This document shows, piece after piece, positions 1 to 64,000 of a stretch of DNA of 64,000 nt. The number at the start of each line of letters is the position of its first letter. Position 1 is the stretch's first letter. The notes under the pieces are model-generated. The model was not told where the DNA came from. It ran no database searches and was given only the letters and a program-made list of their open reading frames with translations. The DNA lies in the NCBI GenBank assembly GCA_903813345.2, contig CAIIXF020000005.1:16745375-16809374 (forward strand). The letters are read 5' to 3'. The DNA comes from Owenia fusiformis (Eukaryota; Annelida; Polychaeta; Sabellida; Oweniidae). The position numbers and the translations under genes were made by a program.

Positions 1-163
1 TAGAGAAATAGCTTTGACACTTTGAGCTCAACCTTTAATATATTAAATATACACTCATGATCATTGTAAGCAAATCGTTTACTCTCTTTTTTATAATTTA
101 TAATTACAATAGATATCAATAAATAATCGAATGTTCAGTAAATTCACATCAATGGACTTTTAC

Positions 164-3100
164 CTCAACTTTTCGCTTTGGTTCATTTTGGGAAATTTGA
201 CTTGGACGTCTGCTTGGATGACACATCAAGACTGTTGGAGAGAGTGATGTCACAATACATCTATCGTTACCTAAGGTCACTGTGAAATCACTAATTATGG
301 CTGCATTGTTCAAGTTTGCTCCCTGAAAATAAAACATTGTTTTATTCCATTTCAATTTGAAGTAAATCCTTTAGAAAATATAGAACATCATTGTAAGAAT
401 TTGAGTAGACTGTCAGCCATTATTTCTCAAAATAAGGCTAAAGATTAAGTTTCATGCTTGCACATATTAGCATATAAATCATTGACAAAATTGCTCAATA
501 ACTTTTGAAGTAAAAAATGTGAAAATGTTGCATATGACAAAGGCAGTCAAAGTATTTTCATATTGTATTATCATGAGCATCCAAGAGTGAGCTCATGGTA
601 TTATCAAAATATAAATCTATTACTTTTGGAGCTGTCCGTATCCCCTCAGTTAACCAAGCTATACAAGTTGTTGTTCAAACCTTTATATCAAGGTGTGTTT
701 CCTCAAGATGAAACCGTCTGATATTCCCCTCTTCTGGGAACTTGTAGAAGACAGGATCAGGGTAGTACATGATCAAACTCATGTCTGGAGCAATGCTAGA
801 AAAGTTTCTCAAATTTTCTACACCATCCATTATGAAGTACATCTGATACATTATGGGTCCATTGGTCTTATTGATTGATTGGTCTTTCCTTGCATTGTTG
901 ATCACTTGGTCTTGCCTAGGTATATTGATCGATCTGTCTCTCCTGACAGGATTGGTTGTGTATGGTGCTCTAGAGCTGCTTGGTTGCCTAGGTGACATAG
1001 GTTTAATGCTTGGAGCAGGACATATCATAAATGTCCCGTTGAAGTTAGGTTGACAATCCTGAAATAAAAAATCAAATATACAATTTGCCTAAACATTATT
1101 TCTAATTCAAATTCTATGACTATTCCTTTCAGGCATTTTTCAGACATTACAAAATATTTTAACCACTGACAAATGACGGATATAATAGCAGGGTGAATAG
1201 TACTTACTGAAACATGATGTACTGGATCTGAGGGAGTAAAGATGGCCATTCTAGGGTGTTGTACCACATGCAAGTTGCTCCCAAGGATTTGAATAGGAAT
1301 TCCTCCACTGAAGTATGATATTGCATTTATATAAACAAATGCACTCACATAAATTGAAATACAGTGTACATTGTTCTTCATATGAAATTTACATATTGCA
1401 TTAAATATTATTGCTCAAACAAAATAAATATATATATTGGACGTACATTAAAATATTGCTCTATTCCAATGAAATAAATTAAATTGGTTTTACTTGAAAC
1501 ACAGTAAACAATAAATGAAAAATTAAGTTAAATTCGACTTAATATGAATAAACTTTTAATTTTATTTTTGGCACTCACCTGCTAAAACTTGAAAATCGCT
1601 TGACATGTGATATGGTAGGGTCAGGGGTGACTGTAAATGTTCCTTCGAAGGGGAGAGGTGTCCTGTCTATAACCACACTAACTTTTCCTTCAGTTACAGC
1701 ACTGCCAGAGGAGGCATTTACCCATAGTGGGGTGGTACACTGGATTAAACTGGAGGATATGCTGAAACAGAGAAAGCAGAATTCTTACCTTCAAATATCT
1801 TCTTAATTTTACTTTTCATTCGAGATATATTTTTTCTGTTTTTGGAAATATATTAATTTGGCGCAAAATTTTTATGAATCAAGTCAATCTCTGATATGTG
1901 CAGAACATTTAAAATAGGCTAATGTACATTTATATCCTGCCAAAATATTGATTCATGACAGGACTCCTTAAAATTATCTATTATATGGAAAACAAACCCC
2001 AACCAGAACAACGGCAACGCCAAAGCGTAGCGAATCCCATCGAACAGCCATGGAGGGCATTTTTGCAAACAAAGGATATAGCAAAAATGGCAGCCATTTT
2101 TCAAAATGGCCACCTTCTACCAAAAGTGCTATGAGCCCATGTGCCATGCTTATGGTATTCACATACCAAATATAAACAAAATCGCTCAATTACATTTCAA
2201 GTTATAGTAAAATATGTTAAAAGGCGGCCATTTTTCAAAATGGCCACCTTATACCAAAAGTGCCATTAGACAGTGTGTCGTGCTTAAAGTATTCACATAC
2301 CAAATATAAACAAAATCGCTCCACTACTTTTCGAGTAATGGTAAAATATGTTAAAATGGCGGCCATTTTGAAAAATGACCGCCTTCTACCAAAAGTGTCA
2401 TCAGACAGTGTGCCATGCTTACAGTATTCACATACCAAATATGAACAAAATCGCTTCACTACTTTTCAAGTTATAGTAAAATTTGTTAAAATGGCGGCCA
2501 TTTTTCAAATTTTTTTCAAAATGGTCGCCTTCTACCAAAAGTGTCATAGGACAGTGTGTCATGCTTATAGTATTCACATACCAAATATGAACAAAATCGC
2601 TCCACTACTTTTCGAGTTATAGTAAAATACGTTAAAATGGCGGCCATTTTGAAAAATGGCGTCCATTTTTCAAAATGGCCGCCTTCTACTAAAAGTGTCT
2701 TTAGACAGTGTGCAATGTTTATAGTATTCACATACCAAATATGAACAAAATCACTCCACTACTTTTCGAGTTACAGCAAAAATCGTAAAATAACGAGTAA
2801 AGACCGCCATTTTTCAAGATGGCTGCCATGTGCTTCTTTAAAATATACATTTCTAGATTTATTAATGTCGTATATAATTTTTTTACATCTAAAACATATT
2901 GCTATTACAGTTTTACATATTGCACCTAAATTACTGTAAATTCGGCACTAAAATGGCCGCCATTTTGAAATGAGCGACCATTTTGAAAATCGGCTTTCGA
3001 GCAGAACTTCTACTTCCATAGGGTACTTATATCAACAAAATATGAACAAAATCGGGCCAACGGTATTTGAGTTATTGCCCGGACGGACGGACGGACGGAC

Positions 3101-6100
3101 GTACGTACGGACGGACAGACGGACGGACAGACGGACGGACGGAGGCGTTCCCTATATCCCTCCGAACTTCGTTCGATGGGATAACTATCCAAAACCATAA
3201 TCCAATGTGAAAAGAAACAATATCTATTACCCCCTCCCTCACTACCACCAGAACCATAACATTAAGGGACATTGATAACTTACTTGTAGATGATACATTC
3301 AGCCACGCCTAGTCCCAGAGTGACCTGCTGAGAAGACCCAATGTTTAGATTCTCCCCGGTCACTGTGATGTTTGTTCCCCCAGACACTGGGCCCATGGTC
3401 GGTGAAAACCCTTTAACACTTGGTCTCTGAAACAATACAATAATACGATACAGATTTTGGGCATACATATGGGGAATTAAACCTCGAATTAGAGGGTTAC
3501 TATAATAGTAATGGAAATGCAATAGAAATGCATTTCATTTGAATATAATAAAGTCATACTTCAGTGAAATCTCAAAATTTATGAAAAATCCTTTGTTCAA
3601 AACATTGTTGATAATTCCTTTGGAATTCTTCACAGAGTTCCTATTAATGATCCCCAAAATATAATAAAAAGAGTTGATAAACAGTAAAATGCTTCAACCT
3701 GAACCAAAAACTGTATGGGTGTATTCACATACCTTGTAGTCAAATGCTTCTTTCCCAGAGTCCCCGAAGCCTTCAATGTTGTATGTAAAGTCAGTTTTAG
3801 TTTTGTCAACCACTTTCACACGAACTTCTCTATCTATTTCTTCATCTGCTGGTCCAGTAGAACACACAATTCTAAATACAACAAGACACACAGTGATAAA
3901 TATCGCACTTTGAAGAGCAAACTGGCCACCATGCAATTTACCCAGCATGGCCAAAACCTAATCAGACCTTGGCACTAGTCTGCTCTTGCATCTGTAAACA
4001 TTTCAAGTTGACAAGGTTAGCGGTTTTCCTGCAATTTTGATGACAAGAATTTATTTGTAGTCTGGAACTTTGGGAAAATTTAGATAACATCGTTTGTGAC
4101 CTAATTTGATGACCTTCGACCTTGAAAATTTAACTTTTTCAGACCTCAGTAGGTGTTTTGTAATTAAGCTGACCTAAATTTAAATCCAAAATATCAATTT
4201 AGAAAATCAACTTTTTTGACCTTTTCAAGATTACTGAAGGTGAATGAAAGGTCAAATCTGAAATCTAAGGTCAGATTTGAACTTCTGAGAACTTGTAGAT
4301 GTTTTTAAAAAAAAATTTGGTCAATTTGGAGCAAGTTGAAAAATTCAAAATGGCCGCCAAATTGAAAAATTCAAAATGGCCACCATGTAATTCAGCCAGC
4401 ATACCCAAAACCTAATCAGATCTTGGCAATAGTCTGTTCTTGCATCTGTAAAAATTTCAAGTTGAACGGATAAGTGGTTTTCCTGGAATTTTGATGACAA
4501 GATTTGTTGAAAAATTAAAAATGGCCGCCACGTAGTTTACCCAGCATGCCCTAAACCTAATCAGATCTTGGCACTAGTCTGCTATTGCATGTGTAAAAAT
4601 TTCAAGTTGAACAGGTTAGCGGTTTTCTTGGAATTTTGATGACAAGAATTGATTTGTAGTCTCAAACTTTGAGAAACTTGGATAACATCATTTGTGACCT
4701 AGTTTAATGACCTTGACCTTCGACCTTGAAAATTTAACTTTTTCAGACCTCAGTAGGTGTTTTGTAATTAAGCTGACCTAAATTTAAATCCAAAATATCA
4801 ATTTAGAAAATCAACTTTTTTGACCTTTTCAAGGTCACTGAAGGTGAATGAAAGGTCAAATCTGAAATCTAAGGTCAGATTTGAACTTCTGAGAACTTGT
4901 AGATGTTTTTTAAAAAAAAATTTGGTCAATTTGGAGCAAGTTGAAAAATTCAAAATGGCCGCCAAATTGAAAAATTCAAAATGGCCACCATGTAATTCAG
5001 CCAGCATACCCAAAACCTAATCAGATCTTGGCAATAGTCTGCTCTTGCATCTGTAAAAATTTCAAGTTGAACGGATAAGTGGTTTTCCTGGAATTTTGAT
5101 GACAAGATTTGTTGAAAAATTCAAAATGGCCGCCACGTAGTTTACCCAGCATGCCCTTAACCTAATCAGATCTTGGTACTAGTCTGCTCTTGCATCTGTA
5201 AAAATTTCAAGTTGAACCGGTAAGCAGTTATCCTGGAAATTTGATGACAAGATTTGGTTTATGTCCCGCCCGCCCGCACGCCCGCACACCCGCCCGCACG
5301 CCCCCCCAACAGCACAAGACGACGGCAATATAGCACTTTTTCAAAGTGCGATAAAAATATAATAATATTTGACTAAAAGGATTCAATGCTTAAACTTCCC
5401 CTCTACAAGTACCTTTAAACGTTAGTTGTACCATATCAATTTCAGAATTTGGTAATATATACAGTAATGATAATCTTGATTAGTTGCAGCTCAATTACAA
5501 TGACCATTCATTTTAGAAAATACGATCCAACCTATTTTAAAGTATTTTTGAGAAAGTTCAAAGATGAAGGGCTTCATGTGGTATTTTGTCAAAGGAAACC
5601 ATTACATATATTGAGATGTCCTGCACAAATATATAGCAAATAAGAATGGTACTCACTGATTGGTGGTTCTATGTGCTGTTTTATTGAGGTTGCATATCAC
5701 CGTAGCAACTGTGACCTCAATCTGAGCATTATGACCGAATCCATCCCCATATATGGTCACTTGGGTACCACCATATAATGGTCCACTTTTTGGTTCAAAC
5801 TAAAATAATTAATGTCACACAGTGACTATTAAAAATGGTTATTGCAAATAAGGGGATCGAACAAACAGATTTAGAATCCTGGCTGGCTTTCTTAAAGTGA
5901 GTAAACATTTTGATTTATGACTCACAAAAAGTAACATCCCACAATTGGTGTCCATTTTCGAACTAAAATAACGGATAAGCAATCTGATTCCAGATTGAAA
6001 GGCAAGTTACAGCATGAAAAATTATTCTGACATACCCCATGTACGACTGGTTTACAGCTTTCCTGTGTCCATATTTTATGTCCACATTCTGCCTTCCTTG

Positions 6101-8992
6101 TACACATATCTTCACACCATCCACAGTTTAGGGGGTCTGGGGTGGTCACGCATGAGGCACAACTATTATAAACCTTGCATGAATGGACGGGGAATTTTGT
6201 GACCTAAAAAGTCAATTCAGTGTATATATATAAGCTACAATCGTTGGTCAACACACGCCATGACCAATTTTCAATTCAATTTATTTCATAATTTTAATAT
6301 CAAGTCGCTAGATGCTGGGAGGCATATTAATTGGGATGTAACAGAAACTAATTTTAAAGAAGCACTTACTATTTATTATATATCATAATGGTATTTACAA
6401 TTATTTAAGATGTACATTCCAGAAAAGTACAAAAACATACACTATTCAGTGTAAATTCTTGATCAATTAAAGGGAGTAACTGTATAAAAAACGCAAATAT
6501 TTATTTTATTAAGATAAATGGTAGAGAACTAAAACCTTTTACATACCATAGGTCCCGTGAGCACATATAAACTGTCATTGCCTGGACTCAATGCCATGTC
6601 TCTCTCAACAGGGTAGGCAGGGTCAATAGAGTAGGTCATGTAAGCCTCATTGCTTGGTCCATCTGTATCTTTGTCTATGAAAGCCTAGAGTAGAATGTAA
6701 TGGAATTGAATAATTTGTCAATTTAATTTGCTTCATTGTAATTGTAATTGGATTCTACTCAGGATTATTGTTAAATAGATATGATTTATTCAATAATATA
6801 AAAAGTTGGTTTTCTTAACAAATAATTTCTTTGAAATACTATAATTTTATATGAAAATAGCCTATACGAAGACTCACATATATTGTGAAAATGTGATACT
6901 TTGATGACAAAAAAATAATGTGTAAAATTAGTTCTCGATTCCTGGGGGGGGGGTCATTAATGCTAACTTTGGTCCAATATCACTTGAAAAGTGCTCAGAA
7001 TGGTTGAAAACTGCATGATTTTGAAAGAATTTTTGGCCAGAGGGTGGAGGGGCTATGGGCCTGTAGCGACTGATTTAAATTAGTCGCTTATAATTATTAT
7101 TATGGCCTCGTAAAACTTGTTTCTCTACCTTGAGCAATTTCCCATCTTGAGTCCCCAGCATAGCAAATGTGCGTCTATTATACTGTGATGTCACAATGCC
7201 AGTCACAGTAGAGGTAACAGTGAGTCTCGCTCGTTTTCTTAATCTACCACCTTGTATGCCACTATTTACAGATCCTCCTCTGTCCATACCTCCACACCAA
7301 GTCTCAGTAATTGTTGGTAAGATGTAGCTCTGAAACCCAAACTTCATGTATTCCAAGTTGTTCCAACATAGGCAGAAAATTTGTGCAGTCTTAGTAGCAC
7401 ATGTCATGTTGTTGGTATAGTAGGTTATGAAGACAAATAAATTGAGAAAATTATAGGCTACTTGTTTACCAAAAAGAAGAAAGTGTTAATTGCTTTAGTA
7501 AACAAAAAAATAAATTCCTTGAGATTTTTGAGAGAATCTGATGAGTTTCCCTCAATCCCTTTCAAAGCACCAAAAAACTTTTAATGTCTTATTTGATCCA
7601 GTATAAAGCCCCATCAAGCTAAACTCTGAAAAGTGGACAGTTATATCCTATGCTTCCAATGGCTCTTTACAGCCCTAAAGAAACTCCAAATTAAAGTCAA
7701 TGGTTTTGTAATGCTACTTTTTCCTTTTCAAGTTTGACCTACTTGATGGGAAACAATAAATTTATGTCCAATGACCTACATGTACCTAAAATTTGTTATG
7801 ACTGAACAAAATAATTTTCAGTTCCACTTACCTTATACTCACATGGTTTGTTTCCACCAACAATCCATGGAATGGTTTCCCCTGTTCCTCCAAAACATGT
7901 CCTCTGTACACTGGCAAACTTTTTCCGAATAATATCCATGGAAAAGACACATATTGCTGATCCTTTGGATGTATCAGTCTTCCTCGAATCATCCAACTTT
8001 TTACCAAACGAAACAGTTAAAATGTCTCCGGAATAATTATTACTAAAACTCTCCTTTAATTTTGTTCCTGAAGTACCAAGATAACCACCTTGGGCTATGT
8101 CGTAAATTTCACCATCAACTGAACAGTCAAGAGGCACTTCCACATATGACCAGTAGAAGGGGTCTTCTTTACATATTCTCACTAGACGTGTTTGTACATC
8201 TTGACTAGGGGTTCCCAACAGATCGGTGTCTCTGTCCTCTGCTTTGTAAGGCTGGATTGTCAAAAAGTATACAAATCCTTGGTGTTCAAAACCATAGATA
8301 TAATCCACTATAAAGTTATGTTTTAATGTTGGATGGATATCACGACCACTAAAACCAAATGTGTTATCATGCATGTGAAACCTGGTGATGTATGTTCCAT
8401 TTTGTAACTGACGCAATGTCCTACTTGATACTGCTAAAGAAGCATACTCCATTGGTCTTCCATCATAAGTCTGTCCCAAATATAATATATCATCATGCCC
8501 GCCTAATGAAGTTCCTGTTCCGAAAAATCCAAAAACTGATTTCTGACTAGCTAAAAAGTTGACTGGATTTTCATTACTCATTGAGTTCATATGTTCAATG
8601 TTATTTTTATCATGGACTGTACACATTCCCTGATGCTTATCCCCACAAACAAGCAACTTCCTGAGCTTTTTATGGAGTTCTAATATTTTGACTTGAGTGT
8701 CCTGCTCACTGCGTGTAAAATTACATGGAGCTGGGAATGGAAGGCATTGTTTGTTTTCAGATACGGGGCCTAAAACTACGGCCCGTTCTTGGTGTAAGTC
8801 GACTGTCAACTGAAATATTGTATTCCTACCCCCAAGGAACACCCGTCCACTATGCTCATCAATAAGCACTTGAGTAATTGGTCCGTGATTTAGCCCGACA
8901 TTATGGTTTGGCAAAGTTAGTGTTCCATTTGAAAGATAGATGGCGCAGCTGCATATCCACATAAACACAAGCTCCTCAAAGACTGACATCAT
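164..8992 (-). CDS. MET/RON-family receptor, ectodomain (partial, continues off left edge)
   Basis: Exons in gene order: 8992-7832, 7329-7129, 6684-6547, 6203-6036, 5799-5657, 3871-3733, 3426-3284, 1761-1579, 1307-1208, 1058-681, 322-164; all junctions keep frame and give about 971 residues. The start has a hydrophobic signal peptide. Residues 25-500 form a Sema propeller, 501-556 a Cys-rich PSI module (CGWCEDMC, WTQESC), followed by about four IPT/Ig-like folds (GPLYGGTQVTIYG, GPVSGGTNITVTG, YYPDPVFYKF, LDIKGANLNN). Plexins normally alternate three PSI with IPT modules; a single PSI followed by uninterrupted IPT modules is the MET/RON layout, and motifs such as FIMDGV before the last IPT also fit MET. 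The length is close to a MET ectodomain, so the membrane segment and tyrosine kinase should lie just left of the window. If a kinase is absent, a divergent plexin is the alternative. Introns carry large repeats. Confidence 0.85.
855..1010 (-). other. Low-complexity basic insertion in the third IPT domain
   Basis: Within exon 1058-681, about 50 residues rich in Pro, Ser, Arg, Asn and Gln separate MICPAPSI from MYFIMDGV. Three related blocks can be read: RDRSIN, RQDQVIN and RKDQSIN. The flanking sequence resembles the adjacent strands of a MET IPT domain, so this looks like an expanded loop built from a small repeat. Function unknown. Confidence 0.6.
1370..1578. other. Receptor intron 8-9, nothing recognised
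   Basis: AT-rich intronic sequence. I see no open frame or repeat that I can support. Confidence 0.5.
2075..2830. repeat. Intronic tandem array, unit about 130-180 bp
   Basis: About five imperfect units in the receptor intron between exons 3426-3284 and 1761-1579. Each unit carries the near-palindrome AAAATGGCGGCCATTTT, then a block reading CACATACCAAATATGAACAA and ACTACTTTTCGAGTTATAG. It is followed by a related diverged stretch to about 3060 and the CGGA-rich repeat. Apparent open frames here are products of the repeat, not genes. Confidence 0.85.
3072..3145. repeat. GGAC/CGGA microsatellite
   Basis: Short-period runs of GGAC with some GTAC and AGAC variants, at the end of the tandem array and just before TCCCTCCGAACTTCGTTCGA, which looks like the end of the same mobile repeat. 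Confidence 0.9.
3897..5353. mobile_element. TIR-bearing repeat with an internal ~600-bp tandem duplication
   Basis: The left end TATCGCACTTTGAA is inverted at the right end (TTCAAAGTGCGATA near 5340-5352). Inside, a unit of about 600 bp is present twice: the blocks at about 4042 and 4641 both read ACAAGAATT followed by TTTGTAGTCT. Each unit contains the AAATGGCCGCCA motif and one or two copies of GGTTTTCCTGGAATTTTGAT. There is a CCCGCC/CGCACG-rich run at 5262-5307. It lies in the receptor intron between exons 5799-5657 and 3871-3733. No transposase is visible. Confidence 0.75.
7832..8992 (-). CDS. First coding exon of MET-like receptor: signal peptide and most of the Sema domain
   Basis: A single 387-codon exon starting with two tandem Met codons and a hydrophobic leader (FMWICSCAIYL). 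It encodes the N-terminal blades of the Sema propeller, with motifs GRVFLGGRNTIFQL, LVCGDKHQGMCTV and DILYLGQTYDGRP. It ends in phase 0 at a strong GTAAGT donor. Having most of the Sema domain in one large first exon resembles vertebrate MET and RON genes, where the first coding exon is also unusually large (family knowledge). Confidence 0.88.
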
Positions 8993-9180
8993 TCCAGGGA
9001 AATGTTATATAACAAGTAGCTGATTTTTAACCTTATCTTGTATCTTCTTGGTACTCCTACTTCAGAATTCACGTTGGCGCAAAATTTATGAGGCCATTCT
9101 TCCTGATATCTTTGGCAGGATTAAAAGGTTAACTGAAAATAAATATACAGTAGATTCAGAACTGTACTGTTTTATCACTG

Positions 9181-9431
9181 TTCCAAAGCTGGATGACTCT
9201 TACTGCAGTTAGCGTCATTCAAGATGGTTGCCTAAATTCTTTTGTTTTCGACAAACCTTTATTTTTATTTGTGTTTTTTTACAATTATAGTTTTATTAGT
9301 TTGCATGGCAAAACTTTTGGAATCAAGATTCAGCTTAGTTTAGCTGAATTTCGAGGTTTGACGAAAACGAAAGAATTTCAGCAACCATCTTGAATGACGC
9401 TAACTGCATCTAGACTCATCCAGCTGTGGAA
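9181..9431. mobile_element. Foldback element, ~78-bp terminal inverted repeats
   Basis: Left arm begins TTCCAAAGCTGGATGA and includes GCGTCATTCAAGATGGTTGC; the right arm carries the same sequence inverted, ending CAGCTGTGGAA. The short AT-rich centre has no coding capacity. Non-autonomous DNA transposon. Confidence 0.85.
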
Positions 9432-11451
9432 GTAAAAACTAAGCTGAATTATATATAGAAAATTTGAATATAGAATAATAAACACTTTATCCATTCATGA
9501 AATATTCAGGCCTCTGAATGTTTCAATACCTTAAATCTGCATTGGTTTGCCACACTGATTATAACACAGATGATTCCACAGTTCTAATCCTAATAAGGTC
9601 ATATTGATCTCAAATGAAGCATTCATGGCATTTTATGCTTGTCTACAAAATGTCTATATTTTTCCCATGTACATGTAGCAGTGATCTCCCAAGCAAGTGG
9701 GCGCAGTACCCACCTGAGATTTTGAAAATATAGGCTTGCACCTACCGGAAATCCATTTGCACCAACTTGAAAATGAGAAAAATCATAAAGAATTGGCATA
9801 TTTTGACCAATTTTTGAATTGTGAAAATGAGAATTTTGCACCCACCTGAGAAAAAATCCTGGAGAGATCACTGTGTAGTGTATTTTTTTTGATTGTGACA
9901 TTTTTGAATAAATTGTGCACTTCATGAACTGACATCATGTTCATGTTGGGCTAACCATCTATAGTGGCTGTGTATACAACTGTCACAAATTTTATTTTAA
10001 TTAATAGAACAGCTAGCTGAGCAAAGTGTTCACTGGAGGAATAGAATGAGTCACAGAAAGTAATAATTTTATCATGAGGAGAAAAACAACCACAATTACT
10101 AATAATACACTTAATCAAGGGGAAATAGAGTCTGTTAAAGTGGTACCAATGGGTAGAGTGTAAAACGGAAGCAACATTTAAAATAAACATGTCAGTGTGC
10201 CCTTTGCCATTAACAATTTAATATCTGATAAAATATATCAGATACACAAACACTGATATAACAGAAGGTTCAAGGTGCAAAAAAAGCATTAAAAATTCAT
10301 GAGAATTTTAAAAGTATGTAGTTGATTTTTCAACAAAATTCTACATTGGCAAGTTTCTATCTCGCTGCTGAAAGAATATTGAGATTTGAGACACAGCTAG
10401 AACTTCCTCATTGCCCACTTCCAGTTGAAAATGCCATTAGAAGCCACTCTTAAAATTATTTGCCAAATAAACCCTCAAATTTGAACAAATTACAATCTAA
10501 TATGGCAAATTATCTCTAGTTTTGTTAAATGACTCTATTGCTTGTAAATTATACAGATTGCCTACAATTCTGTTAAATAATGGGCTTTCAATTAGAATGA
10601 TAATTGAAAACCCATGGTTATATAAAGGTATAAGATATATTTTTTATACTGATGTTAAAAGTTTAAAAGTTCTGTTAAAACATTTACAGTTTAAATCAAT
10701 ATTTGATTATATAAGATATTTACAATTTAAATCATATAAAGGCATAATGAGGCCTAGAACTCATAAGACCTGCATCTTTATATTAGGCACATAATGCAAA
10801 CAAAAGAAAGCTTTAATCAGTGCAGGAGTTATGGAATATTAAACTGGTTAAATTAAAGACAAGTCATATTATGGTAAATGATAATATCATTAAATTGATA
10901 TTTAGTTTTTTCATAGTTATGACTAATGTAATCTTGTTATGATACAAGATGTCAATAAAAGTTATATATATAAATTATCATAAAGAAGCAAGAAAATTAG
11001 GTTTGAAAAATGTAAATGTCAGCTCAGTATTTTGAATTAGACAAAACGGAAGTTTAAACAGTGCAGAATATTGATATTTGACATATGTGTAATGAAAAAT
11101 ATGTTTAAATTCTAGGAAGTTGGGGTAATTTAAAACTAATCTGAATAAATGTTTGTCACTTTTATAAGAAAATGACTTTGTGGTTTATAAGACAAGACAT
11201 CCACCTTGATGATTATCATAATCATAATCCAGCTGCTTAACTCTGACTCTTAACTCTGACATCATAACAAAACTTTAAGAAAATGATTCAGCATCAAGAG
11301 AGAATAAATTGACCATTCAAATTTTGAAAATATGGGCTTTATCAAGACTAAGGAGGATAGGCCTATTTTCCCCAAAATGTTAAAGATTTTACAAAGTTGG
11401 GTCAGACATTTTCTAAGTACAGCTGTACTGTATTTCCCAACTTTGTCTTCA

Positions 11452-11630
11452 TGCAGACTTTTTGTATTTTATAGGTCCTATCATGTATTTCTAGATGCAG
11501 ACTAATTGTATTTTAGGTCCTATTGTGTATTTCTAGATGCAGACTAATTGTATTTTAGGTCCTATTGTGTATTTCTAGATGCAGACTAATTGTGTTTTCA
11601 GGTCCTATTGTGTATTTCTAGAGCCAGACC
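11452..11630. repeat. 42-bp tandem repeat, ~3.5 copies
   Basis: Unit contains AGGTCCTATTGTGTATTTCT followed by AGATGCAGACTAATTGTATT. Copies differ at a few bases only. Confidence 0.92.
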
Positions 11631-12099
11631 CTGTAGGTAACAAAAGTAAAAGCAAAACAAGAGTCTAAGAATTAAAACATTCTCACTTTTTTGCTTATGG
11701 ATCATGAACAGAAATGCCTTATTCATAAATTAAAATGTATACTCAGTGATGTACATGTAGCCACGATGAAAAAAGCTGCCAACAATGTTTTTCAAAAATG
11801 ACTTTGGCAGTCACTACATGTGTATTTTATATGTACTAAAATTGAATAAAGAATAAAAAAAAATTTAAAAAAATGAAAAAATCAACAAGGTGAATATTTC
11901 CAGAATTTTTTTGAAAAAAGCCCTCATCCTGGTTACGCAACAACATTTCCATTACTTTATTCAACTACATGTACCTATAGAACTCACTCAGAAATACAAA
12001 TGTAAAGTATTTCTCAGAAATATGAACGAAGATATATATACTTATAAAACACCATTAAAATTTGAACTTACTTCGATGATGGTAATACCATATCTTTAT

Positions 12100-12506
12100 T
12101 CATCTAGAGTCCATTTCACTGCTACATTTCGTCAGTAGAACGGCAAAAATAAGAAATTGAGAGACCGTTGTGCAATAATATATGGAAAAGTATATTCATA
12201 ATGTACATGAATGACATTTATATATTTCAGATTTTTTAGTTTTTTGTGCAGTAAGCCTGTGCCGTCTTGTAATTTGAAGAATTTCAGCCATGTTAATCTT
12301 ATTGAAAATAACATGGCAGAGAAACATCCAAATATAAGAGGCCACACACTGTATAAGCCAAACTAGAAGCAATCCAAGATATACAAATGTCATTCATGTA
12401 CATTATGAATATACTTTTCCATATATTATTGCACAATGGTCTCCCAATTTCTTATTTTTGCCGTTCTACTGACGAAATGAAGCAGTGAAATGGACTCTAG
12501 ATGTAG
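12100..12506. mobile_element. Palindromic element with ~127-bp inverted arms
   Basis: The arm containing GAGTCCATTTCACTGCT and AATATATGGAAAAGTATATT (12100-12227) is repeated inverted at 12379-12506. The 150-bp centre is non-coding. Classic long-TIR MITE. Confidence 0.9.
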
Positions 12507-14456
12507 ATGATACTGTAAAAACTTGATGATCTCTAATCGTAAGTGATGAGATTGTGCACCGTTGATCAAATTGATTTATTGATAAAAGTTATGCAATTTC
12601 ACATTATTACTTTTTCCTTGCCCTATGCTGCATGCTGTCTCTTCGTTAGGTTGATGAATCATTTGTCACTTTTGTCACGAAAAAATAAATCCCGATCAAA
12701 CTTTTAAAAGTAGGTCAAACAGTATTATCCTCACTAAAAGTAATCTAACTAAGTTTACCTGCAGTCTAAGCTCTTGAGCTTGTACTTCTTCACATGGTTC
12801 ATACCCCTATCCGTTATTCAGATAGCAGATACACTTAGCAATTTAACTATTAGATAAAAATCCAATGAATTTACAACTTGTTGAAAGTTCACTAAAGGGC
12901 ATTCCCAATGACGTCATTCCTATCCAGAGTTCCTGTTAGGTGCATTTTGCGGATAAACTCCGTATTTTACGATTGGAGAAATCATTTGACGTTAGATCTA
13001 ATCAAAAATTAATGAAATAAAGCGTTTATATGTAGAAATTTTATCAAGAGGACATGAAACATGAAGCACTTCTAGTATATTTTGCCCATCAAAACTTGTT
13101 ACTTCAATGGTTCCACCATGGTCTTTCAACTAAAAGCCCATGGTTCCACCCCGGGGTTCCACCGGCACGGTGCTATCACAATGCGACGATGATGCCACTA
13201 GCAGTCAGGTAACGGGTGATATATTAGATCGATTTTCACATAAACCAGACTCACTGAGGTAAGATTAGAAACAATGAAATTATTGAAGGTCCATCCGGTC
13301 CACTCTCAGTTACAGTCTGAGACTAACATTATGTTAGTCTCAGGTTTAACTAGACTCTGCACGCAGGGTAGTGGGTGGATGGATCTTTTCGTCCTTATTA
13401 GCTGCTTGTCAGTCTTGGCATTAAATCCTGATGAACAGGATGATACCTTTTTATCCGTAAATTCGATTCAATCATGCATATGCCATTAAAAATCATTGGA
13501 AAATGTTTCTGTGAGTATAGTTTTTTCAAGGGCCACACTTTTCGAGAGTCTAGCTACAATTTATTAGTATCTTACAATAAATCAGATCTTTCGTAAATTC
13601 AAGTTGTCTAGATTAGGCTGTCCAATATTTTGTATCCTCCAAACATTAAAAGTAGCATCTTTGGGAAATTATTTTTTAGATTATTATTTCGAGAAATGAG
13701 AGTACTAAAAGAAGCGTTTAGATCACCGTTATTTAATTTTTGAATTATTTCGATTGTTTTTGTTAAACTTTATTAAGCACGCATGTGTTGGAGGATACAA
13801 AATGATTCTAAAATGATATGAAATATAAACGTACAATCAAAAGTTAGTTGTATTCGTATTTTTATGTTTATATTTAAATTACAGCAAAGTATGAGTCATT
13901 GCCAAACCAGGAAACAATATATTTCAGCTTCACATTATGATCATGTTATAACTTTGTGTGAATAGCGATGCATGTAACCTTTACTTCCTTTTCCACATGC
14001 TATGTTTACTTTTTATTTCCAAGACCAACACGTAGCCATTCGACTTACTTTGAATGATATTACTCATTCCCTCATTGCTTGTGTGTTTTCTTGTTGTCTT
14101 GATATTATATTTTGAATGCCGTTTGTCGTTCCCTATGGTGAGTGCCAGAATACGTTTATATCGATTCCAATGAAAATGATTACATCTACTGCATTCTGTA
14201 ATATTTCACATCCAATATGAGCAACATGCCCGAAGACAGCTTTTGATAAAGGGGGTGGGGTCGAACACATCCCCTCAAGCTTATGGTAAAGGGGGGGGGG
14301 TCGAACCCATCCCCCTGCCCACGCATAAACACCCGGGGCGACCCTGAAAATTCAGAGGGTGGGAGACGAAAAAAATGTCGATACAATTCTTTTTAAATAA
14401 TGCCCATAAAAGTTCTAAAAAAGAAAGAAAAACGTTCAACATCGCACGAGCGTATA

Positions 14457-14719
14457 ATGTCTGTAACAACATCCTAGACAGCAACCGTTGCAGTGCGGTG
14501 AATTTCATAGTTAAACCTTCACAAGCTCCGAATGTAGTATATGGTAAAACGCGCGGGTACATTAACCTGAGATACGGCCGGAACAACGGAAATTCAAGTC
14601 GTTTGTGTTGTACATAACCGTAACCGCGCATTATGCCGTATACTACATTTAAAGTTTGTGAAGGTTGAACTATAAAATTCACGGTCAAGTTCACTGTCTA
14701 CGATGTTGTTACAGACATT
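14457..14719. mobile_element. Palindromic MITE
   Basis: Ends AATGTCTGTAACAACATC and its inverse GATGTTGTTACAGACATT. The arms stay alignable for about 115 bp (CCTTCACAA...TGTAGTATA blocks). Small open frames crossing it are by-products of the palindrome. Confidence 0.9.
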
Positions 14720-16167
14720 TACTTGTAAAAATATCTAGAAACTAGATCATATCTTTCTGAAATGATGAAAACATCAGTTTGCTCAAATGTCACCACCTTC
14801 TTGTTGTACCTACCCTGAATGTTTTATTGCCACGCTTAATTTGGTACACACCCTGTGATAATAGGACATGGTCCATTCACCTTCAAAATTAAACTAATTG
14901 AAAGACTTAACAAATTATATAATAGACACAAGGCGAATGGAATATATTAAATTAAAATGCCTTAAAGTATATAAAAGAGTGAAAATGAATAAATAGTTTG
15001 CTTTTCAACATAATTTATATTTACATACATATTTAATGTATCCTCCAAAACAGATGTATTTGAGGATTCATTGATTATTAGCATTAACGAAGGTTGAATA
15101 ATATTTTAGAACTTTAGAAATTGAACCCTTCAAAGATTGTATTACGTTACGACCCACGTACACGTGAGTACAAAATATCGTCCTACTTTGTTGTTTCATT
15201 TATCCAAGAAAAATAACTTCGTTAAAGAAGTCGCTTCTTAGAGTAGAAGTAAAAGATTGGAACCAAAGTATTCACAATTGAGATATACCTGGTATTTGAA
15301 CAAGGACGGTCTAGATAGACGTCCTTGATTTGAATCAGAGAGTTCGCGAAACAGGTTTGACTGTGCGTTCATGAACCATTAACAGTTCCACTTAGAATGT
15401 CGACGTCCTATAATCTTCAAACAGGACACAACAAAAGTGGATGAGGGACGCGTTTGAGGCAACAATTAATGATGCACACATGAGAGGATAATACAAACTG
15501 CATTAATTAATAACGACGCTCACACCCAAACGTTATGCCAAAAATCCACTCCCCAGGCTAAGTTCCACGTTAACCCTTAAATAAATAGGTAATCATTAAA
15601 CAGCAAAGGAGCCAATCTGCAGGTTGAATATAAAACTAATTAGAACTTGAACAGGTTAATGTATATAATGTTGTTTTATTGAGCACCGTAGAATCGTTCG
15701 TCATATCAATTCCCGAGGACATTTTTGAACCTGTTTCAGATTTTGGTAGGAACAGGTGACTTTAAGCTGCACCGAGGGTGAGCATGGATTGAATGAAAAA
15801 AAGAAAAGGTATGTATTAAGTCATCAATTTGAAAAAAATGAAAGAAAGAAAAAAGAAAACCTTTATTTGACACCCTTACATAGTTTAATTTTGTAGGTAG
15901 TCTGGGCTTTATTTTGAAAAAACAGATGTCGCATAAAAAATTCTTACGTGAAGGATTGGTATCGATATGGTGAATTGAATTCAACAATGCTTTTCTCTTA
16001 AACCAATTATTGAAAACATTCTGTTAAAACACAGTCCTTTGTGTAATGTTGACTGATTGACAACAATTTAATGCGAAAATTATTTATATATATTTTATAT
16101 AACTGTTTTTGCTAAATTTTTGTTTTTTTGCTGCAATTGTTTTTTATTCCTTTCAACCAATTCTTGA

Positions 16168-17120
16168 GAATGAAATAAAATATCTTTCCGAACCTCGTTG
16201 GAACAAAACAGCATATATATACAATATTTTCTTTGCTTCCTAGTCAACTCGTACCCAAGACAACTCGTACCCAAGACAACTCGTACCCAAGACAACTCGT
16301 ACCCAAGATTATTTTCAGTATAATGGGTGCACATTGGGGAAAAATTGAGTTTGTAATGCTTTCAGGTTGTAATGTGAATCAAATAAGCCTCAATATTATT
16401 TTGAATTTAGACGACATTTTTTCTCAATGGATCAGTAAAGCATTTTTTTTATTAAATAAAAGAAGTGCTTGAAGCGCTTGTTCACAACATTTTTTTGTCA
16501 AACATATATACAAATAAATATAATTACAACATTTGATCTGACACTTGTTCCAAACACTCATAAACATACAATATTTTGAAAAATGATTATGAATATGTGG
16601 AATAAACATATGTCTCTTCACTCGAACATCCTGAATCTGTGACCAATATAAAATAATAGTCAATATAAATTGACACTCAGCTCAAAATGTCACAAAATTA
16701 AATCAATTTCTTCCGAAAATTCTTCTTCAAACTTTAAACTATTCTGAACAGTATGTTACAATTATAATATGTATATCTATTCACATGCCCAGTCCAAAAT
16801 ATATACTTGGGTACGAGTTGTCTTGGGTACGAGTTGTCTTGGGTACGACTTGTCTTGGGTACGAGTTGACCAGTTACCTTTTCTTTGACCTCTCATTATT
16901 ATAGTTATACAAAATAATTTTTTTATTTGATTTAAGAAAAAGTATTCAAAAAAAATATATATATATAAAAATTAAGATAAACATTTTATTTCATTAACAA
17001 GATACTTTTTTTAAATCAACAAAACTTTCCTTTGCACAATTACAATATTGAGAGATCTAAACACGTTGTGTTTATGTCATTTTGTTCCAATGAGGTTCGG
17101 ATAGATGTTTCATTTCATTC
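16168..17120. mobile_element. Non-autonomous transposon with 4+4 subterminal 16-bp repeats
   Basis: Outer inverted repeats: GAATGAAATAAAATATCTTT then CCGAACCTCGTTGGAACAAA on the left, and the inverse (TTTGTTCCAATGAGGTTCGG) on the right. Inside each end are four tandem copies of CAACTCGTACCCAAGA: 16244-16307 direct and 16807-16870 inverted, one right copy with a single G-to-C difference. The middle 500 bp has no transposase frame. Symmetric clusters of subterminal repeats are typical transposase-binding arrays (family knowledge; function inferred). Confidence 0.82.
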
Positions 17121-17505
17121 CGAACATATGATACCAAGAACAAAAGAAGTGTCTGATATGTTTTCTAAAACAATATAGAGATTTTTTTCATTCAAAAGAT
17201 GATCATTAAATTGACGATGTGTAAAATTTTCAGAATTTTTTGAAGACTGCTTTGAGAGAAACGTGTGTCCACCATATCGATACAATCCTTTACTTTTAGC
17301 AAAGTTCATTTATAATTATCATTCATTCAAAAAATTGAATTGTTTCTAAACCCGTTGACATATTCTATCTTAGAAGAAATATCCTGTCTCGATGACAAGG
17401 AAAATGTCTCATCTCGCTTTTTAATTTCGTTCATGCGATCTACTTCACGATCGGCAAATTAAATATCCACTGAATTCTACAATTTATATTCCAGTCTAGA
17501 AAAGG

Positions 17506-20500
17506 ATGGAAAGGTTTACAGTTGTGTGGCTGATTTTTGTGCTAACGTGGGTTCCCAAGGGACAATCACGTAAGTGACTAAAACCTATTGGCCTAAAGAT
17601 TCTGGTCTTACATTAATTCATATACCCAGTGTGTTTGATAATTTCTAATTCGAATCTATAAAAAAAACATTTTAGAGATCACCACAACAGGCCCGCCTGC
17701 CTCAGCAGGACCTCCGGGGACTAGTGGTCCCCCTGCATCAGCTGGTCCTTCCGCGTCTACGGGTCCTCCCGCATCTACCGGTCCTCCAGCGTCAACTGGT
17801 CCACCTGCATCTACTGGTCCTCCAGCGTCAACTGGTCCACCTGCATCCACTGGTCCACCTGCATCTACGGGTCCCCCAGCGTCAACCGGTCCACCTGCAT
17901 CCACTGGTCCACCTGCATCTACGGGTCCCCCAGCGTCAACTGGTCCACCTGCATCGACTGGTCCTCCTGCTTCTACAGGTCCACCGGCGTCAACTGGTCC
18001 GCCTGCATCTACTGGCCCTCCAGCGTCAACTGGTCCACCTGCATCAACTGGCCCTCCAGCGTCAACTGGTCCACCTGCATCTACTGGTCCTCCAGCGTCA
18101 ACTGGTCCACCTGCATCTACTGGTCCTCCTGCGTCTACAGGTCCACCGGCCTCAACTGGTCCTCCTGCATCTACTGGTCCTCCAGCGTCAACTGGTCCAC
18201 CTTCATCTACTGGTCCTCCAGCGTCCGCTGGTCCGCCGGCATCTGCTGGTCCTCCTGCATCTGGTGCTCCTATTGGTAAAATGCTTGCACTACATTGCTC
18301 ATACATGTATATATGGAATATTTTGCACTTTTAGCATTAAATACATGTAGTTACTCATATTCTAAAATAAGCTCAATCATTTATCATGTCACCATCAGAA
18401 GTGGTGACTGTTATATAGTCTACAACTTTTTTGTGGACGGTGTTCGGCGTTCGGCTATTTATAAGTTTAAAAAACTTTACTTATAGTGCCAAAAATGTGA
18501 AACTCAAACCCGAAACTAACGCTGTACATATCTATTACAAAGTAGCACAGTTCGCTGTCTATCACGAGACTGATTGTATAATTATATTTCAGGCCCCCCT
18601 GGTACAGGAGGGCCTCCTGGCACTGGTGGCCCACCGGGAACTGGGGGCCCACCAGGAACAGGAGGGCCCCCTGGAGCTAGGGGCCCTCCGGGTAGAATAG
18701 GATCGCCTGGTGGCATTGGTCCCCCCGGAGGTGCTGGTTTACTTGGGGGAAGAGGTCCTCCTGGCTACATTGGTGTTCGCGGCCCACCAGGAGGGTTTGG
18801 ACCTCCAGGTGCCAATGGGATATCTGGCCAACCTGGTCCACCAGGTAGGTTTACCCGATACAATTATGGAATCCATTTGATGTAGTATGTATTTTTCTCA
18901 TGTCGTATGTTCAAAACATTCACATGCCGTCGTTATTGCCACATTAGGTAGACAGGGTCCATTAGGAGGTCGTGGTCCTCCAGGTCTTCTGGGTCCACCA
19001 GGTCCTCCTGCGCCACGTGGGGCTATTGGTCTTCCGGGTCCACCAGGACCACCTGGGCGTCCAGGTATAGCAGGATCACCGGCGAGAGGAGGAAGCGCAA
19101 TCCAAGGTTCACCAGGTAGAAGGACTATTACCCCAGCATCCCCAGCAGGAGGAGGAGGAGGGCGTATTTACCCAGGGGCCCCAGTTGGTCAACCTCGTAC
19201 TCCTCCACCAGGCTTTTATGTTCCGGGATTTGGAGTGTTCAGACCTCAGAAAGGGAATAAACCACAGGGTAAGCAATATGTATAATGTAAAATAATGGGT
19301 ATGAGATTCAGATTGTATATCATCTGTTAATTGATTATATTATATGTATGTATACTATTTTTATATGTTATGCATATAATATTACTGATATATTTAATCT
19401 AATTACAAGTGCGTGATACAGGGGTTGCCATTTTAGTAAAGGGTGTAAATACGTTTCTGTGCTTGATACAGGGTATATTTAATTGAAAAGGTTAAATTAT
19501 GATGTTGAATTATTGGTGTCTATTATATATTTAAGAACTGCCATCTATATAAAGTTTAAATAACTAACGTGAACAAAAGATTAATGAGATTCTGATTGTT
19601 AGGTTCTGAGAATGCTGCTGCCATCTTTGAATAAACCCTAAATTATCAATGATATAATTATAATCTATTGTGATAACGAACACCTCCCAATCTGAATGTT
19701 TTTAACTGCACGGTGGCATTTGGATTAGACAGGTTTTACTGTATGAGTAATAGTAATACTGAAATTCAAAAAAATCTGAAGGCCTAGTCAATCTATTTTG
19801 GGAAATATTCTCAGCTATTTGAAATGAAGATCAACTTTGTAAGAAGTCTCTATAATTATTTTTTTAATTTATACAATAACATTATACTCAACTTTAGTTC
19901 AAATTCCAATGCTCTGGCCTTGGCTAATCAAAACAGTTCATTGCAATTGTTTCATCAATTATTATATTATTATATTAATATATCATAATTATTTCACATG
20001 CAAATACTGTACTGCCACTAATATTTGATGCTGTTATCTTTCACAATTTTGCAATTTTGCGGATATCAATTTTCGCTAATTATAAATTTTTTATAATTTT
20101 GTATCTATTTCTTTCACCATCATATCATTTCTCAAAAAAATTTCCAGCTTATTTGATTAAATGTTTTTAAAACCAAGAAATATGAATGAAACAGTACCTT
20201 CTTACCTTTAATTATTGCTATACCATGTACTTAAAGCCTTTACATGACACCTATCAGCTATCACCTGCTTCAAAAGCATAGGTGAAACTAAACTATTGAA
20301 ATCAAGTGCTCACTTTAAATTTTTTTTATATTTTCTGTTTGGGAAAATCTGTTAGTTATCAGCTGCATTTTTGTCAGTCAAGATTTCTCTTCATCAAACC
20401 AAATCAAATCCAAGGAATGTTTAGTCAAATATCCAGTTGTTCAGGAATCAAACTCAATTCAAAGAATGATTAGTTCCATAGTGTAAACATATACAACAAT

Positions 20501-23500
20501 ATTGGTATCAGCCATTATGTTACATTAAAAAAAAAAAGAATGTAAAAGACTTTCATGTAAGCAGGAAATTTCTTGAAAGAATACTAAAGGTTTCACAACA
20601 GAATTTAGACGGTCATATGTTGAATTGCAGAAATTTTCTGAAAATGTAAGGTGTGTATGTTAGGCCAATGCATTATCTAAAGGAAAAGTACTCATACAGA
20701 TGATAAAAAAAAATTGGAGATTGAGACAGGGAAGGTGCAAAGACCCATCAACATTTTTTTTCAAAAATGTTTTCCTGATTTTCAGTTCCTTCCATTTTTT
20801 TTTATAATGTTTTCACATTAATATGTTGCATTTGTAGACAAAGTTAACATACTAAAGAGAAAATATTTTCCTTTTAAGAGTTTATTTGTGTCTCCAAATG
20901 CAACATACTGATGCATAAAACATTTATAAAAATTGAATAGAAGGGGAAATTTTAAATTCAACGAACATATAGGCCCACTGAGCATTTATTTTGCACAGGG
21001 CTTTTATTAGAAAGAACTCAAAATAAATGCCATTGGCTTTTATTAAGACTAAGAGGGAAATTGAAAACATTTTTCCAAGGGGACAGGCATTTATTAAGAG
21101 GGAAAATAGCTTTCCCAAGCCAGTGGGTGTTTATTTCGAGGCGTATTATCAATCGAAGAGTTGACACATGGCCTTCATATACTCATGCAATAGTATCTAT
21201 CATCTCTGATTGCACACTTCTGTTTTACCTTTCAAGCATTCGATTTGGATTTTGGAATGTCATAAAGCTATGCGGTCAAAAGTAATCTTAATACTTTTTA
21301 GTGAAAATGCATTTATATTTTTAAAATGCAGAATCTTGCGAATGCAAAATCCTCGAAATCCGATCACCTTCGCATCTGAATGTTTTTTTTAACTGGTCAT
21401 GGTGTTTTAACTGGTCATGGTGGCATTTGGATTAGACAGATATTACTGTATAAGTATTAGACAGATATTACTGTATAAGTATAATAGTATTACTGGAATT
21501 CCAAAAAATCATAACGCCTACAATGCTAGTAATATTAAGTGAAAATGCATTAATATTTTTTCAAAATCAAGAATCTTTCGGATGCAAAAACCTCGAAATC
21601 AGACGTTTAAATCTGAATATTTTTAATTTGTAGCGGTGGCATTTGGATAAGACAGGTTTTACTGTATAAGTATAATAGACATTAATAGTATTACTGGAAT
21701 TCCAAAAAATCATAAGGCCTATAGCAACAATCATGTGAACTTCAGGTCAAAATTCCAATGCTCCCTTGGCCAATCAAATCAGTTCATTGCATTTGTTTCA
21801 TCAATGCTCTCAATATCATAATTATTCCACATACAAATACTGTACTACCGGTTAATTTGCGAGTTTAAATTTCATGAATTTTGAGAAATACCAATTTTGC
21901 GGCCATTAAATTTTGCGGATATCAAAGGTTTAACTTCCATTATTCTCTGAATCCTCAAAATTAATTTATCTTATCTACAGTAATTACACCTACCCAATAT
22001 CATATACTTTGGATAAGATTTACAATCTCTAGATCTTAGTCAATGGCATGTTGCACCTCAGCCTTTAATTGGGGATATTCGCGACTATTAATTTTCGTGA
22101 TTTTTACACAATCGCGAAAAGCACGAAACTAAATTGCACGCGAAAAATATCGGGAGTACAGTACATTGAAACCATACACTCTTATATTTCATAAGAATTT
22201 GCAATCAAGCCTAACAAATCTATTGGCAAAATATTAGAAGGCCAGCAAATGTACACATGCTAAAGTGATGAAACTTTAATGAATTTTAATTTTGCCTATA
22301 CTGAGATGTGTTAAACTCTATTTGGGTTAGATTTATTCGGCTACACCCTCTACTTACAGCCTTAACATGCCCCCTATCAGCTATCACCCGCTTCAAAATC
22401 ATAACAGGTTCCTTTATATCTTCCTTTATCGTCTGTTTAAGAAAAGCTGTTAGCTATCAGCTGTATTTTTGTCAATCAAGATTTCTCTTCATCTGTGAAT
22501 TACCCAGCGAGAAACCAAAATGGCAATTTTGATGGAAAGACACAAAGTACCAGTCAAAATCTCTGAAGATTTCCGGGCAAACAATGGCAGCTCTCCCAGT
22601 TAGGTTTTAGACTGTCTTCTCATATCTTGTCAATTTTATTCAATCTCAAGTATTGTTTAGAGTTGTGCGTTCAACATATTCGAGAAGTCAATAGCTATAA
22701 TAAATCTGCAGATTTTGCTCGCATTTATGTAAGCTTTTCTCTTTTGACGGATACTTTGTGTCTTTCCTTGAAATCATGACAGGTGTAACTGATCTACTGA
22801 AATCAACTTCAAGTGCTTACTACTATCTCCCAATGTGAGCTACATCAGTGCTTTTTGTTGAGAAAATATGTAAGTTATTAGCCGCTTTTTTGCCGATCAG
22901 GATTTAAATTCTCTTTATCTGTCATGTACGTAGCAAGATTCAGAGATTTTGACTTGTACGTCATGTCTTTCCGTCAAAACTTCCATTTTTGGTTTCTTGG
23001 TAAAGAGTAGCTTCTCAATGTATAATGAGAATTTGCTGTTCGGCACAGAAGCACCTTTTAATTTTTTTCGATTTTCGCAAGGAGGACACTAACACAATTT
23101 TGAAGCGGTTGATAGGGGGCTCTAAAGGCTTCTAACATATCAGTCACAGCCTCTGAAAGAGCTAGATCTAAGGCTCTAGCTTTAGGCTAGTCTAAGTCCT
23201 ATAGATCTAGTAGTCTAGGCCTTGGAATATTCCCAGCCCAGGCATAGGCCCGTAAAAATGTAAAGAAATAAAGCTTCTATTTAAGTGAATTTGACTCATT
23301 GAGTCAATGTTATACATGTTCCGGGCCTATGCCTAGTATAGTCCCGCAGGACGAAGAAGATAGAATGTAAAAATCAAATTGAAAATCAAAATAATCGAAC
23401 GAAAAAAAATTGAAAAAAATTGAAAAAGTTGAAAATTCGATTTCGATTCAATTTGATTTTCTGCCATTATAAATCAAATACTGTACTTACCAACATGTTT

Positions 23501-24534
23501 CTCGGATATATATGTTGTTCTTACTTTATCTTCGCCGAAGATCGATGTTTATTTATATATAACAATCGAATAATCGACATAATTCAAACTCATCACTACG
23601 ACACCCAGGCTTTCGAAACCATGTAAACTGCTAAGATGACGTCATTTATATCCGGGATTGCTTTGCAAACTCCACTCAACAGACTGTCCCAGCTTTTCTC
23701 CTGCTTTCTCCCGATGCAATTCATACATTACTCGGAGATTAGCTGTCAAACGTTCCAAGTTTTACAATTTTAGCACGTTTATTACGATCTAATTCCTGCC
23801 AGTATCAATGAATAAATCTATTGACCAACAGATTGGAAATATGTATTCCAGTGATACCCTCATTTTGACGAAAGAATGGTACAAATATGTCCACTATTTA
23901 TCGAGATATCGTGTAGAAAAATTGAAGAAAGACATCGCTTAAGAAATTTCTATTTCTAGACTGTACTGTTCACGCTCGCAAGTGGCATCTCCATCTCCAT
24001 ATATGGGCAAAAAGGTGGAGTTAACAATAAGCAATGCAGGGATTGACACGATTGAAACGAAGAAGTCTCGATGAATCTCGCTTAAACTCCGCCCCTTCTT
24101 CGTGAAAAATCACGTGAATTTCGGCTTTTGCTGGGACATATCCGGGCATCTCGGCTTCGAACCCAATCAGAAGTTTCAATTTTGACTGGCGCCGCATACA
24201 TTATCTCAAGTCTCACCCAATATTTTTATGTATACGTTAAATATAGTATGATGTTAAGTGAAATAAATTTTGGAGTTTTGAGATTTAAATACGAGTTTCA
24301 TGTTTGAATTTAGATGATGATTTTGGTTCCGAGTTGAAGCAAATGCGAGTAGCGACAGTGGCGACTGTAACGGTGGTGGCGGCGATGGCAGTGACTGTGG
24401 TAATTCTTCTATTCTTCCTATGTAAGACACGGCTTCACACGCGTCGCTTACAACAACAACAACAGGACCACGATATACTACTGAAACATATAGACTGTAC
24501 AGTCAATGACAGAGACGAAAATTCTGTTCTTTGA
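17506..24534 (+). CDS. Type I membrane protein with mucin-like and collagen-like repeats
   Basis: Exons 17506-17569, 17676-18275, 18593-18844, 18948-19268 and 24314-24534 join in frame to about 485 residues. Residues 1-21 are a signal peptide ([11 protein letters not shown]). Residues 22-221 are a tandem GPPAST hexapeptide: Gly only every sixth residue, dense in Pro/Ser/Thr, so mucin-like and probably O-glycosylated rather than triple-helical. Residues 222 to about 375 follow Gly-X-Y ([20 protein letters not shown]), a genuine collagen-like tract. The last exon gives an acidic start (DDDFGSE), one hydrophobic membrane segment ([16 protein letters not shown]), then a basic and Gln-rich cytoplasmic tail (TRRLQQQQQ). 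AATAAA lies near 24952. A 5-kb intron 4 may hide optional exons. I do not recognise an orthologue; surface or extracellular-matrix anchoring is the likely role. Confidence 0.8.
17680..18270. repeat. Coding 18-bp minisatellite (GPPAST)
   Basis: About 30 copies of an 18-bp unit of the type GGTCCACCTGCATCTACT, varying mostly at third codon positions. The reverse strand is also open across the whole array (VDAGGP repeat), which is an artefact of the unit. Expect length polymorphism. Confidence 0.95.
19269..24313. other. Long intron 4 of the mucin/collagen membrane gene
   Basis: 5 kb with no confident exon. It contains related copies of one sequence at 19690-20400, 21360-21530 and 21600-22500 (shared GGTGGCATTTGGATTAGACA and TTTACTGTAT.AGTA blocks) plus an inverted-repeat element at 22369-23120. 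A membrane exon follows at 24314. Confidence 0.6.
22369..23120. mobile_element. ~750-bp inverted-repeat element
   Basis: Left end GCCCCCTATCAGCTATCACC plus CGCTTCAAAAT; right end is the inverse (TTTTGAAGCGGTTGATAGGG). Internal inverted blocks (GAAACCAAAATGGCA / TCTTTCCGTCAAAA) continue the symmetry. A related direct copy of the left half lies at about 20230-20400. Confidence 0.75.
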
Positions 24535-27065
24535 TAGGATAGTTGTTAGTTTAGAATACATCACATGTACAATTTGCTGTCCATTTTGTAAATATACCAG
24601 AGAGTATGCTGTTATTAACTCAACTGTGAACACAGGGCCCATGTGTCCTTTTCATGGTATTTCATATGGATGAAATACTTTGGTACTATCGTGTCATATT
24701 ATTGCCAAAATCATGACTACCACAATAATGAATGGTATACCAAGATCATGGTTTCTGGAAGGGTTATATTATTCAACGTATATTTTAATGTAACATAACT
24801 GGGAAATAGTATATATGTGTAAATCATTGAATAATCTAAAAGGTGAGGATGTTGAAGTATTAGACTATATTTGATTGAAATAATGATATCTCAATACATA
24901 ATAAGCTGATGTTATGACGTACACGTACAGTACGTATAATTTTGCATGCAATAAAATAAATAAGGACAAATGTGAACGTTTAATTGTCACTTCTACGCTA
25001 CGCATTCACGGAAGTTGACGTTGACGTTTCCAAGGAGTAGCCATCGTGGATTTCGGTTTTAAGCCCCATATACACAGACTTGCCCCAAGTCCCATCTTGC
25101 CCAATCGAGTCCAAAGGAAGTCTATGGGGAAAATCTTATGAAGTCCCACGAGGCCACACGCAATATTAAATCTATTGAGGACGTGCCGTCGAGCCCCATT
25201 GGTGTATGTTGGGACCAAAAGAAAGTGTAACTGAAGCTCTAACCGGGAGTTCTACAGGGTGTGCCAATGAAAATTGGAACATTTTTTTATATATTCTATT
25301 TTCTCTATTATTGCAAGTCAATCCACAAAAATTCGGATAACAGCTGATGTCAGTTAACTACATATGTTTTAATTGATGGAAATTTTGTTGAGATCATTTG
25401 AAGGTACATATTATGGTATGAAAGATATTTTCAGCAGTGATGACCTAAACAGAGAATATTTGTAAATTTTTCATGACACACGCAGTATACAGATCATGAC
25501 CATGACAAGCCAAAAATAATTATACAACATATTTTTATCTTTAACATTCTCACAAATAATCATTTTACCATTATTTGAAATTTTGTGGATTGAACTGCAA
25601 TAATAAAGGCAACTGAATAAACAGAAAAAATGTTCCAATTTTTAATGGCCCACCCTGTACACACTCCGTGAGGCTTTGTTCCATGAAGAATGTTTATTCT
25701 TCCCATGGGACATTGTGGGCCTTTCAAAAATGTGACGTGTCAGGTGACTTTTGTCGCGGCAAAAAACTTCTAAACTGAATTAAATCATTTCCGTGTGGAC
25801 ATCGTGGACTCGATGGGCATCTAGCTAGATTTCATGGGACTTCGTGGATCTCGATGGTGCACTGAAAGACTCGACAGGGCAAGTGGGACTTTAATCCATT
25901 GGTGTATGTTAGGCTTGATAAAGACCTTCCAACTGCAATTAACTGTACTTTCTCCTCTTCATTCCATCAGTAAAGTGCAAAAACATCCAACTGAGGGGTA
26001 AGATTTGCCAAAATCTTTTTGTTCTTGAACCAGTGTATTTGGCATTGAGTTGGATGAAAAATAGAGAGCCCCGTGTACCGACCTGGACTGGGCGTAGGGT
26101 AAAGTCAAAAGCTGGCATGGGGGCATACCTTTCATATTTTCCATGAATGTTGCATGGTGTCAATCGGCATACGATGATGGAGAGCTTTTTGTTGTCAGGT
26201 GTTGCCTATATGCAGTATTTAAGTGTATACTGAGATGTTTAAATCTCAATTGTTTTTTAGCTCTGTAGCCGCACATACCGAAATGAACAACTCATATATG
26301 CTTTTGGTTATTTTATTTTCAGCCATTGTTATAAAATCATTACCGATCATTGCCCGCTATTGGGCTAACGATTTATTCACAAGCCAATGACGTCATGCAG
26401 TTTTAAAAGTATAGCAACCTTACATAAATTGATATAAAAAAGATACGGGGTGAACCTTATCGCCCCTTTGAATAAAATATCCATGAAATGAATCTCTCAA
26501 ACAAAGTGAAATGCGCTGACAAGAATTTACTGTCAAGATTTTGGAAAATCCAAGACTTTACAGACAAATTTTTAGGACGAAAAATCCAAAATGACACACG
26601 ATTATAGGACGGAAATTCAAAATGGTCACCTTAAGATATTTAGCAAGCATGCCAAAGAATTAAGCAGTTCTAGGTTTTTATATCCAAGAAGCATTCCTGA
26701 TAGTTACACGTCGACAGGCCAGGACTTTACAAACATTTTCACACTCAATTTTTTAGGACGGAAATCCGAAATGGAAAATTTTGATTCACCAAAAGGTTAC
26801 CATGTTTGGTAATTTGATGCACTTATTAATAAATGTTTTAACTGTTATAAACATATTTGCCACCCTTTACTTTGATTTTTGATAGCTAGGGGAAGACATA
26901 ATATATTTCTCTTTGTATTTGTAAATGTTACATGCATTTTTATGTCTTTCTTCTCCAATATGTCTAAATTCCTTATAAAGTGCGTCGTACTACAGTAATC
27001 TCCATGTTAGTATTAGTTGAGACATCACACATAGATGGATAACCTAATTTATTTCCAGATCCCCG
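24535..27065. other. Spacer between convergent membrane-protein and ACE genes
   Basis: Holds 3' UTR of the upstream gene (AATAAA near 24952), a TA-flanked palindromic element at 25255-25657, and 26500-26820 with repeated TTAGGACGGAAAT motifs. No gene recognised. Confidence 0.6.
25255..25657. mobile_element. Tc1/mariner-like MITE, TA-flanked
   Basis: Bounded by TA on both sides. Terminal repeats start CAGGGTGTGCCAATGAAAAT and the right end is its near inverse, ending CACCCTG. Internal arms also pair (CAATCCACAAAAATT / AATTTTGTGGATTG). 403 bp, non-coding. Confidence 0.85.
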
Positions 27066-30000
27066 CTATGTCATGACATATCCGTCGTCTCCGCCACTTT
27101 TATTCCGTTTGATAAACATAAACGCCACTAAACCTAATAATGCTACGGCGAGAACACCAAACAATACTCCCAACACAATTGTTGATGTTCTGAATCGGTT
27201 CACTTCTGCTGTTTTGTCTTTGATGGGCGAAGCTGTTGGGGAAGGGGGGCTAGGGTCGGTACCGGGTATATCATCCGGGCACGAATCACGCCATACAACA
27301 CCCCGGTCTTTATTTTCACGTTTCAACCAATCTATCAAAGGTTGGAAGTATTCCATAATAGGCTCAACAGTCATTTCTCTTGATCCAGTTATCTGTTCAA
27401 GTGCATCTGGCCATGGTTTTGAGCCGCCTAATTCCAGCATTGCCCTGAAATTGGAGATTCCTGTGCATTCAGTACTGGATAAAGCATAAGAATGAGATTT
27501 TATAAGAAATAATAAACCGAAGGCCGAAGGCCTGAGGTTATTATTTCTTATCAAATCGAATTCGAATGCTTTATCTTACTTAAATCACACACATTCTTAT
27601 TACAGGTAAATGGTATATTGCAGGTAAATGGTCAATGATCTAATCTGGAAAATTTTATTTCTTTTGTGTTGACTGTTCATGTAGTTATATAGCCAATTAA
27701 TTGTAACAACAAAAAAAGTTGGTTGCATTGACCTCATGAGTGTGAGTTGATGTAAGTGACTGAGTGGGCTATAATTAGTCTAGCTTCAGTGCACTACAGG
27801 TGACTGTCCAGTCCAGAACATTGCATTTGAATACAGCAGAATATTTGTAAGTAAGATAAGATCAATGATGTAGATAGCAACAAAATTTGATAAATTGTTT
27901 TATTCTAAAGAATGCACAGTAACAAGAGAAGGGTACGTGTATTTTTGTATATTGTTTTTAGGGAATGAAAACTATCAAAAACTGTCAATGGTCATTTATG
28001 TCTCACTTGTTTTTGATAGCTTGCCAAGTGTACATTCTTTAAAAACAATAGAAAAATAATGCACTTTCCTTTTGATAAAACCATACATTCTTAAAAATAA
28101 ACCACAGCAAATTCTATTGTGTTGCTACCCAAGTGGGATTTAATAGTGTATAATTGAAGTTCACCATAACGTACGTTTTTGAAGATTTCTTTGGATTAAA
28201 TGTGTCCGATGAAAGTCGAGTTTAGGCTCATGGGAATCATGACATTGAGGGAACGAAGGCATATGTCTAAACGGTGACAATAAAATCGTTAATAACATAT
28301 AACCTGATATGGGCATGTTTTTATTTGTTAAATCTGTATCATATACACATTTAAATATAGCAATCAACTATATATGTTAATGTTTTCGGAAAGGCAGAAA
28401 CGTGCGGAGGGATTTTACATCTAAGGTTATATCACCTAAATAAAATCAAAAATGACATTTCAACTGGAAGAAGATTTTTTAATGTTGCCAATTTTTAGAC
28501 AATACAGGTATACAATGAAACAGGTAGTGGATTATCATGAACTATTACTTGTGTAATGTTTATTTCCAATTTACCTGAGTTTTGCCCCAGCTTCTTTAGA
28601 CTTATATATATCACATTTGTACAGAGGCCCAGAATGTCCGGCAGCTTTACACAATGACTTGTGGAAATGGAACTGCAGTACGTGACTCACAAAATATCTG
28701 AAAATAATATACCTTGAGTGACAGAAACAGAAAGAAAAGTTCAAAACCCTTACATTTTTTGTTCCCTTACGATATTCTTGATCAAAAGAGGCGTTAATAA
28801 GTGAACCCCCGTGTTCCATTAGATTCTTGATCGAAAGAAGGGTTACAAAGTCAAACACCCAAATTTCGTGTTCCATTAAGATATTCTTGATCGAAAGAAG
28901 GGTTACAAAGTTACCCCCCCCTCAAACTTGTTCCATTACTAGACTTTTGATCGCTTACCTTATATAGGGAGTATTGCCTGGAATGTGATACTTTGCCCCA
29001 GGGTCAAAGTCTGCTTCTGAACGAGAGACTGGAGGCGATATACCCTGGTACTTACATCTAAACATAACAATTAAAACATACAGAATACAGTAAAACAGTA
29101 TGTACGACTAACAGAAATTGGCATCTTGATATCAAACGAAGGAATACACTCGAATATAACGGATAAAACAGTATGTAAATGGCAACATGAGAAACACTTC
29201 TCTAACATATAAAGAATGCTACTGACGAGTACAACATACATGTAACGTACCTCAGCTTCCACCATTGTTTGTTGTACTCTTCCGGAGTAATGGTACCATC
29301 GAACACCTTCCATCGCCATTGGTCTATGAGATAACCAAATGGCAAGAACGCAATCTTTTTTAAAGCTTGGGACATAAGGAAGTTGATGTCGCTTTCTGAA
29401 AATAAAGAACATTGACTAAAAAGCTGAAAAGACCTCAACCATTGATTCAACGTGTCAAATAATATCTAAAATAACTTATTCATGCATATTAAACGTTTCT
29501 GAACAGTACACGTACCTCTGTCTTCAGTGACATTATGAAGAAGGCCGATTAAGTTCAGGTGTTTGGGTGTGGATACAGACAATTCTAGTACATCACCAAT
29601 AGCCTCATGGAAACCTTAAAAAGATTATTACAAATCAATACAAGAAAATGAAAACATGTAAGCGTACATAAGATATAAGGAAAATAAACCCCAACTATCC
29701 CAAACCATAAGCTAACTGAAAAGAAACACTGACGTACATCTTAACCTATTTCGGGACGAACAATGTGCATGCCGAGCAATATGTTAACTACATTGTCTGA
29801 CCTGGATTAGCTCCTCCACGGAACAGCACGGGTTGATCTCTGTAAAGCATCTGGTACTCTGTGTGCCCCATCTCGTGGTGGACTGTAATCAGGTCTGTCA
29901 TTGTGATATCTGTGCATTGTTTTATCCTGAAACATTAAGATGGAAAATCCTTTGTGTGTGCAGCACCACCGCTTGATACCCATAAATCGAAGGACAAGGC

Positions 30001-32668
30001 CTGTATTAAGACAGGAGAGATGATATATATTATTAGATAATAGACAAAATCTATTTACCGGAAGTCTTTTCCATCCATGAAGTCCCATGCAGATGCGTGG
30101 CATATCAATGTTCTACCATCATTTGGATGTACAATTATACTTTTTTCCCAAAACATTTTCGTCATATTCAGCAATCCAATAGATGAGAAGAAATCTTCTG
30201 ATACATCAAACATTCGTCTAGCTGTATATTTCTAGAAGTAAGTTAAATATATTTGACTAGCTAGTTAGAATTTAGGAGTCATTCGCCTCATTGTCACTTC
30301 TAAAAGTAAGTAAAAACACAGTCGTTGTAATTTTAATTTTATAGTAGTATGTCAATGAATTTACCTGTTTCACCAATTCATCTGTTACATCAACGCTTGT
30401 TTTACCCTTATAAGGTATAAGAATGTCCTTATATATTCCCATCCAAGACTGTGCCCACATATTACCTAATAAAATATAAGATATTATTTTCTCATACACA
30501 TGATGATTATTTTAACAAACAACCCAAAAGTATCAATTTTACAAATCCGTACTTGAGGATTACAATAGTAAACAGGTAAACGCACCTAATAAATGTGCTG
30601 GAATATGGCCCTCTTTTGGAAAATGTTGGGCTCCATATTGTTCCATAAGTTTGTGTCTCGTGTATGCATGTAATTCTTCATAAAATGGTTTCAGTTGGTT
30701 CCAAAGGTTTTCACAAACTGTTTGAAAGTTCTTGTCTTCATACCATGACCTCCAGTAATCACCGGTATCCATAAAACCTATTTAAATGGTACAACCAATT
30801 AATTGTATGCTTAAAAATACAAATTATAAATACAAAAGAAAAAAAGCAAGTTAACAAAATTAGCAATACTTATTGAACGCCCTGTAAATGTATATATCTA
30901 TCATGTATCGATCATATGTATACTTCCCATAACAGTTGTGATATAGTTAACAGTAGAATGCTAGTTCATATTATGTTATTGTCCAAAATATTAAAGTACA
31001 GTTACAAATACGTTTATTATCAATTTCTTACCATTAGATCTCGTCCCTTCGTTGCTAAGTTGTGCAAACTCCGTGTATAAAGACCTCATCTTTCTACCCG
31101 TCTCATTTCGCCAACCTTGCCATGCCCATTTCAGTTGATCATAATCACGACTGTCTCTCATGATGTTTGTTAGACCTTTTGAACATAAATATTTTGTTAA
31201 TAATGTCTATAAACTTACTAACAAGGCACATGACGTGAACGAAATCAAACCACCAAGTAGAAACAAAGAAAACTAATCGATAAATGTTTTCATGGAATGG
31301 CAATGACAAGATTTATCTCAAAACTAAAACCAAAAGTTATTCAACAGTAGAATTTGAAGCACGAGAACAAGACGGCTGCCCAAAAGTTTATCCATGAAGG
31401 ATTTGTTGCCCGAACATATAAATTTCAAGAAAATCCGACAAGCGGTTTTCCTGGAATTGCGATGACAAATACAAAATGTATACTTTAATCATATCGACTA
31501 TATCCCACCGATGGTGTGATAAAAACTCGTATTTCACGAGTAAATGCTAATATTTTGAAAACATGACATGTTTATGATTAATAATAACACATGTAGGGGA
31601 GAGCACACGCAATACGCATGCTTTAATCAGTTGTTACCTGGTTCAAGTCCATAACATTGTCCACCTGCCTGATTGTCGCACACTTTCCCATCTGCATATA
31701 TATTAGACATTTCAGCCTGTACATCCTGCATCTGTGTCCAAATGAAAGTAATACATGTTACATCATAGGAAAACACTAACAATACAACATAAAATAAATC
31801 ACAGATATAACAGTTCATCCAAAAGTTTAATTAGATGGATAGGCGCATAGTAGAAAGCAAACACAAAAGTTCAATTTATATTTTCTTTGAACATTATTGT
31901 ATTTCTATATTGCAATATGCAAGTATATTCTATCCTTGTATCCTGATTACAATTGCTGCTAATGTTTATTCATTGACCTCGGCAGTTGCATCAGTATTAA
32001 AAGAAATAATTTCTGAAATAAAACAAAAAAAAACATGATTATGAAATAAGCAAAAAATGCTGGGTCACTTACCCTCCTTGATTTAGTTGAATTTCGAAGA
32101 GCGGCAGGTCCAATACTCGAGACTTTCCCAAGTAACCTCTTCAGAGTTTCATTTTGGAACCCTCCCCAATATAAACTGGTTATATTGTTGTAGGAATCCA
32201 GTTTGAATTTGTCCCTACGTAATTTCGCTTCAATCTTGAATTGGAAAAATATATAAATCACAGTATAAGGAAAACTTTTACAGAATAAAACTAACTATAT
32301 ACAACATACTTATAGCTAAAAATAACATGTCAGAGACCACCCATCACAATGCTTAAAAGCAATTAAACATGAACAAAACGTTTTGCATCTAAAATATGAA
32401 TGTATGTTTACATGCTTATTTCTAAGAGCTATTAAGGTTTGATACATGTTCACTGCCCCTCAACACAAGAAAGGGGTATTTGAGCAAAAAACTTATTGCT
32501 TACCGACTTTTGTCTGGTTTCATCAGTCATGTTCGAATCATAATTCCAACTGTTTATCGCTGCATCATTGAACACTACAGAAGTTGCTGCATTATTCTCC
32601 TCCATCCAACTCTGAGCATCAGCTTCATTTCGCATGGGACAGTCCTCCTCCCAACCTATTGGGAATCC
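27066..32668 (-). CDS. ACE: ACE domain 3 and membrane anchor (residues ~1193-1858)
   Basis: Thirteen exons; the same exon phases as domain 2. HEMGH at residues 1553-1557 (29863-29877), [20 protein letters not shown] and PYIRYF are all intact, so it should be catalytic. The first exon needs acceptor GAAAG before GGATTCCCAATAGG to keep phase, giving the [10 protein letters not shown] linker. The last exon adds a Pro/Ser/Asp-rich stalk, a membrane span at about residues 1819-1844, and a tail [14 protein letters not shown] before TAG. Confidence 0.93.
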
Positions 32669-35600
32669 CTTTCATAACGAAACAGAGGTTGTTGTTTAAC
32701 TCCAAGAAGAAATGTTTAATCGCAGGTATTTACAAAAAAAATATTTAAATTCATGATATGAAAGTTGCTGCAATTTGCTTACACATTACATTTCCAATTT
32801 GGCCATTTTTGAAGAGCAATATAAGGCATTAATGACCTCTATACGTCCTGTACTCTCCTGTACCCCGAAAGAGGGACCAAAATGTCTTAAGATTCTATGT
32901 GTATATATGCACTAGCTTGATCGTTTTTGCTGTTATGTATTATGGATCCAACAAGGTCAATAATGTCAACCGACTTACTTTGTTTTCCTTTTGCAACCAG
33001 TCTAATAGAGGCTGGAAGTATTCCACCAAAGCATTTGCAGACATATTGGGGGATCCCGTCAATGCCTCCATTGCTTCAGGCCATGGCCTTGAAGACCCCA
33101 TCTGCATCATGTTACTGAACGAAATTGTTTCATTATTTTGTTAAAATGACAGAAACATTTAAAGCGTTAAAGCATATTAAGACTGATGAAATTTATTTGT
33201 TCTGAAACACGCTGCTGCATCTCTTTTCAAATGGACTAGTCTTGAGGTAAACACTATGAATGGTTAGCGAAACCATTTATCGATGGACATTTTACAAGGG
33301 CCATATTACCTAACCTTAGCTACTTTATTCAGATTTATTCTAGAGCAAATGTCACAGGCTGGTATCGAAATATTTGTCCGCTGTGACGGAGCATGCTATT
33401 TTTCATAAAAACACTAAGAATACTTCACAATTTATTTTTTAACTCATATCTTTCGTTATACCATACAAAATTACTTACTCCATGCAATGGATATATTATT
33501 TGCGGGTAACTTTCACTTCTGTTTGAAGTCCAATTACGCTGGGAAGAAAAGCTATTGAAAATGGCGCCGGAGTATCATACTTCAAAATGTACCATTTCTT
33601 GTTTAACTTTCTAATGGCACGATATAGCATCCTCCGATCACAGGGCTTCAAAATCCAGAATATCTTCTTTCTTTTTACCCCCTGCTATAACCAAGTTGGA
33701 CGCGCCCGATTAAACCGAATCACGTGATCTAAGTATGCACCGATGATGTATACATGATTGCTGTCGCAGTGTTGCGACAGCCAATCAAATTGCGAGTTCT
33801 TAATCGGGGAAATGCTAACTGCTTATAGCAGAGGGAAAGAAGGAGGTACGGATTCTGGACACCTGCTTAGGAGGATGCAATATAGTGACACGATAATATT
33901 TACACATGGTTTCAGCATAACTATGAAGGTATAAATGAGATGTTGATGTGTTTGGTCTTTTTAATTCTTTTATCAAAAAATAATGTTTAATTTTTTTGTC
34001 CGCTGTGACGGAGCAGTTGCAAATGTGAACTGTGAAAATGCTCCGTCACAGCGGACAAAAAATATTAATATTATTTTTTATAAAAAAATTAAAAAGACCC
34101 AATGCATTAATATCTCATTAATACATTCAGAGATATGCTGAAAATATATGTTAATATTATCGTGTCACTATATCATGCCATTAAAAAGTTAAAAAAGAAA
34201 TGGTTCATTTTAGAGTTTGATACTCTGGCGCCGTTTTCAATAGATTTTACTCCTAGCGTTATTGGACTTCAAACAGTAGTGAAGGTTACACGCAAATAAT
34301 ATATCCATTGCATGGAGTAAGTAATTATCTTTGATATAACGAAACAAATGAGTTAAAAAACAAATCGTGAAGCATTCTTAGTGTTTTTATGAAAAATAGC
34401 ATGCTCCGTCACAGCGGACAAATCTTTCGATACCAGCCTGTGAATGTGAGATGTTTCGCTAACCTCAATTTTGTGCCAGCATTTGTGGAGTTATAAATGT
34501 CACAAGTATGTAGAGGTCCCTTATGTCCAGCTGCATCACAAAGACTTTTGTGGAATTGGAATTGTATAACATAGCTGATGAAATATCTGCAAAGACAAAA
34601 TCCCTCAGATGGCATAACATTAATTGTATCCAATGTTGTTTTCTGGGTGTTCATCAGTCTACAGCACGTTACGCTTGCTTTGAAAAATTTGTTCTCTTTT
34701 GAATATTCATAATTTAATTTGGGTGTTATTGCTATATTTTCAATGAAAAATTGGCGCTGTAGACTTATGAACTTCGTTACTACACGTTACGCCTGCTTCG
34801 AAGAACTCATCAGTGTTCCGCATAACATGGTAGAAAATCCAGAATGGACAATACCCTAACAGAGAACTGACCAATCGTGTTTATGTGATAGTAAAATAAA
34901 TCGATCAATGAATCAATTATTCCATTCTGTTGATCGAATTGAATAAAAACGTTAACATGCTCATCTTTCACTCGATGTTGTGCCCGAAGAGCATATTAGA
35001 CATATCCATTTTACCTTATGTATGGCGTATTGGCTGGAATATGGTACTTAGCACCAGGATCAAAATCATTTTCCGTCCTTTCAACAGGGGAACAAATACC
35101 TGCATATTTACACCTGAAATAAAGATATCTTATTATTACAATCATGAACATATATCAAAACGTGTTTGATTCCTTTATTATTGTCCATTCCTTAGATTCA
35201 TCACTCCCAGTAGTGCTTTATCTAATCCACTCACGTGAGATCCCACCACTTCTTATTGTACTGTTCAGGCTTAGTCTCCCCGCTAAACACACTCCAACGC
35301 CACAAATCATAGAAGTATCCAGTTGGCAAGAAGGCAAGCTTGCTTGCAGCTTGTCGCATGAGGAAATTGATATCACTCTCTGAAAAATCATTAACCCAAA
35401 ATTAGGTAAGAACATCTTAAAAAGCGTACTGTAAAGCGTAAGTATTGCATATTGTGAAGTCACTGAGTCACTGAGTCACTCAAATGGGGATCTTTTGGCT
35501 AATGTTACGCTAAGCATTACAAATTGCATCTATTTTACAGGAGAATGACTTCTATAGTGTGTAAGCTATATTTTACTCGAGAATTTTTTCTTCACGTGGT

Positions 35601-38600
35601 CAACAAATGTTCCAAATGACAAGCCTGAACAGTATTTATGTACCTTTGTCGGTCTCAAACGACTCCAGCAATCCTATTTGGTGCAAGTGGCTTGGTGTAT
35701 TCACTGATAAGGACATCACATCTCCAATTGCCTCGTGGAACCCTTAATAGAAATAAATGTATTAGGGGTCACACGGTTTGAGATTTCTCGGTTCGGTTCG
35801 GTTATTGTATTTCACAGTTCGGTTCGGTTCTGATTGCAGTTCTCACGGGCCTCGTGAAATGAGCAAAAATATATGAAATTGATCCGAAAATCATAAAACA
35901 TACTAAGTGTGTCACAGTGTGTCACAGTGTGTCACAGTATTGTATTCAGTATTGTAAGTATCCAGTTTCACACAATGTTTGTTTGTTTGTTCAGTCTTTT
36001 TTCCCTCCCTCCCTCCCAAAATATCTGTCTGTTCACTGTGTTGATCTTCTTGTTTGATGTTCAAGTTTTTTCAACACATAAAATAACTTGTCAACTGTTG
36101 GCAAAATTAGCACAGTACTTCACTAAACTGAATAAATGTTTTCTTTAGAAATATAACTTAAGTTCAACACTTTGTCAGGACTCAACATGGATCAAAGGCG
36201 AACGTAATACACAGAACGTGACTCGTTCGCAAATTCAATGCATTCGGCGTTCGGCTTTTTACAGTATACTGTTCTATCAACCAATAGGATTGCGCGAAAT
36301 GTTTAGCGTAGGTCACTTCCGGGTCAATATGCCGGTGAAATTTATCAACATTTTCCTTTTGTTTTTGTTATCTGCCGTCTATATCAGAAGATCGTCGTAA
36401 ATATCAGGTATGGTTCGCATTATTGCATGATGATTAACGATTCCAGACGATGTTTAGTTAATTGGTATTACACGAAAGCTTGAAATGGAGTTTAATTCCG
36501 AGTTTACATTTTTATTTTTCTGAAGTGAAACTGAAAATGTCACGGTTCTTCAAGAACTGCGGTTTTCAAGATTGTGTGCGAGCTAACCGTCGTGGAGGTA
36601 TGAACCGCGGTAACCGCAAGCCACGGTTAACCGTGTGACCCCTAAAATGTATACTGTCGCATTCATCTATTACACTTTGAAATGAGAGAATTCCGAATAT
36701 ATACGATATGAGGGAGTTTAAGCTTGCATATAAAATCGAAACGCCAACCTATACGTATACTGTATGTATGACCAATTGTACAAATACATCGCTTAAATAT
36801 TTCCGTTCACGTTTAGGTTGTGTAAAACATTGCAAGCTTAAACTCCCTATTATATGGGACATTACACCTGAAATATACAGCTTTACCTGGGTTACCACCT
36901 CTGCGGAAAAGAACTGGTTGGTGCTTGTATTGTAAGTAATATTGCACGTGTCCCATTTCATGATGTGTCGTTACAAGATCACCCATCGTCATCCTAGTAC
37001 ATTGCTTAATTCTAGAACAATCAAATAAATCGCACTGAAGCAGCAATGAACCGGGTTTACCATTAACATTATTTCATTAATTAGGTTGATATGTTTACTA
37101 TGATTAGGAAAATGTCATTCCATAACGAACCATCCTTCGGCTCCAAAATCAATCCAGAATACCTTCTTTCTTTAATGTACGAATTCTGGACACCTGCTTA
37201 GAAGGATGATAACGAACCTGAAGTCTTTTCTGTTGTAGAAGTCCCAAGCAGAAGCATGACACACGACTTCCCTATCTGTTGGTCTCTCAATCATTGAGTG
37301 TTTCCAAAATTCTTCTGGCATTTTGAACATCCCAAGTGAAGTAAAGAATTCTTCGGATGTTTTGAACATTCTTTTTGCATCCCATCCCTAAATAAAGTGA
37401 TAAATTACATAATGAAACATACAACATGACTCTTGATAGGCCTAGAGTACATATGATACTACTGCGAGTATGATTTATAACTTATAAAATACATATTTTA
37501 CCTGTCTAATCAATTCAGGTGTGACATCAACACTGGGTTTGTCTTTGTACGGTCTGAGAATATCAGGATATATAGCAGTCCACTTTTGAGCCTGAATATG
37601 ACCTAGTAAGTTAAAGAAGAATCATTTAAGTATGACCTCACCTGTCGAACTATCTCAGGAGTGACATCCACACTTGGTTTATCCATATATGGTCTGAGAA
37701 TATCAGGATAGATCGAAGTCCATACTTGGGCCTGAATATGACCTTAAATTAGACACACATTGATAAATACCACACGTGAGCAAATCGTTTGGTTGATTTA
37801 CATTCCAAGTCGTCGTACAAGTTAATCAACTACGGGACTTGTAAGGTCACCTCTCTTAGTGATGAATTTTGATGACAAGATTGTATTGAAGAATGCAATG
37901 TCATGCACCCATGACCCAGCATGTCCAAAACCTAATTTGGGGCAATTAACAGAAATTTCATAAAGTTAAGAATTCGTAAAGTTCATTGTTCTCTCACTGT
38001 GACATCATTATATCCATGGTTACAACAACTGATTTATGGATTCGTAACTTTACAAAGTTTCTGTTAGTGGCCCTCGATAATTAATACGTTTTCTTAGGAT
38101 ATTTGAAAAATTCATCATGACCACCATGTTTAGAGCTTACCCAATAAATGTGCAGGTATATGTCCCGAAGGTGGGAATTTGTCTCTGCCATATTTGTCAC
38201 TTAGTTTTCTCCGTGCATAGGCATGCAACTGTTGGTACAACGGTTTAACTTTCTCCCAAAGTTCAGCACATACCTCTTTGAAGTTTTCAGTTTCGTAATT
38301 ACTTCGCCAATAATCACCAGTATCCACAAACCCTTTAAACATATTGTACAAATACAAAATGAAACATTGTGATAGAACCCGTTTCTTGTCTAAAAGTAAA
38401 AGTTATTAGAAAAATCATGGAGAATTATAACAGTATAATTACCATTTGCAGCAGAACCTTCGTTGCTAAGTTTAACAAACTCTTCGTATTTAGCTTTCAT
38501 ATGCGGTCCTGTACTGTCTCTCCATCCCTTCCAGGCCCATAGCAACTCGTCATAATCCCGGGAATTTGCCATAATCCCAGCAATACCTGATTAATATAAC

Positions 38601-41600
38601 ACGTTAGTCCATGTATATAGGCTAAAAGTTGTGCTCGATGGAAGGAGATACAAGCGAAATTTAGTATTAGCAATCCACATATGTATTGTTGTTATCACAT
38701 GTATAGATGAAATGACCATTGCTGTTGTGGTCTCGGAATATGATAATGGTACTTGAATGGTGGGGAGAGGGTATTCGATATTGATTCTTTTCATATTAGA
38801 ATATGGTTCAGGATAGTTGGGGTTTGTTTTCCTTATGACTGGTGTACATATTTCCATTTTCCTTTGCTAGGTTCTGTAACAATTTTTGGTCCATGTGCAT
38901 ACATATACATCCTAGGTAAGCAGTACTAACTGGGCTAAAACTGAAATTTCTCTAGGGTTCATTGTGGTATTCAAAATACAATTTAAAGTCAATAGTCAAT
39001 CATTTTGTTGTGTAGCAACATATACATGAACATACCTGGATTGAGGTTTAGACACTCTTCATTTATTGTGCCATCTACTTGGGTTACATTCCTACAAACT
39101 TTAGCTGTGCTGTATATTGTTTCCATTTCTGATTGAATAGATGTAAGCTGAAAATAATGCGTCAAAATTGTTTTTTAACAAGTCAATACTTCATAAACAC
39201 AATGACAGTTTTGATTTATCAATACGATTTTCGATACTACCTGTATTTACTTTCATCATATAAATTTGTCCTGATAGTTTAATGACTACCACATTAAAAT
39301 GTATACTCACATTTTTCTTTTTACCTTCGTCCTCAAGAGCAGATGGTCCTATACTGGTGATCTTTCCAAATAATCTCTTCAGAGTTTCATTTTGGAACGA
39401 CTTCCAGTCGTATCTCCTAGCACCGTTGTAGGATTCTAAACTAAACTGACTGGATTTAAGACTCTCTGCGTTCTACAAAAAAATGGAAATGTGCTATTTG
39501 ATGAATGCCCGGGGACAAATGTAATATTTATACTCATTATACGTTTGTAATAGTGGTTAACTTCGCAGTTTCTTCGCGAAATACTCAACGCTGGTAAGAG
39601 GTACAATAATATAAGGTTTATGTAGTGATATTTTGATTTTTCTCTGTAAATATTGTTAATTGTAACAATTCAGGATTCATGATCAAGTTGGGATAGTTCC
39701 CACATTTGAACGTAATAAGTTCATTCATTGTCATATAACTTACTGCTATTTTCTGGTTGTCATCGGTAATGTTCGTTTGATAGTTCCATCTCGCTGAAAT
39801 TGATGTAAATCGAACGGCAGATATGTTTCGATCATGTTCATCAACAAACACATTGCCTGCGGCCTCGTCAAGCGACAGATCAGCCTCACATCCTGAAAAC
39901 AATGAAGTGCATCTTCCATTACATTTCCTAGCCTAACAAACATTTTAAAACACGTGTATGTTATATAACAAAATTCGTTAAAATTACTTGAATACTACAA
40001 GGGCCGATCAAAAAGTTTCTTACCGTTGGCTCTAAATTTTATAATAAGAGGAGTTGGATACTCAAACTTTAACTTTTTGAGCGGCCCTTGTATATGCTTT
40101 GCATACCTTCAAACCAGCCAATTCTCACTTTGTTCTTTCTGTTTTCTCGTCTGAGCCAGGCTAGCAATGGGCGGAAGTACTCTACTAGAGGCGCAGCTGT
40201 CATTTCACGCACACCTGTGATTCGTTCCATTGCATCAGCCCAATGTTTAGATGCACCAAGTTCCATCATTTGTCTGTAAAAGGCCCCATGCAAAGTCAGT
40301 TATATTTCTTAATCATCATCAAAATATTATTTTGCATGATTTAATAAATGTTTGCGAAAGTTTTGAATTTCCTCGCTCAATGGGATAGATCAAAGAAAGT
40401 TTAGAACATTACAACTAGTATATTCAAATTTTATGCATACATAAAATCTGAAGCATCATGCACGCTGGAATTTCATTGAAGTTGCACATATAGTTCTTTT
40501 TCAAAATGTACTTATTATTTTCTCTTATATAAATCTTATTTAGACGTGATAAATTTTTGAAATAAGAAGAGACAAACTTTGCATCGAGTATAAAATAAGT
40601 ATTTGTCCCATTTTTAATAGTTCAATCTGTACCATTAGGTTTAGATGAAAATTAAAATTTTAAAATGCATTTAATCTTTTTTAATTTCAACGCAATATAA
40701 AACAATGAGTTCTTCAAAACAAGGAAAAGAAACAGAAAGAAAATTTACTTCATGAGATTTCCTGCATTCTTTGATTGGTAAATATCGCATTTGTAGAGTG
40801 GTCCAGTATGTCCAGCTGCTTTGCACATTGCTTTGTGGAATTGGAACTGAACCACATGGCTCACAAAGTATCTGTAACATTTTCAATCTTATCATATCTT
40901 GCAAGCGAATTTACCTTCAATTCATTTAAGAACATCGGAAAGGATATACAGGATGGGACGATATCTTAAATGCAGAAATTACATTCGCAGTTTTCCTGAA
41001 AGGTACGAACAAATATCTAGGAGGTTCTGAATAGGAAACAGAGGATCTTATAAAATATCAATCAGTTTTAAATGATGTGGGACAGATGAAATCCGATTTT
41101 CAAGTCCAAAGAGTCAACAACCAACTGCACAGCAGACGCAATAGTAGTCCATAAACGAAATGATTAACAATTGTCCTAAAAAGCATTGAATATAATTCAC
41201 GAGGAATATAACGCAACAACTATATTTACTTGGACATAGAGATTTTAACAAGAATGAAATCATAAGAGTATTATTACAAACCTAATGTATGGGGTATTGG
41301 CAGGTACGTGATATTTAGCACCTGGGTCAAAGTCATCTTCGGTCCTTTTGACTGGTGGAGTTAGACCTTGAATCTTACACCTAAAATGCAATTATATTTA
41401 TAAGTGAGAGAATACGAGGTCCAGACATAAAACTGGATGAGATTAAATGTATGAGAAATGAGCCATCAATGGAAAAGGGATTGGTATGATTAAGGATAAT
41501 TTGGAAGTCACAATGATCCAAAATGTTTACTTGTAGCATTTCTTTCCATGCTTATTTTCTTTAGTTCTAAAATGACTTTATACGTATAACAATATTCTGA

Positions 41601-44600
41601 AAAAATTATCTTGTTTACGTGTGCATATTTAACTATTAATAAATAAATTTATTTGATATCTCAATTTTTATATAACATTGGGATCACACTCTACCATTTT
41701 CTTATAATTACATAACCCCACACCTTCGTTGAATTCTCACCTTAGATCCCACCACTTTTCATTGTAATTAGTTTCATCGATGTTTCCTCTGAAGACATCC
41801 CACCTCCATTGGTCTATAAGGTAACCGAATGGTAGGAACGCTAGCTTCTTGGTGGCTTCACTCATCAGGAAATTCAGGTCCATTTCTGGTATACGTAATG
41901 AATTCAGAAAGACTTAGGGTATATATTTTGATGAACGTGTAATATCATCCCTTGAACGTAGGATTACAAACTTCAAGCTCAAAAGGGAAAATGTGTGAAT
42001 GGTGTCTTGAGTGCTGCATTTTGAAGCTAAGAGTGTGCAATAAACCAATGAATAATGTTTTATATCTATGATAATAATATAATACAAAATATATAATAAT
42101 GTCAATACCGTCATCATCGGGCGTATCTTCAGGAAGAAGCTTGATTTTCTTCAAATGACCAGGTGTCGCCACTGACAAGGCAAGTACATCACCGATAGCT
42201 TCATGGAAACCTGGGTTTGCGCCTGTTCGGAACTTAATTGGTTGATGGGCATACTGCTGAAAATACTGTATGTGACCCATTTCGTGGTGAGCAGTTATCA
42301 TACTCGTCATGGTTGTCACAGTGCACTGCTTTACTCTAGAAATAGAAAATGATGTGAAACAATAGGCAGGTATATATGTAAGCTACACTTTTACGCGAAC
42401 GCGTCGTATTATGACGCCATTATTATGCCCCCTCAAATAAAATTAAAAGGGAGATATTATCCCTAGATTACCATAATTTTACACGTTCATGTAAACGTTA
42501 TCTTAAAATTGTGTAGTTTTTACCTTCCAAATAGGATGACGTTCAAACGTGTAAAATAAGTGTTTAGTTATATCATACATGTATAGGTTTGAGCTTACTG
42601 TCATTTGTATCAAAGAATTAATATGAGACCATCAAATTCAATAAAAAATGATTTTATCATGTGATTAGTAAATATAATTAAAGCAAATATTACTAATCTG
42701 CTATACAATATTACTGACCTAAAATCCCGTCCATTCATGAAATCCCACGCTGAGGCATGACAAACAACACTCCTATCAGACGGCTTCTCCAGCATAGACA
42801 TATTCCAGAAAGTTGGCACCATAGCTTCCAGCCCAAGAGAAGTGAAGAATTCCTCCGAAAGCCTAAATATGGCGGTTGCATTGTAGCCCTAAAATAAAGG
42901 CTATAGCTATATATATGAATTGCACATAAAATTATATCGCAACATAGATATGTATGGTTCTTTCGACTTCGTGAAGTTGGAGCAAACTGAAACCTTGCGA
43001 AATCAAGATGTCTTTCAGCAATGTCAGCCATTACTTTGTTTTATATAGCTAAAAATACCTACCTGTCTGACCATTTCATCCGTAACATCTACGCCTTGTT
43101 TTTCAGGAAAAGGTTTGAGGATGTCATTAAGGTTAACCCATGATTGACCCCACATGTTTCCTGATAATATGCAAATTACAATTTTTTGTGAACGTGAATG
43201 ACATAATACAAAACATGATAAGACATTACAACACCAATATTAATAAATATAATTGCTTTCAGCACATATGGTATATGGTATATATTTTAGTAGGTTTGAT
43301 TTACATTAATATCTAAATACTTGCAAATATTTTTAAGTGACTTTATAGTAGAACACCAGAATGAAAAGAAACCCTATATATACAAACCTAACAGATGTGC
43401 TGGTATATGGCCGGTGGTTGTGAATTTATCAGCATGGTCTTTGTAGGTCTGCTTTAGTTTAAACAAAGTATATGCATGGAGTTCTTGGTATAAAGGTTTC
43501 AGTTCGTTCCAAAGTTTCGCAGTCTTTTCGATAAGGGCATCATCCTCATACCAGGATCTCCAGTATGCACCATTGTCTTCAAAACCTTTTAGCAAAATAA
43601 AACAAAACACTTATACAGCTAGTTAGTAAAATGGTAAGTGAATAGTCCAAGGCCTACATGTAAATGTCATGACAAAACCATCATAGGATTGGGCTTTGAT
43701 TTCCCGGTTACGGCACCACTTTGTATATGTACAAGGGCCGATCAAAAAGTTTCTTACCGTTGGCTCTAGATTTTATAATAAGAGGAGTTGGATGCTCAAA
43801 CTTTTACATGAGACAGGGTAGTAAGTTTGTTTGAGACTGTCTGAGTTTCATTTAAATTGGTTCATTGGTTGTGACACAGAGTCAATACATATTTTCAATG
43901 ATTGAATTAGGTGGAGCAGCGTTTTTTATAAAAAATTGTGCTAAGCTGCAGTTTTGGAAATTTCTCACACTAAGTAGTGTCATCTGTCAACAGACTGTAG
44001 TTTAATCATGTTTCATTAGTTTTTCTGCTAATATTCATTCTCATTCAAAATATTCAACCTCAGTTGCAATGCACTTCCTAAATCTGTCCACCCGATCCAA
44101 AAAACACATGTTTAAGGCCTTCGTATGAGAGGTTTTGAACGATCTCGGTAAATTTCCAGAATCACAACTCAGCAAATATTTTATATATAACGCTGCTCCA
44201 CCTAACTTTGTCATTGAAAATATGAATTGACTCTGTGTCACTACCAATAAACCAATTTATATGAAACTCGTACAGTTTCACGCAAACTAACTATCCTGTC
44301 TAGTGTTAAAGTTTGAGCTTCCAACTCCTCTTATTATAAAATTGAGAGCCAACGGTAAGAAACTTTTTGATCGGCCTTTGTATACTGGATAAACACGTCA
44401 ATATGTCTCACCGTTCAACCTTGATCCACTATTGCTAAGCTCAACAAACTCCATGTAGCTGTCTCTCATCTTCTTGCCACTTGCGTTCCTCCAGCCTTCC
44501 CATGCCCAAAGCAGACGATTATAATCACGTGACTCTGCCATGATTTTTGTCAATCCTACAACACAAAAGCATACACGTCTACTCTACTAAATCATAATGT

Positions 44601-47600
44601 AACATGACCAAATTTTGAGGTAAACTGACTTTTCTAGTGGTATATTGGAACCTTCGTGAATTTTGAAGCTCTTATTTGCTTGAAGCTATTGACACGCGGT
44701 ACTAACTTCGACCGTTAATTTGAATTTTTGACCTACCGGATGTTTGAAAATCAATGATTACGAGTCTCATACTGCACCGTTTTTCTTACTTGTTCCATTC
44801 AAAGCAGATAACAAAAATCCCTTTCTGCTGTTACATTATTCTCTTAAACAGAGTCCCAACTTCCAGCGGCATTTTGGTCCCAAGCTGTAAGAAGGCCTCC
44901 TAACAACTGGGGACCAAAACGCTGCTAGAACGAGGGACTCTTTACAATAAAGTAATGCACCAACAGAAAGGCAATTTTGTTTTGCTTTTAATGGTATAAG
45001 TTTGAAGAAAAACGGTGCAGTATGAGACTCGCAATCCTTGATTTTCAAGCATCTGGTAGGTCAAAAATTCAAATTAACGGTCGGAAGTTAGGACCGCGTG
45101 ATAGATTAATATAATACGTAAAACCGTCTCTATTTCGGTGACGTAGAGTGGATCCTGGTGCTTCATGTTACCATGCTATTACATTATCTTTGTGATCTGA
45201 GATTTAGTGAAAGGGAATTAAAAATAATCGTGAAATTCTGTTCAGCTGTCTCCCATACCTGGTTCAAGTTCTTCGCACTCTGTGCCGTTACAAACCTCTG
45301 CCTTACTGTACGTTGTTCGCATGGAGTTCAAAACTTCACCTAACTAAAAATATTAAATAACAAATTATAAAAAGTATTCACATTTTTCTTCTCTCCACTT
45401 ATTAAACAAAATACTTCAAAGTTTAATACCACAAGAAGCTTCAAAATGAAGGAAAATTAGGCAAATTAATCACATATCAAACTAAAATGAATGAAAATTA
45501 GGAAAATGAATCACATATCAAACTATACTTCTTTTATAATTACATATTAATTATTTCCTTGAAATAGCTGAAAACAAGGACACGGTAATCACATTTGTAC
45601 ATGTAAGTGGTGAATATTGATTTGGGTGAAAGGCAGGATCAAAAGTAGACAAAAAAACTATATTACTGTTAAATATGACTAGTTCATTTACTTTAGAGAA
45701 TAATGATTTATTTTCGACGTTTCGCCGGTCATCCAACCTGCCTCATCAAGAATTGGATGACTGGCAAAACGTCGAAAATAGATCGTTATTCTCTAAAGTA
45801 AATGAACTAGAGTCATATTTAATGTATTACCAGGGAGATGATTTACTGTTCACTTATAAGAGGTTTGTTAAAACTTTTATTGTAATACACATGTATATTG
45901 AGCACTCACTCTTTTTGCCTTTTCGGCAGGGAGGGCTGCTGGTCCGATGTTGGTGACCTTACTGAACAGTCGACGGAGTGTCTCGTTTTTGAAGTTCGTC
46001 CAGTTATACGTCCTTGCTTGGAGATAAGCTTCTTGGTTAAATTGTGACGATTCTAAACTTGCTTGTGCCTGGAGTAAGAACGAGGGAAATGATTTAAGTA
46101 AGATCTCGGGAGTAAGATGTACCATTCTGATTCATCACAGTACCACTTTATCTAAAGCGTTATCCCAAGGGATGGTAGAGATTGTGGAACCCACAATGAA
46201 GGTGTACCAGTAAAAACTTAATCAAACAATTTGTTATGTATGTTTTTTCTAATATTGCCTTTACACCATTTTCGTGCCAATGTGTGAAGTTATTCTTTGG
46301 TCTTGAACCAGCCGAAACCGTGTTTATCCAGAGACGTTTTATATGTCTCTGGTTTACTGTATAAGTGGTAATTTTGCCTAATCATTTAATTTGCCTATTT
46401 CCCAATTTTTTCCAGGTTCGGAAAATTAAATGTCGGAAATATTGTCTTTATAATGTTATCCAATGGAAGGTTTCTTGTCATTAGGAAAATTAAAATTAGG
46501 AAAATTAGGAAATTTGACCTTTCGGAAAATAAACCACTCGGATTAAATACCACTTATACAGTATCTAAATCCTGTTCCCTGCAAGGCCTTTATGGTGTAT
46601 GATGCCAAACTTTCACCATAGCCTGCTACATTGTATGGTATCTGTATATGATAATAGGGTAAACTTCACCGGGTGTCATTAATTGGCTGGATATCGAGGT
46701 GGGGGGGGGCAATCCTTGTCCCTTTTTGATCCTGCATATACTACATCGATCACATATCATGTTCATAAACTTGTCACATAGGGTTCTTGCTTATAAATGA
46801 CAAACTTATCGAGTAGCCACATATGTTCTTGAGTCAAACTGATAAAAATATCCACACGGGGCAAGATACTGTACAAGTGATAATTTTGTCTTATCATTTA
46901 ATTTGTCTATTGCCCAATTTTTGCGGCCAGGTTCGGAAAATTAATTTCGGAGATATCATCTTAATTCCAATGGGAAGTTTATTGTCATTAGGAAAATTAA
47001 AATTAGGAAATGATAAAATTTGACCACTCGGGAAACCACTCGGATTAAGTACCACTTTATACAAATAATCATGTATTCTTGATATTTTTTAAAGTGAAGG
47101 TAGACTTCAAGATGATATAAAAACGTTTTTAAACATATTTTGTCATTCAAATTAATGTCCGATATCAGTTTGGTTTTGTCACAACTTTGTTTCAGCTATC
47201 ATTTATGTGACTTAATGACAAAAGAATTTCAGAAAAAACTGTTTTGAAAAGTTCAGGTTTTTCTTCTGGCCGCCATGAGACAGAAGGGTTGCCGCTTCAT
47301 TTTAATATGCATTATATTATATTTAGATTTTTGCCCAAGTTTGAACATTTCAATCATCAGTTTTTCTTTTTTTCCAATGCATAGAAATTTTTGCATATTC
47401 TTCTCATTAAACAACCTAGTATCGTTAGCTCACAGTGAACACCATCCATTGATCTCTATTGATAGTAAACCTGAAGTGCGGTAACTTCTCAACATTTTTG
47501 AGGATCCCCATGTTTTGAAACATTGAATTCCACTGTTTTACATCAATGTTTCTACATAATTCTTAGCCCTAGATGACGAGAAGACATAAATGCATAATAA

Positions 47601-48925
47601 AAAGTAAACTTTTTACCTCAAATGTCCAAAATAATGTTCAAATCTTTAGAAATATGCTCATTTTGACTGAATGTTTCCACAGATGGACATCTCGCAAATT
47701 CTACTGTAAAGTCTCGAGCAAATTTCGGGCAATCGCCTTTTCATTGATGCAATACATTCCAACAACCAATCCGATCTCTCAATCTCTGCAAACTTCCGTT
47801 TTGAGTGGATCTCAGTAAAGTTTTGGAAAACCGAGGGCAACTTTTGATTGAGAATTGAATTTTTCACCCATATATCAAGTCCAATCAGGTTTTAATGGTA
47901 CTCTATTAGTTTTCTAAATCTTTTGAGCACATATTCATGCAAATATTTATGGGAAAGTATTCGATGTTGAAGTGTAATATTGGATTGAATATACCGGAAG
48001 TTAAATTTCAAATTTTAAATTTTGACAAGTAACCGCACTTCACATCTTCTTTCAATAGAGATCAATGGATGGTATTCACTGTGCGTTAGCTATATATGGG
48101 GAAATACATATGAAAATGTTCAACCATACATGTCACCTCAAATTCTACTTGAATTGACTATGCTACAACACAGTGTACAACATACCAAGATCGATCTTAT
48201 ACCATTAATGGATTTTATAGGTAACGTTTTAATCTTATCGTGCAGTGCATTTTTCAAAACACTGACAAGTTCAAGCACTGCCTACTTCAATAGATATACA
48301 CGATACAACCTCAATGGCCAAACATGATTACTATTACAGAAAGTGGAAATCTTTCCTTGTATAAAACGAATATTTCTAAAAACAATTTGCGAGAATTTTA
48401 CGGGTTTAGGCCAGAGTTCAATGAACTGTGACGATTTATAGCGCGGGGATAACATATTCGACTTTAATGAGTGAAAGCCGTACAATTCACCGACAATTTC
48501 TATGATTAAATTTTATTTTCACACACAGCAGTACTTTTCACAATATGGGTAAAAAGAATAAAATTTAACCAGAAAATATTTGTGAGGTCAACATTTTGAC
48601 TAACATAAACACTTACTTGGTCTATAATTGTTATGACATTATTTTTCACTCAACTGCCGACTAAGTTATGGAAACGATGAGTGACTTATTTTGAGGGGCA
48701 TTATCATGTTTCACCACCTACCGATTTCGCAGATGTTTCATTTGTTATGTTGGTCTGGTAATCCCAACGAGCATACGCTCCCTTGGAATACACCAGAGAT
48801 GCATTCTTGTCGAATTCAGTCATCCATTCCCATGCTCCTGCTTCATCGTTTCTGAGGGATTGGCTGTGGATACTACAAACTCCGCTAAAAAGTATTAATG
48901 TGGTGCACAGAAGCATATTTGCCAT
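27066..48925 (-). CDS. ACE: Three-domain angiotensin-converting enzyme (peptidyl-dipeptidase A, M2), membrane-anchored
   Basis: A zinc dipeptidyl carboxypeptidase with three tandem M2 domains, each with its own HEMGH site. Exons, domain 1: 48925-48722, 46068-45910, 45343-45259, 44555-44412, 43585-43388, 43160-43063, 42888-42719, 42335-42109, 41885-41741, 41380-41282, 40871-40749, 40273-40107. Domain 2: 39892-39744, 39472-39311, 39147-39036, 38586-38443, 38332-38141, then 37742-37642 OR 37602-37502, 37387-37218, 37011-36887, 35742-35644, 35379-35235, 35113-35015, 34586-34464, 33114-32979. Domain 3: 32668-32504, 32234-32073, 31731-31638, 31175-31032, 30777-30586, 30465-30365, 30231-30059, 29926-29802, 29614-29516, 29395-29251, 29057-28959, 28697-28575, 27444-27066. 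The coding sum is 5577 bp (1858 residues plus stop), in frame throughout. A signal peptide opens it; near the end are a Pro/Ser-rich stalk, one membrane segment ([20 protein letters not shown]) and a short tail. Human somatic ACE has two domains and typical insect enzymes one. Role inferred: ectoenzyme trimming C-terminal dipeptides. Confidence 0.95.
27503..27551. repeat. Short hairpin in ACE last intron
   Basis: AAGAAATAATAAACC pairs with the inverted GGTTATTATTTCTT across a GGCCGAAGGCC centre, about 60 bp upstream (gene sense) of the last exon's acceptor. Confidence 0.7.
28765..28950. repeat. ~65-bp tandem repeat in ACE intron
   Basis: Three imperfect copies carrying TTCTTGATCGAAAGAAGGGT then ACAAAGT and TGTTCCATTA, directly beside exon 29057-28959. 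Confidence 0.85.
31350..31530. repeat. Dispersed core-module repeat copy
   Basis: Contains CGACAAGCGGTTTTCCTGGA and ATTGCGATGACAA, then TATCCCACCGATGGTGTGATAAAAA. The same core occurs in the receptor intron element (3897-5353) and at 63600-63790. Confidence 0.65.
32979..39892 (-). CDS. ACE: ACE domain 2 (residues ~607-1192), with duplicated exon
   Basis: Thirteen exon positions, one in two alternative copies. HEMGH is at residues 967-971 (36948-36962); [20 protein letters not shown] and PYIRYF are all intact. The exon after HIPAHLLG reads HIQAQ in both copies, where domains 1 and 3 have NMWGQ/NMWAQ, so this domain diverged in a normally conserved stretch next to the substrate pocket. It is joined to domain 1 by an IGWFEGCEAD linker. 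Splice sites here are crowded by transposons: a hAT element 12 bp from one acceptor, a MITE whose duplication forms a donor, and a palindrome 16 bp beyond another donor. Confidence 0.92.
33353..34442. mobile_element. 1.09-kb palindromic transposon with nested insertion
   Basis: Long inverted arms beginning CACAGGCTGGTATCGAAA, each with TGTCCGCTGTGACGGAGCAT; the centre repeats that motif in both orientations. Flanked by the 5-bp duplication AATGT (33348-33352 and 34443-34447). It holds a nested element at 33629-33878. It lies in the ACE intron, its right duplication 16 bp from the donor of exon 34586-34464. Confidence 0.88.
33629..33878. mobile_element. Nested MITE (CATCCT family)
   Basis: Ends CATCCTCC...GGAGGATG with internal ATTCTGGACACCTGCTTAGG. 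Flanked by CGATATAG / CAATATAG. The opposite arm of the host palindrome shows the empty site (GGCATGATATAGTGACACGA), confirming insertion. Related to the 78-bp copy at 37131-37208. Confidence 0.8.
35763..36644. mobile_element. hAT-like non-autonomous element
   Basis: 882 bp; termini TAGGGGTCACACGGTT and the exact inverse AACCGTGTGACCCCTA; a perfect 8-bp target duplication AAATGTAT at 35755-35762 and 36645-36652. An 8-bp duplication with such ends is the hAT signature. Subterminal GGTTCGGTTCGGTT repeats. No transposase frame. Inside the ACE intron, 12 bp from the acceptor of exon 35742-35644. Confidence 0.92.
37131..37208. mobile_element. 78-bp MITE with 9-bp target duplication at a splice donor
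   Basis: CATCCTTC...GAAGGATG, flanked by perfect ATAACGAAC at 37122-37130 and 37209-37217. The right copy is exactly the first nine intron bases after ACE exon 37387-37218 (donor GTTCGT on the minus strand). Confidence 0.88.
37502..37602 (-). CDS. ACE: ACE domain 2 alternative exon b (downstream copy)
   Basis: 101 bp with the same entry and exit phases as exon a. Encodes [18 protein letters not shown] and then [15 protein letters not shown]. Acceptor AACTTACTAG, donor GTAAAA. Separated from exon a by only 39 bp. Reading a then b breaks the frame and meets TGA inside b. It carries Lys right after the AQ motif. Confidence 0.9.
37642..37742 (-). CDS. ACE: ACE domain 2 alternative exon a (upstream copy)
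   Basis: 101 bp, entering after one base of a Gly codon and leaving at a codon boundary. Encodes [18 protein letters not shown] and then [15 protein letters not shown]. Acceptor TTTAAG, donor GTGAGG. It matches exon b at 28 of 33 residues and about 81 of 101 bases by eye, with about ten of the changes silent. It carries Val right after the AQ motif. Confidence 0.9.
37937..38077. repeat. Hairpin repeat in ACE intron
   Basis: GGGGCAATTAACAGAAATTT pairs with the inverted AAAGTTTCTGTTAGTGGCCC across a 100-bp centre. It sits next to a diverged copy of the CCCAGCATGTCCAAAACCTAA dispersed repeat (about 37900). Confidence 0.7.
39998..40090. mobile_element. 93-bp deletion derivative of mariner-like element
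   Basis: TA-flanked; starts CAAGGGCCGATCAAAAAGTT and ends TTTTTGAGCGGCCCTTG. Its left 75 bp matches the longer copy at 43732-44380. Confidence 0.88.
40107..48925 (-). CDS. ACE: ACE domain 1 (residues ~1-606)
   Basis: Twelve exons. Active-site features visible: HEMGH at residues 370-374 (42272-42286), the third zinc-ligand Glu in GFHEAIGDV, the backbone-binding CHASAWDF motif, and GAKYH plus PYIRYF carrying the transition-state His, Tyr and the chloride-linked Arg (roles from human ACE). Cys pairs VC...EC, VCHAS...KQC and MCKAAGH...YKC are kept. Unlike domains 2 and 3, the HEMGH and HEAIGD parts are on one exon (42335-42109), so one intron is missing. The N-terminal leader is [15 protein letters not shown]. 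All catalytic residues are present, so the domain should be active. Confidence 0.93.
43732..44380. mobile_element. Mariner-like element, TA-flanked, 649 bp
   Basis: Ends CAAGGGCCGATCAAAAAGTT...AACTTTTTGATCGGCCTTTG, flanked by TA both sides. Long inverted arms continue inward (AGGTGGAGCAGCGTT / AACGCTGCTCCACCT). A minus frame near 44041-44160 reads [18 protein letters not shown], which resembles the C-terminal end of mariner-type transposases (weak, from family memory). Inside an ACE domain 1 intron. Confidence 0.8.
44688..45103. mobile_element. ~415-bp palindromic element
   Basis: Arms carrying AACTTCGACCGTTAATTTGA and ATGAGACTCG/CGAGTCTCAT with AAAACGGTGCAG; centre ATTTTGGTCCCAAGCTG / GGGGACCAAAACG. 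In the ACE intron between exons 45343-45259 and 44555-44412. Confidence 0.82.
45447..45526. repeat. 41-bp tandem duplication
   Basis: Two copies of AAAATGAAGGAAAATTAGG...ATCACATATCAAACT. Confidence 0.8.
45678..45811. mobile_element. 134-bp near-perfect hairpin element
   Basis: TAGTTCATTTACTTTAGAGA ... GAAAATAGATCGTTATTCTC with symmetric TCGACGTTTCGCCGGTCATC / GATGACTGGCAAAACGTCGA. In ACE intron 2. Confidence 0.85.
46353..46563. mobile_element. ~210-bp MITE, copy 1 (ATAAGTGGTA ends)
   Basis: Starts ACTGTATAAGTGGTAATTTT and ends TACCACTTATACAGT. Shares CATTAGGAAAATTAAAATTA with copy 2 at 46868-47063, in the same ACE intron 1. Confidence 0.82.
46868..47063. mobile_element. ~195-bp MITE, copy 2
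   Basis: Direct, diverged copy of 46353-46563: begins ACTGTACAAGTGATAATTTT, ends AGTACCACTTTATACA. Confidence 0.8.
47428..48095. mobile_element. ~670-bp inverted-repeat element in ACE intron 1
   Basis: Left end GCTCACAGTGAACACCATCC and ATTGATCTCTATTGA; right end the inverse, GGATGGTATTCACTGTGCGT. GAAGTGCGGTAACTT also pairs. Non-coding. Confidence 0.8.
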
Positions 48926-50817
48926 ATTTGGTATTAAGATGCTATATTACTCCATATTAAGTTCCAAAATTGTAGAATAAAAATTGCTGCGTATTAAAAG
49001 GAATCCTCTCGATGACTGGCCTCATTGACGAGGTACTGTTGGCCTTTTAGAATATGAGAGTATAATTCTTATCGTTAGGAGACATCTGAGAACATATATC
49101 ATATCCTCAAGCAAAGGTGAAGTTATACTCAATAAAGTCCAGATAAGACCAAGTGTTATGTTATACTTCAAGACAAAGATAACGAAGGGCTAAATTTTGA
49201 TAACTAATCAAATATAGTTATATTGACTTTTAAAATACAAAAGATTTGGCACAAAAATGTTTACTTTATATGTCATGTATGTGTGTACACCTTGAGTATG
49301 GTGTCAGTGATAAATTGACATCGAACTTAAATTTCGATCAGTGACACCATTTCAATTAATTTGTACCCTGATTTGGAATTTGGAGTGAAATGATCTATGA
49401 AGGCAGAATTTCTGAACGTTTTGGTCTTCGTTTCATAATTTTACTTAGACAGCTAGATTTACGCCATTCAAAATTCAGTCAAGGCGATACTATACTTTAA
49501 ATCTACTTGTAAAATTATATCTAGAAATGACGTTTTAAAAAGTGTTTATCAATTCCATGAATTCTATCAAATTAATCTTTTCCTTGAAAATGTAACTTCA
49601 TGGTCGAGTGAAAGTTTTTTTTGTATTGGAAAGATAATATTTTCTTTTATTGGATATATTTTAATTTGTATAACTTTCAGATACGCCAGGCTAACATGAG
49701 ACATGAACCACTAATTAAAACTGATGAATATTCAAGTTTAATGGAGCTTTAGTGTCATGTTCATTATCCGGGTCATTATCTAATGCCGTCTTATGAGACT
49801 ATCCATGCATGCTTATAACGTATGCTATTCTAAATCGATCCCCAAAAAAGTAAGGACAACATAAAAAATATGGACGTTTTTTACTCACCCTGCAAGCTTA
49901 CATATTTTATTGACATAGGTATTTATAAAAAATATCTGTTTGTTTTAACATGGGCTTTTACCCCTTGAAACCCCGTGGTTTTAAATTCCGTAAGATGGTA
50001 ATATATTATATAATGTTTGAACACGTCTTTTAGGGAACTTTAGCGTTATCGTGCTGTACTATACAAGGGGCGATCCATATATTCTGATAAAAATGCTTTC
50101 ATTTTGTGAATTTTTCACGTCATCTAATAAGTAAAGAGATAATGTTGCCATGGTAACCTGTATTGAGGGTAGGCAAGTGAAGTATGTCGTATAAAATACC
50201 AGACTTGTTGTTAACATCTTTTCTAAAAACGTTTGGTATTGTTGCTAAAAAATGTTTATTTGTGCTCAATATCACAACAACTCACAATACTGTAGAATTG
50301 TATGACAGAATGGACCAGATAGAATGTTGGCAGACTCAAGCTTTACATTCAATCGGCGAACGCCTATAGTAAATCTCATATGAATAAAGCCATTCTAATT
50401 GAAGAGATAGCTATTATATTTTAGCATATTTTGTAATTACATAATCTACGTGAGAGAGGAATGTGTGAAAAATCACAAAATGAGAGCATGTTTATCAGAA
50501 GATCTGGATCGTCCCTTGTATTAACCAAACCCTTCTGGCCCAGTTATCTACTCCCGACGGTTTGGTTACCCTTGTATATAATATACATGCTACGTATAAC
50601 AGTGTATAAATCAAAGATGGATAGCAAAAAAGATGGAAGCAACAACAAAATCCAGTATTATCTTTTTTCTCATATTTCTATCCCCAAATCAACTAAGATC
50701 GATTATCATGCCATCTTTGCTTAAAAATTATTTCTATCGCCCTTAGACTATGCTCGATACCTAAAGTCCAAACGACACAAAATCAAGCCGTTCATACTTC
50801 TACAGCACTATTTCAAT
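48926..50817. other. Head-to-head spacer between ACE and ARH3
   Basis: 1.9 kb between the two start codons. No gene recognised. A hairpin GGTGTCAGTGAT / ATCAGTGACACC lies at 49299-49348, and CAAGGGGCGATCCATATATT at about 50066 resembles a mariner-type left end without a clear partner. A shared promoter region is possible but not shown. Confidence 0.55.
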
Positions 50818-53800
50818 ATGGCAGCCCCCTGTGCCAAACAAATTCCGCCACTATTGTCAAAGTTTCAGGGATGTTTGGCGTCAGCAGTTATTGGAGACTG
50901 TTTAGGTGCCTCATGGGAAGGAATGTGTAGTATCAAAATGCGAGAAATAAACAAATACATGTCTGACTTGGAGAATAAACACGCAGGTTTGAGCAACACT
51001 AAAAAAAATAAAAATAAAAAAGTAAAAATCATAAACATTCGATCTGTAATCATGTTTTATACTCATGAGATCTGTCAGGATATCACTTTTAGTTGTTACA
51101 TGTTATCGTATCCTACCGACCACTTTAGATTGTGGACCACAATCTAAAGGGGTCGTAGGATGCGATAAGTTACATTAGACTATATCCTAGTCTATATCCA
51201 ATAGACTGAATTTCCTGAGAAATATTCCTGAATATTTTCATTCCAAATTTCCAAAAAATTTCAGACTAGAGGATATAGTCTAGACTATATCCTCTAGAAT
51301 TGTTTTCATGGCCTGACTTCGTCGCTAACATGCTAAATATAAGAGTTAGCTGACGTTTGGGAGTCTGACTTAGAGTCAATACATGTACGTCCAAATCCAA
51401 ACAGGGGGATAAACACGAACGGGTTCCAAATAATGGCAAGCAGATCATTGAATTGAATAATAGTACCTCTACTACCTCTACATAATATTTATAGCCTGAA
51501 AGATACAATATAATGATGTATACCAACAATCTTACAATAAAATAATCAATTATGATGATTAAGTTGTTCGGAATTACCCCCATGCTAGTGTTTGGAATTA
51601 CCCCCTCAAACTCTGTGCGTTTAAATAACTAGATGTCAATAATAAATGATTTAAATTTGGGTTTCTTGATATGCAGGGGTGACAGGATCTAGTATCATAA
51701 GTTAAGGGTATCATATAATGATATACCATCAATCTAATAATTAAAACAATTAAGTTTAAGTTAAGTGTTTGGAATTACCCCCATGCAAGTGTTCGGATTT
51801 ACCCCCCCAAAAAACTCCTGTTCGGAATTACCCCCCTAAAATACCTTGTAGTAAAAATGGAATAACCCAGATATTTTTTACAATTTTTCGTAATTTTTTC
51901 TGCAAATGCATTCTACAGTGGATAATACACATAATATATATAGAATCATAGCATAGATGTGCAGTACAGCCAAGCTAACTACATTTTTTGATGGGGGTGT
52001 TTGGAAATAGACGTACTGACTCTACCTTCTAAAGGTTAGAACCCGAATCTTAATGAAACCATATCACCTTTGTTGCGTCGATGATGATGCATAAACACAG
52101 CATTTGATAGAAATTAGTGTAAATGCTTTACCGACTTTTTCATTTTTCATCAATGTTGACTTCCGGGAAGACGTTGTAGTTATCACGAAATAACGCATTG
52201 ACCCTTGAACTCTACTTTGTTGACGTGTCAACCAAGCATGTCTGGTGTGAAAATTAAAAGAATATTAAGCAATGTTCTACATCTGCCAAGCTAAGTGAAG
52301 TAGCCAATATTTAAAATTACCAATTTCAAGTGAAGTACACAACGAACGAAACTGCGTGATCTACACTCCCACTATTGGTCTGAACGAAATGCTACGTAGA
52401 AATATGAGCCGTCTGCTGTATTAGTCGATTAATAGAGTAAGACCTGTTGGTGATGCTTTATAATTTAGACCAAAACATTGAAGAACAAACGAACCTGTAA
52501 ATCGTGAAAACAACGAACAAATATTCGGTTTTCACATATGTTCGGTAATTTTTCGTATTGAAACTTCCGGAACTTACAAGGAAATCATTCATTTTCACGG
52601 TCCATGATTTACTTCTTGGATGTTGTGGCAAATGCTCCATGGTTGACGGAACAAAGGTGATATGGTTTCATTAAGATTAGGGTTCTAACCTTTAGAAGGT
52701 AAGTCAGACTCCCAAACGTCAGCTAACTCTTATATTAAGCATGTTAGCGACGAACTCAGGCCATGAAAACAATTCTAGTCTGACATTTTTTGAAATTTGG
52801 AATGAAAATATTCAGACTATAGCCCACATATCTTAAAATTTATTTGTTTACATAGGAAGTGCCATTCAAAATGGCCGATTAGGAAAATTAATTTGCATAT
52901 TTGTTACTTCCCCTAGCTTTATTTCCATTTGACAATATGCTGTGTTACTTTTTATAGCATTTAATTGTACCTTACTACTGAATTGAATTGTTATAATGCT
53001 TATTTTTTGGAAGTGAAGTTTCCTAAAATTGATAATTGTGTGCAGGAAATTTCCTGTTTTTTCCCACAGGAGAGACATAATGATCAATAGACTGAATTCT
53101 CAGGAAATTCAGTCTATTGGATATAGTCTATAAGTTACATGTATATTTCCAGCTGCATGCATTGTTATTTTATGGGTTGTTTTATCAAAATTTTATAAAA
53201 GCATCACTACAGTTTGGAACAAAAATAATGACACATACATTGATTGCTGAAGTGAGGATTTCCCATGTTAAAAATAAGAGAATTTTAAAGAGGTCATACA
53301 CCAGTGGATGAGAGTATACAAAATGTAAAATATACAAATTTTAAGGGATATGTATCTTGACAATATTTGAGACTATAGGGCTTTCAAAACACCATGGTTT
53401 GGATATTGTGATAGAAAATCCACCTGTCATTTATTTTGTTCCAAACTGTACAGTAAAATTCTAAATGTTAGCAAGTACTTTGAATTTAAAAAATAAGCAA
53501 TCAAAGGCTCATATTGAAACAGTATATGTAAAAATAGAAACATTTATACATGTCCAAACTTTTGTATATTTTAGTTTGTTTTGTAGTTAAGCTCTCATAT
53601 CTGTGGCCTCTTATATTGATGCTTCTCCGCCATGTTATTTTCGGAAAAATTAAAATGGTTGAAACTCCCTAATTTACAAAAGGCCACAGCTTATTGGAAT
53701 ATAAATTATTATTGGCAGCTGCTATTAGTATTGTATTGTATTGTATTTTGTTTACCACCAATGGTGAGCAATACATGTACCTCTTGGGTATATCCCGTAT

Positions 53801-56719
53801 ATATACGGTCGTAATTTCCGTAATTAACCTGGAAGATAGACCCAGAAACCCCTCATTGAAGGAGCCCTGTGTTCTTTTATGTGCACTTATACATAGACAT
53901 ACAAGTACACACCACAGCCTTTTGTACGAGTTGCAGACCACTCAGTCAAACACCCTGAAGTACTTCACGCAAACAAGCAAATTTATTCTTGCCTGAACCG
54001 GGGATCGAATCCGGACCTATTGCGTAAGAGGTACCTGCGCTACCGCTGAGCTACAAGGGTGGACTTAGTGGACTTAGATTAGTGATAAATTGATTTTATC
54101 AAATTTATTGCTATCAGCAATAGTATCGATATAATAATATCATCAAATTTATTGCTATTAGTGATTATATTGATATCATCTTAATGTTATAGCTAAAATA
54201 AAAGTGATAATGCCATGGACTTTCAACTATTCATGTTCTAGTTGGATGCCCATGATATTACACACCTAAATGATACTCATTCATGGAACCACTTAATTTT
54301 CTCTCTTTTTCATAAAACAGGAAAACCATTATTGGAATTTACAAAAGAATACACAGACGACACGGCGATGGCTCGGCAAGTAGCAATGTCACTCATAGAG
54401 AATCAAGGGTTTGATGCAAGCTCAATGGCAAAAAGGTACACTTCCCATCCTAACACACCATGATTTCATTATAATGTAGCTTTATAACTTCATGCATGTG
54501 GATATACCGTTCAAAAGTTCTTCAGATTGATCCACCTTAGATATATAGGCCTTTGCATTGTCATATTAATGCAAGTAGTGCAAATGTTAGTCCAATAGTT
54601 TTGATCATTGGTGATTGAAGTCAATCAATACTTATTTCATATTAATATGTCAAAAAATATTTTAGATTTTCTGAAGAATACTTTGAGGAGCCATGGAGAG
54701 GTTATGGTGGGAATGTCATTAATGTCTTTCAACAACTAAAGGATTTGAACTACAAAGATCCATTTAAACCATCTCAAGAACAGTTTGGGGGCAGTGGTTC
54801 CTATGGAAACGGAGGAGCAATGCGGATCGCCCCAGCAGCTCTGTTCAGCTATAACAGTGATATTGAGGAGTTAAATGTAAGAATATGTGCATAATATTTG
54901 CTGAATTCCTTTATTTAAATATTGTTAAAAATTGCAATTTTGTTGTGATATAATGCTCATTAATTACTAATTGAGACCATTTGGCATTAGATTTTGATCT
55001 CATTGCCATAATTCGACTGATGGATTTTGCATACAAAGTAAGCAATCAAAAAAGGTTTTGCCTCTTCTTTTTTGTCTTCAAAGAACTAGTCAAAGCATGC
55101 CTTTTTGTGTTAGAAAATATCAATGTTCATTATAGGCTCTCAGTCGCAATATCACAATGTTGACCCATTCAAACATAAATGGCATCAATGGGGCGATTCT
55201 TGAAAGCAGCGCCATCTATCTGGCACTCCATCAACCTGCTGATGAGCCTCTAGATGTTAACAAATACATCGGGATCCTCTTGGAGATAATGAAAAAATTA
55301 GAATGCAACTATGCTCCAGAAAAGGAACTAGAAGCAACACCCTCTGAATTGTATGTATGCATTTATCCTCCTTTAGGCCATTCATTTATCCTCCTTTAGG
55401 CCATTCATTTATCCTCCTTTAGGCCATTCATTTATCCTCCTTTAGGCCATTCAAGGTTTAAAGATGTTAATGTCACCTCCTTTTCATGATACAAGCAAAT
55501 TTTCAGAAAAAAACAAACAAATTTTTAAATACCTTTATATGTTCCAGTAAATGCTTTAAGATGACAAAAACTTTACAATTGTGATCTAAGAGCATATTCT
55601 AGTGATGGGAGTTCCCAGATTGAAAGCTACATGTATTTCAACTTCAGAATTGTCTTAATTAAAAAGTTCATTTGAATTAAATGCGTGTGTCACTTTATCA
55701 ATAGCTAGCTCTCTTCATCTGTGTTATAGTATTTTTGCTATTGAATAATATAAATCCTTATACTTGTAGAAGTAAAATAAATAAAGGTTTTGTTTATATT
55801 TTTTTCACCTCCCACATTTTGAATGGCCTGATGAAATATTTATATGAACCTTGTGATATTTGACATGCATTTATAGTAATTTCTTAATATTTTGGTGTAA
55901 TTCTTCAAGTTATTCCTTTTTTGATTTAATGTAGGAAGCAGACACCATACTGTGACAAACTAAACATCATTAAGGAGCTGCTGAAGGAAGAAGAGACATC
56001 TATTGAGGACATAGAGAAACAACTAGGACATAATATTTCTGCTTTAGAATCAGTACCAACTGCCATATATACTTTTTTGAGAGGACTCTCTCCGATTCCT
56101 GGAATAGAGGTAGGTTTCATTATCCCACTGAATAAAGTTCATTTTAGAGGGATATACATACTACATACATGTATACTTGTAGAAAGGACATGTTCATTTG
56201 TTCATTCGCTTGTTTGGGTGATTACTCAAATACTCCAGGGAATGATCGATGTAATCTATTTTATATTTTGTCAAGAAAATTAATTTAAAGAGTATGCAGA
56301 GAAAACATATGGGGTTGGGTGTATAAATTAATCAAAAACTTTTCTTAAAAGTCTAATGTGTACGTACTATAGTGAGATCGAGAAAGTATTGTAACATCCT
56401 AACTGATGAAAGAAACATCTTAGCTGTAGTTTTTCTATCTATTTTAATTATAAAACCTATGTAGCAGTTATGTACAACTACCTGTTTATTAATGGTATAT
56501 ATATTTGACTTATTTCAGGATCAAGGTAACCCACTTAAACGAACAGTAATGTTTGCCATTGCAATTGGTGGAGATGTAGACACTATAGGTACAATGGCAG
56601 CAGCTATTACTGGTGCATATTATGGCATGGACATAGTGCCTCAAACATTGACTTATTGTTGTGAAGGTGTACAAGACTCTCTTAAATTTGCACATAAACT
56701 CCATACACTTGCAGGATGA
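50818..56719 (+). CDS. ADPRS: ADP-ribosylhydrolase ARH3 (ADP-ribosylserine hydrolase)
   Basis: Exons 50818-50986, 54321-54435, 54666-54876, 55136-55350, 55935-56109 and 56519-56719 join in frame to 361 residues; the human enzyme is 363. The family removes ADP-ribose from serine and degrades poly(ADP-ribose) and related esters, using two magnesium ions. Visible: the N-terminal Glu loop GASWEGM, the metal-binding YTDDTAMAR, GSYGNGGAMR, the AFESVPTAIY-like block (ALESVPTAIY) and the C-terminal metal site GGDVDTIGTMAAAITGAYYG. All expected Asp and Thr metal ligands are present, so it should be active. The ATG sits in TTTCAATATGGCA and begins MAAPCAK. Intron 1 (3.3 kb) carries nested transposons and a tRNA-derived SINE; exon 1 uses an unusual GTTTGA donor. 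Confidence 0.95.
51122..51150. repeat. Short perfect palindrome in ARH3 intron 1
   Basis: CTTTAGATTGTGGACCACAATCTAAAG. Confidence 0.85.
51165..53150. mobile_element. Composite nested inverted-repeat block in ARH3 intron 1
   Basis: Three nested layers. Outer: CCAATAGACTGAATTTCCTG (left) and CAGGAAATTCAGTCTATTGG (about 53102-53121). Middle: TTTTCATGGCCTGACTTCGT ... TTTGGGAGTCTGAC (51300-51372) inverted at 52697-52785, continuing as CTTCTAAAGGTTAGAACCC (52026) / GGGTTCTAACCTTTAGAAGG. Inner: 51373-52015, bounded by GAGTCAATACATGTACGTCC and its rough inverse, splits the left arm of the middle element and carries repeated GTTCGGAATTACCCCC motifs. None of it codes. Confidence 0.72.
53694..54062 (-). 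mobile_element. tRNA-derived SINE
   Basis: On the minus strand, 54062-53990 reads as a tRNA-like head: TTGTAGCTCAGCGGTAGCGC (A box) and CCGGATTCGATCCCCGG (B box and T arm), with a degenerate acceptor and anticodon stem. A 290-bp tRNA-unrelated tail follows. The imperfect stems and the fused tail argue for a SINE rather than a working tRNA gene. Confidence 0.75.
55361..55451. repeat. 23-bp tandem repeat beside ARH3 exon 4 donor
   Basis: Four nearly exact copies of ATTTATCCTCCTTTAGGCCATTC beginning about 10 bp after the exon 4 donor (GTATGT at 55351). Confidence 0.93.
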
Positions 56720-57425
56720 TTCAAATTCATTACTTTGGCGCTAAATTGTGATCAGTTTGTTGGGCAGATGTACATTTTAAGAATAAGAATAGGCCATTTT
56801 GGATATTGCATCCTGAAATCTTGTCTTTAAAGTCTTATCTACATGTTTTAAGCAAAACAGCTTACGATGGATTGATCTGAATTTTAGGGACATTTTTAGT
56901 ATGAAACTTTACACCTGTTTCTCCATGGATCCACTGAAACAGTTAATACAATATCTTTAGAACTGATTACTTATTGTGCATTATGGGGTAAATGTTTAAG
57001 TGGCCATTTTGGTTTTTCTCGTCCTAAAATCTAATCTTTAAAGTTTATACCAATATACATGTTTTCAGTCAAATGGATCAATCAATCCGTGTATGGTCTC
57101 AACTCATTTTTGTAATTGTAATTATGTATCTGAGGTTGTACCAGACTGCTCAGTTGAGAACATTGAGGAATGTTCCATGTACGTGTTACAGTATATTTTA
57201 TATTTACAAACAGATTATAGTATTTAAATCTTTCTAAAACATCATTTCTTGATTCTTTTTATTTTATTCGCCACCCACAACTTCAATCATCCATATTGCA
57301 TTAAGAAAGCTTAAAATTCTTAAAGAACATTCATTTCAATATGAAGTAAAATCCTGGCCGCTCGACCACACCATGGGCTTTTAATTAGAGTTGAAAGCCT
57401 ATGACCACACCAATGGTAACTTGAT

Positions 57426-57570
57426 AATGCCTTGGTCACATTTGCTCCGATTTTCACTACGGCGCCCGGCCGATTGAGTATTTTGTTCAAAATTGTATAC
57501 AATATTGAACAGAACACCCAATCTGGTGGGCGCCGGCCAATGGATCGGAGCAAATGTGACCAAGGCATAA
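57426..57570. mobile_element. 145-bp hairpin MITE
   Basis: ATGCCTTGGTCACATTTGCT / AGCAAATGTGACCAAGGCAT with symmetric GGCGCCCGGCC / GGCGCCGGCC inside and ATTGTATACAAT at the centre. Confidence 0.9.
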
Positions 57571-57796
57571 GTGCACAGTAAAATGATGACCATTGTGACT
57601 ACGAATGCAAAGTTTAGAAATATTGCTTGGGTAAGATCTCAGTACCTGAAGAGTGAACACAGGAGTGTTACGAGCCACAAAAAAGTAAGAATTATACTTT
57701 AGCTTCACATCTGTTGCTATTCTCACACTCCCCTACTTCATAAGTTCTTTTTTGGTAAAGATTGGTAGAGTTGTAATTTGCTGGCACGAATGGTAG

Positions 57797-58524
57797 CTAA
57801 AGGAGCATGTAGGTTATCGCAAACAACTTCAAACGATTCTAACTTGAATTGTGAATATTTTCTGATCATGAATATGGGTTTATCTTTTAGATCCATTCAT
57901 TATCTTCAAGAAAAGTATATATAATGATAATTTAGTTAATCAGATCTAAGTGATATTGAAGGGGCAATGGACCAATCAACATACTTTTTCAAAAATGTTG
58001 ACCTAATTTTCACCAAAAATGCAACCTTTTATTATTATATTGTTGAATGCATAAATAGCATGTGCTTTGAGACATGTTCAATTTCCTAAAAGGAAAAGTT
58101 GATTGCTCCAGGGACTTTAATGATACTGAATTAGGATGACCAAAATGAACTGAAACCAATGGATAGCATGAGATTTTTCAATGGGGAAATAACATGGGGA
58201 ACACTTATCTTAAAGCAATTAAGTTTTTATTTCAAGAACTATTTGATACATCAAAATAAAGTATAGTAATGCATTAAACATTGTAAAAAATCATTGCATT
58301 TTTGGTGAAAATGGGGTCAACATCTTTGAAAAAGTGTGTTGATTGGTTGATTACTAGTTAAATATCTCCAAATTTGTTTGACTTTATTATTACTGTATAT
58401 AATTTTCTCTGAGATAATGAATTGATCTAAAAGATAAACCTGTCTTCATTGTCAGAAAATAGTCATAATCCAAGATATAACCTTCTGAAATTGTTTGCGA
58501 TAACCTACGTGCTCCTTTGTCAAA
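57797..58524. mobile_element. ~730-bp palindromic element
   Basis: Arms GGAGCATGTAGGTTATCGCA / TGCGATAACCTACGTGCTCC, then TTTATCTTTTAGATC / GATCTAAAAGATAAA, and inner CCAATCAACATACTTTTTCA / TGAAAAAGTGTGTTGATTGG. Non-coding. Confidence 0.88.
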
Positions 58525-59196
58525 TCCGAGAAAGTACCCTCTTGTCCACATAGACCTTCCCTACAGTATGGATTTGCTTTCAGCATTCCGATTTGAAGTA
58601 AGATTTTGATCAGGAAGAGACTGCATTGTTCAAGATGCCAGTTTCTAACTCCATGGATGATGCAGTCAAAATTGTTTGCTTTTGAGATACTCAGTTATCT
58701 GTGTCCATAGTCTGAATTTTTGAACAATGCAATGTGTGTTAAATGAAAATTTACTGTGCTTTAAGATTCAGGAAAACTTTTTTGAGCATTGGTTGTAAGG
58801 ATTTTGCATTGGTCAGAGTTTCTGTTTGAATAAAGAACACGTAAACACAAGATGTGATTCTTGTAAATTAAAATATATATTCAGTTGTTGATGTTCAGAA
58901 TTATATTCCACAACACACTATTTAGATGAAAATATTCCTCTTAGTTCGTAATATGCATATAGGTGATAAATCAAATAAATACTGCATGTCTTTGGGAATG
59001 TGTATTTTACACTGAAACATGATATGTAGTTTACTATTAACAATGACATGAATATTCAGTGTAGCTTCAGGTATCAGTGTCCAAACTCAGTATGAAGAGG
59101 AAAATATTCTGAATAAATTGCGGGTATGTATTAATGCATGTATATCTGCTTTAACAGTCCATGACCTAGATTTGACATAGTCCATTTATGCATCCT

Positions 59197-62194
59197 TCAG
59201 AATTTATGATGGAATAATACTTCAGCATTAGCTGCATAGTTCATGGGTAGCTTGATACCCGCCTGCTTTGCACCAATTGCTGCAGCACCAAATGCTCCAT
59301 TCACATTCAATTTCATCAGAGTGAATTCTGGGACGAGGACTCCATTGTCACTTTGAGGTCTTAATCCTTCAAGAAATCCTGAAAATGAAACAGTTGTATC
59401 TTTAGCAGTTGAAATTGTAAGATTTAATACATAAATGTATACTGTTCTCATTCAGCTTTGAAGTTTGATCTAAAAGAAACAAAAAAGAAACCGCTATAAA
59501 ATACAAATGGAAAATAGCATATACAGTAAAACATGCAACGCTCTCCGGACTGGACAAAACTGTTCCATGTCGACAGGTGTTCCATATAGAGAGGGTCCAT
59601 GGGCCTACTCAAAATGCTGAATAAGCAAATATTTATTATTAGGAGCATTTTATCCTGAGATAACTAAAACAATAAAGACATGAGATCGAATTAAGTTTAT
59701 TTACATGTTGATATAAAATATTGGCCTCTGTTGATGTCTAGATGATGAAATACTGATGTGATACATAGAAATATGTTGGTAAGAACTGAAATTCAAGTTT
59801 GATACACCCCATTTTATAGCATTTATAATCTGCTAGTTTGGATCATCAAAAAATTAGAGATTTGGCTAAACGTGACACAAATACATTTCTATTACCTCCA
59901 AAAAACAATTGTATCAATCCCTAAATTATCTCAACTTTTCAGTTGCCATGATGGTTGCAGTCAAGCTTTGTTGGAAGAAAGCATTAGTGTCATGGCAATT
60001 AATATTAACAAACAGATTATAATATCAAGGTTATTATCAGAGTGTGGGATGTTCCATCCTGTTAACAATTGGCTTATCCTAATCTCATTCATATTAATCC
60101 AAGCCATTTAGAATCAGATATTGGCTTAATCCATTCACTCTGTAAAACAATAGAATGTACAGTGTAACCAAAGTGAAAAAATGAATTTACAATTGTTCCC
60201 AGTTGACAGGTATTCCTTATAGAAGGTCTATTAACATCTTAGTCAAATCGAAAAATATTTGGTTCGTTTGCAAACTGTTCAATGTAGAAGTTGTTCCATA
60301 AAGAAAAGTGTCCCATCGAACTGGTTTTACTGTATATTATATGTGTCTGTTCCTACATATATATTTTCGAAATAACTTAATTATTGTGTTGCAAGTCTTA
60401 CCTTCTTTTAGAAGGTCCCAACTCTTCCAGACTGACCCCACACTGACTACATGTAAGCCTCCCTCCATCGCCAGCAGACTCTACAACATAATGTGCCAGG
60501 TGTATAATACTGTATGTAAAATAGTTGCACAACATATTGTTTATCGGATTTGTGCATTGCAATATGAAAAAAAAGATGTTTATATATAATACAGATACAA
60601 TATAATGTATATGCACATGTATATGACAGTTGCATTATATTCAATATCTTTATTTGGCTGAAACTGCTAAATACCATATTTCGCCTGATTTATGACTCAA
60701 TCGATATTATTTTTATTAATGATGCCGTAATTAAAATGAAGCACAGTAAATCAAACCTTATCGATCTTTGGTGCTACTGCTAGTATATGATGAGCTAATA
60801 CTCTGCCAGCCTCCTTAAATATATGTAAACATAAAGGATCTTGGTGTTCAACTGCCTCTGGAACACAAAAATTTAATTTAAATGTAATCAATTTTCAAGA
60901 GTCAAGTAGGAAATCAGGGTATCCTTTGAGATTTTTTCATTAAGAAATGAGAGAAGGAGGGTTGATTTCAGTTTGATTTAGTTCATTGCAATATTTTGTA
61001 ATGCAACTGAACTTGAATGGTTAGATTTCTCCCTTTGAATTAATATTCATTTCTAAGTAACTGTGTTTAATTCAAATCAAACTAGAAAAAAAGGCAACAA
61101 CAAGGCATAGCAAATCATCTTACACATCAGACCAATTTTGCAGTTGTCATTACTCAAGGTAATGTTGCTTACATCATGTATGTACTAACATATACAGAAA
61201 AATGTTGACCCTTGACCTTGAAAACGTTACTTTTTTATACCTCAGTAGGTTTTTTCTAATTAAGGTGACCTAAATATGAATAAAACTCAATTTGAAAAAT
61301 TAACTTTTGTACCTTTCTAAGGTCATTGATTGTCAATCAAAGGTCAAATCTCAAAGCTAAAGTCAGATTTGAACTTCTGAGAACTTGTAGATGATTTTGA
61401 AAAAAGTGGTCAATTTGAAGCAAGTTGAAAAATAAATTTTTTGACCTTCAATATCTCAAAATCCAGGAAAAATTTGTCTAGATGTCAAAAGGCTCACCAA
61501 AAGAATACTAATATCTATCTGTGTGCAAAAATATTGAAGTGTATTGTCAGACATTGAAAAACTTTCAGGTCCATGAGAACACTAGTTCTTGAATTATTGC
61601 AAATGGTTACAAAATGTAACGAGTCCACTTATTTGTAGCCATGGTAACAGATTTTCATTTTCTTAAAATTAACTTTAATTAAAAGATTAAAATGAAAAGA
61701 CCCTTGGTCTCCTAATATTTAATTCCCTGATATGGGGAATCAAAGTTTTTTCTAGATTTTTTTTGTTTGACTATTTATTAAGCACACTTATATCATAATC
61801 AATTTAAATCAAAAATACTTTTAGGCCTCCAGGTAAACAACTACCTTAGATAAAAATTTCACTGGGCCTATTAATAAAATAAACATGGTTTGTAAAACTT
61901 ATTTTTATTCATTGATTGCTGCATCGTGTTCAAGACTTTTACCTCCTGCTGATTGCAACAATTATATTACATTTAGAAATATCAGACAGTTGGCAATAGA
62001 AGGAAACAGCGAACACAGGTTCTGGAAATACATATGACACATGTTTTGCTTCGTTCTGCCTTCACCCAATAATTAGAGACATGTACATTCACACGTACAC
62101 ACATACCTTTTGCTAAAAGTGCACACATGTTGGCAAAATATGCTTTTTCAAACTTGGAGTATAAGAAGTCTAACAGTTCAGCTTTTTCTTTTAT
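59197..62194 (-). CDS. NAGK: N-acetyl-D-glucosamine kinase, C-terminal part (continues off right edge)
   Basis: Exons 62194-62107, 60857-60757, 60480-60402 and 59378-59197 join in frame to about 149 residues and TGA. NAGK phosphorylates GlcNAc to GlcNAc-6-phosphate for salvage into the hexosamine pathway. The signature GSVWKSWDLLKEGF followed by FTLMKLN...GAAAIGAKQAG and LPMNYAANAEV is the C-terminal half of the ASKHA-fold kinase and matches vertebrate NAGK closely. The ATP-binding N-terminal half is not seen between 62195 and 64000, so it should lie further right. Exon 60857-60757 uses a GTTTGA donor. Confidence 0.92.
61190..61440. repeat. Partial copy of the receptor-intron repeat in a NAGK intron
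   Basis: TGACCTTGAAAACGTTACTT, CTCAGTAGG, GGTGACCTAAAT and TCAGATTTGAACTTCTGAGA occur in the same order as at 4108-4330 and 4700-4925, but the flanks differ. Confidence 0.82.
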
Positions 62195-64000
62195 CTGGAA
62201 AACATGAGATAAGATGAAATTAATGATAAATAAGTTAAAGCAGATATGAAATGGTATTTTTGACCTAAAGGAATCAATATAATTTTTTGATAAATGTATT
62301 CGGACATGTTTTCTCATCAGTATTGTGAAAATTATTTTACTCTAATGATCGTTATAGCTGCTTAATAAGCAATATTCAAATAGGTTGTGACCTTATTGGC
62401 CCCCACGTGATCTCTCACTGGTCCCCACTGGCCCGTTTTGGTCCATTAAATCATGACGTCATAAAACCAAGATGTTTTGTTATTTGTTTACACAACAATC
62501 ATATGGTTGCCGTGACGTCGTGATTACCAAGGAACCAATAAATTAAAACTATATATGATGTATGACGTTACTAATCACGTGGGGGCCAATCTGATTGATC
62601 AGTTATTTTTATTACGTTATTTATGACCATTGATAATTATATAACATTTATTTTATAATGGCTATCGCAAGAACTCTACATTGGGCTTACAATGAAGAAA
62701 ACTGCATTTTTGTCGCTGCAAGTTAGGAAAACCTATTTCAGTTGTCCTTTAAGTGTGAGAAAAGTTCAGCCAAATTGGAAGTATTTCGATATTCAATTAG
62801 GGTCAACCCATTGATTGAATGTATATTAAAGGCCCACTTTGCATATTTCCAATGTTTTGGGGTAAAATAAAGATTTACATTTGAATTTTATAGAATGTCC
62901 AATGCATTGATAAGAACCTTATCTTTCATTTGACACCAACAACAGCTCAAACAGACCACATAATTAATCAAAAAATATTTTCGATCTGTCAAGCTTTATA
63001 TATCAAGTTTTTATCAATGTCATTGAAAGTTGGCGATATAGTTTGTATTATGTGATAAATTCATTTTTATAGAAGTGTTGCCATCTTTTAAATCAGAAGT
63101 AATTTAAAACAAACACTTTGTTTAGCATGTACGTACACTACTAATAATCTCTGAACTTCAAATGCTTTTTTTCTATGTGAATTATTTTTTTCTTGGTTCA
63201 ATATTAAAGCTAATCAAACTTTGTTTCTTATTTGAGCGAGTGTGTGAGTAACATGTTTCAATGATTAATTATTTCTTTTTTCTTCTAAATTAAGTATAGT
63301 GGGCCTTTAAGTATACGAATAAATCTTCTTTTAAATATGACACTTTATCAAATAATGTTATTTCAGAAAAAGATAAGCCATATACAGGCTGTTAAATAAT
63401 TGCAGTCTCCCATGTTTATAATAATTTATTTCATATATCTTATAGATACAAAAGTTCATATGATGAAGTAGATTTCAACAATCAATCCTAGACAGGATAT
63501 GTTATATATCATATGACAGCTTTGTTGGAATCTGTTCCTTTTGAAACAATTACTTTTTGTTAATAGTAATTTACTAATTTATGCAATCAATAAATACTGG
63601 AAAAAATGGCTGTCCAAAGGCTGAAGAACTTTTAACCCTCTTACATGTGTATACTTGGAGAAAATATGACAAGTGGTTTTCCTGGTATCAGAATGAAAAA
63701 AATGCAGCATACCGCCAAAATCATGTTTATGATAACACCACCATCATGATGACTGTATCCCACCAGTGGTATAATAAAAATAAGGCAGTTGTTGTGGCTA
63801 TACATATATTGCAATTGTGTTTTAATATAACGAGTGATCTGATGTCAAAGGTCATTCACAAGAATTTACCTCTTCAAATTTCTATGGAAAATATTTTCCC
63901 CATTAGACTTGATCAAAAGTGCACCCTATCAATGACAGAACTATCTTATCAACTTTATGTCCAACAACACTGTATAAAGTTATGGGATCCTTATTCCAGA
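62195..64000. other. NAGK intron/right-edge sequence
   Basis: No upstream NAGK exon recognised. Contains the MITE at 62395-62590 and a core-module repeat at about 63600-63790 (GACAAGTGGTTTTCCTGGTA, then TATCCCACCAGTGGTATAAT). Confidence 0.55.
62395..62590. mobile_element. 196-bp MITE with perfect 17-bp ends
   Basis: ATTGGCCCCCACGTGAT at the left and its exact inverse at the right, with internal CATGACGTCAT / GTGACGTCGTGA symmetry. Non-coding. Confidence 0.9.

Follow-up and report, generated by a model that had tools for sequence, protein, structure and literature searches.

The locus examined here raises the question of whether two adjacent and closely similar exons in an ACE gene of Owenia fusiformis are alternatives, of which each transcript would take exactly one, and what such a choice would change in the enzyme. 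The window, a stretch of 64,000 nucleotides, corresponds to C5:16745375-16809374 in the 498-Mb genome assembly, and positions are those of the window unless a contig or another locus is named. Annelid globin-linker-type searches gave three matches above the cut-off in this assembly, and no COX1 match was found there.

The three-domain ACE gene

The exon pair lies in a gene on the minus strand with three peptidase M2 domains, D1 to D3. Pfam matches and spliced alignments identified HHEMGH and a downstream GFHEAIGD in each of them.

27066..48925, minus strand: three-domain ACE (peptidase M2) gene, putatively membrane-anchored (Pfam PF01401 exon matches, spliced alignments)
about 48.9-40.1 kb, minus strand: D1 (spliced alignments; junctions by eye)
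39.9-33.0 kb, minus strand: D2 (spliced alignments; junctions by eye)
32.7-27.1 kb, minus strand: D3 (spliced alignments; junctions by eye)

Inspection by eye pointed to a likely signal peptide at the gene start (48925) and to a hydrophobic C-terminal segment, a putative anchor, before the stop at 27066; the splice sites at the D1/D2/D3 junctions were also judged by eye to be frame-compatible. The gene is assigned to the ACE/peptidase M2 family by its Pfam matches and motifs, and dipeptidyl carboxypeptidase activity is predicted. D2, with copy A of the exon pair, matched the human C-domain with 687 bits.

Three ACE domains are thus present in one apparently membrane-anchored protein; the sections of PMC1325048 used here describe ACEs with one or two. 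The architecture resembles that of human somatic ACE and AnoACE9 in its tandem peptidase M2 domains and hydrophobic C-terminal region, but differs in having three domains where those two enzymes have two (PMC1325048). The alternative transcripts named in the same sections arise from another promoter or another first exon, and no alternative internal exon is mentioned there for human somatic ACE or AnoACE9, unlike the arrangement described below. Elsewhere in the window, a candidate ADP-ribosylglycohydrolase was recognised by eye in adjoining open frames on the plus strand (54242-55399).

Layout and reading frame of the exon pair

The region of D2 that contains the two exons, designated A and B, is arranged as follows.

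38141..38332, minus strand: D2 exon 5, the upstream constant exon, ending in phase 1 (spliced alignments, frame test)
37743..38140, minus strand: intron upstream of exon A, 398 bp (spliced alignment)
37642..37742, minus strand: exon A, 101 bp, with a weak AAG acceptor and a strong donor, CAG/GTGAGG (sequence, splice-site scores)
37603..37641, minus strand: spacer, 39 bp, with two yUnAy matches and an in-frame TAG if retained (sequence)
37502..37602, minus strand: exon B, 101 bp, with an ordinary acceptor and a strong donor, CAG/GTAAAA (sequence, splice-site scores)
37388..37501, minus strand: intron downstream of exon B, 114 bp (sequence)
37218..37387, minus strand: D2 exon 7, the downstream constant exon, entered in phase 0 (spliced alignments, frame test)

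The initial annotation had described two adjacent 101-bp exons with the same entry and exit phases, and this was exact to the base: A and B are two copies of D2 exon 6, entered in phase 1 and left in phase 0, with GT-AG ends. Its counts by eye were reproduced on recounting, with 81 of 101 bases identical and the same residue in 28 of 33 full codons (29 of 34 if the split Gly codon is included). Many of the differences had been called silent, and 13 of the 20 substitutions do fall at codon position 3 (5/2/13 at positions 1/2/3).

The frame remained open through exon 12 when exon 5 was joined to A and then exon 7, or to B and then exon 7. An early stop was encountered when both exons were skipped, when both were joined, and when they were joined with the 39 nt retained. 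As had been predicted, joining A to B shifts the frame and leads to a TGA inside B; when the spacer is retained the stop is a TAG. A and B are therefore neighbouring, homologous exons that agree in length and phase and keep open frames, and their joint inclusion is unproductive by frame and stop, all of which are features by which mutually exclusive exons are recognised. Not one of 20000 simulated copies of B carrying 20 random changes kept to five or fewer residue changes; 8634 of the 20000 stayed open, and the open frame alone therefore proves little. Overall, A and B very probably form a mutually exclusive pair, derived by tandem duplication, in D2 of the three-domain ACE.

Assembly duplication was ruled out, as the 241-bp A-B block has a single place in the assembly and A and B, with 20 differences in 101 bases, are strongly diverged at synonymous sites; the chance that the pair is an assembly or haplotype artefact is practically nil. 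The peptide of exon B had five places in the assembly, namely B, A and the homologues in D3, in a paralogous gene on contig C1 (see below) and in D1. A second copy of the homologous exon was not found in D1, D3 or the C1 paralogue by assembly search.

43063..43160, minus strand: D1 homologue of the A/B exon, 98 bp, one copy found (spliced alignment, translated search)
30365..30465, minus strand: D3 homologue of the A/B exon, 101 bp, one copy found (spliced alignments, translated search)

The spacer and the splice sites

Under the mechanism proposed here, exon 5 would be joined to either A or B and the chosen exon to exon 7, while the spacer would set the branch point of B too near the donor of A for one spliceosome to pair them. 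Joined or skipped products, which meet a stop, would be degraded. The shortest of the 36 intron spans listed for this gene and the C1 paralogue was 110 bp (range 110-3376 bp), in a list that includes the 254-bp span from A to exon 7, which contains B, and omits D1 after exon 7, the interdomain junctions, D3 exons 8-10 and the gene in L006. Very short aligner spans (55 bp in D2 and 81 bp in D3), on which two runs disagree and which look like alignment artefacts, were dropped.

Two branch-point (yUnAy) matches were located in the spacer, at 31 and 35 nt from the donor of A, or 8 and 4 nt short of its 3' end, the best being the one at 31 nt. A threshold for steric interference of about 50 nt is given in the parts of PMC7969005 and PMC5740500 referred to here. 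The length of the spacer and the position of this match strongly indicate a steric block of A-B joining. Of the two locks claimed by the initial annotation, that of frame was thus confirmed from the sequence, and the steric one is strongly indicated, by 39 bp against a minimum of 110 bp and by the branch point at 31 nt. Some animals do splice very short introns, and if the spacer were likewise spliceable A and B might be ordinary cassette exons. That arrangement is extremely improbable, however, given the frameshift and TGA that follow joining and the lack of any span below 110 bp among the 36 listed.

Splice sites were scored against a set taken from both ACE genes (39 donors, 37 acceptors), and the sites of A and B did not enter the training. 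The donors of A and B were both strong (ranks 32 and 30 of 39, respectively). The acceptor of B was ordinary (rank 24 of 37), whereas that of A ranked 2 of 37, and a score as high is reached by approximately 24% of all 1151 AGs across the gene region, genuine acceptors among them. An A before the acceptor AG was present in 6 of the 37 acceptors. The earlier description of the acceptors and donors as intact was therefore borne out for both donors and for the acceptor of B, but not for the weak acceptor of A. Because of this asymmetry, B is likely to be the default copy and A the regulated copy. The weak acceptor is also the main evidence for another reading, that only B is used and A is a relic exon, rarely or never spliced owing to its poor acceptor and not yet decayed; the open frame and strong donor that A has kept argue against it.

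No convincing docking or selector RNA helix was detected in nine duplex comparisons with 100 shuffles each; the best duplex, between the spacer and the downstream intron, was matched by 1 of 100 shuffles. A strong hairpin within the intron that precedes A (z -2.16, with 4 of 100 shuffles as good) was rejected as a splicing structure, as it belongs to a multi-copy palindromic repeat. For this MITE-like repeat of 135 bp (37939-38073), 40 of 553 candidates were scored, and 39 of them were further copies.

Selection on the two copies

Divergence between A and B was estimated by two counting methods as a dN of about 0.10-0.11 against a dS of 0.76-1.26; a maximum-likelihood fit gave a dS of 7.5, which was considered unreliable and not used. 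The excess of substitutions at third positions was significant (binomial p=0.004). A codon model with the D3 homologue and the C1 paralogue as outgroups rejected joint neutrality of A and B with free branch lengths (p=3e-6), and in this underpowered setting neutrality was not rejected for either copy alone (A, p=0.31; B, p=0.66). When equal time since duplication was assumed, neutrality was rejected for both A (omega 0.13, p=1.7e-4) and B (p=3e-7), for which omega reached the fit's lower bound, 0.007. Protein-coding constraint on both copies is thus supported under equal time, and to that extent the suggestion that selection had kept both coding stands; it gained no such support for each copy taken alone with free branches.

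All five of the polarised changes at codon positions 1 and 2 fell on A, and two more could not be polarised. This pattern indicates that A is under looser constraint or under selection for change. Together with the rank of its acceptor and the neutrality of A that free branch lengths did not reject, these five changes are what a relic exon would predict. The constraint on A under equal time is evidence to the contrary, and overall we regard a relic A as unlikely.

Exon content and the S2' subsite

Alignment to human ACE placed the exon at N-domain residues 254-286, a segment that includes the sites Gln259 (C-domain Gln281), Asp255/Asn277 and Ser260/Thr282. That the exon codes for S2'-subsite residues is a point beyond the initial annotation, as are the tandem exon clusters that a second ACE gene carries outside the window (see below). 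According to the parts of PMC12820606 and PMC11997989 consulted, Gln259/Gln281 binds the terminal carboxylate of the ligand, the Asp255/Asn277 site contacts that carboxylate via two waters, and Ser260/Thr282, at which the two human domains differ, is close to bulky P2' groups. The contacts of the Thr282 site with one drug, at 4.3-5.0 A, are described as not indicative of strong interaction (PMC12820606).

The Gln is kept in both A and B, which also have in common a His at the Asp255/Asn277 site and a Gln where human ACE has the neighbouring Trp. The five residue differences between A and B are V/K at Ser260/Thr282, S/A at Asn263, M/K at Pro272, and I/L and V/I at 283-284. The chance that one of five differences hits the Thr282 site is 0.15, and the position alone is therefore only suggestive. 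A shift in specificity is plausible from the Val to Lys change itself. Exon choice would then swap part of the S2' subsite, with Val (A) or Lys (B) beside the conserved carboxylate-binding Gln, and the two isoforms would be expected to trim peptides with different last residues.

The early stops in both the joined and the skipped products might instead mean that the pair serves mainly in dose control, with unproductive splicing via stop-containing RNA mattering more than the two proteins. Such a role would leave unexplained both the protein constraint on the two copies and the V/K difference at a subsite residue, and joining would require excision of the 39-nt intron; it is considered highly unlikely.

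Paralogous ACE genes

The paralogous ACE gene on contig C1 lies on the minus strand at C1:17604500-17622500 (17.605-17.622 Mb; L004, L005). Three of its exons are repeated in tandem, with GT-AG ends and matching phases: exon 2 (copies of 159 and 162 bp, the second detected at E 3e-9), exon 3 (two copies of 88 bp with 7 of 29 residues alike, the second detected only at E 0.013) and exon 12 (a triplet, each copy 123 bp long). Tyr501 (Tyr523) is kept in all three copies of exon 12, and the Phe505 (Phe527) site is occupied by Tyr in 12a, Glu in 12b and Phe in 12c. Tyr523 and Phe527 are among the S2' pocket residues given in the part of PMC12820606 drawn on here.

The lengths of the exon 12 copies are multiples of three and their spacers measure 212 and 675 bp, so that neither lock of the D2 pair applies. 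In the equal-time test, constraint was detected on 12a (p=0.009), and neutrality was not rejected for 12b (p=0.067). The middle parts of 12a and 12b differ at 2 of 72 bases, which suggests conversion or recent duplication. The intron before exon 12a holds a repeat of about 2 kb (L004:3297-5275) with many genomic copies (approximately 70-99% identity).

In each of the two ACE genes an independent tandem exon cluster would exchange one residue of the S2' subsite, at the Thr282 site (V/K) in the three-domain gene and at the Phe527 site (Y/E/F) in the C1 gene. This might indicate that the substrate choice of ACE has been retuned by splicing in this lineage, a proposal that we put forward tentatively and consider somewhat less probable than its contrary.

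Two further ACE-like genes were observed. The first, at C5:1387000-1390300 (L002), is a single open frame of 767 codons in which HHEMGQ replaces HHEMGH, and a zinc ligand is thereby changed. The second, at C7:10487500-10491600 (L003), is split into two open stretches, of 396 and 305 codons, and retains HHEMGH.

Comparison with known mutually exclusive exons

Mutually exclusive tandem exons are a well-known class of mechanism; no report of alternative internal exons for ACE was found among the titles and abstract openings of the open-licence papers that the searches brought up. This genome carries tandem exon arrays in the second ACE gene and in a myosin gene. The latter, a myosin heavy chain gene on the minus strand at C9:37985700-37994700 (L019), served as an unplanned control, its splice sites being viewed and not scored; one exon of its motor domain (TYSGLFCVVINPYKRLPIY...) is present there in at least 12 tandem copies. 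A stop near the start was present in 2 of the 12 translated exon matches, possibly through the inclusion of intron bases. We take this array to be the counterpart of the exon 3 cluster in the Drosophila gene.

Clusters of alternative exons have been published for many protostome myosin genes, including that of the annelid Capitella, and in metazoan muscle myosin heavy chain several such clusters tune one enzyme, as may occur here, although the protein there is a motor and here a peptidase (PMC3912159, in the portions used). The OGDH exons 4a/4b are likewise an ancient tandem exon duplication with a short intervening intron, in which the branch points lie 25-41 nt from the upstream donor, a distance that enforces exclusivity, and the exons alter an enzyme property, the response to Ca2+ (PMC7969005, in the portions used). 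The branch points and isoforms of OGDH were measured, whereas those of the ACE pair, whose whole spacer is 39 nt, are predicted from sequence. By homology, length and frame the ACE pair falls in the same class as the human catalogue of mutually exclusive exons, but the part of PMC5740500 cited requires junction reads for each exon, and the pair was classed here on sequence features only.

Implications

In human somatic ACE, different specificities are separated by two fixed domains. In contrast, a single domain of the O. fusiformis enzyme may alter its pocket through the exon that is spliced in. Should both isoforms be produced, A and B would provide a natural pair of enzymes with five residue differences between them, including one in the S2' subsite, which has also been studied in drug design, and the exon pair would be a compact natural test of a splicing lock that combines steric hindrance with a frameshift. 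If the retuning of substrate choice by splicing is true of this lineage, each ACE locus could make enzymes with differently charged S2' pockets.
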